Part shown: positions 1-48,467 of the stretch, piece after piece
Position numbering within the stretch: the first letter of the stretch is position 1
Layout: each line of letters begins with the position of its first letter
Source: Clostridia bacterium
GTDB taxonomy: Bacteria; Bacillota; Clostridia; Oscillospirales; CAG-272
Assembly: GCA_017456905.1 (NCBI GenBank)
Contig: JAFTIL010000018.1
Span: forward strand, 1-48,467
Reading direction: 5' to 3'
DNA length: 48,467 nucleotides
Program-made: the position numbers and the translations under genes
The notes under the pieces: generated by a model
The model's database searches: none
What the model was told of the DNA's origin: nothing
What the model saw: the letters and a program-made list of their open reading frames with translations, nothing else

Positions 1-209
1 AATTATTTTGCCAAGAGATCAAACAGTAGGTAGAAATTGTAAAGTTCTTGACCCGCCGGGGAAAGTTCGCATCACGGCAAACACCTCGTTTACCGCCCAT
101 GTGGTGCCCCTACCCCACAAATATATCCCAATGCCCCCTCGTGGGATGTCGTTCGCACGGGTTAAACATCCCCGGCATTGGCCGGCGGCACTGCCGCCTA
201 AACAACAAT
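1..209. other. Left edge, no gene supported
   Basis: I see no convincing gene in this stretch. The rightward reading frame across it has no ribosome site and runs into the opposite-strand csoR gene. A GC-rich perfect palindrome lies at 184-198 (seven-base arms GGCGGCA/TGCCGCC), just after the csoR stop. It has no T-run on either strand, so I do not call it a terminator, although it could stabilise the 3' end of the csoR transcript. Confidence 0.4.
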
Positions 210-530
210 TTATCGCATTAGTCTTTGCAAAACGTCTATTAGCTCCTCGGCTGTTTCTTCCTTACCGTTTTTCAAATCATCCGTTACACAGGTGCGGATA
301 TGATTGCCCAAAAGCTCCTTGTTAAAGGCATTAAGAGCCGCCGTAATGGCCGCTACCTGGGTAAGGACGTCGATACAATATGCATCCTTCTCAATCATTC
401 CCTTCACCCCGCGCACCTGCCCTTCAATGCGGCTCAGGCGGTTCATGAGAGATCTGTATTCGGTCTCCCCTCTCTCCTTGGTACGACAGCAGGGGCATTT
501 TTCTTTCGTAGCATTGATCTTATCTTCCAT
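210..530 (-). CDS. csoR: CsoR/RcnR-family metal-sensing transcriptional repressor
   Basis: This is a 106-residue all-helical DNA-binding repressor of the CsoR/RcnR (DUF156) family, which releases DNA on binding Cu(I) or a related effector. The family core RLSRIEGQVRG is present near residues 31-41. The metal ligands fit the CsoR pattern Cys-x24-His-x3-Cys (Cys52, His77, Cys81). An N-terminal extension carries an extra CPCC cluster (Cys12, 14, 15) that minimal CsoR proteins lack. I chose the ATG at 530 over the upstream in-frame GTG at 536 because GAGGTG sits seven bases before the ATG. The promoter upstream contains an ATACC-n7-GGTAT inverted repeat, so self-repression is likely. No copper ATPase or chaperone is visible; such targets may lie elsewhere. 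Copper versus sulfide or persulfide sensing cannot be told from sequence alone. Confidence 0.9.
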   Translation of the reverse strand: MEDKINATKEKCPCCRTKERGETEYRSLMNRLSRIEGQVRGVKGMIEKDAYCIDVLTQVAAITAALNAFNKELLGNHIRTCVTDDLKNGKEETAEELIDVLQRLMR

Positions 531-557
531 GTGCACACCTCACTTTTTCTCGCCCTC

Positions 558-586
558 ATTATATACCCCCCCGAGGTATTTGTCAA
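558..586 (-). promoter_or_regulatory. csoR promoter with embedded CsoR-type operator
   Basis: Read leftward, TTGACA (581-586) and TATAAT (558-563) are separated by exactly 17 bases. The spacer and the edge of the -10 box hold the inverted repeat ATACC-n7-GGTAT (563-579), which includes a run of seven G (C on the plus strand). This matches the G-rich ATACC/GGTAT style of known CsoR operators. A repressor bound here would block RNA polymerase directly. Confidence 0.85.
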
Positions 587-699
587 GAGAAAAAATATAC
601 CTTTTCGAATATTAAAGCCTTAAATTTCGCCGTTTCGCCCAAAAAGCATTTCGGGTTGTTGTCAAATCTGCCAAAAATATCAAACGAGAGAACTTTCAA

Positions 700-728
700 T
701 TGACACCCCTGCAGATTTTTGGTATAAT
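700..728 (+). promoter_or_regulatory. Sigma-A promoter of the CBM9-like gene
   Basis: Consensus TTGACA (700-705) and TATAAT (723-728) with a 17-base spacer. The expected 5' leader contains a short hairpin with arms TCTCCTC (742-748) and GAGGAGA (756-762), about 40 bases before the start codon. Its role is unknown. Confidence 0.85.
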
Positions 729-801
729 ATGTATAAGTATTTCTCCTCCGCTCGCGAGGAGACTTGCGATTGCATCAATATTCATTAGAGAGGAGAAAAA
801 C

Positions 802-2436
802 ATGAAAAAATTGATTGCACTTGTAGCGATCCTCGCTATGGTCGCTTCCCTGTTCGTGTTCCCCACTTCCGCTGCTGTGGAGGGCATGATCAATGACGGC
901 GGTCACTGGGTTGTCAACTCGCCCAAGCACGACGAGATCATCGCCGGCAAGGCAGGTGAGGAAACCACCGCTTGGGAGGTTCCGTGGCTGAAGATCTCCC
1001 CCACTTTGGACGGTAAGATCGGTAAGGGTGAGTATCTGCCCTTTGAACTGTACGAGGACTATATGGCTTACATGGCTGTCGCTACCGGCAACACCGAGGC
1101 TGACTTCGAAGAATTCTATGAGCTTACAAAATACGGCTTCTTTGATGCTTACTGGGGCTGGGACGGCGTGTATCTGTACATCGCTTTCGAGGTAGACACC
1201 GTTAACGGTCACACCTGTACTCCCGAGGTATTGGGCAGTACCTCTTACCTTTACGCATACAATATGCTCCAGGTCGGTATTGCCCCCACTGACAGCACCG
1301 GCCGCGGCACAGGCAACAAGTACGTTGAGCTGGGCTATGGCGTCCACAGTGAGACCGGCGAGTCCATCGCTCACTCCTGGATGGGTCCCTACAAACCCGT
1401 GAGCAACGAGGACTTCGTAGGCTCCTATGACAAGGAGAACCAGAAGGTGGTCTACGAGGTTCGTATCCACCTCCAGACCGCTCTTGGCCTAAAGGACAGC
1501 GTCGTTGAGAACGGCCAGCAGATCAACTATGCATGGCTTCTGTCCGTCAACGGTCAGGAAACCTCTGTTGACAACTACTGGCAGGTAGGCTTCTGCCACG
1601 GTATCGGCGGTCAGTATTCTCACAAGATGACCCAGTATTTCGCTATGGTTACCTTTACCGGCAAGCCCGATGACGTAGAGATCAAGCCCGAAGAGATCCC
1701 CGGCGTCAGCGAGGAGGATCTGGAATACGGCTTGGCTGAATTCGTGGATCTTTCCGATGATAAGGTCGTTGACGGCTTCATCACCGAAAACTGCTACATC
1801 GAAAAGGTGACCGAGGGTGAGGAAAAGTTCATCCGTGTCATCGGTTCCGGTGATACCCCCTATCTGTGGAGCAAGGAATATCCTCGCGCTCTTCGCGCTG
1901 ACCTTGGCCCCTACGCCGTGATCAAGTACCGCACTACCTCCGAGAAGGGTGGCGAGTTGGGTCACATCTACCGCTGCGCCCGCGTTCCCGAGTATGACAT
2001 TGAGAACGTTTACTGCGAGTCTCTGACCACCGACGGCGAGTGGCGTTACGCTGTGTACGACATGAGCTGGGAGGAAAACTGGATGGATTGGATCGCGAAC
2101 ATCGGTTTCGTTCCCTTCGCAGGCGAGACTGACGTTGCAGGCGAATCCATCGACATCGCTTGGGTCAAGTACTACCAGGAAGATCCTTACGATCTGTATA
2201 AGGCTATGGAGCCCACCGACGAGGTAACCGAGGCTCCCACCGAGGAACCTACGGAGGAACCCACCGATGCTCCTACCGAGGCTCCCACCGAAGCTCCTAC
2301 CGAGGCTCCCAAGACCGAGGCTCCCACCGAGGCTCCCAAGACCGAGGATAAGGGCGGTTGCGGTGCCATTATGGGCTCCGTCGCCGTGCTTCTCACTGCC
2401 GCTGCTGCCGCTGTGGTACTGAAGAAGAAGGACTGA
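802..2436 (+). CDS. Secreted CBM9/DOMON-like protein with PTE linker and C-terminal membrane anchor
   Basis: A 544-residue exported protein. The start is the ATG behind GAGAGGAG; upstream codons of the longer frame lie inside the promoter. Order: signal peptide (about 1-24, ending TSAA), a CBM9/DOMON-like beta-sandwich (about 45-280; typical DAYWGWDGVYLYIAFEV strand), a second jelly-roll-like domain (about 310-460), a Pro-Thr-Glu linker (about 472-515), then GGCGAI, a hydrophobic segment and the basic tail LKKKD. Family 9 binding modules hold sugar chain ends, so glycan binding at the cell surface is the likely role; no catalytic residues are evident. The second domain resembles the single domain of the lipoprotein at 9709-10515. 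The Cys-bearing C-terminus recalls cysteine-type sorting signals, and a similar one ends the protein at 21825-24947. Confidence 0.75.
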   Translation: MKKLIALVAILAMVASLFVFPTSAAVEGMINDGGHWVVNSPKHDEIIAGKAGEETTAWEVPWLKISPTLDGKIGKGEYLPFELYEDYMAYMAVATGNTEADFEEFYELTKYGFFDAYWGWDGVYLYIAFEVDTVNGHTCTPEVLGSTSYLYAYNMLQVGIAPTDSTGRGTGNKYVELGYGVHSETGESIAHSWMGPYKPVSNEDFVGSYDKENQKVVYEVRIHLQTALGLKDSVVENGQQINYAWLLSVNGQETSVDNYWQVGFCHGIGGQYSHKMTQYFAMVTFTGKPDDVEIKPEEIPGVSEEDLEYGLAEFVDLSDDKVVDGFITENCYIEKVTEGEEKFIRVIGSGDTPYLWSKEYPRALRADLGPYAVIKYRTTSEKGGELGHIYRCARVPEYDIENVYCESLTTDGEWRYAVYDMSWEENWMDWIANIGFVPFAGETDVAGESIDIAWVKYYQEDPYDLYKAMEPTDEVTEAPTEEPTEEPTDAPTEAPTEAPTEAPKTEAPTEAPKTEDKGGCGAIMGSVAVLLTAAAAAVVLKKKD

Positions 2437-2450
2437 TCTTTATCATCTTC

Positions 2451-2483
2451 ATCCCCTGATGCAAAAGCATCAGGGGATTTTTT
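2451..2483 (+). terminator. Rho-independent terminator
   Basis: Twelve-base perfect stem starting ATCCCCTGATGC, four-base A loop, then a run of six T. It lies 15 bases after the CBM9-like gene and closes that single-gene unit. Confidence 0.92.
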
Positions 2484-2528
2484 ATGCAAGATCGGAGGCT
2501 GTAGCATCCGGAAAATCCGCAAACAGGA

Positions 2529-2558
2529 TTGACAGAAGTGTCGTGGACATGGTATAAT
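2529..2558 (+). promoter_or_regulatory. Promoter of the cotH-like operon
   Basis: TTGACA (2529-2534) and TATAAT (2553-2558) with an 18-base spacer. The leader is about 110 bases and contains a GC hairpin (GCCGCC 2643-2648 pairing with GGCGGC 2653-2658) just 15 bases before the start codon. That hairpin could limit ribosome access, since the start has no strong Shine-Dalgarno sequence. Confidence 0.8.
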
Positions 2559-2673
2559 AAACCCATCGGCAATGAAAGGAAATTGCGTGAAACTTCTGTG
2601 ATCTAAAACCGAAGCTCACTGTTTCACGCGAAGTATATTTGTGCCGCCGCGTGGCGGCGAATTAGAGATTGAT

Positions 2674-4290
2674 ATGAAAAAAAACATTTGTTTATGCCTT
2701 GCGACGCTTCTTTTGTTTGCGCCACTCTTGAGTGCTTGCCACAACACCCAAGAACGCCCGAACGGAACCGCCGTACCCGAAACCACCGCGTCCGAAACAA
2801 CGGATGCACCGGCTGTTACTCCCCCCGTCGAGTCCTCGCCCCTGACCGCCGAACCCACAGAAACCGAAACTGACGCGGAGATCTACGAGCCTATAGCGCC
2901 CGCACCCGAAAGTGCGATCCATACCATGGAAGTCTCCGCCAAGGCCGCAGGAGAGCAGGTCTTGCAGATCACGGATCTCACCGCCAATCTTGAAAAAGGC
3001 AAGACCCACGTGAGGGTCATCCCTTCCTTGGGATACGTATGCCATGGCTTTACGTATGGCGACACCTTATACGCAGGAGATCTCATTCCGCTGTCCCTCA
3101 TAAAAAACGAAGTCGACCTGATCCTCCACATAGATTACGCAACCTATGAATTACCTATCGTCAATATTTCGGTGGATGGACAAGCCATTGAGTCCAAAAC
3201 CGAATACGTGGACATGACCTTTTCCATGGAAAACACCGAGGATATCCTTTTGGGGATTCACGGAGGCATCCGTCTGAGAGGCAACTCCACCGCCGGGATG
3301 CCCAAAAAGCCTTACCGCATCAAATTCGCGCAAAAGCAATCCCTCTTTGGTCTGGAAAAAGCCAAAAGCTGGGTGCTTCTGGCAGAATATCTGGACCCCT
3401 CCTGTCTGCACAATTACGCCGCCATGTATTTGGGCGCGGCATCGGATGAGCTCGCCTTTACCCCCACCATTCATCACGTCAACCTCTATCTCGACGGCGA
3501 ATATATGGGTCTCTTCTCCCTCTGCGAGCAGGTGGAGGAGGAACGGCTGGGCATTGAGCAGGAGATCACGGCAGATATGACGGATCTTATGGATTTCAGC
3601 TTTCTTGTCTGCATGGACGAGCGCGCCCCCGAGGAGGACGAGCCCTACTTTTTCGTGGCTTCGGCAGGAAAGTATTTCCAGCTCAAATACCCCCAGCAGG
3701 ATGATTTCGTCAGCCAGAAGCAGTACAAGCGCTTCATGAATCAGCTGGAGACCTATTACCATGATATGGCCAACGCCTTTAACAGCCGCAACCAAGCGTG
3801 GTTTAAGAAAAACATATATACCGACGCCCTCGCGGATCACCTGATCATCGATCAGATTATGGGAGAGAAGGACCACGTTTGGAAATCCTTCTACAGCTAC
3901 CACGACGCCACCGACGAAAGCCTCAAGGGTAAGCTCAGCTTCGGCCCTATTTGGGACTACGATTACAGCCTTTATACGCCTTGGACGGGGGAACCCAACG
4001 AGTCCTATACCGTGGACACAGGTGTGTATTATTCCAATTTCTTTTTTCAAGGACTCATGGGCAGCCGCTATAAAAGCAAGGTAGAAGCGAGATATAATCA
4101 GCATTATGCCGACGTATTGAAAGAACTGATCCAACATCTGGAAGCATATCACGACACCATTGAAGCGTCCCTTGCCCTCAATCAACAGCGGTGGTACGGT
4201 TACGACCCCGGCATGACCGAGGATAATTATGAATTTATGATCAAATTTTTCAAGAGTCGGCAGAAGATATTGAAGAATACGTGGGGATGA
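2674..4290 (+). CDS. CotH-family kinase-like lipoprotein
   Basis: A 538-residue lipoprotein with a type II signal peptide (lipobox LLSAC near residue 20) and an acidic Pro/Thr/Glu-rich spacer. A small N-terminal sandwich-like region precedes the CotH domain. CotH proteins are atypical secreted protein kinases, first known from spore coat protein H. Visible hallmarks are RGNST followed by KKPYRIKF, the LFGL...AKSWVLL segment, GEYMGLFSL, and GPIWDYDYS, where Asp residues are expected to bind metal-ATP. Many gut Clostridia carry surface CotH proteins unrelated to spores, and the lipid anchor suggests that here. The ATG at 2674 is preferred to the GTG at 2641 because only it gives a signal peptide. 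It is followed after 31 bases by the hydrolase gene and probably shares its transcript. Confidence 0.82.
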   Translation: MKKNICLCLATLLLFAPLLSACHNTQERPNGTAVPETTASETTDAPAVTPPVESSPLTAEPTETETDAEIYEPIAPAPESAIHTMEVSAKAAGEQVLQITDLTANLEKGKTHVRVIPSLGYVCHGFTYGDTLYAGDLIPLSLIKNEVDLILHIDYATYELPIVNISVDGQAIESKTEYVDMTFSMENTEDILLGIHGGIRLRGNSTAGMPKKPYRIKFAQKQSLFGLEKAKSWVLLAEYLDPSCLHNYAAMYLGAASDELAFTPTIHHVNLYLDGEYMGLFSLCEQVEEERLGIEQEITADMTDLMDFSFLVCMDERAPEEDEPYFFVASAGKYFQLKYPQQDDFVSQKQYKRFMNQLETYYHDMANAFNSRNQAWFKKNIYTDALADHLIIDQIMGEKDHVWKSFYSYHDATDESLKGKLSFGPIWDYDYSLYTPWTGEPNESYTVDTGVYYSNFFFQGLMGSRYKSKVEARYNQHYADVLKELIQHLEAYHDTIEASLALNQQRWYGYDPGMTEDNYEFMIKFFKSRQKILKNTWG

Positions 4291-4321
4291 TCCCTCTGCC
4301 GCCCTTACACAAGGAGGATAT

Positions 4322-5080
4322 ATGAACAAAGATCGAAACATCATCAATTCATCCACCCTTCACCTTTTCTGCAACACCAACGAGTCCGTCCTCACGCTGC
4401 CCGTCCGTGGATTCATTCTGGAATTTCCGGGCTTGGGCGGCGGCTCCTGTATGGGCGGCATCATGGATTTTGCCGAATACCGCGGAGGCTATGCCGAGAC
4501 GCTGGGCAAGGAGGGTATCTTGGTTGCCTATACCTTCCCGGGCCCCTGGAGCTGGATGAACCGAGGTGCCGTACGCTGCTGCGAGCTGATTGCTCACGCC
4601 ATCAGAGAGAAATATCACCTGCCCCAAGACACCCCCTGGGTGGTTACGGGCGGCAGTATGGGCGGTCTCGGTGCGCTGATCTTTTCTGCAGATGCCAACA
4701 TCAAGCCCTCCGCCTGTGTATCCGTTTGCCCCTGCGTAGACGTTCCCTATTGCTTTGAGGCCCACGGAGATTTTCGCCGCACGCTATTCCGTGCCGTGGC
4801 CGACTATGATGGTGGGATTAAAGAAAGCCTGTTGACCATCTCGCCCAAGCATCGGATCCACGATATGCCCTACATCCCCTATTTTCTCATCAACGATTGT
4901 GCCGACGAGCTCTTACCCGAAGCACAGATGGACGAATACGTAGCACAGATGCGCAAGCTGGGTCACAGCGTAGATTACGACCGTTTGGAAGGCTGTCATC
5001 ACGGCGAGATCACCCCCGAAGCCTGGACGCATATCATCGTATTTTTCAAGAAGCATTTGGGGCTCTCAGAAAGGACCTGA
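4322..5080 (+). CDS. Alpha/beta-hydrolase (prolyl oligopeptidase/esterase-like)
   Basis: A 252-residue cytoplasmic alpha/beta-hydrolase. The nucleophile elbow GGSMGG (near residue 115) supplies the serine. The catalytic Asp is probably in DCADELLP near residue 200 and the His in GCHHGE near residue 228. This pattern resembles S9-type peptidases and acyl esterases acting on small substrates. An AAGGAGG site sits four bases before the ATG. Its stop is two bases from the start of the HAD gene, so the two are translationally coupled. The substrate is not evident. An acetyl or feruloyl esterase role would fit a glycan-degrading organism, but that is inference. Confidence 0.75.
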   Translation: MNKDRNIINSSTLHLFCNTNESVLTLPVRGFILEFPGLGGGSCMGGIMDFAEYRGGYAETLGKEGILVAYTFPGPWSWMNRGAVRCCELIAHAIREKYHLPQDTPWVVTGGSMGGLGALIFSADANIKPSACVSVCPCVDVPYCFEAHGDFRRTLFRAVADYDGGIKESLLTISPKHRIHDMPYIPYFLINDCADELLPEAQMDEYVAQMRKLGHSVDYDRLEGCHHGEITPEAWTHIIVFFKKHLGLSERT

Positions 5081-5082
5081 CC

Positions 5083-5742
5083 ATGTACCACGCTGTCATA
5101 TTTGATCTGGACGGTACGCTGCTGGACACCTTGGACGACCTGGCAGATGCCGTCAATAACGCACTTTCGGCTTTCAGTCTTCCCTGCCGCACCCGTGACG
5201 AGGTTCGCACCTTCGTGGGCGACGGCGTGGCCAAGCTGATCGAACGGGCAACGCCCGGGGATTGCCCCCACGATAAGGTCGCCGCCGTGCTTGCGCGTTT
5301 CAAGTCCTATTACGCCGCTCATTGCCAGGACAAAACCTCCCCATACGAAGGGATCTTGTCTCTGCTGACGGAGCTGAAGCATCAAGGCATCCGCACCGCC
5401 ATCGTTTCCAATAAATTTGATGATGCAGTCAAGGCCTTAGCCAATCATTATTTCGGAACACTGATTCAAGTGGCTGTGGGTGAGCGGGAGTCTGAGGGCA
5501 TCCGCAAAAATCCCGCTCCCGATACCCTGTTGATGGCTATGGACAAGCTGGGTGTCAGTCCCGACGAGACCCTGTACGTGGGAGACTCCGATACAGATAT
5601 TCTCACCGCCCACGCGGCAGGGGTGGCCTGCGTCTCGGTAACGTGGGGCTTTCGTGACTCTGCTTTTCTTCTATCTCACGGGGCAACACTATTGGCAGAT
5701 ACCCCCGAAGAGCTTAAAACAATGATACGATCGAAAGGATAA
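5083..5742 (+). CDS. HAD-superfamily phosphatase, phosphoglycolate phosphatase-like
   Basis: A 219-residue class IA HAD hydrolase. Motif I is DLDGTLLDT (Asp nucleophile near residue 8), motif II is the IVSNK segment, and motif IV is GDSDTD, with a helical cap between motifs I and II. These proteins remove phosphate from small metabolites such as 2-phosphoglycolate or pyrophosphate. The longer frame upstream overlaps the hydrolase gene; the start at 5083 is chosen from the AAGGA site and the family N-terminus (MYHAVIFDLDG). It lies three bases before radA in a rightward operon. A second HAD protein of the same type is at 40605-41288. Confidence 0.85.
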   Translation: MYHAVIFDLDGTLLDTLDDLADAVNNALSAFSLPCRTRDEVRTFVGDGVAKLIERATPGDCPHDKVAAVLARFKSYYAAHCQDKTSPYEGILSLLTELKHQGIRTAIVSNKFDDAVKALANHYFGTLIQVAVGERESEGIRKNPAPDTLLMAMDKLGVSPDETLYVGDSDTDILTAHAAGVACVSVTWGFRDSAFLLSHGATLLADTPEELKTMIRSKG

Positions 5743-5745
5743 GCA

Positions 5746-7131
5746 ATGAAAGGACCCAAAACCATTTTCGTATGCACCGAATGCGGCGCACAAAGTCCCA
5801 AATGGATGGGCAAATGCCCCCATTGCGGCAAATGGAACACCATGGCAGAAGAAATCGTGCAGGCCGAGCCAGAAAAGTCTCCTGCCCGCCGTCCCTCCAT
5901 GGGAAGTTCCCTGTCCGAAAGCAAGGCCACAGCTTATCAAAAGCTGACGACACCCTCCTATATGCGCTCTGAGAGCGGGCTTGGCGAGCTCGACCGCGTA
6001 CTGGGCGGCGGCCTGGTGTTGGGATCGGTGGTGCTTTTGTCCGGTGAGCCCGGCATTGGTAAGTCCACCCTGCTCATGCAGATCTCCGACGCCTTGGGAC
6101 AAGACAGAAAGGTTCTGTACGTTTCAGGCGAGGAATCTGGCGGACAACTCAAGCTCCGCGCCGAACGGTTAGGCGTAACGGGCGAGCATCTTTACATCCT
6201 CACAGAGACAAACCTCGAAAAGATCCTGTCCGAAGCCGACGAGATCAAGCCCGACGTCATGATCCTGGACTCCATCCAGACCATCTACTCCGACAGGATC
6301 AATTCCGCTCCGGGCAGCATCACCCAAGTGCGTGAGTGCGCCCTGACCTTTATCAACAAGGCCAAGGCCGAGGGCATTTCTATGCTACTGGTGGGCCACG
6401 TCAACAAAGAGGGTGGCATTGCGGGCCCCAAGGTACTGGAGCATATGGTAGACGCGGTCTTGTACTTTGAGGGCGAGCGCCAGCAAGCGTACCGCATTAT
6501 CCGCGCCGTGAAGAACCGTTACGGCTCCACCAACGAGATCGGCGTGTTTGAGATGACTGACCGAGGCCTCGATGAGGTAGCCAATCCCTCCGAGATGCTG
6601 CTTTCGGGACGGCCAAAAAACGTATCGGGCAACTGCGCCCTGTGCTCTATGGAGGGTACGCGGCCGCTGATCGCCGAGGTACAAGCCTTGGTAACACCTA
6701 CGGTGTTCCCTTCCCCCAGGCGCACATCCAACGGCGTGGACTATAACCGAGTGTATCTGATCCTCGCGGTACTTGAGAAGCGACTGGGACTGAAATTTTA
6801 TCAGAACGACGTATATCTCAACGTGGTCGGCGGTCTGTCCATCGGAGAGCCTGCCGCAGATCTGGCCATCGCTGCCGCCATGATCTCCTCCCTCACCGAC
6901 CGCATCGTTCCAGACGACCTGTTGGTCATCGGTGAACTTGGCCTGGCAGGTGAGATCCGTGCCGTGTCCAATCTGGAGCAACGGGTACGTGAAGCGGCGC
7001 GACTGGGCTTTACCCGCGCCATCGTCCCCTTCAGAAACACCGAAAAACGTCCCCTTAAGGTGGAGGGAATGAAGATCATTCCCGTGCGGGGCGTGTACGA
7101 GGTGTTGAAGGAACTGAAGGATCCCACGTGA
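5746..7131 (+). CDS. radA: DNA repair protein RadA
   Basis: RadA is a RecA-like ATPase and helicase that extends branches during recombination. The 461 residues show the full architecture: a C4 zinc finger (CTECG...CPHCGKW, residues 8-29), Walker A GEPGIGKST near residue 103, Walker B MILDS, the RadA signature here as KNRYG instead of the more common KNRFG, and a C-terminal Lon-protease-like domain (about 300-455). Length is normal for the family. It is the last gene of the cotH-hydrolase-HAD-radA run and ends 43 bases before a strong terminator. Confidence 0.96.
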   Translation: MKGPKTIFVCTECGAQSPKWMGKCPHCGKWNTMAEEIVQAEPEKSPARRPSMGSSLSESKATAYQKLTTPSYMRSESGLGELDRVLGGGLVLGSVVLLSGEPGIGKSTLLMQISDALGQDRKVLYVSGEESGGQLKLRAERLGVTGEHLYILTETNLEKILSEADEIKPDVMILDSIQTIYSDRINSAPGSITQVRECALTFINKAKAEGISMLLVGHVNKEGGIAGPKVLEHMVDAVLYFEGERQQAYRIIRAVKNRYGSTNEIGVFEMTDRGLDEVANPSEMLLSGRPKNVSGNCALCSMEGTRPLIAEVQALVTPTVFPSPRRTSNGVDYNRVYLILAVLEKRLGLKFYQNDVYLNVVGGLSIGEPAADLAIAAAMISSLTDRIVPDDLLVIGELGLAGEIRAVSNLEQRVREAARLGFTRAIVPFRNTEKRPLKVEGMKIIPVRGVYEVLKELKDPT

Positions 7132-7174
7132 GAAGGGCACTCAAAGAAAACCTTTTCAAAAACTTTCAATAAGA

Positions 7175-7215
7175 AAAGCAACGCCCTCGGATTTCATCTC
7201 CGAGGGCGTTGCTTT
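7175..7215. terminator. Bidirectional rho-independent terminator
   Basis: A 17-base perfect stem (7175-7191 with 7199-7215) and a seven-base loop. T-rich flanks occur on both strands, so it can end radA transcription rightward and the PHP phosphatase transcript leftward. The bases just before it (7150-7168) match the CCTTTTCAAAAACTTT part of the intergenic repeat family seen near the BMC genes. Confidence 0.9.
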
Positions 7216-7259
7216 CATAAACGAAAAACGGTGGATAAAGCTTGAAGCTTTTCGGCCTC

Positions 7260-8045
7260 TTATTTCCTGTCCCAAAGAGGGTCGCGCAAGGCCAAAGCAT
7301 CCAAAGGAGTCAGCCCCAAGAACGAAAGATAGGCTCTTGCCTCCGCCTCACGCTCGGGCTGCTTCATCCAGTTGGGCGAATGAGCATCCCAGCCGAGGAT
7401 CACCTCGTTGCCTACAGCGGAAACCTCCTCCCAAAACACACGGCGGGGATAGGGACGGCGGTCAATGAAGCCCAGCAGGTTAAACTCCAAGGGCATTCCA
7501 AAGTCCTTAGCCGCACGGCATAGATCACGGGCCACCTCGCGGTAGGCTGTCTCATCTCCCGTAAAATTGAGGAGATCGGGGTGAGCGAAATACGAAAAAC
7601 GTCCCGTGGCCATGGCACGCTTACACTGATCGCCGTAGAGACGCAGACGCTCGACCGAATCCGTCGCTCCGCCATTGTAAGGTTCGCCCATCTCATTGTT
7701 CAGAAAATGCTGGCCGAGGATCAGATATTCGCAGGGCCAAGGCGCCAGCATATCCAAAAGCTTGTCAAAATAGTCGGGATAATACTCGGCCTCAAAACCA
7801 ATATGGATATCAACGCGCCCTTTGTATTCCTCCTTCAGAGCGGTCAGACTCGCCATATAATCAGGCAGCTCGGCACATCTCATGCGGCAACCTGAAAAAT
7901 GCACGTCCTCAAAGGGGTAGGGTACGTGGTCGGCAAAGCCCAGCTCGCGGATCCCCGTCTCCAGGGCGGCTTCCACATAGGCGGCATCCGGCGCATGAGA
8001 CGCATGGCCGCAACGAACGGTATGGGTATGGTAATTGATGATCAT
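7260..8045 (-). CDS. PHP-domain phosphatase, histidinol-phosphatase (HisK/HisJ) type
   Basis: A 261-residue PHP-domain metal-dependent phosphoesterase. The HTHT...CGHAS start is the family metal motif, followed by GFADHVPYPF; later His and Asp residues (YFAHPDLLNF, GWDAHSP) complete the trinuclear site. The closest well-known family is histidinol-phosphate phosphatase of the HisK/HisJ class, but no other histidine-biosynthesis gene is nearby, so another sugar or nucleotide phosphate is possible. It lies 32 bases after the 502-residue gene on the same strand and probably shares its promoter. AGAGG about 10 bases before the ATG acts as the ribosome site. Confidence 0.8.
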   Translation of the reverse strand: MIINYHTHTVRCGHASHAPDAAYVEAALETGIRELGFADHVPYPFEDVHFSGCRMRCAELPDYMASLTALKEEYKGRVDIHIGFEAEYYPDYFDKLLDMLAPWPCEYLILGQHFLNNEMGEPYNGGATDSVERLRLYGDQCKRAMATGRFSYFAHPDLLNFTGDETAYREVARDLCRAAKDFGMPLEFNLLGFIDRRPYPRRVFWEEVSAVGNEVILGWDAHSPNWMKQPEREAEARAYLSFLGLTPLDALALRDPLWDRK

Positions 8046-8077
8046 GGGAAAATATCGCCTCTTTTCACAAGAGTAAA

Positions 8078-9586
8078 TTACTTACGGGCCATCTCCAGAA
8101 GGATCTTTCCGTTCTGCTCGCCCAGGGTATAGCCATCGGCCTCGGGATTGACCGTCGCTTTCACAGCAACGGCATAGGGGAAGTCGCGGTAAGTTAAGGA
8201 GAAGATCTGATCGGCATAAGCAATATCCGCATCGGGCACGCCCGTGCTATAGAAGAGATTACCACAGGCTTCTGTCAAGATACGCTCGGGAGTCAGGATG
8301 ATGAGGCCGTGACAGCCGTCGGCAAAGAGCAGATCCACCTCAAGAGACTGCCCCTTCTCGATGCAGGTCATGGTCTTGACGGGACGGGTGATCACCAGCT
8401 CACTGTTTTTGCCGTCCTTGCTCCACAGGCGGCCGTCCACCATGGGGAGATTATCGTAGCGGGCATCCCAAGCAGTGCAGGCCTCGGTGAGATACCGTTC
8501 CTCGTAGCACTCATCAAATTTGGTAATATCGCGGAAGAAGAGTCTGCCCTCGTGGAGGAAGAGATTGGCTCGGTAGTTCGCACAGCTATACCAAACGGAC
8601 TGGTGGCCCCCCTCGGTCCAGTCGGTGGTGGCGCAAAGAGCAGAGGCAGGCGTGACCTTATGGGCCTTTTGATAAGCCGCACCCGTGTCACCCAGCTTTT
8701 CCACCGAGACAAGGCCCTTGTCTCGATATGCTGCGATCTTCTGCGCCTGCATACGGTAGCCGTTTTGGATCATATCCCAACCGAAGCTGTTTTCCTGTCC
8801 CGTGGTCATCTGAGAGAGGGTCAGGCAGGGATTTTTGTAATAGGTGTCCAGATACCAATCCACAATCTCGGCCTTGGATCCGGGTCCCCATACGGGCTCC
8901 ATGGTAGGGCAGCCCCAGACCTTGTCGGTATACTTCTGCTCGTCGTATCCGTACATGGGGTCGAGACCCAGCATACGGAACAGAGGGGTGGTGATGCCCG
9001 CCTCGGGGTTCTGGGCAGGACAGAGCATATTCTTACGGGAAGGATAGAAGGCGCCGCTATAGTAGCCACCCCACAAAGTATAGGCATCTACGGCGAACTG
9101 TTCGCGGCACACGCAAAACGCCTTCATGTCATACTTGTCGCTCATGTAAGCCAACGAGTGGGTATCAATGAGCCAGGAGCCCGCCACCTGCGGATAATAA
9201 CCGAAGGTCTCCTTGAAAAGACGGAAAGCCTCGTCGATGATGGCTTCGCGCTGTGCGGGTGTATAGGCAGGAAGGAATCCGGGGTTGACGAACCAGTCCC
9301 AATCATAGCCGGGGCGGCCGCGCCACTCAATACCCACGGCCTCGGTCAAGGGGCGGCCCATTTCAAACCAAAGACCGATCTCCATATGCTCGTCGGCCTC
9401 AGCCTTCATCAGCTCCACCATATCGGGGCGAATGAGGGCATCGTACTGCAAAAGGACGGTATGATCAAAACCGTAACTCTTGTTGATGGCGATCTCTTCT
9501 TTGATAGGGGTGTAAAGATCCTGCCAGGGCTGACGGGGCTCACAGCCGCGGACGAAATTGACAAGGTTCATGACGCGCTTTTTCAT
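8078..9586 (-). CDS. Uncharacterised protein with deacetylase/GH-like barrel
   Basis: I do not recognise a characterised family. This 502-residue protein lacks a signal peptide or membrane segment. The N-terminal two thirds reads like a NodB/GH57-type (beta/alpha)7 barrel: a strand with DHTVLLQYD, then HMEIGLWFE, a Trp-rich stretch (YDWDWF) and GSWLIDTHS, spaced as in polysaccharide-deacetylase-like enzymes. The last 150 residues look all-beta. Cytoplasmic location argues for action on imported oligosaccharides or for a non-secreted regulatory role. It is first in a two-gene leftward operon with the PHP phosphatase. AAGGAAG seven bases before the ATG supports the start. Alternative: a glycosidase of unassigned family. 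Confidence 0.6.
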   Translation of the reverse strand: MKKRVMNLVNFVRGCEPRQPWQDLYTPIKEEIAINKSYGFDHTVLLQYDALIRPDMVELMKAEADEHMEIGLWFEMGRPLTEAVGIEWRGRPGYDWDWFVNPGFLPAYTPAQREAIIDEAFRLFKETFGYYPQVAGSWLIDTHSLAYMSDKYDMKAFCVCREQFAVDAYTLWGGYYSGAFYPSRKNMLCPAQNPEAGITTPLFRMLGLDPMYGYDEQKYTDKVWGCPTMEPVWGPGSKAEIVDWYLDTYYKNPCLTLSQMTTGQENSFGWDMIQNGYRMQAQKIAAYRDKGLVSVEKLGDTGAAYQKAHKVTPASALCATTDWTEGGHQSVWYSCANYRANLFLHEGRLFFRDITKFDECYEERYLTEACTAWDARYDNLPMVDGRLWSKDGKNSELVITRPVKTMTCIEKGQSLEVDLLFADGCHGLIILTPERILTEACGNLFYSTGVPDADIAYADQIFSLTYRDFPYAVAVKATVNPEADGYTLGEQNGKILLEMARK

Positions 9587-9618
9587 AGGAGGGCTTCCTT
9601 TCAGTTTTCATTGTGATT

Positions 9619-9647
9619 ATGATACCACAATTCCGAGGCAAATGCAA
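9619..9647 (-). promoter_or_regulatory. Promoter of the 502-residue gene
   Basis: Leftward TTGCAT (9642-9647) and TATCAT (9619-9624) with a 17-base spacer, about 32 bases before the start codon. It departs from consensus at two -35 positions and one -10 position. Confidence 0.6.
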
Positions 9648-9669
9648 GGGGAACGAAAAAATTTATGCC

Positions 9670-9700
9670 AAAAAGTGCTCCGCCCATCACGGGCGGAGCA
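9670..9700 (-). terminator. Terminator of the lipoprotein gene
   Basis: Ten-base stem TGCTCCGCCC with loop and perfect partner (9676-9700). On the minus strand it is followed by five T (9670-9674). It lies nine bases after the lipoprotein stop. Confidence 0.88.
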
Positions 9701-9708
9701 GAGAAAAA

Positions 9709-10515
9709 TTATGAAGCAGACTCCAGGTTTTGCATGGTGTTGGGTGCATGGCAGAAGGCGATATAAGCCACGTCAAGGGACGCGCCCTCGGGCATGGTTT
9801 CACGGAGCTTGTTGTTCCCATCCATGACAACGTTGCCGTTTTCATCCAGCTTATAACCGGGATCCAGGGGGTCGAAACGCAGGTAAGACACCGTCTTTCC
9901 GTTGTACTTTCCACCATCGATTAAGGGCTTGGTGTCGATCACCAGATAGTTCCAGTTACCGTCACCAACCAGTCTGCCTTCCAGCATGGTGGAATCGTCC
10001 TGAGGACCCGTACCCGAAGAGGAAAGATATACCTGCATATTTACGCCGTCACAGTTGGCGGTTCTGTACTTGATGATGATGTAGCGGGCGCCGAGGAAGT
10101 CGTAGGCCGGATAATAGTAGGGATCCTCGCCCGTGGGAACGATGGTCACGTAATCCCCGTTGTCAACAATACCATTATCAAGATGGTAAATGCCTTGGGT
10201 GGAGATCAGCTTATCAACACCCAGCACCGTCACGGGAGTCGTGGGATCTCCGGGAGCCTCGGTGGGGGCCTCGGTAGGTGCTTCGGTGGGGATCTCAACG
10301 ATCTTTTCGGTCTCCGTATAGGTCAGCCATTCGGGGGGCACGGTAGGCGCTTCGGTAGGTTCTTCCGTGGGACCCTCGGTAAGTTCGGTAGGTGTATCTG
10401 TAACGCCGGGACTGCTCGTGTCGGGGAGATCGTCTCCGCTCGGTGTTTCATCACAGGCAACGACCGCCAGAAGCACGACTAAGAGAAGCGACAGAAAAAT
10501 CAACAACTTTTTCAT
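9709..10515 (-). CDS. Thr/Pro/Glu-linker lipoprotein with jelly-roll-like domain
   Basis: A 268-residue lipoprotein: type II signal peptide with lipobox AVVAC near residue 20, a long TEEPTEAPT-type spacer to about residue 92, then a single beta-rich domain to the end. The domain shares a pattern with the second domain of the CBM9-like protein at 802-2436. Both have an I-I-K-Y-R-T strand, then a DG(E/N)W-(R/N)Y-(A/L)V turn, a hydrophobic strand with F-x-P or F-D-P, and a final SxDxA(W/Y)(V/I) strand. The same module therefore occurs on a lipid anchor and on a transmembrane anchor. A glycan-binding role is plausible but unproven. The ATG has AAGGAG six to seven bases upstream. Single-gene unit with its own promoter and terminator. 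Confidence 0.7.
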   Translation of the reverse strand: MKKLLIFLSLLLVVLLAVVACDETPSGDDLPDTSSPGVTDTPTELTEGPTEEPTEAPTVPPEWLTYTETEKIVEIPTEAPTEAPTEAPGDPTTPVTVLGVDKLISTQGIYHLDNGIVDNGDYVTIVPTGEDPYYYPAYDFLGARYIIIKYRTANCDGVNMQVYLSSSGTGPQDDSTMLEGRLVGDGNWNYLVIDTKPLIDGGKYNGKTVSYLRFDPLDPGYKLDENGNVVMDGNNKLRETMPEGASLDVAYIAFCHAPNTMQNLESAS

Positions 10516-10572
10516 GGGAATTCTCCTTGCTTACGAATTTGGGAAACGGCATTTCCGTTTTCGGACACCTCT

Positions 10573-10601
10573 ATTTTACCATACTTTTCATGTTTTGACA
10601 A
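10573..10601 (-). promoter_or_regulatory. Promoter of the lipoprotein gene
   Basis: Leftward TTGTCA (10596-10601) and TAAAAT (10573-10578) with a 17-base spacer. It is divergent from the mreB promoter about 95 bases away. Confidence 0.72.
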
Positions 10602-10693
10602 TGGGGTTGGCAATTTTTTTCACCGTTTTCTCGTTTTTGTACGCAAATTCATTCTCTCACCGTATCCGTTCCTTGATTTTTTCCAAAAAGTCA

Positions 10694-10723
10694 TTGACAG
10701 AAGCCATGGGTTTGTGTTATACT
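10694..10723 (+). promoter_or_regulatory. mreB promoter
   Basis: TTGACA (10694-10699) and TATACT (10718-10723) with an 18-base spacer. It is followed at 10759-10767 by the strong ribosome site AGGAGGTGA that fixes the GTG start of mreB. Confidence 0.8.
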
Positions 10724-10771
10724 ATATGCGGAATACTATATCTTATCAAAAACATGACAGGAGGTGAGACG

Positions 10772-11809
10772 GTGTTTGAAAATCTCAAAAGAGATCTGAA
10801 ACGGGATATCGCTATAGATTTCGGTACGGCCACCGTGCTGGTCTACGTAGAAGGCAAAGACATCGTTCTCAAGGAGCCTTCTGTGGTTGCGGTGGATATG
10901 TCTACCGATCGTGTGGTCAAGGTTGGACGCGACGCCATGGAGATCCAAGGGCGTACACCTGAACATATCGAGACCATCCGACCCATGAAAAACGGGTCCA
11001 TCAGCCAATATGAAGTGACCCTGCAAATGCTGAAATATTTCATTCGCCGTGCCAGCGGTAAGACCTGGATCCCGCCCCGCGTCATGATCACTGTCCCTTC
11101 GGGCATCAGCGAGGTGGAAATGCTGGCCGTGATGGAGGCCTCCCGAGAGGCAGGCGCACGCCGCACCTATCTTATTGAAGAAGCCAAGGCTGCTGCGCTG
11201 GGTGCCAATCTGGATATTTCCTCCGCTGAGGGCTCTATGATCGTCAACATCGGCGGCGGTGTCACCGACGTAGCGGTGCTATCCATGGGCGGCATCGTGG
11301 TATCCGATTCCATCAAGGTGGGCGGCGACCGCTTTGATGAAGCCATCGTCAGCTATATCCGCCGACGTTACGGTATTCTGATCGGCGAGCGAACAGCCGA
11401 GGATATCAAGATCCGTATCGGCGAGGTGTTCGAGCATCAAAAGCCCTTGTATATGCGCGTCAGCGGACGCTCACTCAGCGAGGGTACACCCAAAGAAGTG
11501 GTGGTGTCCTCCAAGGAGACCATTGAGGCCGTTTCCGAGCCTCTGACCGCTATTCTGGACTCCATCTGCATGATCATTGAGACCATGCCCCAGGAGCTGT
11601 TTGCCGAGATCTCCCAAAAGGGCATGATCCTCACGGGCGGCGGCAGTATGCTCCACGGACTCGACAAGCTCATCACCCACGTGACGGGCGTACCCGCACG
11701 TCTGGCTAAGCGCCCCATCACCAGCGCTGTCCTGGGCGCAGGCAAGCTTCTGCCCTACCTCGACAGAATGCCCGAGGGTCTGGTCAGCCTCCCCGCCAAA
11801 ATGAGATAA
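10772..11809 (+). CDS. mreB: Rod shape-determining protein MreB/Mbl
   Basis: A 345-residue bacterial actin that directs lateral wall synthesis under the membrane. Phosphate 1 motif IAIDFGTATV (near residue 12), the connect and phosphate 2 regions (NIGGGVTDVAVLS), and the adenosine motif LTGGGSML near residue 288 are all present. I chose the GTG at 10772 because AGGAGGTGA precedes it by five bases and the product then begins at the family N-terminus (FENLKRDLKRDIAIDFG). The much longer upstream frame runs through the promoter. There are no mreC or mreD genes beside it, so it may be an Mbl-type paralogue. It is a single-gene unit. Confidence 0.94.
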   Translation: MFENLKRDLKRDIAIDFGTATVLVYVEGKDIVLKEPSVVAVDMSTDRVVKVGRDAMEIQGRTPEHIETIRPMKNGSISQYEVTLQMLKYFIRRASGKTWIPPRVMITVPSGISEVEMLAVMEASREAGARRTYLIEEAKAAALGANLDISSAEGSMIVNIGGGVTDVAVLSMGGIVVSDSIKVGGDRFDEAIVSYIRRRYGILIGERTAEDIKIRIGEVFEHQKPLYMRVSGRSLSEGTPKEVVVSSKETIEAVSEPLTAILDSICMIIETMPQELFAEISQKGMILTGGGSMLHGLDKLITHVTGVPARLAKRPITSAVLGAGKLLPYLDRMPEGLVSLPAKMR

Positions 11810-11822
11810 CCAAAGAAATCCA

Positions 11823-11857
11823 AGGGATCCCGGGGCATATCCCGAGATCCCTGTTTT
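11823..11857 (+). terminator. mreB terminator
   Basis: Stem AGGGATCCCGGG pairing with CCCGAGATCCCT (one mismatch), followed by G and four T. It lies 13 bases after the mreB stop and just before the pepD ribosome site. Confidence 0.8.
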
Positions 11858-11882
11858 ATGTAAAATCGCAAAGGAGATCACC

Positions 11883-13406
11883 ATGCATCATCAAAACCGC
11901 GGTATTTTGTCCGCTTACGAGCCTCACGGCGTTTTCTCTTTTTTTGAAGACCTCTGCACCATCCCCCATGGGTCGGGCAACGAAGCCGCCGTTGCAACCT
12001 ATATTGAAAATTTCGCCGCCTCCCGCCGTCTCTATTGCCACCGAGACAGCGTTCATAACGTTTTCATTCGTCTCCCCGCCTCCGAGGGCTGCGAGAATAA
12101 GCCTGCTGTTCTTTTGCAGGGACACACCGACATGGTCTGTGAAAAAGACAGCGACAGCAAGCATGATTTTCTCACCGACGGTCTCGACCTGTTCGTGGAG
12201 GACGGCAAGATCGGTGCTCGCGGTACGACCTTGGGCGGTGATAACGGCATCGCCGTAGCCATGATGCTGGCGCTTCTGGACAATCCTCCCGAAAAACACC
12301 CTGTGATCGAGTGCCTCTTTACCGTCTCCGAGGAGACGGGCTTGGAGGGCGCTCACGCCTTTGACCCTGCCGCGGTCGGCGTGGTGTCCAAGACCATGAT
12401 CAATCTGGACAGCGAATCCGAGAGCACCGTTACCGTGGGTTGCGCGGGCGGTATGCGTACGGATATCACCCAGCCCGTCACCCCCAAGGATGCCGAAGGC
12501 GTGCTGGTGAGAATTACGCTGTCGGGCTTCTCCGGCGGCCACTCGGGCGTGGAAATTCACGAGGGTCATACCAACGCCATCAAGGCCATGGGACGCCTTT
12601 TGAATATTACCACTACCTGTGATTGGGATCTGGTGTCCATCAACGGCGGTGGCAAGGATAACGCCATTCCCCGTGATTGCGAAGCGGAGATTTTGGTCTT
12701 TGATTTTGACGGCAACGGCGTTGCGGATGCCGAAAAATTCTGCGGCGAGATTTTGGCTGAGGCGGAAAAGCTTCGTGCCGAGCCCAATACCATTTTGGCC
12801 GATAAGCAGTTTTCTTGCACCGCCGAGATCGTGAACGAAAAGGCTTCGACCCTGATCCTTGACCTTGACGGCACCTGGGGCACGGTGACGCTTTTAACCC
12901 TCGCCCGTGATGGTGTGTTGGCCATGAACGCCCACGTGAAAGGCATGGTGGCCTATTCCCGCAATTTGGGTATCATCAAAACGCTGTGTGATGAGGACGG
13001 TACGCCTACCGCCGTGAAGTTCAGCTTTTCCACTCGTTCCGCTTGCGAATCCCATTTGGATGATGCTGAGCGTGAGCTGACTCGCTTGGCTATGATCTGC
13101 ACCGGCCTTTCCGACAATGCCACCCACCGTGCCCGTTATCCCGGCTGGGATTATGCGCCCGTGTCTCCCATCCGCGACCTGTGGTGTCAGACCGCCCAGG
13201 AGCTTTTAGGAAAAACGCCCCAAGTGGAGGCCATTCACGCGGGATTGGAGTGCGGTATCCTTTGCTCCAAAATGCCCGGCATGGACATCATTTCGGTGGG
13301 CCCCGATATGTGGGACATCCACACTCCCCGCGAGCGGCTGAGCATTAACTCCACCGCACGGTTGTATACGACACTCCTTTGTGTCATTGAAAAGCTCTGC
13401 AGATAA
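11883..13406 (+). CDS. pepD: Aminoacyl-histidine dipeptidase (Xaa-His dipeptidase), M20 family
   Basis: A 507-residue cytosolic zinc dipeptidase that cleaves Xaa-His and other dipeptides. Metal-site motifs follow the M20C pattern: LQGHTDMV (His and Asp near residue 78), TTLGGDNG (bridging Asp near 117), SEETGLEGA (Glu pair near 148) and MINLDSE (Asp near 173). A dimerisation insert with SGGHSGVEIH lies in the middle, and a C-terminal His closes the site (AIHAGLECG). Length equals the PepD family. AAGGAGATCACC directly precedes the ATG. It lies alone between two terminators; its promoter is not clear and may be readthrough past the mreB terminator. Confidence 0.93.
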   Translation: MHHQNRGILSAYEPHGVFSFFEDLCTIPHGSGNEAAVATYIENFAASRRLYCHRDSVHNVFIRLPASEGCENKPAVLLQGHTDMVCEKDSDSKHDFLTDGLDLFVEDGKIGARGTTLGGDNGIAVAMMLALLDNPPEKHPVIECLFTVSEETGLEGAHAFDPAAVGVVSKTMINLDSESESTVTVGCAGGMRTDITQPVTPKDAEGVLVRITLSGFSGGHSGVEIHEGHTNAIKAMGRLLNITTTCDWDLVSINGGGKDNAIPRDCEAEILVFDFDGNGVADAEKFCGEILAEAEKLRAEPNTILADKQFSCTAEIVNEKASTLILDLDGTWGTVTLLTLARDGVLAMNAHVKGMVAYSRNLGIIKTLCDEDGTPTAVKFSFSTRSACESHLDDAERELTRLAMICTGLSDNATHRARYPGWDYAPVSPIRDLWCQTAQELLGKTPQVEAIHAGLECGILCSKMPGMDIISVGPDMWDIHTPRERLSINSTARLYTTLLCVIEKLCR

Positions 13407-13411
13407 AACAC

Positions 13412-13447
13412 GCGGCACTCCACCAAGCACGGAGTGCCGCTTTCTTT
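13412..13447 (+). terminator. pepD terminator
   Basis: Ten-base perfect stem GCGGCACTCC with a nine-base loop, then TTTCTTT. It lies five bases after the pepD stop. Confidence 0.9.
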
Positions 13448-13546
13448 GTGTAAGTCTTGCACAAAAGTCATGGAGCAACTCCACGAAAACATTTGATACC
13501 AAACACATTTTCACCACAGACAGTTAATACGATGTTCATGATTTTG

Positions 13547-13555
13547 TGCTATCAT
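13547..13555 (+). promoter_or_regulatory. Possible extended -10 promoter of the activase operon
   Basis: TGC followed by TATCAT fits an extended -10 element. There is no recognisable -35 at 16-18 bases upstream. The surrounding 100 bases hold no other promoter-like pair, so this is the best but weak candidate for the activase, dehydratase and zinc-ribbon genes. Confidence 0.35.
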
Positions 13556-13599
13556 GATACATTGAAGAAATTCGTAAACTACCGAAACGGAGTACATAT

Positions 13600-16500
13600 A
13601 TGCAGGAAAAAATTCAAAGCGCCCTCAAGGCATGGGAAACCATGGATCCGTCCATCCCCGCCGCCATCGGTATCGATATCGGCTCCACCACGGCAAAGCT
13701 GGTGGTCTTTTACGATGGAAAAATGGTCTATTCTTGCTACGAGCGTCACTTTTCTCAAGTGCGCCCCAAGACCTTGGAGCTGCTTTTGCGGGTAAAAGAC
13801 CTGGTGGGCGACCGCCCCGTTCGCGTGGCCATTTCGGGCTCCGCGGGTCTGGGTCTGGCCAAAGCCGCGCACATCCCCTTCGTGCAAGAGGTTTTCGCCA
13901 CGGGAGAGGTCGTTTCTCATCTGGAGCCCGACACCTCGGCCGTGATCGAGCTGGGCGGCGAGGACGCCAAGGTCATCTTCTTCAAGGGCGGCATGGACGA
14001 GCGTATGAACGGTACCTGTGCCGGCGGCACCGGTGCATTCATTGACCAAATGGCCACCCTTTTGGACGTAACCGTGGAGGAAATGGATGAGCTGAGTCTC
14101 AAAGCCAACCGCATCTACCCCATCGCCTCCCGCTGCGGCGTTTTCGCCAAGACCGATATCCAGCCCCTGCTCAACCAGGGCGCGGCCAAAGAAAATATCG
14201 CCGCCAGCATCTTCGCCGCCGTGGCATCTCAGACCATCGCAGGTCTAGCCCAGGGGCGCAAGATCGACGGTAAGGTCATGTTCCTCGGCGGCCCTCTCTA
14301 TTACTGTCAAGGTCTGCGCGTGGCTTTCAAGGATGCGCTCAAATTGGACGATGACCACGCTGTGTTCCCCGAATACGGCCGTCTGTCGGTGGCCTTGGGT
14401 GCGGCACTGTATGCCACCGCCTCCCAGGAAACCATCGCTATGGCAGATCTTATTGCTGGCGTGGAAGCCAGCACCCACGAAAAGCTGGAGGCAGCACACA
14501 CCAATCCCCTTTTCGAAACCGAAGCAGACTACCAAGCCTTCTGTGATCGCCATGCTAAGGCATCTGTCAAGGTAGTCTATCCCGCCGACTATCCCGGGAC
14601 GGCCGAGAACCCCGGCCATGTATATCTCGGTGTAGACTGCGGCTCCACCACCACGAAATTGGTGCTCATGGGAGAGCACGGCGAGCTGATCTATTCTTAC
14701 TACAACTCCAACCGTGGAAACCCTGTGGGCATCGTCAAGGAACAGCTTGAGGAGATCTACAAGCTCTGCGGAGACCGTCTTGTCATCAAGGGCTCTTGCG
14801 TCACGGGCTACGGCGAGGAATTGATCCGCCACGCCTTCCACATGGACAAAGGCCTGGTGGAGACCATGGCTCACTTCACCGCCGCCAAATATTTCAACCC
14901 CAAAGTTGATTTCATTCTGGACATCGGCGGCCAAGACATCAAATGCTTTAAGATCAAGGGAGACGCCATTGATTCCATCATGCTCAACGAGGCCTGCTCC
15001 TCGGGCTGCGGCTCCTTCATCGAGACCTTCGCCCGTTCCATGGGTTACGAGGTAGAGGCGTTTGCCAAACTGGGCCTCTTTGCCAAAATGCCCGTAGAAT
15101 TGGGTACACGCTGTACCGTGTTCATGAACTCCTCGGTAAAGCAGGCACAGAAAGACGGCGCTACCGTGGGAGATATCTCTGCAGGACTCTCCCGAAGCGT
15201 GGTCAAAAACGCGATTTATAAGGTTATCCGCGCCGCTTCGGCGGAAGAGTTGGGCAAGCATATCGTGGTACAGGGAGGCACCTTCTATAACGACGCAGTC
15301 CTTCGCTCCTTTGAACTGGAGATCGGCGGTGAGGTCATCCGTCCTCAGATCGCGGGTCTCATGGGCGCCTTCGGTGCGGCTCTGCACGCCCGTTCGCTGG
15401 CATTGGAATCCTCTACCCTGATGGGCGCCGAGGCCCTGTCTACTTTCACCCACACCTCCAAGGCCGCCACCTGCCACGGTTGCGGCAACAACTGCCATCT
15501 GACCATCAACACCTTCGCAGGTAAGGAAAAATATATCTCGGGCAATAAATGCGAGCGAGGTGCAGGTCAAAAGCTCCCCGAGGGCGCTGATATCATCCCC
15601 AATCTCCACCGCTTCAAGCGAGAAGGACTGGCCGCTTTGGCCGAAGCCAGTCTGCCCCACAGTGCTCGAGGTGTCATTGGCCTCCCCATGGCGCTGGGTA
15701 TGTATGAGCTCGCCCCCTTCTGGCACGCGCTGTTCACCCATCTCGGCTTCCGTGTGGTCTTTTCGGGCCCCTCTACCCGCTCCCTGTATCTGCGCGGGCA
15801 ATATTCCATTCCCTCGGATACCGCTTGCTATCCCGCCAAGATCATGCACGGTCACATAGAAGACCTCATTGAGCGCGGTGTGGATGCCATCTTCTATCCC
15901 TGCCTCACCTACAACGTGGACGAGGGTGTCAGCGACAACCACTACAACTGCCCCGTGGTGGCTTACTATTCCGAGCTGCTCAAGGGCAACATGGAGTCCC
16001 TCCGCAAGACTAAATTCCTCTATCCCTACCTCAACATCAACCAGCCCAAGGAGCTAACCAAGGAGCTACACGCATATCTGAACCGTCAGCTTATCGATAA
16101 ATACCCCGACCAATTCTCCAAAAGAGAAATTTCCGCCGCTGTCAAAGCCGCTTACGCGGCCTATGATCAATGGATGGCAGATATCCGCGCCGAGGGCGAG
16201 GCCGCCGTCAAATGGGCAAGAGCCAGAAGTCAGCGTATCATGATCCTCAGCGGCCGCCCCTACCACGTAGATCCCGAGATCGGCCATGGTATTGATGCTT
16301 TGGCTACCTCTCTCGGCTTTGCGGTGGTCACCGAGGACAGCATTGCGGGACTGACCACTCACGCCTCGGTCAACGTCCTCAACCAATGGACCTATCACGC
16401 ACGCCTCTATGCCGCCGCACGTTACGCCGTGGCCAACCCCGACGTGCAGATGGTTCAGCTCGTGTCCTTTGGATGTGGTCTGGACGCCATCACCACCGAT

Positions 16501-16698
16501 GAGGTCCGTGCCATTCTGGAATCGGGCGGCAAGCTCTACACCCAGATCAAGATCGACGAAATCACCAACCTCGGTGCCGTCACCATCCGTATGCGCTCCC
16601 TGATCGGCGCGCTGGAATATAGCGCCGACGGCGTTTCCGCAGAGGAGGACAAAAAGGTATCCCAAGCCGAAAGAAAGGAGGAGGCGCTTTATGTCTGA
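13600..16698 (+). CDS. Double acyl-CoA dehydratase activase (BadF/HgdC type) with DUF2229
   Basis: A 1032-residue protein with two tandem BadF/BadG/HgdC ATPase domains of the actin-like fold (about 20-280 and 340-600), each beginning with the phosphate loop IDIGSTTAK or VDCGSTTTK. HgdC proteins are iron-sulfur ATPases that push one electron into 2-hydroxyacyl-CoA dehydratases. Candidate cluster cysteines are in TCAGGTGAF (domain 1) and EACSSGCGSF (domain 2). A Cys-rich knot (CHGCGNNC near residue 625) leads to a DUF2229 region with IPSDTACYPAK near residue 738. In many Clostridia this protein continues into the dehydratase-like part as one chain of about 1400 residues. Here it stops and the rest is a separate gene overlapping by eight bases. 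Physiological substrate unknown. Confidence 0.88.
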   Translation: MQEKIQSALKAWETMDPSIPAAIGIDIGSTTAKLVVFYDGKMVYSCYERHFSQVRPKTLELLLRVKDLVGDRPVRVAISGSAGLGLAKAAHIPFVQEVFATGEVVSHLEPDTSAVIELGGEDAKVIFFKGGMDERMNGTCAGGTGAFIDQMATLLDVTVEEMDELSLKANRIYPIASRCGVFAKTDIQPLLNQGAAKENIAASIFAAVASQTIAGLAQGRKIDGKVMFLGGPLYYCQGLRVAFKDALKLDDDHAVFPEYGRLSVALGAALYATASQETIAMADLIAGVEASTHEKLEAAHTNPLFETEADYQAFCDRHAKASVKVVYPADYPGTAENPGHVYLGVDCGSTTTKLVLMGEHGELIYSYYNSNRGNPVGIVKEQLEEIYKLCGDRLVIKGSCVTGYGEELIRHAFHMDKGLVETMAHFTAAKYFNPKVDFILDIGGQDIKCFKIKGDAIDSIMLNEACSSGCGSFIETFARSMGYEVEAFAKLGLFAKMPVELGTRCTVFMNSSVKQAQKDGATVGDISAGLSRSVVKNAIYKVIRAASAEELGKHIVVQGGTFYNDAVLRSFELEIGGEVIRPQIAGLMGAFGAALHARSLALESSTLMGAEALSTFTHTSKAATCHGCGNNCHLTINTFAGKEKYISGNKCERGAGQKLPEGADIIPNLHRFKREGLAALAEASLPHSARGVIGLPMALGMYELAPFWHALFTHLGFRVVFSGPSTRSLYLRGQYSIPSDTACYPAKIMHGHIEDLIERGVDAIFYPCLTYNVDEGVSDNHYNCPVVAYYSELLKGNMESLRKTKFLYPYLNINQPKELTKELHAYLNRQLIDKYPDQFSKREISAAVKAAYAAYDQWMADIRAEGEAAVKWARARSQRIMILSGRPYHVDPEIGHGIDALATSLGFAVVTEDSIAGLTTHASVNVLNQWTYHARLYAAARYAVANPDVQMVQLVSFGCGLDAITTDEVRAILESGGKLYTQIKIDEITNLGAVTIRMRSLIGALEYSADGVSAEEDKKVSQAERKEEALYV

Positions 16699-18019
16699 CA
16701 ATAGAAAAACATCCGCATGCGACCGCGATTGCGAGTCCTGCAACGGTCTGCCTCCCCGCGTGATCTTTACAGAAGAGATGCGAAAGGAGTACACCATCCT
16801 TTTCCCCACCATGCTTCCCCGACACTTCAAGATCATGGAGAAGGTCTTCAACTACTACGGCTATAAGACCGAACTTTTGGAGGACGGCACCCACGGCGAC
16901 AGTAAGACCGTCATTGATGCGGGCCTGAAATACGTCCACAATGACGCCTGCTACCCTGCCCTATTGGTCATCGGTCAGTTCATCTCTGCCCTGCAAAGTG
17001 GGCGTTACGACACCCACAAGGTCGCCCTGCTTTTGACCCAGACAGGCGGCGGTTGCCGCGCTTCCAATTATATTGCCCTGCTCCGCAAAGCCCTGGTCAA
17101 CGCGGGCTTTGAGTACGTTCCCGTCATATCCCTCAATGTGTCAGGCCTTGAATCCATGCCCGGATTTAAGCTGACCATCCCCATGATCCACCGCCTGCTC
17201 TACGCCATTCTCTACGGCGATCTCCTGCTTCTGCTGGTCAACCAATGCCGCCCCTACGAGACGGTCAAGGGTTCTGCCGTGGCCTTGGCTGATGAATGGA
17301 GCGTACGGCTGGCCAAGGACATGACCGAAGGTGCCATCAATTATAAAAAGATCAAAAAGACCTACCGCGAGATCATCGCCTCCTTTGCCGAAATCGACGG
17401 CGTGGATTGCGAGGCACGCCGCAACCACGAAAAGGTGCGGGTGGGTATCGTGGGCGAGATCTTCGTCAAGTTCTCTCCCCTGGGCAACAACGGTCTTGAG
17501 GATTTTCTTGTTTCCGAAGATGCCGAGCCCGTCATGGGCGGTCTCATAGACTTCTGCCTCTACGTGGTGTCCAACGCCATGTTGGACTACGAGCTCTACG
17601 GCATCGGCAAGCTGAAGGCCAAGATCTACAAGATCGCTGATAACTTCTTTTTGAAAAAGCAGGACGACATGATCAAAGCGGTCACCGACGACGGCCGCTT
17701 CGTCCCCCCCACCTCCTTCCGTATCACCCGCACCCTGGCCCGCGACTATGTGGGCATGGGCGTGAAAATGGGCGAGGGATGGCTCCTCACCGCCGAGATC
17801 TTCGAGCTCATCCACGAAGGCGTGGGTAACGTAGTCATCACTCAGCCCTTTGGCTGTCTCCCCAACCACATCGTAGGCAAGGGCATGATGAAACCCATCA
17901 AGGAGTCCTACCCTGATGTCAACCTGGTGGCCATCGACTATGACGCGGGCGCCACCGCTATCAACCAAGAAAACCGCATCAAGCTCATGCTGGCCAACGC
18001 GAAGAAGGGGAAAAAGTAA
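16691..18019 (+). CDS. 2-hydroxyacyl-CoA dehydratase (HgdB-like) partner protein
   Basis: A 442-residue protein matching the C-terminal, HgdB-like part of the large activase/dehydratase polypeptides of Clostridia. It begins with a Cys-rich segment (CDRDCESCNG, residues 9-18) and has conserved Cys in HNDACYPA, TGGGCRASN and FGCLPNH that could hold an iron-sulfur cluster. Its ATG sits inside the end of the activase gene (overlap ATGTCTGA), a strong sign of coupled translation and a 1:1 complex. GAAAGGAGGAG lies about nine bases before the ATG. Whether it dehydrates a hydroxyacyl-CoA or serves another reductive activation is not decided by sequence. Confidence 0.82.
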   Translation: MSDNRKTSACDRDCESCNGLPPRVIFTEEMRKEYTILFPTMLPRHFKIMEKVFNYYGYKTELLEDGTHGDSKTVIDAGLKYVHNDACYPALLVIGQFISALQSGRYDTHKVALLLTQTGGGCRASNYIALLRKALVNAGFEYVPVISLNVSGLESMPGFKLTIPMIHRLLYAILYGDLLLLLVNQCRPYETVKGSAVALADEWSVRLAKDMTEGAINYKKIKKTYREIIASFAEIDGVDCEARRNHEKVRVGIVGEIFVKFSPLGNNGLEDFLVSEDAEPVMGGLIDFCLYVVSNAMLDYELYGIGKLKAKIYKIADNFFLKKQDDMIKAVTDDGRFVPPTSFRITRTLARDYVGMGVKMGEGWLLTAEIFELIHEGVGNVVITQPFGCLPNHIVGKGMMKPIKESYPDVNLVAIDYDAGATAINQENRIKLMLANAKKGKK

Positions 18020-18035
18020 GGAGTATATTGTAACC

Positions 18036-18473
18036 ATGAATTTCAGATCTCGTATCGCAAAATTTCTCTACGGCCGTTACGGCGCCGATGAGCTGTATAA
18101 TTTTCTCTTCATCGTTCAGATCGCCCTCCTGTTTGCGGGCGCGGTCTTTACCGTCTTTGGTGTTATCTCCAAAGCCTTCACCTATCTGTCCTTTGCCCTC
18201 TATATCATCGCCTTTTCCCTCTTCGGCTGGACCGTTTTTCGTTGTCTTTCCCGCAACATTGTCAAGCGGCAAGCCGAAAACAGAGCCTTTCTGCGCCTGA
18301 AGTATCGCTTGTTCGGCAAAAAGAAGGTTCCCCGTCCTGCTGACACCACTACCCATATCTTTCGCGCCTGTCCCAAGTGCAAGTCTGTCTTGCGCTTGCC
18401 CAAAAAAGTGGGCAAGCATACGGTCAAGTGCCCCAGATGCGAAAATCGCTTTAAGGTGAAGGTCAAGAAATAA
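18036..18473 (+). CDS. Two-helix membrane protein with C-terminal zinc ribbon
   Basis: A 145-residue protein: short basic N-terminus, two membrane helices (about 25-47 and 52-72), a basic cytoplasmic region, then a zinc ribbon with CPKC and CPRC knuckles near residues 112-115 and 132-135. Proteins of this layout are frequent in Clostridia and lack an assigned role; the ribbon resembles MJ0042-type zinc-ribbon motifs. The start at 18036 has GTAAGGAGTA upstream; the longer frame would overlap the dehydratase. It lies 16 bases after the dehydratase gene, so it is the last gene of that operon. Confidence 0.7.
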   Translation: MNFRSRIAKFLYGRYGADELYNFLFIVQIALLFAGAVFTVFGVISKAFTYLSFALYIIAFSLFGWTVFRCLSRNIVKRQAENRAFLRLKYRLFGKKKVPRPADTTTHIFRACPKCKSVLRLPKKVGKHTVKCPRCENRFKVKVKK

Positions 18474-18482
18474 TTCGAAAAC

Positions 18483-18514
18483 AAAAATACCCTCCTGTGA
18501 GAGGGTATTTTTTA
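18483..18514 (+). terminator. Terminator of the activase operon
   Basis: Stem AAAAATACCCTC and GAGGGTATTTTT around a six-base loop, ending in six T. It lies ten bases after the zinc-ribbon gene. Confidence 0.92.
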
Positions 18515-18565
18515 TTTGGCTACTCATTTTTCGCTGCCTTTGGGACTACGGTACCACTTTCAAGC

Positions 18566-18595
18566 AAAAGGAGCCCGCCTGACGGCGGACTCCTT
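18566..18595 (-). terminator. Leftward terminator of the rubredoxin cluster
   Basis: Stem AAGGAG-CCCGCC with partner GGCGG-A-CTCCTT (18568-18595) and a four-base T-run on the minus strand. It lies about 105 bases beyond the rubredoxin stop. The 100 bases between are AT-rich with no gene seen. Confidence 0.72.
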
Positions 18596-18699
18596 AAGTT
18601 TTAGGAAAGAAAAATAAAGAAATTTGAACTATTTTTAGGAAAAGAAAATGAAAACTATTTCAGGAATTTGAAAGGATAGGGTTTACTGAATTTGTGGGA

Positions 18700-18855
18700 T
18701 TAGTCTTCCTTTTCGAATGCATCCTTGCCCAATCCGCAAACGGGGCATTCGAAGTCCTCGGGCAGATCCTCAAAGGGAGTACCGGGGGCAATGCCGTTAT
18801 CGGGATCGCCAACGGCGGGATCGTATTCATAACCACAAGGGCAAACGTATTTCAT
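18700..18855 (-). CDS. Rubredoxin with unusual CxC first knuckle
   Basis: A 51-residue rubredoxin, a one-iron electron carrier that normally feeds rubrerythrin and other peroxide or oxygen reductases. The hallmark segments are present: [35 protein letters not shown] and the aromatic positions Tyr9, Tyr11 and Phe35. The second knuckle is the usual CPVCG (Cys37, Cys40). The first is VCPCGY: Cys5 and Cys7 are separated by one residue where rubredoxins normally have two (CxxCG). I read the codons directly (TGC CCT TGT GGT), so this is in the sequence as given. A functional one-iron site with CxC would be strained but possible. An AGGAGG site lies nine bases before the ATG. It stands downstream of the immunity-like gene and the rubrerythrin cluster on the same strand. 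Confidence 0.88.
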
Positions 18856-18925
18856 GGGTGTATACCTCCTGTTTTTCTGTATTATTGTCTTATTGAATAG
18901 TTTTATATTTTACTTTAAGATAAAA

Positions 18926-19177
18926 TTATTCCTTGGAAATAATGAATTCGAGAGATCCCTTTTCCAAAAAATTGAATTCATCCAGATGAATATGGCTGCC
19001 GTTTGGTGCCGCATTCTGTGCCAATGTCAAGCAAATATTTGCCAACAAATTCAGACCTTCTGTATTAGCTTTAATCACAAAGGATTCTCCACTTTTACAG
19101 CAATTGATTTGTGATCCATCAACATAATTTATAGATATGCCGTCATCATAAGGATCAATGTTTATTTCAACTTTCAT
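18926..19177 (-). CDS. Small protein resembling Imm32-type immunity proteins
   Basis: An 83-residue acidic protein without membrane segment. The pattern KVEINID near the start, a middle GLNLLANICLTLAQNA helix, GSHIHLDEF and a final KGSLEFII strand resembles the Imm32 immunity family, which protects against contact-dependent or polymorphic toxins. The match is by eye, and the family is broad. The ribosome site is weak and the gene is AT-richer than its neighbours, both of which fit recent acquisition. No toxin gene is in the window, so if this is immunity it is an orphan. It may instead be an uncharacterised housekeeping protein. Confidence 0.5.
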   Translation of the reverse strand: MKVEINIDPYDDGISINYVDGSQINCCKSGESFVIKANTEGLNLLANICLTLAQNAAPNGSHIHLDEFNFLEKGSLEFIISKE

Positions 19178-19207
19178 ATTATCTTGTTTCTCTGTATCTT
19201 TCTCTTT

Positions 19208-19243
19208 GCCGAAGTATCATTCAAGCAGACCGGCGAAGGCCTT
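19208..19243 (-). pseudogene. Rubrerythrin 3'-end remnant (copy 1)
   Basis: Read leftward, the codons give KAFAGLLE, a TGA stop, then YFG. This matches the C-terminal [11 protein letters not shown] of the intact rubrerythrin ending at 20577, and the tail of the other remnant at 19900-19935. Only about 12 codons remain, with one codon turned into a stop. It sits 12 bases after the end of the serine-acetyltransferase-like gene. Confidence 0.65.
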
Positions 19244-19255
19244 GCAGAGTAACGA

Positions 19256-19840
19256 TTATATATCTTGGAAAAGGGCTTTATTCAGATTGCTATGAGAATT
19301 ATGATCGCTGATTTTTTTGGCGGGAACACCACCCCAGGTGGTTCCTTTTTCGCAAATAGATTTTGTTACTACAGCATTAGCTGCAATCGCTACATCATCT
19401 GCAATCGTTACCTCACCAATAATCTTAGCGCCCGAGGCGATAAACACATTGTTGCCAATTATTGCAGCTTGATTGGAGCCATTTGTCGCACCAATCGTGA
19501 CACCTTCGTGAATTCGACAATTTCGGCCAATCTTAGCAGAAGTCGCTACCACAATGGTGCCGTAATGAGCAATGGACAAGCCTTTGTCAAACGCATTGAC
19601 GGGGATAGAAAAGCCCAGCTTTAAAGATTGGCGATGATATCGAAGTTTATGGAACATCCTCATGGGGAATGTGAGTTTTTTTGAAATTCCCTTTTGATTG
19701 GTATAAAACTCAAGCTTTCGAAGTGTCACTTGAAATTTCCAAATCTCATCTCCGAATAGTTTCGATTTGACAGAAGTGCGACCATTGGCCATTGCATCCG
19801 CCGCTATAAAATCTTTCAGCTCTTTTTTTGTAAAAATCAT
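19256..19840 (-). CDS. Serine-acetyltransferase-like hexapeptide acyltransferase
   Basis: A 194-residue left-handed beta-helix acyltransferase. Hexapeptide repeats run from about residue 88 to 170 (GTIVVATSAKIGRNCRI, VTIGA, AIIGNNVFIASGAKIIG). The catalytic-type His is in IAHYG and the closing motif is GVPAKKI. The helical N-terminal part is shorter than in CysE, so it is closer to serine acetyltransferase-like enzymes of polysaccharide gene clusters. It acetylates a small hydroxyl or amino acceptor from acetyl-CoA. The gene is clearly AT-richer than the neighbouring housekeeping genes, has only a weak ribosome site, and is bounded on both sides by rubrerythrin remnants, which suggests insertion by recombination. 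Confidence 0.8.
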   Translation of the reverse strand: MIFTKKELKDFIAADAMANGRTSVKSKLFGDEIWKFQVTLRKLEFYTNQKGISKKLTFPMRMFHKLRYHRQSLKLGFSIPVNAFDKGLSIAHYGTIVVATSAKIGRNCRIHEGVTIGATNGSNQAAIIGNNVFIASGAKIIGEVTIADDVAIAANAVVTKSICEKGTTWGGVPAKKISDHNSHSNLNKALFQDI

Positions 19841-19899
19841 AACTCTTCAGCTTTCTTCAACAAAGTAAATCGGCAGAAACGGGGTCAATATTTTAAAAA

Positions 19900-19997
19900 T
19901 TAGCCGAAGTATCTCTCATGCAGACCGGCGAAGGCCCGCCGCATCGGGATTTCCGACGGAGGGATCCTGTTCATAAATACGGGGAAACGTATTTCAT
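19900..19997 (-). pseudogene. Fused remnant: rubredoxin 5' end joined to rubrerythrin 3' end
   Basis: Read leftward from an ATG at 19997, the first codons are MKYVSP, like rubredoxin MKYVCP. After a two-base deletion the rubredoxin frame resumes as YEQDPSVGNPDAA (compare [13 protein letters not shown] in the intact gene at 18700-18855). Near 19936 the sequence switches to a rubrerythrin end, AFAGLHERYFG and stop. The first 13 bases equal the intact rubredoxin. It is the scar of a lost rubredoxin-rubrerythrin pair, with the middle deleted and the frame broken. Confidence 0.72.
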
Positions 19998-20048
19998 AGA
20001 AATTCTCTTTGAATAAACGGATTTTGGGGTTCTTTGAATAAAAGAATG

Positions 20049-20570
20049 TTACTGCGCTTTCCGACGTTTGATCACTTTGGCGGGGTTTCCACCTACAACG
20101 GTATATGGCTCCACATCTGCAGTCACAACGGCTCCGGCAGCGAGAATACTGCCGTCTCCAATACGCGTGCATCCGGGAGTGATGATCACGCTGTCACAGA
20201 TCCATATATCATTACCAATGGTCAAGGGAGATACGTCGCAAAATCCTTGTTGACACATCGGGACATCCACCCGCTCGGTTTGATGATTTTGGGTGAATAT
20301 TTTCAGATCCCTTCCGATCATTACATTATCTCCAATCGTGACTTGGGCATCAATGTAGGCTCGATTTCCCACACTGGAGTAATCTCCAATACGCAGATCC
20401 GAAAAAACTCTTACGTGCTTTCCCCAGTTCACACCTTTTCCCACGTGTGAGAAGGTGCCCTTTGCAAAAAAATTCTTTAACGTATTTCCCCATTTACAAT
20501 GAGTATATGAAGGAAGCAGATCGTCAAACAGCAAGAAAAACGCTTTGCATATTTTCCTTTTTATACTCAT
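20049..20570 (-). CDS. Maltose/galactoside O-acetyltransferase-like (LbH) acyltransferase
   Basis: A 173-residue hexapeptide-repeat acyltransferase of the Maa/LacA/WbbJ group. The N-terminal helices are followed by repeats such as VGNRAYIDAQVTIGDNVMIG, a His in TQNHQT that fits the catalytic His position, and the C-terminal end GGNPAKVIKRR. These enzymes O-acetylate sugars or cell-surface glycans. It begins six bases after the rubrerythrin stop with no evident ribosome site of its own, so translation is probably coupled. Codon use is less biased than in rubrerythrin. It may modify exopolysaccharide under oxidative stress, but that link is only by position. Confidence 0.82.
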   Translation of the reverse strand: MSIKRKICKAFFLLFDDLLPSYTHCKWGNTLKNFFAKGTFSHVGKGVNWGKHVRVFSDLRIGDYSSVGNRAYIDAQVTIGDNVMIGRDLKIFTQNHQTERVDVPMCQQGFCDVSPLTIGNDIWICDSVIITPGCTRIGDGSILAAGAVVTADVEPYTVVGGNPAKVIKRRKAQ

Positions 20571-20576
20571 TGTGAA

Positions 20577-21125
20577 TTATTTGAAATAACGATTCAAAAG
20601 GCCTTCAAACGCCTTACCGTGTCTTGCCTCGTCACGAGCCATCTCGTGGACAGTGTCGTGGATAGCGTCAAGGTTCAGCTCCTTGGCCATTTTTGCAAGT
20701 TCGAACTTGCCTGCAGTTGCGCCGTTCTCGGCGGCGACGCGCATCTCCAGGTTCTTCTTGGTGGAATCGGTGAGGCACTCGCCCAGAAGCTCTGCGAATT
20801 TGGCAGCGTGCTCAGCCTCTTCATAAGCGGCCTTCTCCCAGTACAGGGCGATCTCGGGATAGCCCTCTCTGGCGGCGACACGAGCCATGGCCAGGTACAT
20901 ACCCACCTCAGAGCACTCACCCTCGAAGTTGGCGCGCAGGCCCTCGATAATAGCCTCAGGTGCGCCCTTGGCAACACCGACAATATGCTCGGCAGCCCAG
21001 GTCATCTTGTTGTCAACGACCTCTTCGAACTTATCCTCACCCTTGACCTTGCATCTGGGGCACTGCTCGGGGTAATTCTCGCTCTCAATGATCTCTCCGC
21101 AAACTTTGCATCTCCACTTTTTCAT
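20577..21125 (-). CDS. rbr: Reverse-type rubrerythrin (peroxide reductase)
   Basis: A 182-residue rubrerythrin with reversed domain order: an N-terminal rubredoxin-like finger (CKVCG and CPRCK, residues 6-32), then a four-helix diiron domain (about 45-180). Diiron ligands lie in the family positions: [31 protein letters not shown] and [11 protein letters not shown]. Such proteins are NADH-linked peroxide and oxygen reductases in Clostridia. The ATG at 21125 is used because GGAGG lies eight bases before it; the earlier in-frame ATG at 21140 overlaps that site. It follows the Rrf2 regulator gene with no separate promoter, so it is under its control. Electrons may come from the rubredoxin downstream. 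Confidence 0.93.
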
Positions 21126-21170
21126 GTTGTTTTCCTCCATAAATGTATAATTTTTGTTTTTAAAGTTGAC

Positions 21171-21638
21171 TTATTTGATAGTCTCCAAAAGGTCGCAGAT
21201 CGTCAGGTTAACATCCACCATCATGGCGATGGTCAATCGATCCAATCGCTCGACAAGCATATGATTCAGCACACCGAAGATGTTGTGAAACCGACAGCAG
21301 TCCTTGTTGGGATTGTTCAGGCATTCGCAATTTTCTGACAAGCACTTTGATATCTCAATAGGCCCGTCGATCACCTCGATGACCTCCTTCACCGTCACCC
21401 CCATAGGATCTCGCAAGAGATAGTACCCTCCCGCGATACCGCGCTGAGACTTGACCATGCCCACCAAAGATAATTTCCGCAGAATCTTATTGGCAAACCC
21501 TACAGGAACTTTCACGGCCTCGGCCATGGCGGGGGCACACAAGGTATTCTGTACGGCATCGTCCGTGATGACCGCGTCTGATTTCGCCAGCAGGCTGACC
21601 ATGCGAAGCGCGTAATCTGCTTCTTGTGTGATCCTCAT
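21171..21638 (-). CDS. Rrf2-family transcriptional regulator with Cys cluster
   Basis: A 155-residue Rrf2 winged-helix regulator. The N-terminus MRITQEADYALRM is the family signature; the wing is RGIAGGYYL near residue 66. Five cysteines sit in the sensor loop (Cys99, 104, 106, 114, 115), so an iron-sulfur cluster is likely, as in IscR, NsrR and RsrR. It heads the leftward unit with rubrerythrin and the acyltransferase. A perfect inverted repeat overlaps its promoter, pointing to self-regulation and redox control of rubrerythrin. AAAGGAG lies ten bases before the ATG. Oxygen, peroxide or nitric oxide as signal cannot be told apart here. Confidence 0.92.
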   Translation of the reverse strand: MRITQEADYALRMVSLLAKSDAVITDDAVQNTLCAPAMAEAVKVPVGFANKILRKLSLVGMVKSQRGIAGGYYLLRDPMGVTVKEVIEVIDGPIEISKCLSENCECLNNPNKDCCRFHNIFGVLNHMLVERLDRLTIAMMVDVNLTICDLLETIK

Positions 21639-21683
21639 ATTGGTGTCGCTCCTTTTTAATCTGCACCTTTTTGGTACGGTTTA

Positions 21684-21712
21684 ATTATACACGATGTTTG
21701 TGTATTTGTCAA
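21684..21712 (-). promoter_or_regulatory. Promoter and likely Rrf2 operator of the rubrerythrin operon
   Basis: Leftward TTGACA (21707-21712) and TATAAT (21684-21689), 17-base spacer, both consensus. Between and over the -10 is a perfect inverted repeat ATACAC-n7-GTGTAT (21687-21705), in the place expected for a repressor site. It fits self-repression by the adjacent Rrf2 protein. Confidence 0.85.
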
Positions 21713-21751
21713 TAGGTTTTTTAAAATTTTTTCAAAAAATTTTTCGGACGC

Positions 21752-21793
21752 AAAAATCCCCCATCGGACAAAGGAAAATGCCCGATGGGGGAT
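21752..21793 (-). terminator. Terminator of the large glycoside-hydrolase-like gene
   Basis: Stem ATCCCCCATCGG pairing with CCGATGGGGGAT across a loop of about 14 bases, followed on the minus strand by five T. It lies about 30 bases after the stop at 21825. Confidence 0.9.
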
Positions 21794-21824
21794 CTTTATA
21801 TCAAACGATCGTTTTCGAAAAGGC

Positions 21825-24800
21825 TCACGCTTCCTCTTCCTTGCGCTTCTTCAGCACCATGGCAGCAGCGGCCATAGTCGTAATAGCGCCTGCGGTAGCG
21901 GCCACGGAGGACTGACAGCCCTCACCCTCAGCCGCCGTTTCAGACTCACCATCGGTTACAGCAGGAACGTTGGTTTCGGGGTCCTCAACACCGCCCACGG
22001 TAGGTTCCTCTGTGGCACCCACTCCGGTGTCTTCAGCGGTCTCTTGCTCCTTGCCCGTGGCGTTGGCCTCGGTGGAGATGTAGCTGTACTTGAAGCGTGC
22101 GCCGGGGGCTACGTCACCCGAGATGTAGAAATCCATGATGTCGCCCGAGAACTTGGTCTCGTCGCCTTCGTCGTGGACATTGTCGGTCCAAGAGAAGTTG
22201 ATGGTGTAATCGTTGCCGGAGAGGCCCAGATCGGACTTGGCAACCTTCACGGTCATGTATCTTCCGTCTACGGTGTAAGCGCAATCAGCTACCTTTTCGG
22301 AAGCGTAACCGTCGCCGGTGAACTTCTCCAGCACCACGGTGTCAGCGGAAGCGGCGGACTTATTGATAACATATTCAAAGGTCTCCCACCCCTGATTTGT
22401 CTGGTCGGAGTCGATGTAAAGGGTCATCCAAAGGTTGTCGGTGTAGGGCGTGATGTTGTCGGCGCACTCCACGTGGAAGTAAACGTACTCCTCATCACGA
22501 GCTACCTGTGCACCGATGATGTCGTTACGACCGGAAGTTTCGGTATAAACCAGCGTGCCGTAGCCGGGGGCATTTCTGTCCTCGGTGTTGCCGATGTAAG
22601 CGGCGTAGTAAGGCTCAACGGACTTCCACTGATCCTGACCCGCGGAAAGGTCGATGGTGGCGGATATGCTGGGCGTGGGAATGGCGCGAGCGCCTTTGAA
22701 CTTGCGAACGTAGTTGACAAGCTGGTAATAATAGTGGTCCTTCAAGGCACCCTTGGTAGGCTCAATGTCACGAGAGAATTCGTCGTTGTACTGATCGGGG
22801 AAGGCATTCTCCACAGCCGCCACAGAACCCTCGGGCCAAGTTTCGTAACGACCCACACGGAACTCGTTCCAGCCTGTAACAAAGATCACCTCGGGATCCA
22901 CTTCAAGAGCATAATCAAATTGCTCCGCGAAGTTGTAGCCCCACTTAGAGGCCTCGGCACCTTCCTTCTCGTAGCGATCGGGATAGGCAGAGGTATAGGA
23001 ACGTCCTGCGATGTGGTTACCGCTCATAGCGGCCAGGACTTTGTTTTCATAGTCGTGGTTCATGGCGATACCAACCGTCATCTGCTCCACTTTGCCTTCT
23101 TTCACATTGTTACGACTGCCTGCGTAGGTAGCCTGGGGGTACATGGACAGCCAACCCCAAGAGCCGAATTCATTGGACTTGGGATGGTACAGATAATCGG
23201 GCTGCCCCGCGCGGAAAGTGAAAAATTTGGAAATTTCCTTCTCAATGGGAGACACGGAGCCATTTACGGACTCCTTGATGGCCATGAGCATGGGTTTGTC
23301 TTCCCAGTAGAACCACAGGTTGTTCCACTTGTTCGCACGGAAGATATCCAGATAGAGGGATTGGAGCTGGGTGTTGGTGTAGTCCTTATCCCAGAAAGGA
23401 AGCATAAAGGACACTTTGGGGGCCTTGAGGCCATCCTCCATGGCATCGGTCCACTCCTCCATGAGGGGGGTGTAGGAATTACGCCAGGTCATGCCCGCAT
23501 TGGTGTTGTCGGTGAAGATCACGTCCACACCCGCGTTGGTGAGCAGCTCAGCCTGCTTGCGGAGCACCCACTTATCGTCGCCGCGATAGAAGCCGTATAT
23601 GGACTCGTTCCACCAGTAAGAGGTGGTCTTCAGATCCTTCCAAAGCTGATTATCCCAATCGCGCATAGCGTCGGGATACTGCTCGGAGAGCTTTTGCAGG
23701 TTGGCGGGAGTATCATTGGTAAACCCGTCGATATGCCAGGTCCAGTAGAACATGGCCAGGGTTTTGTCATCCTTGAGGTCGCCCACGTCGGCATTGGTCA
23801 GAGACACACGGCCCAAGCCGTCGGTAAATACCCAGGTGTCGGGCATGACGGGGTGGGTGTAGATCAAGCTATCCTCGGGGATCACGTAAGCAGGGGGTGC
23901 TACGTGGTCGCCCGTGATAGCGTCTTGGGGCTTTGCACATTCCATAAAATACTCGTCCTTTTCTTCATTGAAAATGATCTGCATGACAGGATATTGCACG
24001 CCGGTCTCCACAGGGAAGCCGTCACGGTAGACATAGCCCTTGAAGTTCTCCACCGTGTTGTAAACGTACATGGCAGGAGCCTTGTTGTAGTTATGAGCAA
24101 TGAACAAATAGTCGCCTGCAGGAACTTCGTCAAAGGTGATGCCTTGCATGGCGTTGTCCACCATCTTGACTCGGCCCGTGGCCACGGGGGTCTCGGCAAT
24201 GGTTTGGTCATAGGTACCTTTCCAGGCGTAGACGGACATATCCACTTCCATGTCGGTGGCCATGTAGGTCGCCATCTTGAACTGCAGGCCCACGAAAGAG
24301 GAGGCCACGTTCAAACGCATACCGAAAGGCCCGTTCATATTGAACACAGCCTCACCCGTATTGCCGGTGTAGGGGTACTTGATATTGCGGATCTCACCGG
24401 AGGCTTCGCAATTGCCAAAGGGCTCCAGCATGGGATTGGTCATTCTGATCTTCAATTCAGGCTCTCCTCTCTGCTCGAGGCCGTTAAGATATAAAAAGCC
24501 TTTAGAGTCAGTGGGACTCATATTGGTCCACACACCCACATCGGCACCGCCACCGGAGATGTGGAACAGATACTCACCCGCGGGCTGGGGATCAAACTCC
24601 ACCCAATGGTACTGACCGTCCTTCAAAGGATTGAATTCCTTTTTTGCAATGGGTTCGGAAGCAATGGTTTTCTCATAGCCGCCCAGCCATTTGTAGATGG
24701 AGAGTGTAGCGTAAGAGTCAGTCTTAGTCCACGTAGGCATACAGAAGCCAAAGCCTGTAAACTCTCCGTTGACAATGGCGCGGTAGGAGTAAGTTTTTCC

Positions 24801-24947
24801 CACGCGGACAGGCTCGCGGCTACCGGTGCCGTTCTGGACGGTGACGTCTTCGGCAAAGGTGGGGATCACCAACAAGCTGAAGGTGGTGCCGACCATGAGA
24901 AGGCACAAAAGCAGAGCAAGCAATCGTTTCAAATTTGATTTTTTCAT
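21825..24947 (-). CDS. Large secreted glycoside-hydrolase-like protein (GH71/GH99-type barrel) with CBM9-like end
   Basis: A 1040-residue exported protein. Order: signal peptide (to about residue 32, ending TFA), two related beta-sandwich modules (about 35-180 and 185-345, each ending PAGEYLFHISGGG or PAGDYLFIAHNYN), a TIM-barrel-like catalytic region (about 390-780), a CBM9/DOMON-like domain (about 790-965), an acidic linker, then GCQSSV, a hydrophobic helix and the tail LKKRKEEEA. The barrel shows MFYWTWHIDGF, a Trp-rich WWNES and DVIFTDNTNA, and resembles GH71/GH99-like endo-acting enzymes; I cannot assign catalytic acids with confidence. It most likely acts on surface-bound polysaccharide. 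Single-gene unit with its own promoter and terminator. Confidence 0.65.
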   Translation of the reverse strand: MKKSNLKRLLALLLCLLMVGTTFSLLVIPTFAEDVTVQNGTGSREPVRVGKTYSYRAIVNGEFTGFGFCMPTWTKTDSYATLSIYKWLGGYEKTIASEPIAKKEFNPLKDGQYHWVEFDPQPAGEYLFHISGGGADVGVWTNMSPTDSKGFLYLNGLEQRGEPELKIRMTNPMLEPFGNCEASGEIRNIKYPYTGNTGEAVFNMNGPFGMRLNVASSFVGLQFKMATYMATDMEVDMSVYAWKGTYDQTIAETPVATGRVKMVDNAMQGITFDEVPAGDYLFIAHNYNKAPAMYVYNTVENFKGYVYRDGFPVETGVQYPVMQIIFNEEKDEYFMECAKPQDAITGDHVAPPAYVIPEDSLIYTHPVMPDTWVFTDGLGRVSLTNADVGDLKDDKTLAMFYWTWHIDGFTNDTPANLQKLSEQYPDAMRDWDNQLWKDLKTTSYWWNESIYGFYRGDDKWVLRKQAELLTNAGVDVIFTDNTNAGMTWRNSYTPLMEEWTDAMEDGLKAPKVSFMLPFWDKDYTNTQLQSLYLDIFRANKWNNLWFYWEDKPMLMAIKESVNGSVSPIEKEISKFFTFRAGQPDYLYHPKSNEFGSWGWLSMYPQATYAGSRNNVKEGKVEQMTVGIAMNHDYENKVLAAMSGNHIAGRSYTSAYPDRYEKEGAEASKWGYNFAEQFDYALEVDPEVIFVTGWNEFRVGRYETWPEGSVAAVENAFPDQYNDEFSRDIEPTKGALKDHYYYQLVNYVRKFKGARAIPTPSISATIDLSAGQDQWKSVEPYYAAYIGNTEDRNAPGYGTLVYTETSGRNDIIGAQVARDEEYVYFHVECADNITPYTDNLWMTLYIDSDQTNQGWETFEYVINKSAASADTVVLEKFTGDGYASEKVADCAYTVDGRYMTVKVAKSDLGLSGNDYTINFSWTDNVHDEGDETKFSGDIMDFYISGDVAPGARFKYSYISTEANATGKEQETAEDTGVGATEEPTVGGVEDPETNVPAVTDGESETAAEGEGCQSSVAATAGAITTMAAAAMVLKKRKEEEA

Positions 24948-25009
24948 AAACGTATCCTTTCACAGAGAAAATCAAAGACTGCGATGAACATCGTTCTCAC
25001 ATTAGTTAC

Positions 25010-25038
25010 ATTATACAATATCGCTTTGGCTTTGTCAA
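25010..25038 (-). promoter_or_regulatory. Promoter of the glycoside-hydrolase-like gene
   Basis: Leftward TTGACA (25033-25038) and TATAAT (25010-25015) with a 17-base spacer, both consensus. The leader to the ATG is about 60 bases. Confidence 0.88.
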
Positions 25039-25108
25039 CGCAAAATCAATATTTTGTGCAAAACGCACAGAACTTTTTGAATTGTTTTCGCAACCGAGCG
25101 AAAAACGA

Positions 25109-25137
25109 TTGACTTATCCGAGAAACTGTGGTATACT
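25109..25137 (+). promoter_or_regulatory. Promoter of the truA operon
   Basis: TTGACT (25109-25114) and TATACT (25132-25137) with a 17-base spacer. It is divergent from the previous promoter, with about 70 bases between the two -35 boxes. Confidence 0.82.
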
Positions 25138-25178
25138 TTTTTAGAGACGACCTATAAATTTCTAAAGGAGGTGTGCGG

Positions 25179-25979
25179 ATGAAGCTGCTGCTATATCTTT
25201 CATATGACGGATCTGCGTTTTGCGGATATCAGGCACAAAGACACGGGAATACCGTCCAGCAAGCACTCAACACCGCCACCGAAGCCTTGTTTGGTCATCC
25301 CTGTGATATCACGGGCTGCAGCCGCACCGACAGCGGCGTTCACGCTCATATGTTTTGTGCCACCATCACGGGACAGGGCGGCGCCCCCCTTGTCACCACC
25401 ATTCCCGTAGACAAGCTCCCCGCCGTTCTGAACATCCATCTGCCCGACAGCATCGCGGCGGGCTATGCACGGTGGGTCCCCGACGACTTCCATCCCCGCT
25501 ATTCGGTCAGCTCCAAGGAATACGTCTACAAGATCTACAACGCACCCTATCGCTGTCCCTTCGAGCACAAACGCAGTTGGCATATTCCTCAGCCTCTTGA
25601 TGACGAGGCGGTGGCCCGAATGGATCTTGCTGCGCAGCATTTTGTCGGCCGACGGGATTTCTCCGCCTGCATGGCTTCGGGCTCCGAGATCATGGACAAG
25701 ACCCGACACGTCTCGTCTGCCCGCGTATGGCGGGAGGGGGATCACGTGTTCTTTGCGGTTCGTGCCGACGGCTTTCTTTACAACATGGTACGCATCATGA
25801 TGGGAACGCTGGTGGACGTGGCCCTGGGCAAGATCCCCCCAGACAGCATCCCCGAACGTCTTGCCACCCTGGACCGCCGCGCCATGGGACGTACCGCCCC
25901 CGCCGACGGATTGTACCTTCACCGTGTTTTTTATGATGATCCCCACGTTCCAGGGTACCAAGGAGGTGATACCCCATGA
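25179..25979 (+). CDS. truA: tRNA pseudouridine synthase TruA (positions 38-40)
   Basis: A 266-residue pseudouridine synthase that modifies U38-U40 of the tRNA anticodon stem. The catalytic Asp is in CSRTDSGVHA near residue 52; other family motifs are YDGSAFCGYQ, the RYSVSSKEYVY segment and FLYNMVRIMMG. Length and order are normal. The ATG at 25179 is chosen because AAAGGAGG ends seven bases before it. The stop overlaps the start of the DUF5711 gene by four bases (ATGA), so truA, DUF5711 and cvpA form an operon. Confidence 0.95.
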   Translation: MKLLLYLSYDGSAFCGYQAQRHGNTVQQALNTATEALFGHPCDITGCSRTDSGVHAHMFCATITGQGGAPLVTTIPVDKLPAVLNIHLPDSIAAGYARWVPDDFHPRYSVSSKEYVYKIYNAPYRCPFEHKRSWHIPQPLDDEAVARMDLAAQHFVGRRDFSACMASGSEIMDKTRHVSSARVWREGDHVFFAVRADGFLYNMVRIMMGTLVDVALGKIPPDSIPERLATLDRRAMGRTAPADGLYLHRVFYDDPHVPGYQGGDTP

Positions 25980-27289
25980 GCACCAAACACCGTAAGCCCA
26001 AGGATCTTCTGCGTCCCATCTGGAAAAGCATACAAGGGCTGTTCCGAAAATTCACACGTCTGCCCGAAGAGGGTATCGTCAGCGACGAGCCCATTGATTT
26101 CTCAGCGCCTTCGGTTCCCTATTATACGGGATTGGCCGAGCGCTTCAACCTGGCCCGTATCGTGCTTTATATGATCCTCTTTACCTTCGTGGTGGTGACC
26201 GTTCTCAGCAGTCGTCACCTCATCACCTACGAAAATTTGTATTATCTGGTCAAGGACGTGGGTGCCGCTACGCTGACGGCTCAATCCGAAGCGGATTATC
26301 TGAGCTACCCCATTTCGGACGCGGAAGCGGATTTCGCCATCTATCGCGGCGGACTTACCGTGGTCGGTGGGCAGGAGATCACCGTCCTCAGCGGCTCGGG
26401 CAAGCAGACCCTGTCAGAGAACGTCTCCATGTCCCGCCCCTGTGTGCGTGCAGGCGAAAAGACCTTCCTCACCTTCAGCCGGGGAGAGAACGGCTTCGCC
26501 GTATATAACGCTTTTGTCCGTCTGCACAAGGAGCTGACGGAATATCCTATTTATGACGGCTGTATGTCGGCAGAAGGGGCCTTTGCCATTCTGACCCGCT
26601 CTCGGGAATACACCTCCCAAGTGGTATACTACGGAAGCAATATGAACGTCCGTGCCATCGCCAATATCAGCGGCTACGTCACCGCCCTGTCCATCAGCGC
26701 CGACGGCCGTACCTTGGCCATCCTCTCTTACGACTTGACCGACACCGGATACCAAAGCAAGCTGACCCTTTGCATGGCGGGGAACCCCAAAGAGATCACT
26801 GTGGTTACGGAAAACACCTCCGCCCTATCCGCCGCTTTTCTGGGCGATAACCGCCTGGCCGTGATCTTTGAGGACCGCCTAAGCATCTACAAAAACGATG
26901 GCAGTCTTGTATCTGAGACGCCCTTTGAGGACACCGTGCCTCTCCTTTGCGACGTCAATGACAGCTATTTTGCCCTGCTCTGCCGCACACGGGACAACCT
27001 TATCGGCAGCGTGCTTCAAGTCTATGATAAAAACGGCAGATCTGTGTATACCGCCAACGTAGCCTTGGCGGGCCAAGCAGAGGAAATACTGCTTGAAGGC
27101 CAGAACGTATATATCCGCTCGCGCGAGCATATTCTGTATGTATCGGGCAAAGGAAAAAAGCTTTCTGAAGCCACGGCTCATCGGGATACGCTCACTCTCC
27201 TTGTCACGGAGAATGGCGGACTCCTGGCCTGCGGTCCCGCATACGCTCAACGGCTGAATACGGAGGATTTCACAGAAATTTCCCAATAA
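25976..27289 (+). CDS. DUF5711-family membrane-anchored beta-propeller-like protein
   Basis: A 437-residue protein with a basic cytoplasmic N-terminus, one membrane helix (about 60-80) and a large extracellular domain of repeated beta strands. Repeats such as the DAEADFAIYRGGLTVV and SISADGRTLAIL segments look like propeller blades. This agrees with the DUF5711 family, common in Clostridia beside cvpA-like genes and of unknown function. AAGGAGGTG precedes the ATG, which overlaps the end of truA. A role in envelope or division is inferred from neighbours only. Confidence 0.8.
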   Translation: MSTKHRKPKDLLRPIWKSIQGLFRKFTRLPEEGIVSDEPIDFSAPSVPYYTGLAERFNLARIVLYMILFTFVVVTVLSSRHLITYENLYYLVKDVGAATLTAQSEADYLSYPISDAEADFAIYRGGLTVVGGQEITVLSGSGKQTLSENVSMSRPCVRAGEKTFLTFSRGENGFAVYNAFVRLHKELTEYPIYDGCMSAEGAFAILTRSREYTSQVVYYGSNMNVRAIANISGYVTALSISADGRTLAILSYDLTDTGYQSKLTLCMAGNPKEITVVTENTSALSAAFLGDNRLAVIFEDRLSIYKNDGSLVSETPFEDTVPLLCDVNDSYFALLCRTRDNLIGSVLQVYDKNGRSVYTANVALAGQAEEILLEGQNVYIRSREHILYVSGKGKKLSEATAHRDTLTLLVTENGGLLACGPAYAQRLNTEDFTEISQ

Positions 27290-27307
27290 ATGAAAGGATA
27301 TATTTAT

Positions 27308-27994
27308 ATGAACATCGTATTTGACGTCATTCTCTTGGCCCTTTTCGCATTTATGGCCATCCGTGGCTACTTCAAGGGCTTTATGAAGATGGTTCTCAGC
27401 CTGGGCCGCCTTGTCCTGGCTGTGATCATCACCATCATCTTCGGCTCGGCCTTCTCGGGCTGGATCGACGAAAAATTCATCAATCCCCCCATCTTTGAGT
27501 GGGTACACGGAAAGATCTCCGAGCTGGCAGGCAACGCCGTCACCAACGTGGACGAATTTTTGGAGGGCCTGCCCGGCATCTTCAAGAACTTCCTGGATTC
27601 CGAAGCTTTTCAAGAAAAATACAGTGGCGCAGGCGCATCCGTAGACGCCTTGGTCACCGACGTGTCCACCTCTGTCAGCGGCGCCATGTCCGCCGTGATC
27701 TCCACGGTCATCGGTTACGTGCTTCTGTTTGTCCTGTCCTTTGTCATCCTCACCATTATCATCTGGCTGGTGGGCAAGTTCACCGAGCTCCCCCTCATCA
27801 AGACGGGCGACAAGCTTCTTGGTCTTGCCGTGGGTGCCGTCAGCGGTCTTTTGGCCGTGGCTTTGGCCGCCTCGGTGCTGTACCTTATCGTTTACCTGAC
27901 GGGAAACCTGAGCGCGTATGAAAACTCGATAATCTTCAAATTTGTTAAAGATATCAATGTGTTTGGGTTTATTTTTGATAAGCTACTTAAATAA
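27308..27994 (+). CDS. CvpA-family membrane protein
   Basis: A 228-residue CvpA-family protein with an N-terminal helix beginning VFDVILLALFAFMAIRGYFKG, a second helix, a central soluble loop (about 60-130) and two C-terminal helices. The RGYFKG turn is typical of the family. CvpA proteins are linked to colicin V secretion in E. coli, and in Firmicutes to envelope stress or division, without a defined biochemical role. I prefer the ATG at 27308 because AAAGGA lies nine bases upstream; an in-frame ATG at 27290 would overlap that ribosome site. Confidence 0.85.
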   Translation: MNIVFDVILLALFAFMAIRGYFKGFMKMVLSLGRLVLAVIITIIFGSAFSGWIDEKFINPPIFEWVHGKISELAGNAVTNVDEFLEGLPGIFKNFLDSEAFQEKYSGAGASVDALVTDVSTSVSGAMSAVISTVIGYVLLFVLSFVILTIIIWLVGKFTELPLIKTGDKLLGLAVGAVSGLLAVALAASVLYLIVYLTGNLSAYENSIIFKFVKDINVFGFIFDKLLK

Positions 27995-27999
27995 ACAAC

Positions 28000-28025
28000 G
28001 GGGTCGGTTCTCGTGAACCGACCCC
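28000..28025 (+). terminator. Hairpin after cvpA
   Basis: An eleven-base perfect stem GGGGTCGGTTC with loop TCGT, but the downstream tract is only TCTTC. It may be a weak terminator or an mRNA-stabilising hairpin just before mutY, whose ribosome site follows directly. Confidence 0.55.
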
Positions 28026-28042
28026 TCTTCAAAGGAGAACCT

Positions 28043-29119
28043 ATGGCAAAATTCCCCCATGAAACCGTCCCCCTGCTCTTGGACTGGTATCATCACAACC
28101 GCCGCGACCTGCCCTGGCGGCACACCCGTGATCCTTATCATATTCTCGTCTCGGAGATCATGCTCCAGCAAACCCGTGCCGAGACGGTGAAGCCCTACTA
28201 CGCCCGCTTTCTCGCCGAGCTACCCACGATTCAGGCCTTGGCCGAGGCCCCCGAGGATCTGATCCTCAAGCTGTGGGAGGGACTGGGCTACTACAGCCGC
28301 GTCCGCAATCTGCAAAAGGCAGCACAGGCGGTGATGGCGCAGCATCACGGGGTCATCCCCACTGACCATGCAAAACTTCTTTCTCTCCCGGGCGTTGGGC
28401 GATACACGGCAGGCGCTGTGGGCTCCATCGCCTACGATCTCCCTGTGGCGGCTGTGGATGGCAACGTGCTTCGCGTAGCCGCCCGTGTCATGGGAGATGA
28501 CGGCGACGTGCTGACTGACGCCACCCGCAGACGCATTGAAGATGCCATCACCCCTTGCGTTCCTTCCCCGGGCGCGGGAGATTTCAATCAAAGCCTCATT
28601 GAGCTGGGCGCCACGGTCTGTCTCCCCGGCGGGGGCGCCAAGTGTCAGGAATGTCCTCTGCAACTCATCTGCGCCGCCAAGCGTGATGGGAGGGTATCAG
28701 AGCTTCCCGTCCGTATCGTCAAAACCAAGCGAAAATTTGAGGATCTGACGGTGCTTCTGCTCCGTGTGACCGATGAGGACGGTACATTCCGCTACATCAT
28801 CCGCCGCCGTCCCGACACAGGACTTTTAGGCGGTCTTTACGAGTTTCCCCATGTGGACGGTCACGCCACCGCCGAAAGCGTGACGGCGGCACTCATCGCC
28901 GAGGGCACCGGAGTCCACAAGGTCACTCCCCTCCCCGAGGGCAAGCACGTTTTCACCCACATCACCTGGCGTATGGTGGGCTATCTCTGCGACGTGACAT
29001 TACCCGATATGTCTTTGGAGGGCGGGCTGTGTCACGGTCTCCTTGCGAGAGCCGAGGATATGGCTGATCGTTATTCTATCCCCTCTGCTTTCTCCGCCTA
29101 CCGAAAATACGTGCTGTAA
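28043..29119 (+). CDS. mutY: A/G-specific adenine DNA glycosylase MutY
   Basis: A 358-residue glycosylase that removes adenine mispaired with 8-oxoguanine. Catalytic Glu is in SEIMLQQTR near residue 37, the helix-hairpin-helix is LPGVGRYTAGAV, and the Asp is in VDGNVLRV near residue 138. The iron-sulfur loop is Cys-x7-Cys-x2-Cys-x5-Cys, one residue longer in the first gap than in E. coli MutY. The C-terminal NUDIX-like 8-oxoG recognition domain (about 235-350) is complete. AAAGGAG lies before the ATG at 28043; the upstream frame crosses the cvpA hairpin and is not used. Confidence 0.95.
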   Translation: MAKFPHETVPLLLDWYHHNRRDLPWRHTRDPYHILVSEIMLQQTRAETVKPYYARFLAELPTIQALAEAPEDLILKLWEGLGYYSRVRNLQKAAQAVMAQHHGVIPTDHAKLLSLPGVGRYTAGAVGSIAYDLPVAAVDGNVLRVAARVMGDDGDVLTDATRRRIEDAITPCVPSPGAGDFNQSLIELGATVCLPGGGAKCQECPLQLICAAKRDGRVSELPVRIVKTKRKFEDLTVLLLRVTDEDGTFRYIIRRRPDTGLLGGLYEFPHVDGHATAESVTAALIAEGTGVHKVTPLPEGKHVFTHITWRMVGYLCDVTLPDMSLEGGLCHGLLARAEDMADRYSIPSAFSAYRKYVL

Positions 29120-29128
29120 AAATGAAAC

Positions 29129-29157
29129 GCTCCTGCGAAATTCGCAGGAGCATTTTT
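29129..29157. terminator. Bidirectional terminator between mutY and the pyridoxal kinase-like gene
   Basis: Ten-base stem GCTCCTGCGA (29129-29138) with its partner at 29142-29151, then five T rightward. A-rich sequence on the left gives T on the minus strand, so it serves both converging genes. Confidence 0.88.
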
Positions 29158-29996
29158 CATGATTTCAGCATCTCCATCAGTTCAGAAAGCACAGGCTCGA
29201 ACTTGACACCGTACCAATGGGTCGGATCGTCCTGGGTGTACTCAATGCAACGGAGGGTATACTCAGCGGCGATCTTGGCGGCCTCGAAAGCAGGCTTACC
29301 CTTCATGAGCGCGCCCACAAAAGCAGAGGCGTACACGTCGCCCGTGCCATGGCAACCACGCGCAATACGGCGATGGGGATAATACTGCTCCTTGCCGTCG
29401 GCATAGACCGTCACGCCCGTGGTCTCGGGATGGTAGCCCACGCCCGTCAGCACCACGATCCCCTTGCCTCCCATGAGAGCGTACAGCTTTTCAAGAAGGC
29501 CTTCGATATAAGCATGGTCGTAGCTCTCGCGATACTCGGTATCGGTAAGATAGCAAGCCTCTGTGATATTAGGCAAAAGGATATCCGCCTCGGCACACAG
29601 GGTCTTCATGGCGTTGGCATAGGCCTTATCAAAGGCGGGATAGAGCTTGCCGTTGTCGCCCATGGCAGGGTCAACGATGTTCATGCAACCCACGGCGGCG
29701 TTGGTTCTGAAGATGTTCTTCACGTCGTCGATCTGGGTGATGCTGCCGAGGTAACCCGTATAAATGGCGTCGAAATACAGGTTGGATTTGGCCCAATGGG
29801 CAGAGATGGCAGGCAGATCTTCGGAGAGATCACGGACGGTGTAATCCTTAAACCCCGCAGTATGGGTGGACAGCACCGCCGAGGGAAGGATACAGGTCTC
29901 GTGGCCGCAGGCCGACAGGATAGGGAGCGCCACGGTCAGGGAGCATTGACCCAGGCAGGAAATATCCTGAATGGTGAGAATTCTTTGATAGGACAT
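29157..29996 (-). CDS. Pyridoxamine/pyridoxal kinase-like (ribokinase family)
   Basis: A 279-residue PfkB/ribokinase-type kinase, closest by eye to PdxY/PdxK pyridoxal kinases that make pyridoxal 5'-phosphate. Substrate region: QDISCLGQCSL at the N-terminus and THTAGF. The catalytic Asp is in CHGTGDVYASAF near residue 227, and ATP contacts are in the LLPNITEA and VVLTGVG strands. The start ATG at 29996 has AGAAGG seven bases upstream; the longer frame begins with TTG. It lies 24 bases after aroK on the same strand, in an operon with it. A hydroxymethylpyrimidine kinase role cannot be excluded. Confidence 0.85.
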   Translation of the reverse strand: MSYQRILTIQDISCLGQCSLTVALPILSACGHETCILPSAVLSTHTAGFKDYTVRDLSEDLPAISAHWAKSNLYFDAIYTGYLGSITQIDDVKNIFRTNAAVGCMNIVDPAMGDNGKLYPAFDKAYANAMKTLCAEADILLPNITEACYLTDTEYRESYDHAYIEGLLEKLYALMGGKGIVVLTGVGYHPETTGVTVYADGKEQYYPHRRIARGCHGTGDVYASAFVGALMKGKPAFEAAKIAAEYTLRCIEYTQDDPTHWYGVKFEPVLSELMEMLKS

Positions 29997-30020
29997 AGAT
30001 TCGCCTTCTTTCAAACTAAT

Positions 30021-30602
30021 TTATTCCACACCCAACGTGCCGCATAAAACTTCAAGTGTCTGGTCAATGCTTCTGCGTCTGTGCTTTTTCCGCGCTTCGG
30101 AATCAACACAAGGCTCCGACGCAGGCGGGGGTGCTTCTTCAATGGTGATGTGGGCGTATTTTTCATATAAGGCACACCGCTCGTCATAAAGACGGCGGAG
30201 GGTATAGCCCTCGGGCATGACCACGCCGCGGTGGGAGAAATTCCCCAGACGGCGACGGACCGTTTTATAAGAGAGCTTCAGATATACCACCGTGCCGATC
30301 TCGCGGAAATGCGCCATAGCTGCGGGGCTGTAGACAGCGCTTCCGCCCGTAGCAATGACCCAACGGCTTTGAGGTGTGCCGAGGTCGAGGTTGACCTTTT
30401 CCTCAATCTTGATAAATGCTCCCATCCCTTGCTCGTTGATGATATCCTGTAAAAGCTTGCCTTCGGCCTCCTGAATGTGGAGATCCGAGTCTACAAAGCG
30501 ATAGCCCAGCCGCTTGGCAAGAAGCACGCCGACGGTGCTTTTGCCACAGGCAGGCATACCGATGAGAATGATGGGCTTTTTTGGGTTTTCCTTGAGATTC
30601 AT
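30021..30602 (-). CDS. aroK: Shikimate kinase
   Basis: A 193-residue shikimate kinase, step five of the shikimate pathway. Walker A is GMPACGKST near residue 15, the shikimate contact Asp is in FVDSD near residue 36, and the GG motif is IATGGSAV near 81. The lid Arg region is SHRGVVMPEG. Between the lid and the final helix there is an extra Pro/Ala-rich then Arg/Lys-rich stretch (APPPASEP...RKKHRRR, about 150-180) that makes it about 20 residues longer than typical. GGAGG lies eight bases before the ATG. The DAHP synthase of the same pathway is at 33237-34265, in a separate transcription unit. Confidence 0.9.
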   Translation of the reverse strand: MNLKENPKKPIILIGMPACGKSTVGVLLAKRLGYRFVDSDLHIQEAEGKLLQDIINEQGMGAFIKIEEKVNLDLGTPQSRWVIATGGSAVYSPAAMAHFREIGTVVYLKLSYKTVRRRLGNFSHRGVVMPEGYTLRRLYDERCALYEKYAHITIEEAPPPASEPCVDSEARKKHRRRSIDQTLEVLCGTLGVE

Positions 30603-30654
30603 AGTGCAATCCTCCACATCTTGCGGAGGCATTCACGTCTCCTATGATAAAAAA

Positions 30655-30683
30655 ATTATACTACAATCAAGCGGGCGTGTCAA
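30655..30683 (-). promoter_or_regulatory. Promoter of the aroK operon
   Basis: Leftward TTGACA (30678-30683) and TATAAT (30655-30660) with a 17-base spacer, both consensus. Confidence 0.88.
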
Positions 30684-30761
30684 GGGAAACATCCAACAAA
30701 AATCCGCCGTTGGAACAAGGAGTTTTTTTAGAAATCGTTGAAATTTTCCCGAATATATGTT

Positions 30762-30791
30762 AAAATAGGGTCATCACCTCGTGACGACCCT
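30762..30791 (-). terminator. spoIVB terminator
   Basis: Stem AGGGTC-A-TCA and TGA-C-GACCCT around CCTCG, followed leftward by ATTTTAA. It lies five bases beyond the spoIVB stop. Confidence 0.82.
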
Positions 30792-30796
30792 GTTTC

Positions 30797-31918
30797 TTAT
30801 TTCAAAAGTTCGGGCATATCTCTCAGCATATTGTCGATAAAGATCCCGTAGCCCGTGGTAGGATCGTTGATGAGCACGTGGGTCACGGCACCGATGAGTC
30901 GGCCGTCCTGGACAATGGGACTTCCGGACATTCCCTGCACGATCCCGCCCGTCTTCTCGATGAGCTTGGGATCAGTAACGGTAATGGTAAAACACTTGGA
31001 GCCCTGCGCCGCCATGTCGATATGGCTGATCATCGCCGTGTAGGCCCCCAGATTGCCATCGTCCAAGGTACACAGGATTGTGGCATTGCCGTCGTGCAGC
31101 TCGCCACGAGGGGCAATACTCACTTTTTTTGTAGCCCTTGCAGGACGGCTGGCGTAAATGCCGTACACACCGCAATCGGTGTTCCCCACCAAGGTCCCCG
31201 TTTTGCCGGGAGCAAAATAGCCCTTGATGGCGCCGGGATCGCCCGCCTCACCGCGGTCGATGCCGCTGATGGTCACGTCGGTGACCTGCCCTCTTTGCAT
31301 GGGGATCAGTTCACCCGTGTCCCCGTCACAAATACCGTGACCAAGCCCCGCAAAGGCATTGGTGGAGGGGATGATGAAGGTGACGGTACCAATGCCCGCA
31401 CCGCTGTCGCGGATCCAAAGCCCCGTCTTGTATTTCCCTTCGCCTTGGCTCTTGACGGGAGCCACGTTGATGACCAGCACCTCGCTCGTCAAGGTTTTTC
31501 GGCTACTTTTATCATTTTTTACGTTGCGCGTGGCGCTTGACTTCGCAGTGGTACGGCGGATGGTCAAGGCAAGGGGCTTACCGCCGCAGTTCTCCACCGC
31601 TTTGGTCAAGTCCTCCGCACACGTCAAGGGCGCACCGTTGACGTGGGTGATCACATCTTTTATTTGTATGCCTGCTTCTCTGGCAGGATTGACCGTACGG
31701 TTCCCTTGCCGCGGAGCATCCTCTACATCGCAAAAGCCCACGACCGTCACGCCCTCGGTGCTGAACTTCACCCCAAAGGGCATCCCACCGAGGTAGACCT
31801 GACCCGCCCCAACTGCACTGCCGTTTGTTCCCGCCGCCGACGCCCCCACAACACTCCCCACGATCAGCAGTATCGTCGTGATGACCACATACAGCAGCTT
31901 TATATATCTGTTTTTCAT
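30797..31918 (-). CDS. spoIVB: SpoIVB peptidase (S55 family)
   Basis: A 373-residue exported serine protease that signals from the forespore to start sigma-K processing during sporulation. It has an N-terminal membrane or signal helix (about 7-27), a PDZ domain (about 60-125, AGIQIKDVITHVNG) and an S55 protease domain. Catalytic His is in GLGHGICD and Ser in GMSGSPI near residue 336. The ATG at 31918 has GAAGGAAG upstream. On the minus strand CATAGTA lies about 50 bases upstream, one base from a sigma-G -10, but I find no matching -35. Its presence argues for a spore-former, or a lineage that recently lost sporulation. Confidence 0.92.
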   Translation of the reverse strand: MKNRYIKLLYVVITTILLIVGSVVGASAAGTNGSAVGAGQVYLGGMPFGVKFSTEGVTVVGFCDVEDAPRQGNRTVNPAREAGIQIKDVITHVNGAPLTCAEDLTKAVENCGGKPLALTIRRTTAKSSATRNVKNDKSSRKTLTSEVLVINVAPVKSQGEGKYKTGLWIRDSGAGIGTVTFIIPSTNAFAGLGHGICDGDTGELIPMQRGQVTDVTISGIDRGEAGDPGAIKGYFAPGKTGTLVGNTDCGVYGIYASRPARATKKVSIAPRGELHDGNATILCTLDDGNLGAYTAMISHIDMAAQGSKCFTITVTDPKLIEKTGGIVQGMSGSPIVQDGRLIGAVTHVLINDPTTGYGIFIDNMLRDMPELLK

Positions 31919-32033
31919 GTTGTTCTTCCTTCTTGCGCTTGCTTTTTTGGTTTTACCCCTCTTACTATGCGTCGAGGCGGGCGAAATCATGTGTAGCAGA
32001 TTTTGAGGATTTTGGCGGTTAGTTATAATATAA

Positions 32034-32079
32034 ATTGTTGTTTATCTTACTAACTTTTCTCTCGACGAGGAGAGAAAAG
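32034..32079 (+). promoter_or_regulatory. Possible promoter -10 and leader hairpin of the nuclease-like gene
   Basis: A consensus TATAAT (32034-32039) without a good -35 is followed by a hairpin with nine-base arms CTTTTCTCT (32054-32062) and AGAGAAAAG (32071-32079), about 70 bases before the next gene. The function of the hairpin is unknown. Confidence 0.4.
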
Positions 32080-32148
32080 CGAAAAGAAGCTAAACAACCA
32101 CTTATCTTCTCTTTCCATTCTGCATTTTGCATTCTCAAAGGAGTCCCC

Positions 32149-33030
32149 ATGGCCACCGAAAAGAAAAAAGTCAAAAAAGCACCTCAGTCCTTCGAGGGCG
32201 AGCCCACTCTTGCGGAAAAGCTCCATTTCGAGCGTATATCCCGCGAGGTCTCGGCCATGCCCTGGCATACCATGAGCCACAGTCCTACCGCCGACGAAAG
32301 CGCTCCTCTCATTGGTACCCTGCGGGAAAAACGTCTCCACGCCGTCATCAAGCGGTATCTCTGCGAGGACGTGACCACCCACGAGATCCCCCTGCGGGAT
32401 ATTGTGTCAAAGGACGGTGCCTCGGTCAACACCAAAATGGTGGCCGACGTGCTGGTAGGAGATCATATCTACGAGGTGCAGACGGGCGGGTTTTATCCTC
32501 TAAAGAAAAAGCTTCAATGGTATCTCGACCACACCGCCTGCAATATTACCGTGGTGCATCCCATGGCGGGCAGCAAATATTTGTCCTGGATAGACCCCGA
32601 CAATGGGCAGGTAGTCAGCCGCACGAGAAATAACAGGCGCGGACGTGTCAAGGACGTGGCAAAAGAGCTATATTGGCTGAAGGATTTCATTGACAATCCC
32701 AGATTTTCCCTAAGACTCCTGCTTTTGGAGATCGAGGAATACCGCATTCTGGACGGTTACGGTAAAGAAAAAAAGATCCGTGCAAGCAAATACGAGCGCT
32801 TTCCCGTCTCCCTGCTCGGCGACGTGCGGCTCTACGAGCCGGAGGACTATGCTTTCTACTTTCTGCCCGAAAGCATCGGAAACGAGCCCTTCACAGCGGC
32901 AGAATACGCCAAAGCCTCGGGGATCCGAGGCAAAGCCGCCTATGCGATGCTTCATCTGATGGTGACGCTGGGCGTGCTTTCGGAAGGTGAAAAGCTTGGG
33001 CGGAGCATGACTTTTTTGAGGAGCCGTTGA
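32149..33030 (+). CDS. Uncharacterised protein with PD-(D/E)xK nuclease-like core and C-terminal winged helix
   Basis: I do not recognise a characterised family. The 293-residue soluble protein has a basic N-terminus, a region from about 85 to 170 with ADVLVGDHIYEVQTG, and a C-terminal end resembling a winged helix (FTAAEYAKASGIRGKAAYAMLHLM, split here as FTAAEYAKASGIRG and KAAYAMLHLM). The Asp followed by ExQ fits the PD-(D/E)xK nuclease active-site layout with Gln replacing Lys, as seen in some restriction-type and repair nucleases. An aromatic-rich stretch (SKYLSWIDP) and a basic patch (RTRNNRRGR) follow. AAAGGAG is seven bases before the ATG. No restriction or defence partner is adjacent. 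Confidence 0.5.
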   Translation: MATEKKKVKKAPQSFEGEPTLAEKLHFERISREVSAMPWHTMSHSPTADESAPLIGTLREKRLHAVIKRYLCEDVTTHEIPLRDIVSKDGASVNTKMVADVLVGDHIYEVQTGGFYPLKKKLQWYLDHTACNITVVHPMAGSKYLSWIDPDNGQVVSRTRNNRRGRVKDVAKELYWLKDFIDNPRFSLRLLLLEIEEYRILDGYGKEKKIRASKYERFPVSLLGDVRLYEPEDYAFYFLPESIGNEPFTAAEYAKASGIRGKAAYAMLHLMVTLGVLSEGEKLGRSMTFLRSR

Positions 33031-33142
33031 TTTTTTAAAAGTTGTTTCTTGTGCTTCATGACAAAGTATGTCCAAACTCACAAAATATTTTTTGCAATAT
33101 CACGATTTTTTCATTGGAAACTTGAAAATCCTTTGAAATATA

Positions 33143-33171
33143 TTGACATTTGAGGAAAATCGGGGTATAAT
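33143..33171 (+). promoter_or_regulatory. Promoter of the DAHP synthase gene
   Basis: TTGACA (33143-33148) and TATAAT (33166-33171), 17-base spacer. The 65-base leader shows no obvious attenuator or T-box. Confidence 0.88.
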
Positions 33172-33236
33172 AGAATGAAAACTTGTGTTTAACACTAGCT
33201 GATTTTCGCGTTTTTGCTCTAAGGAGATGATTTCAG

Positions 33237-34265
33237 ATGTCCATGAATTTCATTCACAAGCTCCCCATTCCCCAGGAAACCAAGGAGCGCTACCCCCTCT
33301 CTTCTGCAGCCGCTATGCAGAAAACTGCCAACGACGAAGAAATCCGCCGCGTTTTTACCGGTGAGTCTGACAAAAAGCTGCTCATCATCGGCCCCTGCTC
33401 TGCTGACAGCGAAGAACCCGTGATCGAATACGTCTCCCGTTTGAAGCGCGTGTCCGAGCAGGTATCCGATAAACTCATCATCATACCTCGTATCTATACC
33501 AACAAGCCCCGTACCACCGGTGCCGGCTATAAGGGTATGCTTCATCAGCCCGACCCCCATGAAAAACCCGATATGTATAAGGGTATTCTGGCCATCCGCG
33601 AGCTCCATTCCCGCGTGATCACCGATTTCGGTCTTCCCACCGCTGACGAGATGCTTTATCCCACCAATTTCCGCTATCTGGACGATCTGCTCTCCTACGT
33701 GGCCGTCGGCGCACGCTCTGTGGAAAACCAGGAGCACCGCCTGGTATCCAGTGGTATTTCCGTCCCCGTAGGTATGAAGAACCCCACAGGCGGCGACCTG
33801 TCCATCATGATGAACGCCATCACCGCCGCTCAAGGCTCCCACACTTTCCTGTTCCGCGGTTGGGAGGTGAACACCACGGGCAACCCCCTGTCTCACGCCA
33901 TCATGCGCGGCTACGTAGACAAGCAGGGTGTCAGCCACCCCAACTACCACTACGAGGATCTGGCTCACCTCTGTAAGCTGTATGCAGAGACCACTCTTGC
34001 TAACCCCGCCGTGATCGTGGATGCCAACCATGCCAACTCCGGCAAAAAGTATCTGGAGCAGCCCCGCATCTGCAAGGAGGTCCTGCACAGTTGCCGCCAC
34101 AACTCCGATATTTCCAAGCTGGTCAAGGGCTTCATGATCGAGAGCTATCTCGAGGACGGCGCCCGTAAGATCAACGAGGAGGGCTTTGGCAAGTCCATCA
34201 CCGACCCCTGCATCGGCTGGGACAAGACCGAAAAGCTGATTCTGGATATCGCAAATCTGCTGTGA
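33237..34265 (+). CDS. aroF: 3-deoxy-7-phosphoheptulonate (DAHP) synthase, AroF/G/H type
   Basis: A 342-residue type I DAHP synthase, the first step of aromatic amino acid synthesis from phosphoenolpyruvate and erythrose 4-phosphate. Family motifs: IIGPCSADSE near residue 50 (metal Cys), RIYTNKPRTTGAGYKG near 88, GARSVENQEHR near 160, VGMKNPTGGD near 180, and the metal-binding VDANHANSGKK near 263. It is the AroF/G/H subclass; which aromatic amino acid inhibits it cannot be read. AAGGAG lies about ten bases before the ATG. Single-gene unit, followed by an intergenic repeat rather than a standard terminator. Confidence 0.95.
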   Translation: MSMNFIHKLPIPQETKERYPLSSAAAMQKTANDEEIRRVFTGESDKKLLIIGPCSADSEEPVIEYVSRLKRVSEQVSDKLIIIPRIYTNKPRTTGAGYKGMLHQPDPHEKPDMYKGILAIRELHSRVITDFGLPTADEMLYPTNFRYLDDLLSYVAVGARSVENQEHRLVSSGISVPVGMKNPTGGDLSIMMNAITAAQGSHTFLFRGWEVNTTGNPLSHAIMRGYVDKQGVSHPNYHYEDLAHLCKLYAETTLANPAVIVDANHANSGKKYLEQPRICKEVLHSCRHNSDISKLVKGFMIESYLEDGARKINEEGFGKSITDPCIGWDKTEKLILDIANLL

Positions 34266-34330
34266 TTTTTGGGGTTGTACCCCACACCCCCATATAAGAA
34301 ACATTTTGCTTTGAATGTTTTTGAAGGGTT

Positions 34331-34364
34331 CCAAGGGAAACTTTTTGAAACAAGTTTCCCTTGG
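34331..34364 (-). repeat. Intergenic palindromic repeat, copy B
   Basis: A 13-base perfect stem CCAAGGGAAACTT with partner AAGTTTCCCTTGG around an eight-base loop. On the minus strand it reads AGGAGTACGCCAAGGGAAAC, which matches copy C at 45421-45460 (AGGAGTACGCCAAAGTGAAA). It lies between DAHP synthase and fakA and may end DAHP synthase transcription. Confidence 0.75.
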
Positions 34365-34401
34365 CGTACTCCTTGAATATAACGAAAGGTAGGTCAACAC
34401 T

Positions 34402-36054
34402 ATGGTTATCGACGGCGAACAATTCCAAAAAATGTGTGCGTCCGCAGCCAATTCCATTGACAGTCAAAAGACCGAGATCAACAATCTGAACGTATTTCCC
34501 GTACCCGACGGCGACACGGGCATCAACATGAGTCTGACCATGAAGCCCGTCCGCAAGATCCACTTTGCCCCCGGCCCTCTGTCCGAAACCGCAGGCAAGG
34601 TAGCCGACAGCGTGCTTCGCTCTGCCCGCGGCAACTCGGGCGCTATTCTGTCCCTGTTCTTCCGCGGTATGGCCAAGGCCTTCAAGGGTCTGGACAAGGC
34701 CGAGACACAGGACATCGCCAAGGCGATCCGCAGCGGTACCAACGAGGCGTATCGCGCCGTCAGCGTCCCCACCGAGGGTACCATCCTCACCGTCATGCGC
34801 GGCTGTGCCGATGTGGCCGAGGCCGAGGCCGAGAACTACAAGGACGATCCCGTAGCCTTCTTCGAGCTTCTGGTCAAGAACGCTGAGGAGGTCCTGAACA
34901 AGACTCCCGAAATGCTCCCTGTCCTCAAGCAGGCCAAGGTAGTAGACGCGGGCGGCAGCGGCTTTGTGGCTATTCTCAAGGGTATGTTGGCTTCTCTCCG
35001 CGGACAGGACGTTCCCGAGGTTGCTGACAACGATGCCTCCGATGGCACCCAGGGCCAGGCCGACTTCGCCGAATTTGACGGCGAATCCATCAAGTTCGCT
35101 TACTGCACCGAATGTATCGTAGGCAAGTCCAAGGAGTTTGCAGGCGAGGGTAAGGCAACCGCCTTCCGCGACACCATCTCTCCCTGGGGCGACAGCATGG
35201 TCTTCATCGACGACGAGGAGATCATCAAGCTGCATATCCACACCAACGATCCCGGTCGTGTACTCAGCGAGGCCCTCAAGTACGGCGCTCTTGAGACCGT
35301 CAAGGTCGAGAATATGAAGAGTCAGCACTCCGCGCTGACCGCCGCAGGCGAGGAAGCCACCGAAACGCCCATCGACACCACCGCCGTGGAGATCCCCGTC
35401 GGTTTTGTCGCCGTGTGTCTCGGCGAGGGTACGGCCAATATGTTCCGCGATCTCGGCGTCAACCAGATCGTCACAGGCGGTCAGACCATGAACCCCTCCA
35501 CCGACGACATTCTGAATGCCGTACATCGCACCAAGGCAGAGGTGGTCTACGTTCTGCCCAACAACAAGAACATCATCATGGTAGCCAATCAGGCCGCCGA
35601 GATCATCAGGTCCGAAGGCGTTCGCCGCTTGGTGGTTTTGGAGACCCGCAGCGTTCCCGAGGGCATGGCCGCCATGCTGGCCTTTGACGAGTCTGCCTCC
35701 CCCGAGGACAACGCCGCCGCCATGACCGAGGCCTTTGGCCAGGTCCACACCCTGTCGGTCACCCGCGCCGTCAAGGATGCCGCCATCGACGGTATGTCCA
35801 TCAAAGAAGGCGAATACATGGGTCTGTGCGACAGAAAGATCGGCTACACGGGCACGGGTCGCCGCGCCATTGTACTGAGAATGCTGGAGAACTTCCCCGA
35901 CGCTTCCTTCATCACCGTGCTGTACGGTGCGGACGTGACCGAGGAAGCCGCCAACAAGCTGCTCTCCAGAATGCAGGAACAGCTCCCCGACGCTGAATTC
36001 TCCATGATCAACGGCGGACAGCCCCTGTACGATTACGTGATTTCCGTAGAATAA
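34402..36054 (+). CDS. fakA: Fatty acid kinase catalytic subunit FakA (DhaL/DAK2 protein)
   Basis: A 550-residue protein of the FakA/YloV type, which phosphorylates fatty acids held by FakB so that exogenous or recycled acyl chains enter phospholipid. The N-terminal DhaL (DAK2) domain (about 1-200) carries the ATP-Mg motif NVFPVPDGDTGINM near residue 29 and GNSGAILS near 75. The middle domain has YCTECIV, matching the zinc-site region of FakA. The C-terminal part (about 340-550) resembles the FakB-binding domain. No fakB is adjacent; FakB subunits are often encoded elsewhere. GAAAGGTAGG lies before the ATG. Confidence 0.92.
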   Translation: MVIDGEQFQKMCASAANSIDSQKTEINNLNVFPVPDGDTGINMSLTMKPVRKIHFAPGPLSETAGKVADSVLRSARGNSGAILSLFFRGMAKAFKGLDKAETQDIAKAIRSGTNEAYRAVSVPTEGTILTVMRGCADVAEAEAENYKDDPVAFFELLVKNAEEVLNKTPEMLPVLKQAKVVDAGGSGFVAILKGMLASLRGQDVPEVADNDASDGTQGQADFAEFDGESIKFAYCTECIVGKSKEFAGEGKATAFRDTISPWGDSMVFIDDEEIIKLHIHTNDPGRVLSEALKYGALETVKVENMKSQHSALTAAGEEATETPIDTTAVEIPVGFVAVCLGEGTANMFRDLGVNQIVTGGQTMNPSTDDILNAVHRTKAEVVYVLPNNKNIIMVANQAAEIIRSEGVRRLVVLETRSVPEGMAAMLAFDESASPEDNAAAMTEAFGQVHTLSVTRAVKDAAIDGMSIKEGEYMGLCDRKIGYTGTGRRAIVLRMLENFPDASFITVLYGADVTEEAANKLLSRMQEQLPDAEFSMINGGQPLYDYVISVE

Positions 36055-36062
36055 TTGCTTAT

Positions 36063-36097
36063 AAAACGTCCCGACGGAAAAACATCGGGACGTTTTT
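36063..36097 (+). terminator. fakA terminator
   Basis: Twelve-base stem AAAACGTCCCGA with its partner TCGGGACGTTTT around a ten-base loop; the T-run follows. It lies eight bases after the fakA stop. Confidence 0.9.
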
Positions 36098-36104
36098 CTT
36101 TGAA

Positions 36105-36133
36105 TTGACAACAGGCCAAAGGTCTGCTATAAT
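36105..36133 (+). promoter_or_regulatory. Promoter of the ECF sigma operon
   Basis: TTGACA (36105-36110) and TATAAT (36128-36133) with a 17-base spacer. It is a standard sigma-A promoter, so basal expression does not depend on the encoded sigma factor. No second, ECF-like promoter was found. Confidence 0.85.
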
Positions 36134-36239
36134 GATGCCAAGTTAAAAATAATTTTGAAAAGTATGAAAGATTATGCCCTTTTTTCCTGTCTACATAAAT
36201 GAAGGGGTTCACCCCCAAAAGCAAAGAAAGGAGGAGCCC

Positions 36240-36770
36240 ATGGACGACAAGACCATCATCGACCTGTTTTTTGCCCGTAACGAACAGGCCATCAAAGAAG
36301 CGGACAAAGCCCACGTGCAAAAGTGTCTGTCGGTGGCCATACGGATCCTTGGCAATCGTGCCGACGCCGAAGAATGTGTCAACGACACGTGGCTGAAGGC
36401 TTGGCAGAGTATCCCGCCGGAAAAGCCACGCTCCCTGTCGGCCTATCTCTGTCGTATTGCGAGAAATTTGGCCATCAACACCTATCACGCAAGGAAAAAC
36501 CACGCCTTTTACGTGGCCCTGGACGAGCTTTCAGAATGCCTTTCGGTAGACGAGCGCTACGCCGATGAGTTGAAGGATCTGTTGAACGCCTTCCTCGCTA
36601 CTCTCCCCTCTTTGGAGCGCCGTCTGTTCATGGGGCGCTACTGGCACGCCTATTCCGTTGGACGGCTGGCCGAGGCCTACGATCTGACACCCAACGCGGT
36701 ATCCCTCCGTCTCATGCGTACCCGAGAAAAGCTCCGCATCTATCTGGAAGAAAGGGGGATCACCCCATGA
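36240..36770 (+). CDS. ECF-type RNA polymerase sigma factor
   Basis: A 176-residue extracytoplasmic-function sigma factor. Region 2 is DAEECVNDTWLKAWQSIPP followed by LSAYLCRIARNLAIN (about 40-85); region 4 is LERRLFMGRYWHAYSVGRLA followed by a helix-turn-helix ending LMRTREKLRIYL (about 125-170). The linker is short. AAAGGAGGAG lies five bases before the ATG at 36240; an upstream in-frame start would lie in the leader. Its last four bases overlap the start of the LRR membrane protein (ATGA), the usual layout of sigma and anti-sigma pairs. Targets are not known. Confidence 0.9.
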   Translation: MDDKTIIDLFFARNEQAIKEADKAHVQKCLSVAIRILGNRADAEECVNDTWLKAWQSIPPEKPRSLSAYLCRIARNLAINTYHARKNHAFYVALDELSECLSVDERYADELKDLLNAFLATLPSLERRLFMGRYWHAYSVGRLAEAYDLTPNAVSLRLMRTREKLRIYLEERGITP

Positions 36771-38353
36771 AGCTGAACAAAAAGCAAATGTTCGCCCGTT
36801 TTGGGGAGGTGGATGACGCCTTCATCGACGAAGCTGCCCTCCCCGAAGAACCCATCGCAATCCATCCCAAACGCCGTTATATCATTTCCGATTTCTTTGA
36901 AAAGCCCGCCGTGGTGGCGGCTGTCTGCGCTATTGTCGCCCTTGGTACGGTAGCAGGGATCGTTATGGCAGGACGCGCCGCGAACAGACCTGTTCCGCCG
37001 ATCAGCGGAACGACAGACAGCGACCATCCTACACAAGAAACGGAGTTCGCTTATGTTGGGGATATCATTCGCCACGAAGACCTGTATTACGTCAGCCACG
37101 GCAACGGCACCTGCTCCCTGGTGGGTATTGCCGCCCTGCCCGAGGACATGGTGCTGACCATCCCCGAGACCGCTATGAACGGTGACCGTGTCATCGCCCT
37201 GCGGGACATGACCATGACCTCCTCCTTGATGGTGCCCAACGGCGTGCATCTGTTCCAGGTCAAGGGGATCCATATCCCCGCTTCTATGACGAGCGTTCAC
37301 GTCAACACACTTCATGAGATGACCGCGTTGGAGAGTCTCACGGTGGACGAGGGAAATCCTGTGTATCGGGCAGAAGGGAGTTGCCTCATCGAGCGCGAGG
37401 GAGAGCGGGTGATATATGCTTATCTTACCTATCACCCGGGCGTGAATTGGGGAAATGAAAACCCTCAAATGTCTCTGCAAGTGGCTCCGCATGACAGATA
37501 TGTGATCCCTTCAACGGTAAAGTGTATTGCGCAAAATGCACTTTCTCCCTATAACCCGACAGGATTGCCGACGGGGTTCTATGTTAGTTTTTCTGTGCCG
37601 GCATCCGTGGAAGTGTTAGAAAGTAAATTTTTATCTAGATCTCGCCGTCAAGCGAGTGTCAGTGTGTCTAAGGATAATCCCAATTATTACTCTTCGTTTA
37701 ATTGTGTCATAGAAAAGGCTACTGAAACGCTTATTGTGGGCAACGGCGGTAAAGCAACCATCCCCGATGGTGTCACCGCCATCGCCCCCTACGCCTTTGA
37801 GGGTGCGGGGCTGACCCGCATCCACATTCCCGCCTCGGTGCAGAGTGTCGGAATGTTGGCGTTCTGGAACAATCCCGATTTGGAGAGCATCACGGGCGAC
37901 CTGAGCGAGCCGATCATGGATCCCGACGAAAGCGGGTATTGGTCCTGCTACTATGTCAAGGACAATTGCCTGATCTATGAGCGCGATAACATCAAGTATT
38001 CTTCGCTGACACAATACAAAAGTACGGTGGTACTGGGATGCGCCAACAGCGTTATCCCCGAAAACGTCACCCACATTGATGATTTCGCTTTCGCGTGGAA
38101 TCAAGGTCTGACCGAGATCAACCTGCCCGCTGACCTTCAATGCATTGGTTTTAAGGCCTTTGCCCATTGTCCCAACCTCATGACCATCCGATACAATAAT
38201 ACCTACGAACGTTGGTGTCAGGTCTTTTTGGACGGCACCTGGATGTATCAAAACGGACAAATGACCGAGCTGTATTTCACAGACCAAGAGATCCCCATGA
38301 CTGTGGTCGGCGTTGAATTCGATTATTCCGGCAAAGGGAAAACAGAAAACTAA
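36767..38353 (+). CDS. Membrane-anchored BspA-type leucine-rich-repeat protein, putative anti-sigma partner
   Basis: A 528-residue protein with a cytoplasmic N-terminus of about 50 residues (FARFGEVDDAFIDEA, IHPKRRYI), one membrane helix (about 58-80), a short Thr/Pro stalk and an extracellular domain with BspA-type repeats. Repeat units include VTAIAPYAFEGAGLTRIHIP, SVQSVGMLAFWNNPDLESI and VTHIDDFAFAWNQGLTEINL. It overlaps the sigma gene by four bases, so the cytoplasmic part may hold the sigma factor inactive and the repeats may sense a surface ligand; that is inference. From about 37430 to 37740 (residues 221-324) base composition drops sharply and codons change (AT-ending), unlike the rest, which suggests a recombined patch in the ligand-facing region. 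Confidence 0.78.
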   Translation: MKLNKKQMFARFGEVDDAFIDEAALPEEPIAIHPKRRYIISDFFEKPAVVAAVCAIVALGTVAGIVMAGRAANRPVPPISGTTDSDHPTQETEFAYVGDIIRHEDLYYVSHGNGTCSLVGIAALPEDMVLTIPETAMNGDRVIALRDMTMTSSLMVPNGVHLFQVKGIHIPASMTSVHVNTLHEMTALESLTVDEGNPVYRAEGSCLIEREGERVIYAYLTYHPGVNWGNENPQMSLQVAPHDRYVIPSTVKCIAQNALSPYNPTGLPTGFYVSFSVPASVEVLESKFLSRSRRQASVSVSKDNPNYYSSFNCVIEKATETLIVGNGGKATIPDGVTAIAPYAFEGAGLTRIHIPASVQSVGMLAFWNNPDLESITGDLSEPIMDPDESGYWSCYYVKDNCLIYERDNIKYSSLTQYKSTVVLGCANSVIPENVTHIDDFAFAWNQGLTEINLPADLQCIGFKAFAHCPNLMTIRYNNTYERWCQVFLDGTWMYQNGQMTELYFTDQEIPMTVVGVEFDYSGKGKTEN

Positions 38354-38358
38354 AATGA

Positions 38359-38396
38359 CCCCCGACGGATTATTAAAAGTCCGTCGGGGGATTTTT
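38359..38396. terminator. Bidirectional terminator
   Basis: Eleven-base perfect stem CCCCCGACGGA with its partner at 38380-38390, then ATTTTTG rightward. On the left, AAAATGA gives TTTT on the minus strand three bases after the stem, so it can also end the leftward DUF4091 operon. Confidence 0.85.
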
Positions 38397-38400
38397 GTAT

Positions 38401-38835
38401 TCAGAAGTTTTCTTCAACATATTTCTTTACTTCGCTGAAGTTTTCCACGTCAACAAGAGGGAAATTCTTCCCCCTGTAGTTCATGCCTGTGATACGCATA
38501 TTACCGCGGTTTTGGGCTACTTGAGCCGGGGTCTGCGGTTCGAAGGAAATTTGATAGCCCTTGAGGTCATCCATATGATAATACTCCGAGCGGCAGGTCA
38601 CCGTCACGGTGCTGTTGCGGAAGACAATTTTCCATACGTTTTTCGATGAAACCCAAAGACCAAGTGCTCCGATCACCAGAGCGATCCCGCATATGAGTAA
38701 TCCGTATCCCCAAGCATTGCCAATACCGCCAAGGAACAATCCTAAAACTCCGAATAAAGCACAAGAAATTATCGTCGCTCTTTGAGATTTGATAGGGTTG
38801 GTTTTTGTAGCCAAATACTTTTCGTGATTATCCAT
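38401..38835 (-). CDS. Two-helix membrane protein with C-terminal PH-like domain
   Basis: A 144-residue protein: a polar N-terminus (about 1-20), two membrane helices (about 22-42 and 46-64) and a C-terminal beta-rich part (about 68-140) with VWKIVFRNSTVTVT and FPLVDVENFSEVKKYVEE. The end resembles bacterial PH-like domains that follow two-helix anchors in Firmicutes. Function unknown. GGAGG lies before the ATG. It is the third gene of the leftward unit starting at 41288, 39 bases after the DUF4091 gene. No sequence feature links it to carbohydrate metabolism. Confidence 0.65.
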   Translation of the reverse strand: MDNHEKYLATKTNPIKSQRATIISCALFGVLGLFLGGIGNAWGYGLLICGIALVIGALGLWVSSKNVWKIVFRNSTVTVTCRSEYYHMDDLKGYQISFEPQTPAQVAQNRGNMRITGMNYRGKNFPLVDVENFSEVKKYVEENF

Positions 38836-38874
38836 AGAGTCCTCCTTGAATTATCTAAAATTTCTATTTCTTGA

Positions 38875-40566
38875 TTACTGCTTCTCCGCCACCGCCAGCG
38901 CGATCAACTCATCGACGCGGGCACGCACGGCCAGCATCATCTCGGAAGACTTGGCACAACGGTCAAAGCGGATCTCACCGAACACGGCCTCCATCTCAGC
39001 CACCACACGCTCTTTGCCGTAGAAGGATTCGCACAGCTTCATGGCGCGCATATCCTCCAGAGCCTCGTGGAATACGATGATACGGGTGGATTCAAAGGCG
39101 GTACCGTCCTGGGCGGGATAAACCGAGAAGGGATCGCCCGCAGGCACCCAGTATTCGCCGCTGACGTCGGCGTAGGGATTGACGGTGTTCACCGAATGCA
39201 TATTGTTGTAGAAGTTGTAGCCCCATTGGAGGAAGCCCGCGATGTCGTACTTATAGAACTGCATACCGATGGAGCGGGTGCGCCAGTTCGGCATGGCGAT
39301 GAGGCGATTGGACACGTCGATGCACTGACCGCAGCAGTAGTAGGTCCAGAGGTTGGGGACGTTGTTCTCAATAAAGGGCTCCATGTGGTTGTTCGAGGGG
39401 ATGGGGGTCTCCACGATGCCGTCGCGGTAGAACTCGAAGTTGGACAGGGCGTCCATGATGATATAGCCCTCCAGCAGATCGGCTACCACCGCCTTGGACT
39501 TCTTGTACTGCTCCAGCTGGTCCATGTTGGGCTCGTCGGAGATGTGGAACAGACAGCGCTTGTCGTCGCCCCGCGCCCTCATGTGAGCAAGGAAGGCGGT
39601 CAGCATAGCTCGCAGGAAGCGGGCATATGCCTCTCCCGTAGCGTCGGTGTCCCAGCCGAAGATGCGCTTGTACTCACTTGTGCCATCGGCACGATCCACG
39701 GTAGCCATCACCTTGGGTGCGTGGCCCGCGCCCCATTGGGTGAACAGGTGGGAGATCTCAAAGTAGGGGATGTCCAGACGGTTGCACATCTCGATCCAGC
39801 GGTCCAGCTTGTCAAAGCCGAAGGAGTATTCACTTTCGCCATCGGCGTGGGTCACGGTGATATCCAAAAGCTGTACGGTGGTGCGTTCTCCGCCCACGGC
39901 GGTATCCAGCGCAGGGGTGAACAGGGGGGTCAGGAGCAGGTTAATGCCGTTGTGTCGGGCGGTGCGGGCGAAGTTCTCCACGATCTGCCAGTGCCTCTCG
40001 GACCAGGGCTCGCAGTCGTAGTAATTGGCCAGGCAATCGCAATGGAACCATTGAGTCAGCTTCATCTCCTGGGGGGGAAGCTCAGCGTTCAGGATCTCGA
40101 TGGTCAGCGTCTCGGACGCCACGGCCTCCTCACCCGCCATGAGGCTGACGGTGACGGTATAGGAGCCGGCAGGGGCGTTGCCCATGGGATCAAACTGGAT
40201 CCAGACGGCACGGAGCTGATGTTTCAAAACCGAAATTCCCGCTCCGTAGTGGAGAGGCTGGAGCCAATCGGGGTAGAGCCCAGGCTCCTTGGACAAATAA
40301 TTATCGTCGGGAATGGCGGGGTCGATGGGGTAGGCCACGGGGACCAGTTCCACGGTGCGGGCGGTGACGTACTCGGCAGGCAGACCCTCGATCTTCAGCG
40401 AAAGAAGCGCACGGAGGGGCGCATCGTCGCCCGTGGAGGTGTGCAAAAGCTGGAAGGAGAGCCGCTGGTTCTTCATCATACGGATAAAGGTAAGAGGACG
40501 GTAGTCCTCGATACGACTATGCAAAAAAGGCTTTTCAAGGGAGGAAACAAGCTTGATCTGATACAT
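38875..40566 (-). CDS. DUF4091/GH123-like cytoplasmic protein
   Basis: A 563-residue protein with an N-terminal beta-sandwich (about 1-165) and a TIM barrel plus DUF4091 C-terminal part. The order and motifs agree with DUF4091 proteins related to GH123 N-acetylgalactosaminidases: LTQWFHCDCLANYY, EISHLFTQWGAGHAP, FHISDEPN (an Asp-Glu pair in the position of the GH123 substrate-assisted site) and GFLQWGYNFY. There is no signal peptide, so the substrate would be an imported oligosaccharide. AAAGGA lies upstream of the ATG. It is the middle gene of a leftward operon with a HAD phosphatase and a membrane protein. Enzyme activity of DUF4091 members is mostly untested. Confidence 0.78.
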   Translation of the reverse strand: MYQIKLVSSLEKPFLHSRIEDYRPLTFIRMMKNQRLSFQLLHTSTGDDAPLRALLSLKIEGLPAEYVTARTVELVPVAYPIDPAIPDDNYLSKEPGLYPDWLQPLHYGAGISVLKHQLRAVWIQFDPMGNAPAGSYTVTVSLMAGEEAVASETLTIEILNAELPPQEMKLTQWFHCDCLANYYDCEPWSERHWQIVENFARTARHNGINLLLTPLFTPALDTAVGGERTTVQLLDITVTHADGESEYSFGFDKLDRWIEMCNRLDIPYFEISHLFTQWGAGHAPKVMATVDRADGTSEYKRIFGWDTDATGEAYARFLRAMLTAFLAHMRARGDDKRCLFHISDEPNMDQLEQYKKSKAVVADLLEGYIIMDALSNFEFYRDGIVETPIPSNNHMEPFIENNVPNLWTYYCCGQCIDVSNRLIAMPNWRTRSIGMQFYKYDIAGFLQWGYNFYNNMHSVNTVNPYADVSGEYWVPAGDPFSVYPAQDGTAFESTRIIVFHEALEDMRAMKLCESFYGKERVVAEMEAVFGEIRFDRCAKSSEMMLAVRARVDELIALAVAEKQ

Positions 40567-40604
40567 GGTATGCGTTCCTTTCTATGTAAATAATATCGTT
40601 TGCG

Positions 40605-41288
40605 TTATATGCCCATCGCAGACAGGATCTCCATCAGCTCCGCCGGTGTTTTCGCCACGGGCTGATCCCCCAGGGCGCGCAGGAACTCATAAGGTCGGTA
40701 TCCCCACGCCACGCTGACACATCTCATCTCCGCGTTGCGGGCGGTGTAAAAATCGACGTCGCTGTCGCCGATGTAAACACATTGATCGGGTGTCAAGGCC
40801 TCTCCCAGCTTTTCGGACGCGATCTCCATGATGGCGTAGGCCATACCGGGGTCGGGTTTGGCAGGGCGGTCATCCCTGAAGCCCTCGGCAGCTATGAACA
40901 GGCCCTCGGGGAAAAGCTGCCCCCCCAGCACCTTGACGAATTCGTCCTGTTTGTTGGAGTTCATGGCCAAAAGGCATCGGTCCTTGAGGCTGTAGAGCAG
41001 GTCGGTGATGCCCTCAAAGGGTACCGTCATGGTATAGGTATTTGCGTAATGCTTGTTGTACTCGCCCATAAGGCGGGTGACTGTATCGGTGTCATCCTTC
41101 ACCTCCGCAGGAACGGCCTCCTCAATGTATTGCCGCACCCCAAAGTTGACAAACTTCAAGACACTCTCGCGGGTATGGGTGGGATAACCCTCGGCAGCCA
41201 TCACGCGGTTGAGGCCCTCGGTAATGCCGTCGATGGTGTCGGCCAGGGTACCGTCCAGGTCGAAGATGAGAAGCTTGATAGGTTTCAT
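40605..41288 (-). CDS. HAD-superfamily phosphatase, phosphoglycolate phosphatase-like
   Basis: A 227-residue class IA HAD hydrolase with motif I DLDGTLADT near residue 10, a cap domain (about 17-85), motif II AMNSNK, the Lys in AKPDPG and motif IV GDSDVDFYTA. It is a distant paralogue of the HAD protein at 5083-5742. Likely substrates are phosphoglycolate or sugar phosphates; being first in an operon with a DUF4091 glycosidase-like gene makes a sugar phosphate reasonable but not proven. GAAAGG lies about nine bases before the ATG. Confidence 0.84.
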   Translation of the reverse strand: MKPIKLLIFDLDGTLADTIDGITEGLNRVMAAEGYPTHTRESVLKFVNFGVRQYIEEAVPAEVKDDTDTVTRLMGEYNKHYANTYTMTVPFEGITDLLYSLKDRCLLAMNSNKQDEFVKVLGGQLFPEGLFIAAEGFRDDRPAKPDPGMAYAIMEIASEKLGEALTPDQCVYIGDSDVDFYTARNAEMRCVSVAWGYRPYEFLRALGDQPVAKTPAELMEILSAMGI

Positions 41289-41320
41289 GCTTTCTGCCTT
41301 TCGTTGGTTTCGTTACCGAA

Positions 41321-41349
41321 AGTATACCATATTTTACTAATGCCGTCAA
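41321..41349 (-). promoter_or_regulatory. Promoter of the HAD-DUF4091 operon
   Basis: Leftward TTGACG (41344-41349) and TATACT (41321-41326) with a 17-base spacer, about 35 bases before the HAD start codon. Confidence 0.8.
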
Positions 41350-41710
41350 TACGTCGCGGGGAAATCTTTTTTTTCAAAATTTTTCGGTTTTGACCTTTTA
41401 TGGGATGGCTATCTCGAAATGTCATTCGTCAAAATGCACAAATGCTAAAATTTCCCTGATTTTGCTTTTTTTTTCGCCTCTCGTCGCCCGAAATCTGTCT
41501 TCTCTCTCCGGCAAGCGAACAATTGCCGTTTTATATGATATATAATATGATAGATTTTTTCACATTTTTCGAAGTCACGCAAGGATTTCGTTATTTTTTT
41601 GTCAGATTTTTTTGATAAATTTTTGTCAGTCGGATGACAAGGCAAAAAATGGGCAAACCCCTGACAAAAAACTTTGTAAGGTTTGCAAACAAATTTTTTT
41701 CGTGAAACTA

Positions 41711-41739
41711 TTGAAAAATTTTCGTCATTTTGATATAAT
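41711..41739 (+). promoter_or_regulatory. Promoter of the BMC operon (ackA)
   Basis: TTGAAA (41711-41716) and TATAAT (41734-41739) with a 17-base spacer. It lies just downstream of the TTTTTGTCAG repeats, a good place for control. Confidence 0.78.
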
Positions 41740-41796
41740 ACATGGTGAATAGATTTGTCTTCTATGAAAAATTCACATCGAAGGAGAACATTTCAC

Positions 41797-42996
41797 ATGA
41801 AAATTCTGGTCGTCAACGCCGGAAGCTCTTCCCTCAAGTATCAGCTTTTTGATATGGATGAGCAGAAGGTACTGGCAAAGGGACTTTGCGAGCAGATCGG
41901 TCCTGCGGGCAACATCACCCACAAGCGCCCCGGTCAGGCTACATATGCAGAGAGTTATCCCATGCCTACCCACAACGAGGCTATCGAACTGGTTCTGAAG
42001 CTGTTGACCGACGCCGAGTGGGGCGTCATCAAGAGCGTGGACGAGATCGGTGCCGTCGGCCACCGTTTCGCACACGGCGGCAAGTTCAAGAGCTCTCAGG
42101 TGCTCACCGATGCCGAGATGGAGTATCTTGAATCCATCGTTCCCATCAACCCCCTCCACGGCCCGCCCGCCATCAAGGGTGTGTACGCCTGCCGTGCCGT
42201 TTTGGCCGACAAGCCTCACATCGGTGTGTTTGACACATCCTTCTACTCCACCCTGGAGCCCAAGGCGTATATGTACGCCCTGCCCTACGAGTGGTACGAG
42301 AAGTACGGCATCCGCAAGTACGGCTTCCACGGCACCTCCCACCGTTACGTCGGCGCCAAGGCTGCTGAGTATCTGGGCAAGGATATCAAGGATCTGAAGA
42401 TCATCACCTGCCACATCGGCTCCGGTTCCTCCGTCACCGCCATCGACGGTGGCATCGCCGTGGACACCTCCATGGGCTTCACCCCCCAGGACGGTCTGCC
42501 CATGGGTACCCGTTGCGGCGCCATTGACCCCTCTCTCGTGACTTACATCATGAAGCAAACCGGCATGTCTCCCGACGAGATGGACAACGCTATGAACAAG
42601 AAGTCGGGTCTTCTGGGTGTTTCCGGTGTTTCCAACGACGGCCGCGAGGTCTGGACTGCTGCTGACGCGGGTAACGAGCGCGCTAAACTGGCTATGGATC
42701 TCATGGCTCGCGGTGCCATCAAGCTCATCGGCACCTACACCGCCGAGATGAACGGTCTCGACGTGCTGGTCTTCACCGCAGGCGTGGGCGAGAACGATCG
42801 CCGCACCCGTGAGATGGTTGCCGGTAATCTGTCCTTCTTCGGTATTGATTTCGATGCCGAGAAGAACATGACCGCTCCCCACGGCGATATTCTGGAGATC
42901 TCCAAGCCCGGCTCCAAGGTCAAGGTTCTGGTCATCCCCACCGACGAGGAATACATGATCGCTTGCGACACCAAGGCCCTGGCCGAGTCCCTCTGA
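41797..42996 (+). CDS. ackA: Acetate kinase
   Basis: A 399-residue acetate/propionate kinase that makes ATP from an acyl phosphate. Motifs: NAGSSSLKYQLF at the N-terminus, HRFAHGG near residue 90, GFHGTSHRYV near 180, and GSGSSVTAIDGG near 208, all as in the ASKHA kinase family. The start at 41797 has AAGGAG nine bases upstream; the earlier frame start is inside the leader. As the first gene before a BMC aldolase and acylating aldehyde dehydrogenase it probably handles the acyl phosphate produced from the compartment (lactoyl-, propionyl- or acetyl-phosphate). No phosphotransacetylase (pta or pduL) is in the window; a PduL may lie past the right edge. No encapsulation helix is seen. Confidence 0.95.
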   Translation: MKILVVNAGSSSLKYQLFDMDEQKVLAKGLCEQIGPAGNITHKRPGQATYAESYPMPTHNEAIELVLKLLTDAEWGVIKSVDEIGAVGHRFAHGGKFKSSQVLTDAEMEYLESIVPINPLHGPPAIKGVYACRAVLADKPHIGVFDTSFYSTLEPKAYMYALPYEWYEKYGIRKYGFHGTSHRYVGAKAAEYLGKDIKDLKIITCHIGSGSSVTAIDGGIAVDTSMGFTPQDGLPMGTRCGAIDPSLVTYIMKQTGMSPDEMDNAMNKKSGLLGVSGVSNDGREVWTAADAGNERAKLAMDLMARGAIKLIGTYTAEMNGLDVLVFTAGVGENDRRTREMVAGNLSFFGIDFDAEKNMTAPHGDILEISKPGSKVKVLVIPTDEEYMIACDTKALAESL

Positions 42997-43029
42997 TTTG
43001 CGGGATCCCGAATTTTCATTGATCCATAT

Positions 43030-43051
43030 CTCCCGCTCCCGCGAGCGGGAG
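43030..43051 (+). other. Intercistronic hairpin between ackA and the aldolase gene
   Basis: Nine-base perfect stem CTCCCGCTC (43030-43038) with GAGCGGGAG (43043-43051) and loop CCGC, no T-run. It is more likely an mRNA-stability or processing element than a terminator, since the aldolase gene follows with no obvious promoter of its own. Confidence 0.6.
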
Positions 43052-43101
43052 GCGGATATAAAAACCACCAAGTAAATTTTTTTGAAAGGAAAATAAAAAC
43101 T

Positions 43102-43920
43102 ATGGCACAGTCTCCCTTTGAAATCAAAAAAGAAATCGTTGACATCGGTAAGAGAATCTACGATCACGGTTTCGTTGCCGCAAACGACGGTAACATCTCT
43201 GTAAAGGTCGGCCCCAACGAGTACTACTGCACCCCTACCGGTGTATCCAAGGGCTTCATGACCCCCGACATGATCATCAAGATCGACGCCAACGGTAACA
43301 AGCTGGACGGTAAGCTGAACCCCTCCTCCGAGATCAAGATGCACATGAGAGTGTATCAGGAGCGTCCCGACGCAGGCGCTGTCGTTCACGCTCATCCCCC
43401 TGTGGCTACCGCTTTCACCGTTGCCGGTGTTGAGCTGGACCAGTACATCCTGCCCGAGGCTATTCTGACCATCGGTAACGTGCCTACCTGCGATTACGGT
43501 ATGCCCTCCACCATGGAGATCCCCGAGTCCCTGATGCCCTACATCCAGAAGCACGACGCATTCCTGCTGAAGAACCACGGCGCTCTGACCGTTGGTAACA
43601 CCCTGCTCCGCGCTTGCTTCACCATGGAAGAGGTTGAATTCAACGCAAAGATCAACCTGTACGCTCGCCAGATCGGTGCCGGCGCCAACAGCCGCATCGA
43701 CGAGATCTCCTGCCACGAGCTGGAGAGACTCATGGAGCTGCGTAAGAAGATGGGTCTGCCCGGCAAGCATCCCGGTTGTAAGTCCTGCCCCAACAAGGGT
43801 ACCGACAAGTGCAAGTGCAAGGACAACGCCGGCAAGTGCGACTGTGGTCACAACCACGGTGCCGACAACGATCTCGTCGCTGAGATCACCCGCAAGGTTC
43901 TGGCCGCTCTGGGTAAGTAA
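43102..43920 (+). CDS. BMC class II aldolase (fuculose/rhamnulose-phosphate type) with Cys-rich linker and C-terminal encapsulation helix
   Basis: A 272-residue zinc aldolase. The core (1-215) matches L-fuculose-1-phosphate aldolase: catalytic Glu77 and zinc ligands His96, His98 and His159. It would split fuculose- or rhamnulose-1-phosphate into lactaldehyde and dihydroxyacetone phosphate. After the core comes a segment with six Cys (226, 229, 237, 239, 246, 248) and two His (250, 252), then DNDLVAEITRKVLAALGK, an amphipathic helix of the type that targets enzymes into microcompartments. Similar helices begin the next two enzymes. The Cys/His segment is unusual for a linker and could bind zinc or an iron-sulfur cluster. 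GAAAGGA lies before the ATG. The substrate is inferred from the family and context. Confidence 0.9.
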   Translation: MAQSPFEIKKEIVDIGKRIYDHGFVAANDGNISVKVGPNEYYCTPTGVSKGFMTPDMIIKIDANGNKLDGKLNPSSEIKMHMRVYQERPDAGAVVHAHPPVATAFTVAGVELDQYILPEAILTIGNVPTCDYGMPSTMEIPESLMPYIQKHDAFLLKNHGALTVGNTLLRACFTMEEVEFNAKINLYARQIGAGANSRIDEISCHELERLMELRKKMGLPGKHPGCKSCPNKGTDKCKCKDNAGKCDCGHNHGADNDLVAEITRKVLAALGK

Positions 43921-43963
43921 TTTCCTCGTCGGAACCACTACTTAACAGAAAGGAAGAACCGAC

Positions 43964-45421
43964 ATGGCAATCAACTGGACTGAGGCACAGGTTGCCGAGC
44001 TGGTCGCGAAGGTCGTCTCCGAGATCCGCTCCGGTTCCCCTGCCGCAACTGAAAGCTGGGATTCCACCCAGTACAACGGTCGCAAGCTGATCGGCGTTTA
44101 CGCCACCATGGAGGAGGCCATCGCCGCCGCCGAGGTAGGCTACAAGGCCATCCGCGCCACCAGCGTCGCTGACCGCGAGAAGTTCATTACTTCCATCCGT
44201 AATTACTGCCGCGCCGAGGCAGGCACCATGGCTGCTCTCGGTGTTGCTGAAACCAAGATGGGTCGCGTGGATCACAAGACCGCCAAGCACATGTTGGTGG
44301 CCGACAAGACCCCCGGCACCGAGGACATCGTGGCCGAGGCCAAGACCGGTGACTACGGTCTGACCCTCACCGAGCGCGCTCCCTTCGGTGTGGTGGGTGC
44401 CATCACCCCCTCCACCAACCCCTCCGAGACCGTCATTTGTAACAGCATGGGTATGATCGCCGCCGGCAACGGCGTTGTGTTCAATCCTCACCCCGGCGCT
44501 ATCGCCACCTCCAACTACGCCGTTGACCTGGTCAACCGCGCCGTTCACGCCGCAGGCGGTCCCGAGGTACTGGTAGCTTCCGTGGCTAAGCCCACGCTGG
44601 ACACCGCCAACGTGATGTACAAGCACCCCGCCATTCGTCTGCTGGTCTGCACCGGCGGCCCCGGCGTGGTCAAGGCCGTTCTCGCCTCCGGTAAGAAGGC
44701 CATCGGTGCAGGCGCGGGTAACCCCCCTGTCATCGTGGACGACACCGCAGACATCGAGAAGGCCGCCAAGGACATCATCGACGGTTGCACCTTCGACAAC
44801 AACCTCCCCTGCATCGCAGAGAAGGAAGTCTTCGTGTTCAACAACGTGGCTGACCGTCTCATCGCGGGTATGCAGAAAAACGGCTGTATCCTTCTCACCC
44901 GTGAGCAGGCCGACAAGCTGGCTGACGTGGTGCTGAACAAGAAGGTCAACGAGAAGACCGGCAAGGTCTCCTACGTGGTCAACCGTGACTGCGTGGGCCG
45001 TGACGCCCGTGTCATTCTTGCCAAGATCGGCATCAACGTGGGTCCCGAGATCCGCTGCGCCATCGCCGAGGTTCCCTTCGAGCACCTGTTCGTGCAGGAG
45101 GAGCTGATGATGCCCATTCTGGGTATCGTCCGCGTCAAGGACATCGACGAGGCCATTGAGTTGGCTTGCAAGGCTGAGCATGGCAATCGCCACACCGCCC
45201 ATATGCACTCCAAGAACATCGACAACCTCTCCCGCTTCGCGAAGGAAGTGGAGACCACCATCTTCGTCAAGAACGCTCCCTCTTATGCAGGTATCGGCTT
45301 TGGCGGCGAGGGTCATACCACCTTCACCATCGCAGGCCCCACGGGCGAGGGTATCACCTCGGCTAAGTCCTTCACCAGACTCCGCCGTTGCGTGATGGCC
45401 GATCACTTCAGAATTATTTGA
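43964..45421 (+). CDS. BMC CoA-acylating aldehyde dehydrogenase (PduP/EutE-like)
   Basis: A 485-residue aldehyde dehydrogenase that makes acyl-CoA from aldehyde, CoA and NAD. Residues 3-22 (INWTEAQVAELVAKVVSEIR) form an amphipathic helix followed by a Gly/Ser/Pro-rich linker, the usual N-terminal encapsulation peptide of PduP. The catalytic Cys283 is in DNNLPCIAEKE; the Rossmann region (FGVVGAITPSTNP) and GAGAGNPPVIVD agree with the EutE/PduP group. If lactaldehyde is the substrate the product is lactoyl-CoA, but acetaldehyde or propionaldehyde are possible. Cofactor recycling would be with the alcohol dehydrogenase that follows. AGAAAGGAAG lies before the ATG. Confidence 0.93.
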   Translation: MAINWTEAQVAELVAKVVSEIRSGSPAATESWDSTQYNGRKLIGVYATMEEAIAAAEVGYKAIRATSVADREKFITSIRNYCRAEAGTMAALGVAETKMGRVDHKTAKHMLVADKTPGTEDIVAEAKTGDYGLTLTERAPFGVVGAITPSTNPSETVICNSMGMIAAGNGVVFNPHPGAIATSNYAVDLVNRAVHAAGGPEVLVASVAKPTLDTANVMYKHPAIRLLVCTGGPGVVKAVLASGKKAIGAGAGNPPVIVDDTADIEKAAKDIIDGCTFDNNLPCIAEKEVFVFNNVADRLIAGMQKNGCILLTREQADKLADVVLNKKVNEKTGKVSYVVNRDCVGRDARVILAKIGINVGPEIRCAIAEVPFEHLFVQEELMMPILGIVRVKDIDEAIELACKAEHGNRHTAHMHSKNIDNLSRFAKEVETTIFVKNAPSYAGIGFGGEGHTTFTIAGPTGEGITSAKSFTRLRRCVMADHFRII

Positions 45422-45565
45422 GGAGTACGCCAAAGTGAAACTTTTTGAAAAAGTTTCACTCTGGACTCCTTTCAAAAACTTTAAGAAATTTATTCATTAA
45501 AGTTCTTTGAATCCAAAACTTTCTTTCAAGAAAGTTTTGGCAGGGTTCGGGACAGCGTCCCGAGA
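45421..45565 (+). repeat. Intergenic palindromic repeat, copy C (three hairpins)
   Basis: Three palindromes in a row. First, AGTGAAACTT (45434-45443) pairs with 45451-45460. Second, CCAAAACTTTCTT (45513-45525) pairs perfectly with 45528-45540. Third, CGGGAC pairs with GTCCCG (45548-45562). The first matches copy B near fakA. This block lies between the aldehyde dehydrogenase and alcohol dehydrogenase genes; the promoter of the downstream genes is not evident, so it may act as a partial terminator or RNA processing point. Confidence 0.7.
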
Positions 45566-45589
45566 TACTATAGAAAGGAAACAAAAACA

Positions 45590-46816
45590 ATGGATATTTC
45601 CGCTAATCAGATCGAAGCCATTGTCCGCCAAGTCGTCGCCTCTATGGGCACCTCCGCACCCAAGGCCGCAGGTCCCCTGCCCAAGGTTGCCAAGGTGGCT
45701 ATGTTGGTCGGCCCCAAGAAGATCGAGATCCAGGAAGTTCCCCTGCCCCAGTTGGGTGAGGACGACATTCTGATCAAGGTCGAGGGCGCAGGCATCTGCG
45801 GCACCGACGTACATGAGTGGAAGATGGATCCCTTCGGTCTCATGCCCGTAGTTCTCGGTCACGAGGGCACAGGTGAGGTCGTCTACTGCGGTAAGAACAT
45901 TACCAAGGACACCGCAGGCAAGCCCCTGGGTGTTGGCGACAAGATCGTTACCTCCGTTATCTCCTGCGGCGACTGCTATAACTGCCGCATGACCCCCGGT
46001 CGCACCAACCTCTGCGCCAATCAGGGCGTTTTCGGCCTGATCGGTGACAAGAGAGGGACCGACGAGGGCAACCGTGCCAACGGTTGGTTTGCCGACTATA
46101 TGCTCATCCGCGGCGGTGAGGCTTCTGGCGCTACCTTCTTCCAGGTCAACGAACTGAACCTCAACCAGCGCATGATCCTCGAGCTGGCTTGCGTTTGCGT
46201 ACACGCCCTCGAGAGAGGCCAGAAGACCGGTCTTCTGAACTTCGGTTCCAAGGTACTGGTTCAGGGCTGCGGCCCTGTGGGTCTGGTCATGATCACCGTT
46301 CTCCGCGCAGCAGGTATCAACCACATCATCGCCGTTGACGGTAACGAAGACCGTCTGAAGGTTGCTCAGAAGATGGGTGCCAAGACCACCGTCTGCTTCA
46401 AGCGTCCCGACGAGGACACCCTGGACAAGCGCGTTGCCAAGGTTCAGGCCGTGGCCAACGGTGTCGGCGTTGATTTTGCCTTCCAGTGCACCGGTGCTCC
46501 CGTGGCCGCCGCAGACATTTACGCTTACATCCGCCGCGGTGGCGGTATGTGCGAGATGGGCTTCTTCGTCAACAACGGCGAGTATTCCGTCAACCCCCAC
46601 TTCGCTATGTGTAACAAGGAAATCGACATCGTCGGTTCTTGGGACTACAGCGCTGAGGACTACCCCAAGACCGTTGCTTTCCTGAAGCAGTGCCAGGAGA
46701 TGAACATTCCGATCGAGGAGCTCATCACCCACACCTTCCCCCTCGAGCAGATGAACGAGGCTATGGAAACCAACGTGGCGCAAAAGGGCATCAAGATTGC
46801 CTACATCGCTAAATAA
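45590..46816 (+). CDS. BMC zinc-dependent alcohol dehydrogenase (MDR family) with N-terminal encapsulation helix
   Basis: A 408-residue medium-chain zinc dehydrogenase. Residues 3-20 (ISANQIEAIVRQVVASMG) form an amphipathic helix followed by a Pro/Ala linker, a likely targeting peptide absent from cytosolic relatives. Catalytic zinc ligands: Cys70, His91 and Glu92 region (GHEGTGE); structural zinc: Cys126, 129, 132 and 142. The NAD fold has QGCGPVGL. Most characterised BMCs use iron-type dehydrogenases such as PduQ or EutG, so a zinc MDR enzyme here is less usual. It may reduce lactaldehyde to 1,2-propanediol and recycle NADH. GAAAGGAAAC lies before the ATG. Confidence 0.9.
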   Translation: MDISANQIEAIVRQVVASMGTSAPKAAGPLPKVAKVAMLVGPKKIEIQEVPLPQLGEDDILIKVEGAGICGTDVHEWKMDPFGLMPVVLGHEGTGEVVYCGKNITKDTAGKPLGVGDKIVTSVISCGDCYNCRMTPGRTNLCANQGVFGLIGDKRGTDEGNRANGWFADYMLIRGGEASGATFFQVNELNLNQRMILELACVCVHALERGQKTGLLNFGSKVLVQGCGPVGLVMITVLRAAGINHIIAVDGNEDRLKVAQKMGAKTTVCFKRPDEDTLDKRVAKVQAVANGVGVDFAFQCTGAPVAAADIYAYIRRGGGMCEMGFFVNNGEYSVNPHFAMCNKEIDIVGSWDYSAEDYPKTVAFLKQCQEMNIPIEELITHTFPLEQMNEAMETNVAQKGIKIAYIAK

Positions 46817-46833
46817 GAAAAGGAGTTACCGCC

Positions 46834-47184
46834 ATGGCAGCTCTTGGAATGATTGAAGTTTACGGATTTGCCACCTCCGTAGTCGTCGCCGATGCCTGTG
46901 CAAAGGCTGCCGACGTAAAGATCGTGGCTATCGACCGTAACAAGCCCGCCAACGCAGATCAGTGCGAGGTGCCGCTGGTAATGGTCGTTAAGTTCGAGGG
47001 TAATCCTGCTGCCGTCGAGGCCGCCCACGATGCGGGCAAGGTCGAAGCTGAAAAGCGCGGACTATTCATTACCTCTCGAATCATCGCGGGACTTGACCCC
47101 AGCGTCGAGTGGTTCGCCCACCTGACCGCTACGGGTCGCGACAAGCTCCGCAATTACACCACCGTTGACGGCAAAAAGGTCTGA
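46834..47184 (+). CDS. BMC shell protein (single BMC domain) with enlarged pore loop
   Basis: A 116-residue single BMC-domain protein. The start MAALGMIEVYGFATSVVVADACAK (shown here only as family-type N-terminus, AALGMIEVYG) and GNPAAVEAAHDAG mark the BMC fold. Where PduA/EutM-like proteins have the short pore motif KIGSG, this one has a longer loop, RNKPANADQCEVPLV, with Cys44. It resembles a BMC-H subfamily with the NKPANAD loop that occurs in glycyl-radical-type compartments, I believe; the link is by memory of the motif. Six Cys around a hexamer axis could bind a metal cluster or form a redox gate. The C-terminus extends beyond the domain (DPSVEWFAHL and a basic tail). AAAGGAG lies before the ATG. 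Confidence 0.88.
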   Translation: MAALGMIEVYGFATSVVVADACAKAADVKIVAIDRNKPANADQCEVPLVMVVKFEGNPAAVEAAHDAGKVEAEKRGLFITSRIIAGLDPSVEWFAHLTATGRDKLRNYTTVDGKKV

Positions 47185-47242
47185 CGAACAGACGCCTCAA
47201 CGCATAAAAAACAAAAAATAATTTTTTAAGGAGAATAAAACA

Positions 47243-47515
47243 ATGAACGAAGCTCTTGGTATGGTTGAAACTCGTGGTCTCGTAGCTGCAATCGAGGCAG
47301 CTGATGCAATGGTTAAGGCCGCTAACGTTACTCTGATCGGCTCTGAGAAGATCGGTTCCGGTCTCGTGTCCGTCATGGTCCGCGGCGACGTCGGTGCTGT
47401 TAAGGCTGCTGTTGAGGCAGGCGGCGCTGCTGCTTCCCGTCTCGGCGAGGTCATCGCTACTCACGTCATCCCCAGACCCCACACCGACGTGGATAAGCTC
47501 CTGCCCTCCATCTAA
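47243..47515 (+). CDS. BMC hexameric shell protein (PduA/EutM-like), copy 1
   Basis: A 90-residue canonical BMC-H protein: [20 protein letters not shown] at the N-terminus, pore motif EKIGSGLV near residue 35-42, [13 protein letters not shown], and the C-terminal [14 protein letters not shown]. It forms hexagonal tiles of the shell with a small polar pore. AAGGAG lies before the ATG. Its product differs from the shell protein at 48030-48302 at only one residue (Ser versus Lys at position 89). Confidence 0.97.
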
Positions 47516-47524
47516 GAAGAACGA

Positions 47525-47600
47525 GGGGCACTGCCCCTGACCCCGCCTGAAACCCTTTTTAAAAAAAGGGTTTCAGGACTTCCCGAAAACTTTTAAATAA
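47525..47600 (+). repeat. Intergenic palindromic repeat, copy D
   Basis: GGGGCACTGCCCC-type palindrome (47525-47537), then a 15-base stem CCTGAAACCCTTTTT (47546-47560) with its partner AAAAAGGGTTTCAGG (47563-47577), then GAAAACTTTTA. It belongs to the same loose family as copies B, C and E. The T/A stretches could allow partial termination between shell genes. Confidence 0.7.
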
Positions 47601-47658
47601 GGATTTGAGACTGGGGAAAAACGTTCTTGCCTACCAAACGAAAGCGAGGTACTGAAAC

Positions 47659-47943
47659 ATGGAAAAGGCAATCGCTCTGCTGGAAGTCCAGGCAATGGTT
47701 ACGGCTATTGTAGGTCTTGACGCGATGGTCAAGGCCGCCGACGTGAAGCTCATTCACGTTGAAAAGCGCTTGGGCGGACGACTCGTCACTCTCGTGGTCG
47801 AGGGTAGCGTTTCTGCGGTCCAGGCTGCCGCCGAAGCCGGCAAAGCTGCCGCTGCCGAGGTCGGTCCCGTCAAGCTTTGTGAGGTCATCGCTCGTCCTCA
47901 CGAGGAAGTTATGAAGTTCCTTCGCACCGATCCCGTGCCCTGA
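47659..47943 (+). CDS. BMC hexameric shell protein, divergent type
   Basis: A 94-residue BMC-H protein. KAIALLEVQAMVTAIVGLDA begins the domain, and the pore region is EKRLGGRLV instead of EKIGSGLV, so the central pore would be lined by different, more basic residues. AEAGKAAAAEVGPV and IARPHEEVMKFL complete the domain. It is set off from the neighbouring shell genes by spacers of about 140 and 86 bases. GCGAGGT before the ATG is a modest ribosome site. It likely provides a shell tile of different permeability. Confidence 0.93.
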   Translation: MEKAIALLEVQAMVTAIVGLDAMVKAADVKLIHVEKRLGGRLVTLVVEGSVSAVQAAAEAGKAAAAEVGPVKLCEVIARPHEEVMKFLRTDPVP

Positions 47944-48029
47944 TGGCAGGATCGCCCGCGAATGAAACTTATATACGTAAGCCCTTAAAACAAATTTTAA
48001 AAGTAAATTTTCTTTAGGAGGAAAATACA

Positions 48030-48302
48030 ATGAACGAAGCTCTTGGTATGGTTGAAACCAGAGGTCTTGTGGCTGCTATTGAGGCTGCCGATGCTATGGT
48101 CAAGGCTGCTAACGTAACCCTCATCGGTTCCGAGAAGATCGGTTCCGGTCTCGTGAGCGTTATGGTTCGCGGCGACGTTGGTGCTGTGAAGGCTGCTGTT
48201 GAGGCAGGCGGCGCTGCTGCTTCCCGTCTCGGCGAGGTCATCGCTACTCACGTCATCCCCAGACCCCACACCGATGTGGATAAGCTCCTGCCCAAGATCT
48301 GA
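48030..48302 (+). CDS. BMC hexameric shell protein (PduA/EutM-like), copy 2
   Basis: A 90-residue BMC-H protein, identical to the product of 47243-47515 except Lys for Ser at residue 89. In the first 53 codons about 21 codons differ, all silently; from codon 54 to 82 there are 86 identical bases. This mix indicates an old duplication with recent gene conversion of the 3' part and strong selection on the protein. The ribosome site TTAGGAGGAAA is stronger than that of copy 1. Having two copies may raise the dose of the main shell tile. Confidence 0.97.
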
Positions 48303-48314
48303 TTGATTGGATAG

Positions 48315-48380
48315 GAGCGCGCAAGGGCGGAACCTTCTTAAAAGAAGGTTCCCCCTTGACCCCCTCCAAGAACCTTCAAA
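48315..48380 (+). repeat. Intergenic palindromic repeat, copy E
   Basis: Stem GGAACCTTCTT (48329-48339) with AAGAAGGTTCC (48342-48352), extended by CAAGGG and CCTTG arms (48322-48327 and 48354-48358), then CCTCCAAGAACCTTCAAAA. It is the same style as copies C and D, directly after the last shell gene seen. Confidence 0.65.
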
Positions 48381-48467
48381 ATGTACGAATGAAAGATCAC
48401 TTCTCATAAAGCGGTTTTTGATTTTTACATTTTGGTTTATTAAGATAATGAAGAAAAGAGGTTACAT
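48381..48467 (+). other. Right edge, probable leader of the next BMC gene
   Basis: AT-rich sequence with AAGAAAAGAGGTTACAT at the very end. AGAGG eight bases before a possible ATG cut by the window edge suggests that another gene starts here. The BMC locus therefore probably continues to the right. Confidence 0.4.

Follow-up and report, generated by a model that had tools for sequence, protein, structure and literature searches.

The window, by which we mean the whole stretch of 48,467 nucleotides that was analysed, ends in a run of forward-strand genes that read as a microcompartment operon. An acetate kinase (41797..42996; PF00871, E 1.5e-134; start codon from the ORF list) is followed by a class II aldolase with a C-terminal extension (43102..43920; 272 residues, PF00596 over residues 11-185, E 1.9e-47), an aldehyde dehydrogenase (AldDH) of the PduP/EutE kind (43964..45421; PF00171, NF011927 at 661 bits) and a zinc-type MDR alcohol dehydrogenase (ADH; 45590..46816; PF08240 and PF00107), and the N-terminal extensions of both dehydrogenases are free of Cys. 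BMC-H shell proteins matching PF00936 come next: one with an NKPANAD loop (46834..47184), one at 47243..47515, one of a second type (47659..47943) and one at 48030..48302 whose translation is near-identical to that of 47243..47515. The operon runs past the end of the window. Positions 1-4585 of a further contig of the same genome (G000:C63, L294) repeat positions 43883-48467 of the window with one mismatch, which is likely an unmerged overlap, and onward from there lie PduL, a pentamer-type protein, a PduS-like protein, a PduT-like BMC-T protein, a glycyl radical enzyme (PF02901 and PF01228), its radical SAM activase, a BMC-H protein and PduV. We infer that the two contigs are adjacent, an arrangement that matches G283, G200 and G209, each of which has its aldolase and glycyl radical enzyme 7-8 kb apart on a single contig. 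Contig 59 carries a second aldolase, 96% identical, which likely belongs to a second strain; assembly contamination is 8.8%. The nearest named records are Oscillospiraceae and Clostridia bins, several of them from the guts of deer, goat and sheep.

With a class II aldolase, a glycyl radical enzyme and an activase in one shell-gene locus, given the adjacency of the two contigs, the locus is classed from its gene content as GRM5-type (fucose/rhamnose) with its own gene order, and activity on fuculose- or rhamnulose-phosphate would be expected of it. Loci of this type are also marked by PduS and PduT and by the absence of GrpU, and a PduS-like and a PduT-like protein are present here. The GRM5 systems of Clostridium phytofermentans and Roseburia inulinivorans, as far as the available parts of the papers describe them, share the class II aldolase, the PduP-type AldDH, the zinc MDR alcohol dehydrogenase, the glycyl radical enzyme with its activator, a PduS homologue and PduT (PMC3557285, PMC4207490, PMC6325248). 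Unlike in those descriptions, acetate kinase and aldolase head the operon here and the glycyl radical enzyme follows the BMC-T gene. PVM and PVM-like microcompartments also have a class II aldolase as signature enzyme and acetate kinase in their gene sets, but the glycyl radical enzyme that is present here is not described for them in the sections available (PMC4207490, PMC8217296).

The assignment of the aldolase to the class II family (PF00596) follows from the domain match together with a metal-binding set of His and Glu. Residues E77, H96, H98 and H159 did not vary across 40 aligned aldolase rows, and we take them to be the Zn ligands, as in FucA. The sequence-only reading of this DNA had placed the end of the aldolase at about residue 215. 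The extension instead begins at about residue 223-225, because most non-compartment relatives that share the C-terminal region stop no more than about 25 residues past a GKHP or GRHP motif (residues 221-224). The same reading had reported Cys at 226, 229, 237, 239, 246 and 248 and His at 250 and 252, and these positions are exact in the 272-residue ORF. All six Cys lie in the linker between the aldolase core and the terminal helix (residues 223-254, 43768..43863). The first four form a module, C226-x2-C229-x7-C237-x-C239 with N231, G233 and T234 (43777..43818), and after it come the second CxC and the two His (43837..43857). Six Cys per 32 residues has a binomial chance of 3.7e-5 at a 2% background, but conservation is the stronger test.

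The last 18 residues (255-272, 43864..43917) form a putative encapsulation helix. No Cys occurs within the last 18 residues of any of the 123 distinct extensions of compartment-locus aldolases. The hydrophobic moment of this tail in the window's aldolase comes to 0.399, where shuffled versions average 0.246, and 1137 of 10000 shuffles attained it, so amphipathicity is not significant by itself here. The resemblance to an encapsulation peptide agrees with the position of the helix and with its absence from two non-compartment relatives, L135 and L138. Searches with the 53-residue tail matched neither a Pfam family (E <=1) nor a PDB sequence (E <=10), zinc ribbon, ferredoxin and metallothionein families included, though so short a query gives such searches little power.

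Conservation of the linker was read from a sample of 187 unique aldolase sequences, of which 184 were retained; those left out were L258 (open) and L062 and L068, which are cut by contig ends and retain part of the four-Cys module. The pattern C-x2-C-x-N-x-G-T-x2-C-x-C occurs in 42 of the 44 unique aldolases at >=70% identity, the window's own counted. The exceptions are L135 and L138, which also lack the packing helix, and a search for BMC-domain genes found none in their genomes. Column counts were made on 45 rows selected by the motif itself, so 42/44 is the fair conservation figure. Within those 45 sequences TGC and TGT switch at three of the four module Cys positions, and outside the Cys, N, G and T of the module the linker differs among aldolases by substitution and length. 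On these patterns the first four linker Cys are judged to be under constraint. The residues beyond the module behave differently from the fixed four: a second CxC follows in 27 of the 45, two wider-spaced Cys in 2 and a single Cys in 6, while 10 have no further Cys, and the number of His is zero in 11, one in 20, two in 13 and four in 1. Given this variation, the CxCxHxH part of the spacing that the sequence-only reading had singled out is no conserved signature, whereas its first CxxC and CxC are fixed. Conserved His ligands were dropped as a candidate because His number past the module ranges from 0 to 4.

The linker Cys track the compartment. Of the 124 aldolases that have a shell gene no more than 10 kb away, 113 carry at least two of them, compared with 4 of the 35 that have sufficient flank and no such gene (Fisher 1.7e-19, uncorrected for kinship), a contrast that is inflated because the rows are related; 25 of the 184 aldolases had too little flank and were excluded from this count. 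The four non-compartment aldolases with at least two linker Cys are L109, L239, L242 and L245. L109 has four and no shell gene within 8 kb, and as it was scored from these 8 kb flanks alone the scoring may be wrong. Kinship was addressed with independent pairs drawn on a tree of aldolase cores, tail excluded. A first run gave 9 pairs (on average 5.3 in the same direction, 1.0 opposite and 2.7 neutral; p about 0.22), and with two relatives added there were 11 pairs (7.0, 1.0 and 3.0), with a median p of 0.07 (0.04-0.22). When only helix-length tails were compared, at least two Cys were found in 113 of 123 versus 2 of 5 (Fisher 0.007), but this left 5 pairs and p 0.63. The association between compartment and linker Cys is borderline after tree correction.

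Eleven genomes with an aldolase relative lacking shell neighbours were searched for BMC-domain genes, as distinct from BMC-P genes (PF03319), and 9 had no match. In these nine genomes the linker holds no Cys in five (G1114, G1120, G177, G028 and G039), one in three (G419, G1018 and G993) and two in G1034. The aldolases of G1114 and G1120 (L352 and L353) have kept a helix-like tail with no Cys, whereas L239 of G1034 has a helix-like tail with two Cys, counter to the trend. Cys-free aldolase linkers were also sought in two genera, where 7 of the 33 loci read were without Cys; by linker sequence five of the seven were already in the set and two were new (L337 and L351). No shell gene was seen by eye in the stretches around the new ones (L352 and L353), and their genomes are the BMC-domain-negative ones just named. 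The two remaining genomes of the eleven are G659, with a BMC set on a separate contig, and G875, with a BMC-domain fragment. This fragment is a match in a 51-codon open frame (G875:C3:68172-68297) beside aldolase L242, which lacks the helix and retains two linker Cys; the locus seems to be that of a compartment recently fallen into decay. A separate lead, from one locus only, is L354 of Acetoanaerobium noterae (8953-13494), where an aldolase with a tail and a single linker Cys lies with AldDH, shell genes and PduL, and no PduS or BMC-T match was found in 18.8 kb.

Co-occurrence of the Cys segment with the zinc alcohol dehydrogenase and the NKPANAD-type shell protein had been put forward as a check, and no link with either partner was found. 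At least two linker Cys are found in 68 of 74 aldolases with an ADH match and 9 of 11 without, and in 67 of 73 with the NKPANAD-type protein and 10 of 12 without. Metal buffering for the alcohol dehydrogenase is therefore not favoured and was dropped, as Cys linkers are about equally common where there is no ADH match and L224 and L226, which have none, carry them.

Across the aldolases the number and spacing of linker Cys differ widely by lineage, with C-x2-C-x7-C-x-C, C-x9-C-x2-C-x3-C, C-x2-C-x2-C and a lone C-x-C all represented. Among the more distant compartment aldolases, whose Cys occupy this junction too, linkers resembling CPNxxxGxxSCHxCGGxC occur in 33 rows that begin A[DN]xC, and for 28 of these a motif list shows a glycyl-radical-type ORF in the fetched stretch. 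L224, L226 and their kin have CxxCGxC linkers and may be of the PVM or PVM-like type; the aldolase sample was without PVM loci of Planctomycetes. A clade of 38 loci with short linkers mostly has one CxC in the aldolase linker. In L136, L137 and L139 there are tandem pairs of class II aldolases, which share about 38% and 63-69% identity with the aldolase of the window; both members have a helix-like tail, and their linkers carry different Cys clusters.

The aldolase extension is far richer in Cys than those of the other cargo enzymes. Cys makes up 8.4% of the full extension (441 of 5242 residues) and 14.6% once the last 18 residues are removed (441 of 3028), as counted over the 123 distinct extensions. 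In the same loci the whole N-terminal extensions contain 0.55% (AldDH), 1.4% (ADH) and 1.3% (PduL), with start codons that are a rule-based choice and unproven. The reading of Cys in other cargo linkers covered 123 of the 124 compartment aldolases, with the distant row L248_10074 dropped. The sequence-only reading had held that homologues with the same compartment and no such Cys or His would speak against it. In the short-linker clade, seven aldolases (64-67% identity) from compartment loci of this kind do have Cys-free linkers, which speaks in part against that reading, but five of the seven have two to four Cys in an ADH or PduL linker. L097, L101 and L102 have four in PduL (and L101 two more in AldDH), L083 has three in ADH, and L089 has two in each of ADH and PduL. 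L110 has at least two Cys in none of the four linkers read, and for L104 PduL was not found in the stretch covered. The five loci with Cys elsewhere suggest a function that may be tied to the compartment and not to the aldolase alone.

Among the 26 complete short-linker loci (12 of the 38, L102 included, are missing at least one linker), at least two Cys are found elsewhere in 5 of 6 loci with fewer than two aldolase Cys, compared with 3 of the other 20 (Fisher 0.0045). With the cut set at zero aldolase Cys the figures are 4 of 5 versus 4 of 21 (Fisher 0.02), and over all 38 loci, missing linkers ignored, they are 6 of 8 versus 3 of 30. On the tree there are 4 independent pairs, 3.0 in the same direction, 0.2 opposite and 0.8 neutral (median p 0.25), so a shift of Cys between cargo linkers is suggestive. 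Overall, some cargo linker has at least two Cys in 119 of 123 aldolase rows (120 loci), and it is usually that of the aldolase itself. The four rows without such a linker are L110, which is complete, and L104, L240 and L238, where one or two of the remaining linkers are missing. In L048, L049 and L050 an aldolase linker with five Cys is found together with an ADH N-terminal linker of the HECKCGGNCKCGGHGH type, a Cys/His cluster resembling CKC..CKCGGHGH. PduL of other Firmicutes offered a weak control, as the N-terminal extension is absent in 25 of the 30 best PduL loci; in 20 further loci shell genes were present in 9, where the four extensions that could be read had at least two Cys in no case.

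The best explanation of these data, although a tentative one, is that the linker thiolates bind metal, fold the linker and hold cargo tails together, a function that would be relevant only inside the compartment and could be transferred to other cargo linkers. The arrangement would be a Cys4 module after a FucA-like core, then a variable Cys/His stretch, then the putative encapsulation helix. The thiolates would bind Zn2+, or Fe2+ or an Fe-S cluster in these presumed anaerobes, and so fold the linker, and the bound metal would hold neighbouring tails together beside the shell, since encapsulation helices cluster. Where the aldolase linker has no Cys, the ADH or PduL linker would carry the function. 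According to the available parts of two papers, encapsulation peptides associate as trimers (PMC12339742) and bind between shell tiles (PMC11157265), which would allow Cys from several tails to come together at that place. We infer metal binding, stapling and functional compensation by the Cys shift from these sequence patterns. The fixed module with its turn residues N, G and T looks like a small metal site, and the fixed four-Cys spacing is still most naturally read as a metal or Fe-S site. Against this explanation stand the wide differences in Cys number and spacing among lineages, which are unlike a tuned cofactor site, the loci L110, L239 and L109 described above, and the weakening of both associations by tree correction. 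Of the metal or Fe-S site or disulfide switch that was first suggested beside the cargo helix, the Cys stand as real, constrained and tracking the compartment, while the His are not conserved.

A different role for an Fe-S cluster, in which the linker Cys ligate it to pass electrons among the cargo, PduS and the Fe-S pore protein PduT, is rather unlikely. The partners for such a relay exist: PduS in this operon has a 4Fe-4S dicluster domain and the BMC-T protein a CPGKY site, and aldolase and PduL linkers of other lineages have CxxCxxC and C-x3-C-x2-C spacings. PduS and BMC-T matches are present in 82 of the 85 compartment loci with enough flank, but that makes them too constant to serve as correlates, and the short-linker clade has both while its linkers hold one CxC or none. 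The aldolase reaction requires no electrons. Linkers with 2, 3, 4, 5 and 6 Cys all exist, which also counts against it. The varied spacings, the two-Cys versions beside the helix and the occurrence of clusters on more than one kind of cargo are better explained by thiolate metal binding, perhaps shared between tails, than by a tuned electron carrier.

Likewise unlikely, at a slightly lower level, is that disulfides form reversibly between cargo linkers and make the cargo condensate harder or looser. The Cys adjoin the helix, their spacing varies by lineage and clusters sit on the linkers of different cargo, all as this model would have it, and the portion available of one study describes designer condensates tuned by disulfides (PMC11403603). 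However, the hosts, judging from the titles of their metagenome-assembled genomes, resemble gut anaerobes, and the N, G and T that stay constant between the Cys pairs point to a folded site. Less probable again is that the thiols scavenge lactaldehyde, propionaldehyde or radicals inside the lumen. Reactive aldehydes are expected from the pathway, a glycyl radical enzyme occurs in many of these loci or genomes, and any spacing on any cargo would do, but the exact spacing is left unexplained. CoA and other thiols would compete with those of the linker. G744 and G833 have CxxCGxC aldolase linkers although their genomes gave no PFL-like match. Radical protection is thus not general, and protection of the glycyl radical enzyme was dropped as a general role. 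Drift in composition of an unconstrained linker, with Cys of no function, is very improbable: linkers are reported as poorly conserved and disordered in the available text of PMC12339742 and this one does vary in length and sequence outside the Cys, but the spacing holds in 42 of 44 aldolases, Cys are 6 to 15 times as abundant as in the extensions of the other cargo enzymes in the same loci, and 8 of 9 relatives from BMC-negative genomes have 0 or 1 linker Cys.

The proposed compartment-dependent metal-thiolate site can be set beside what is known of other systems. The encapsulation-peptide linkers of PduP and others likewise lie between the enzyme core and a terminal helix, but where such linkers are in general described as poorly conserved and disordered (PMC12339742, in part), the aldolase linker has its 14.6% Cys and a fixed module. 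The nearest features described, in the portions of the literature available, are the Cys-rich C-terminal extension of the shell protein PduK, proposed to hold an Fe-S cluster (PMC12058022, PMC6325248), and the Fe-S pores of PduT and GrpU. These are also microcompartment Cys sites with Fe-S proposed or reported, but PduK, PduT and GrpU are shell proteins, whereas here the Cys cluster is on enzyme cargo. The parts available of the GRM5 papers (PMC3557285, PMC4207490, PMC6325248) do not mention a Cys-rich aldolase linker, and those available of the literature on the microcompartment catalogue and its taxonomy, on GRM loci and on C. phytofermentans cover the aldolase, or class II aldolases that bear packing helices, and no such linker. 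Among the matches listed from the open-licence literature, no title or opening of an abstract concerned Cys in microcompartment cargo linkers.

A broader proposition, which we put forward with more doubt than the metal site itself, is that aldolase microcompartments need a Cys-rich, metal-binding cargo tether, which evolution may move among aldolase, ADH and PduL and discard when the compartment is lost. If this is true, the linker of a packing tag has a function in the organelle and is no passive spacer. A Cys module on cargo beside the packing tag contrasts with linkers described as poorly conserved spacers, and, if conserved and tied to the shell, it would bring the packing and hardening of the organelle under metal or redox control. 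Such a linker could also be a design element in engineered compartments.
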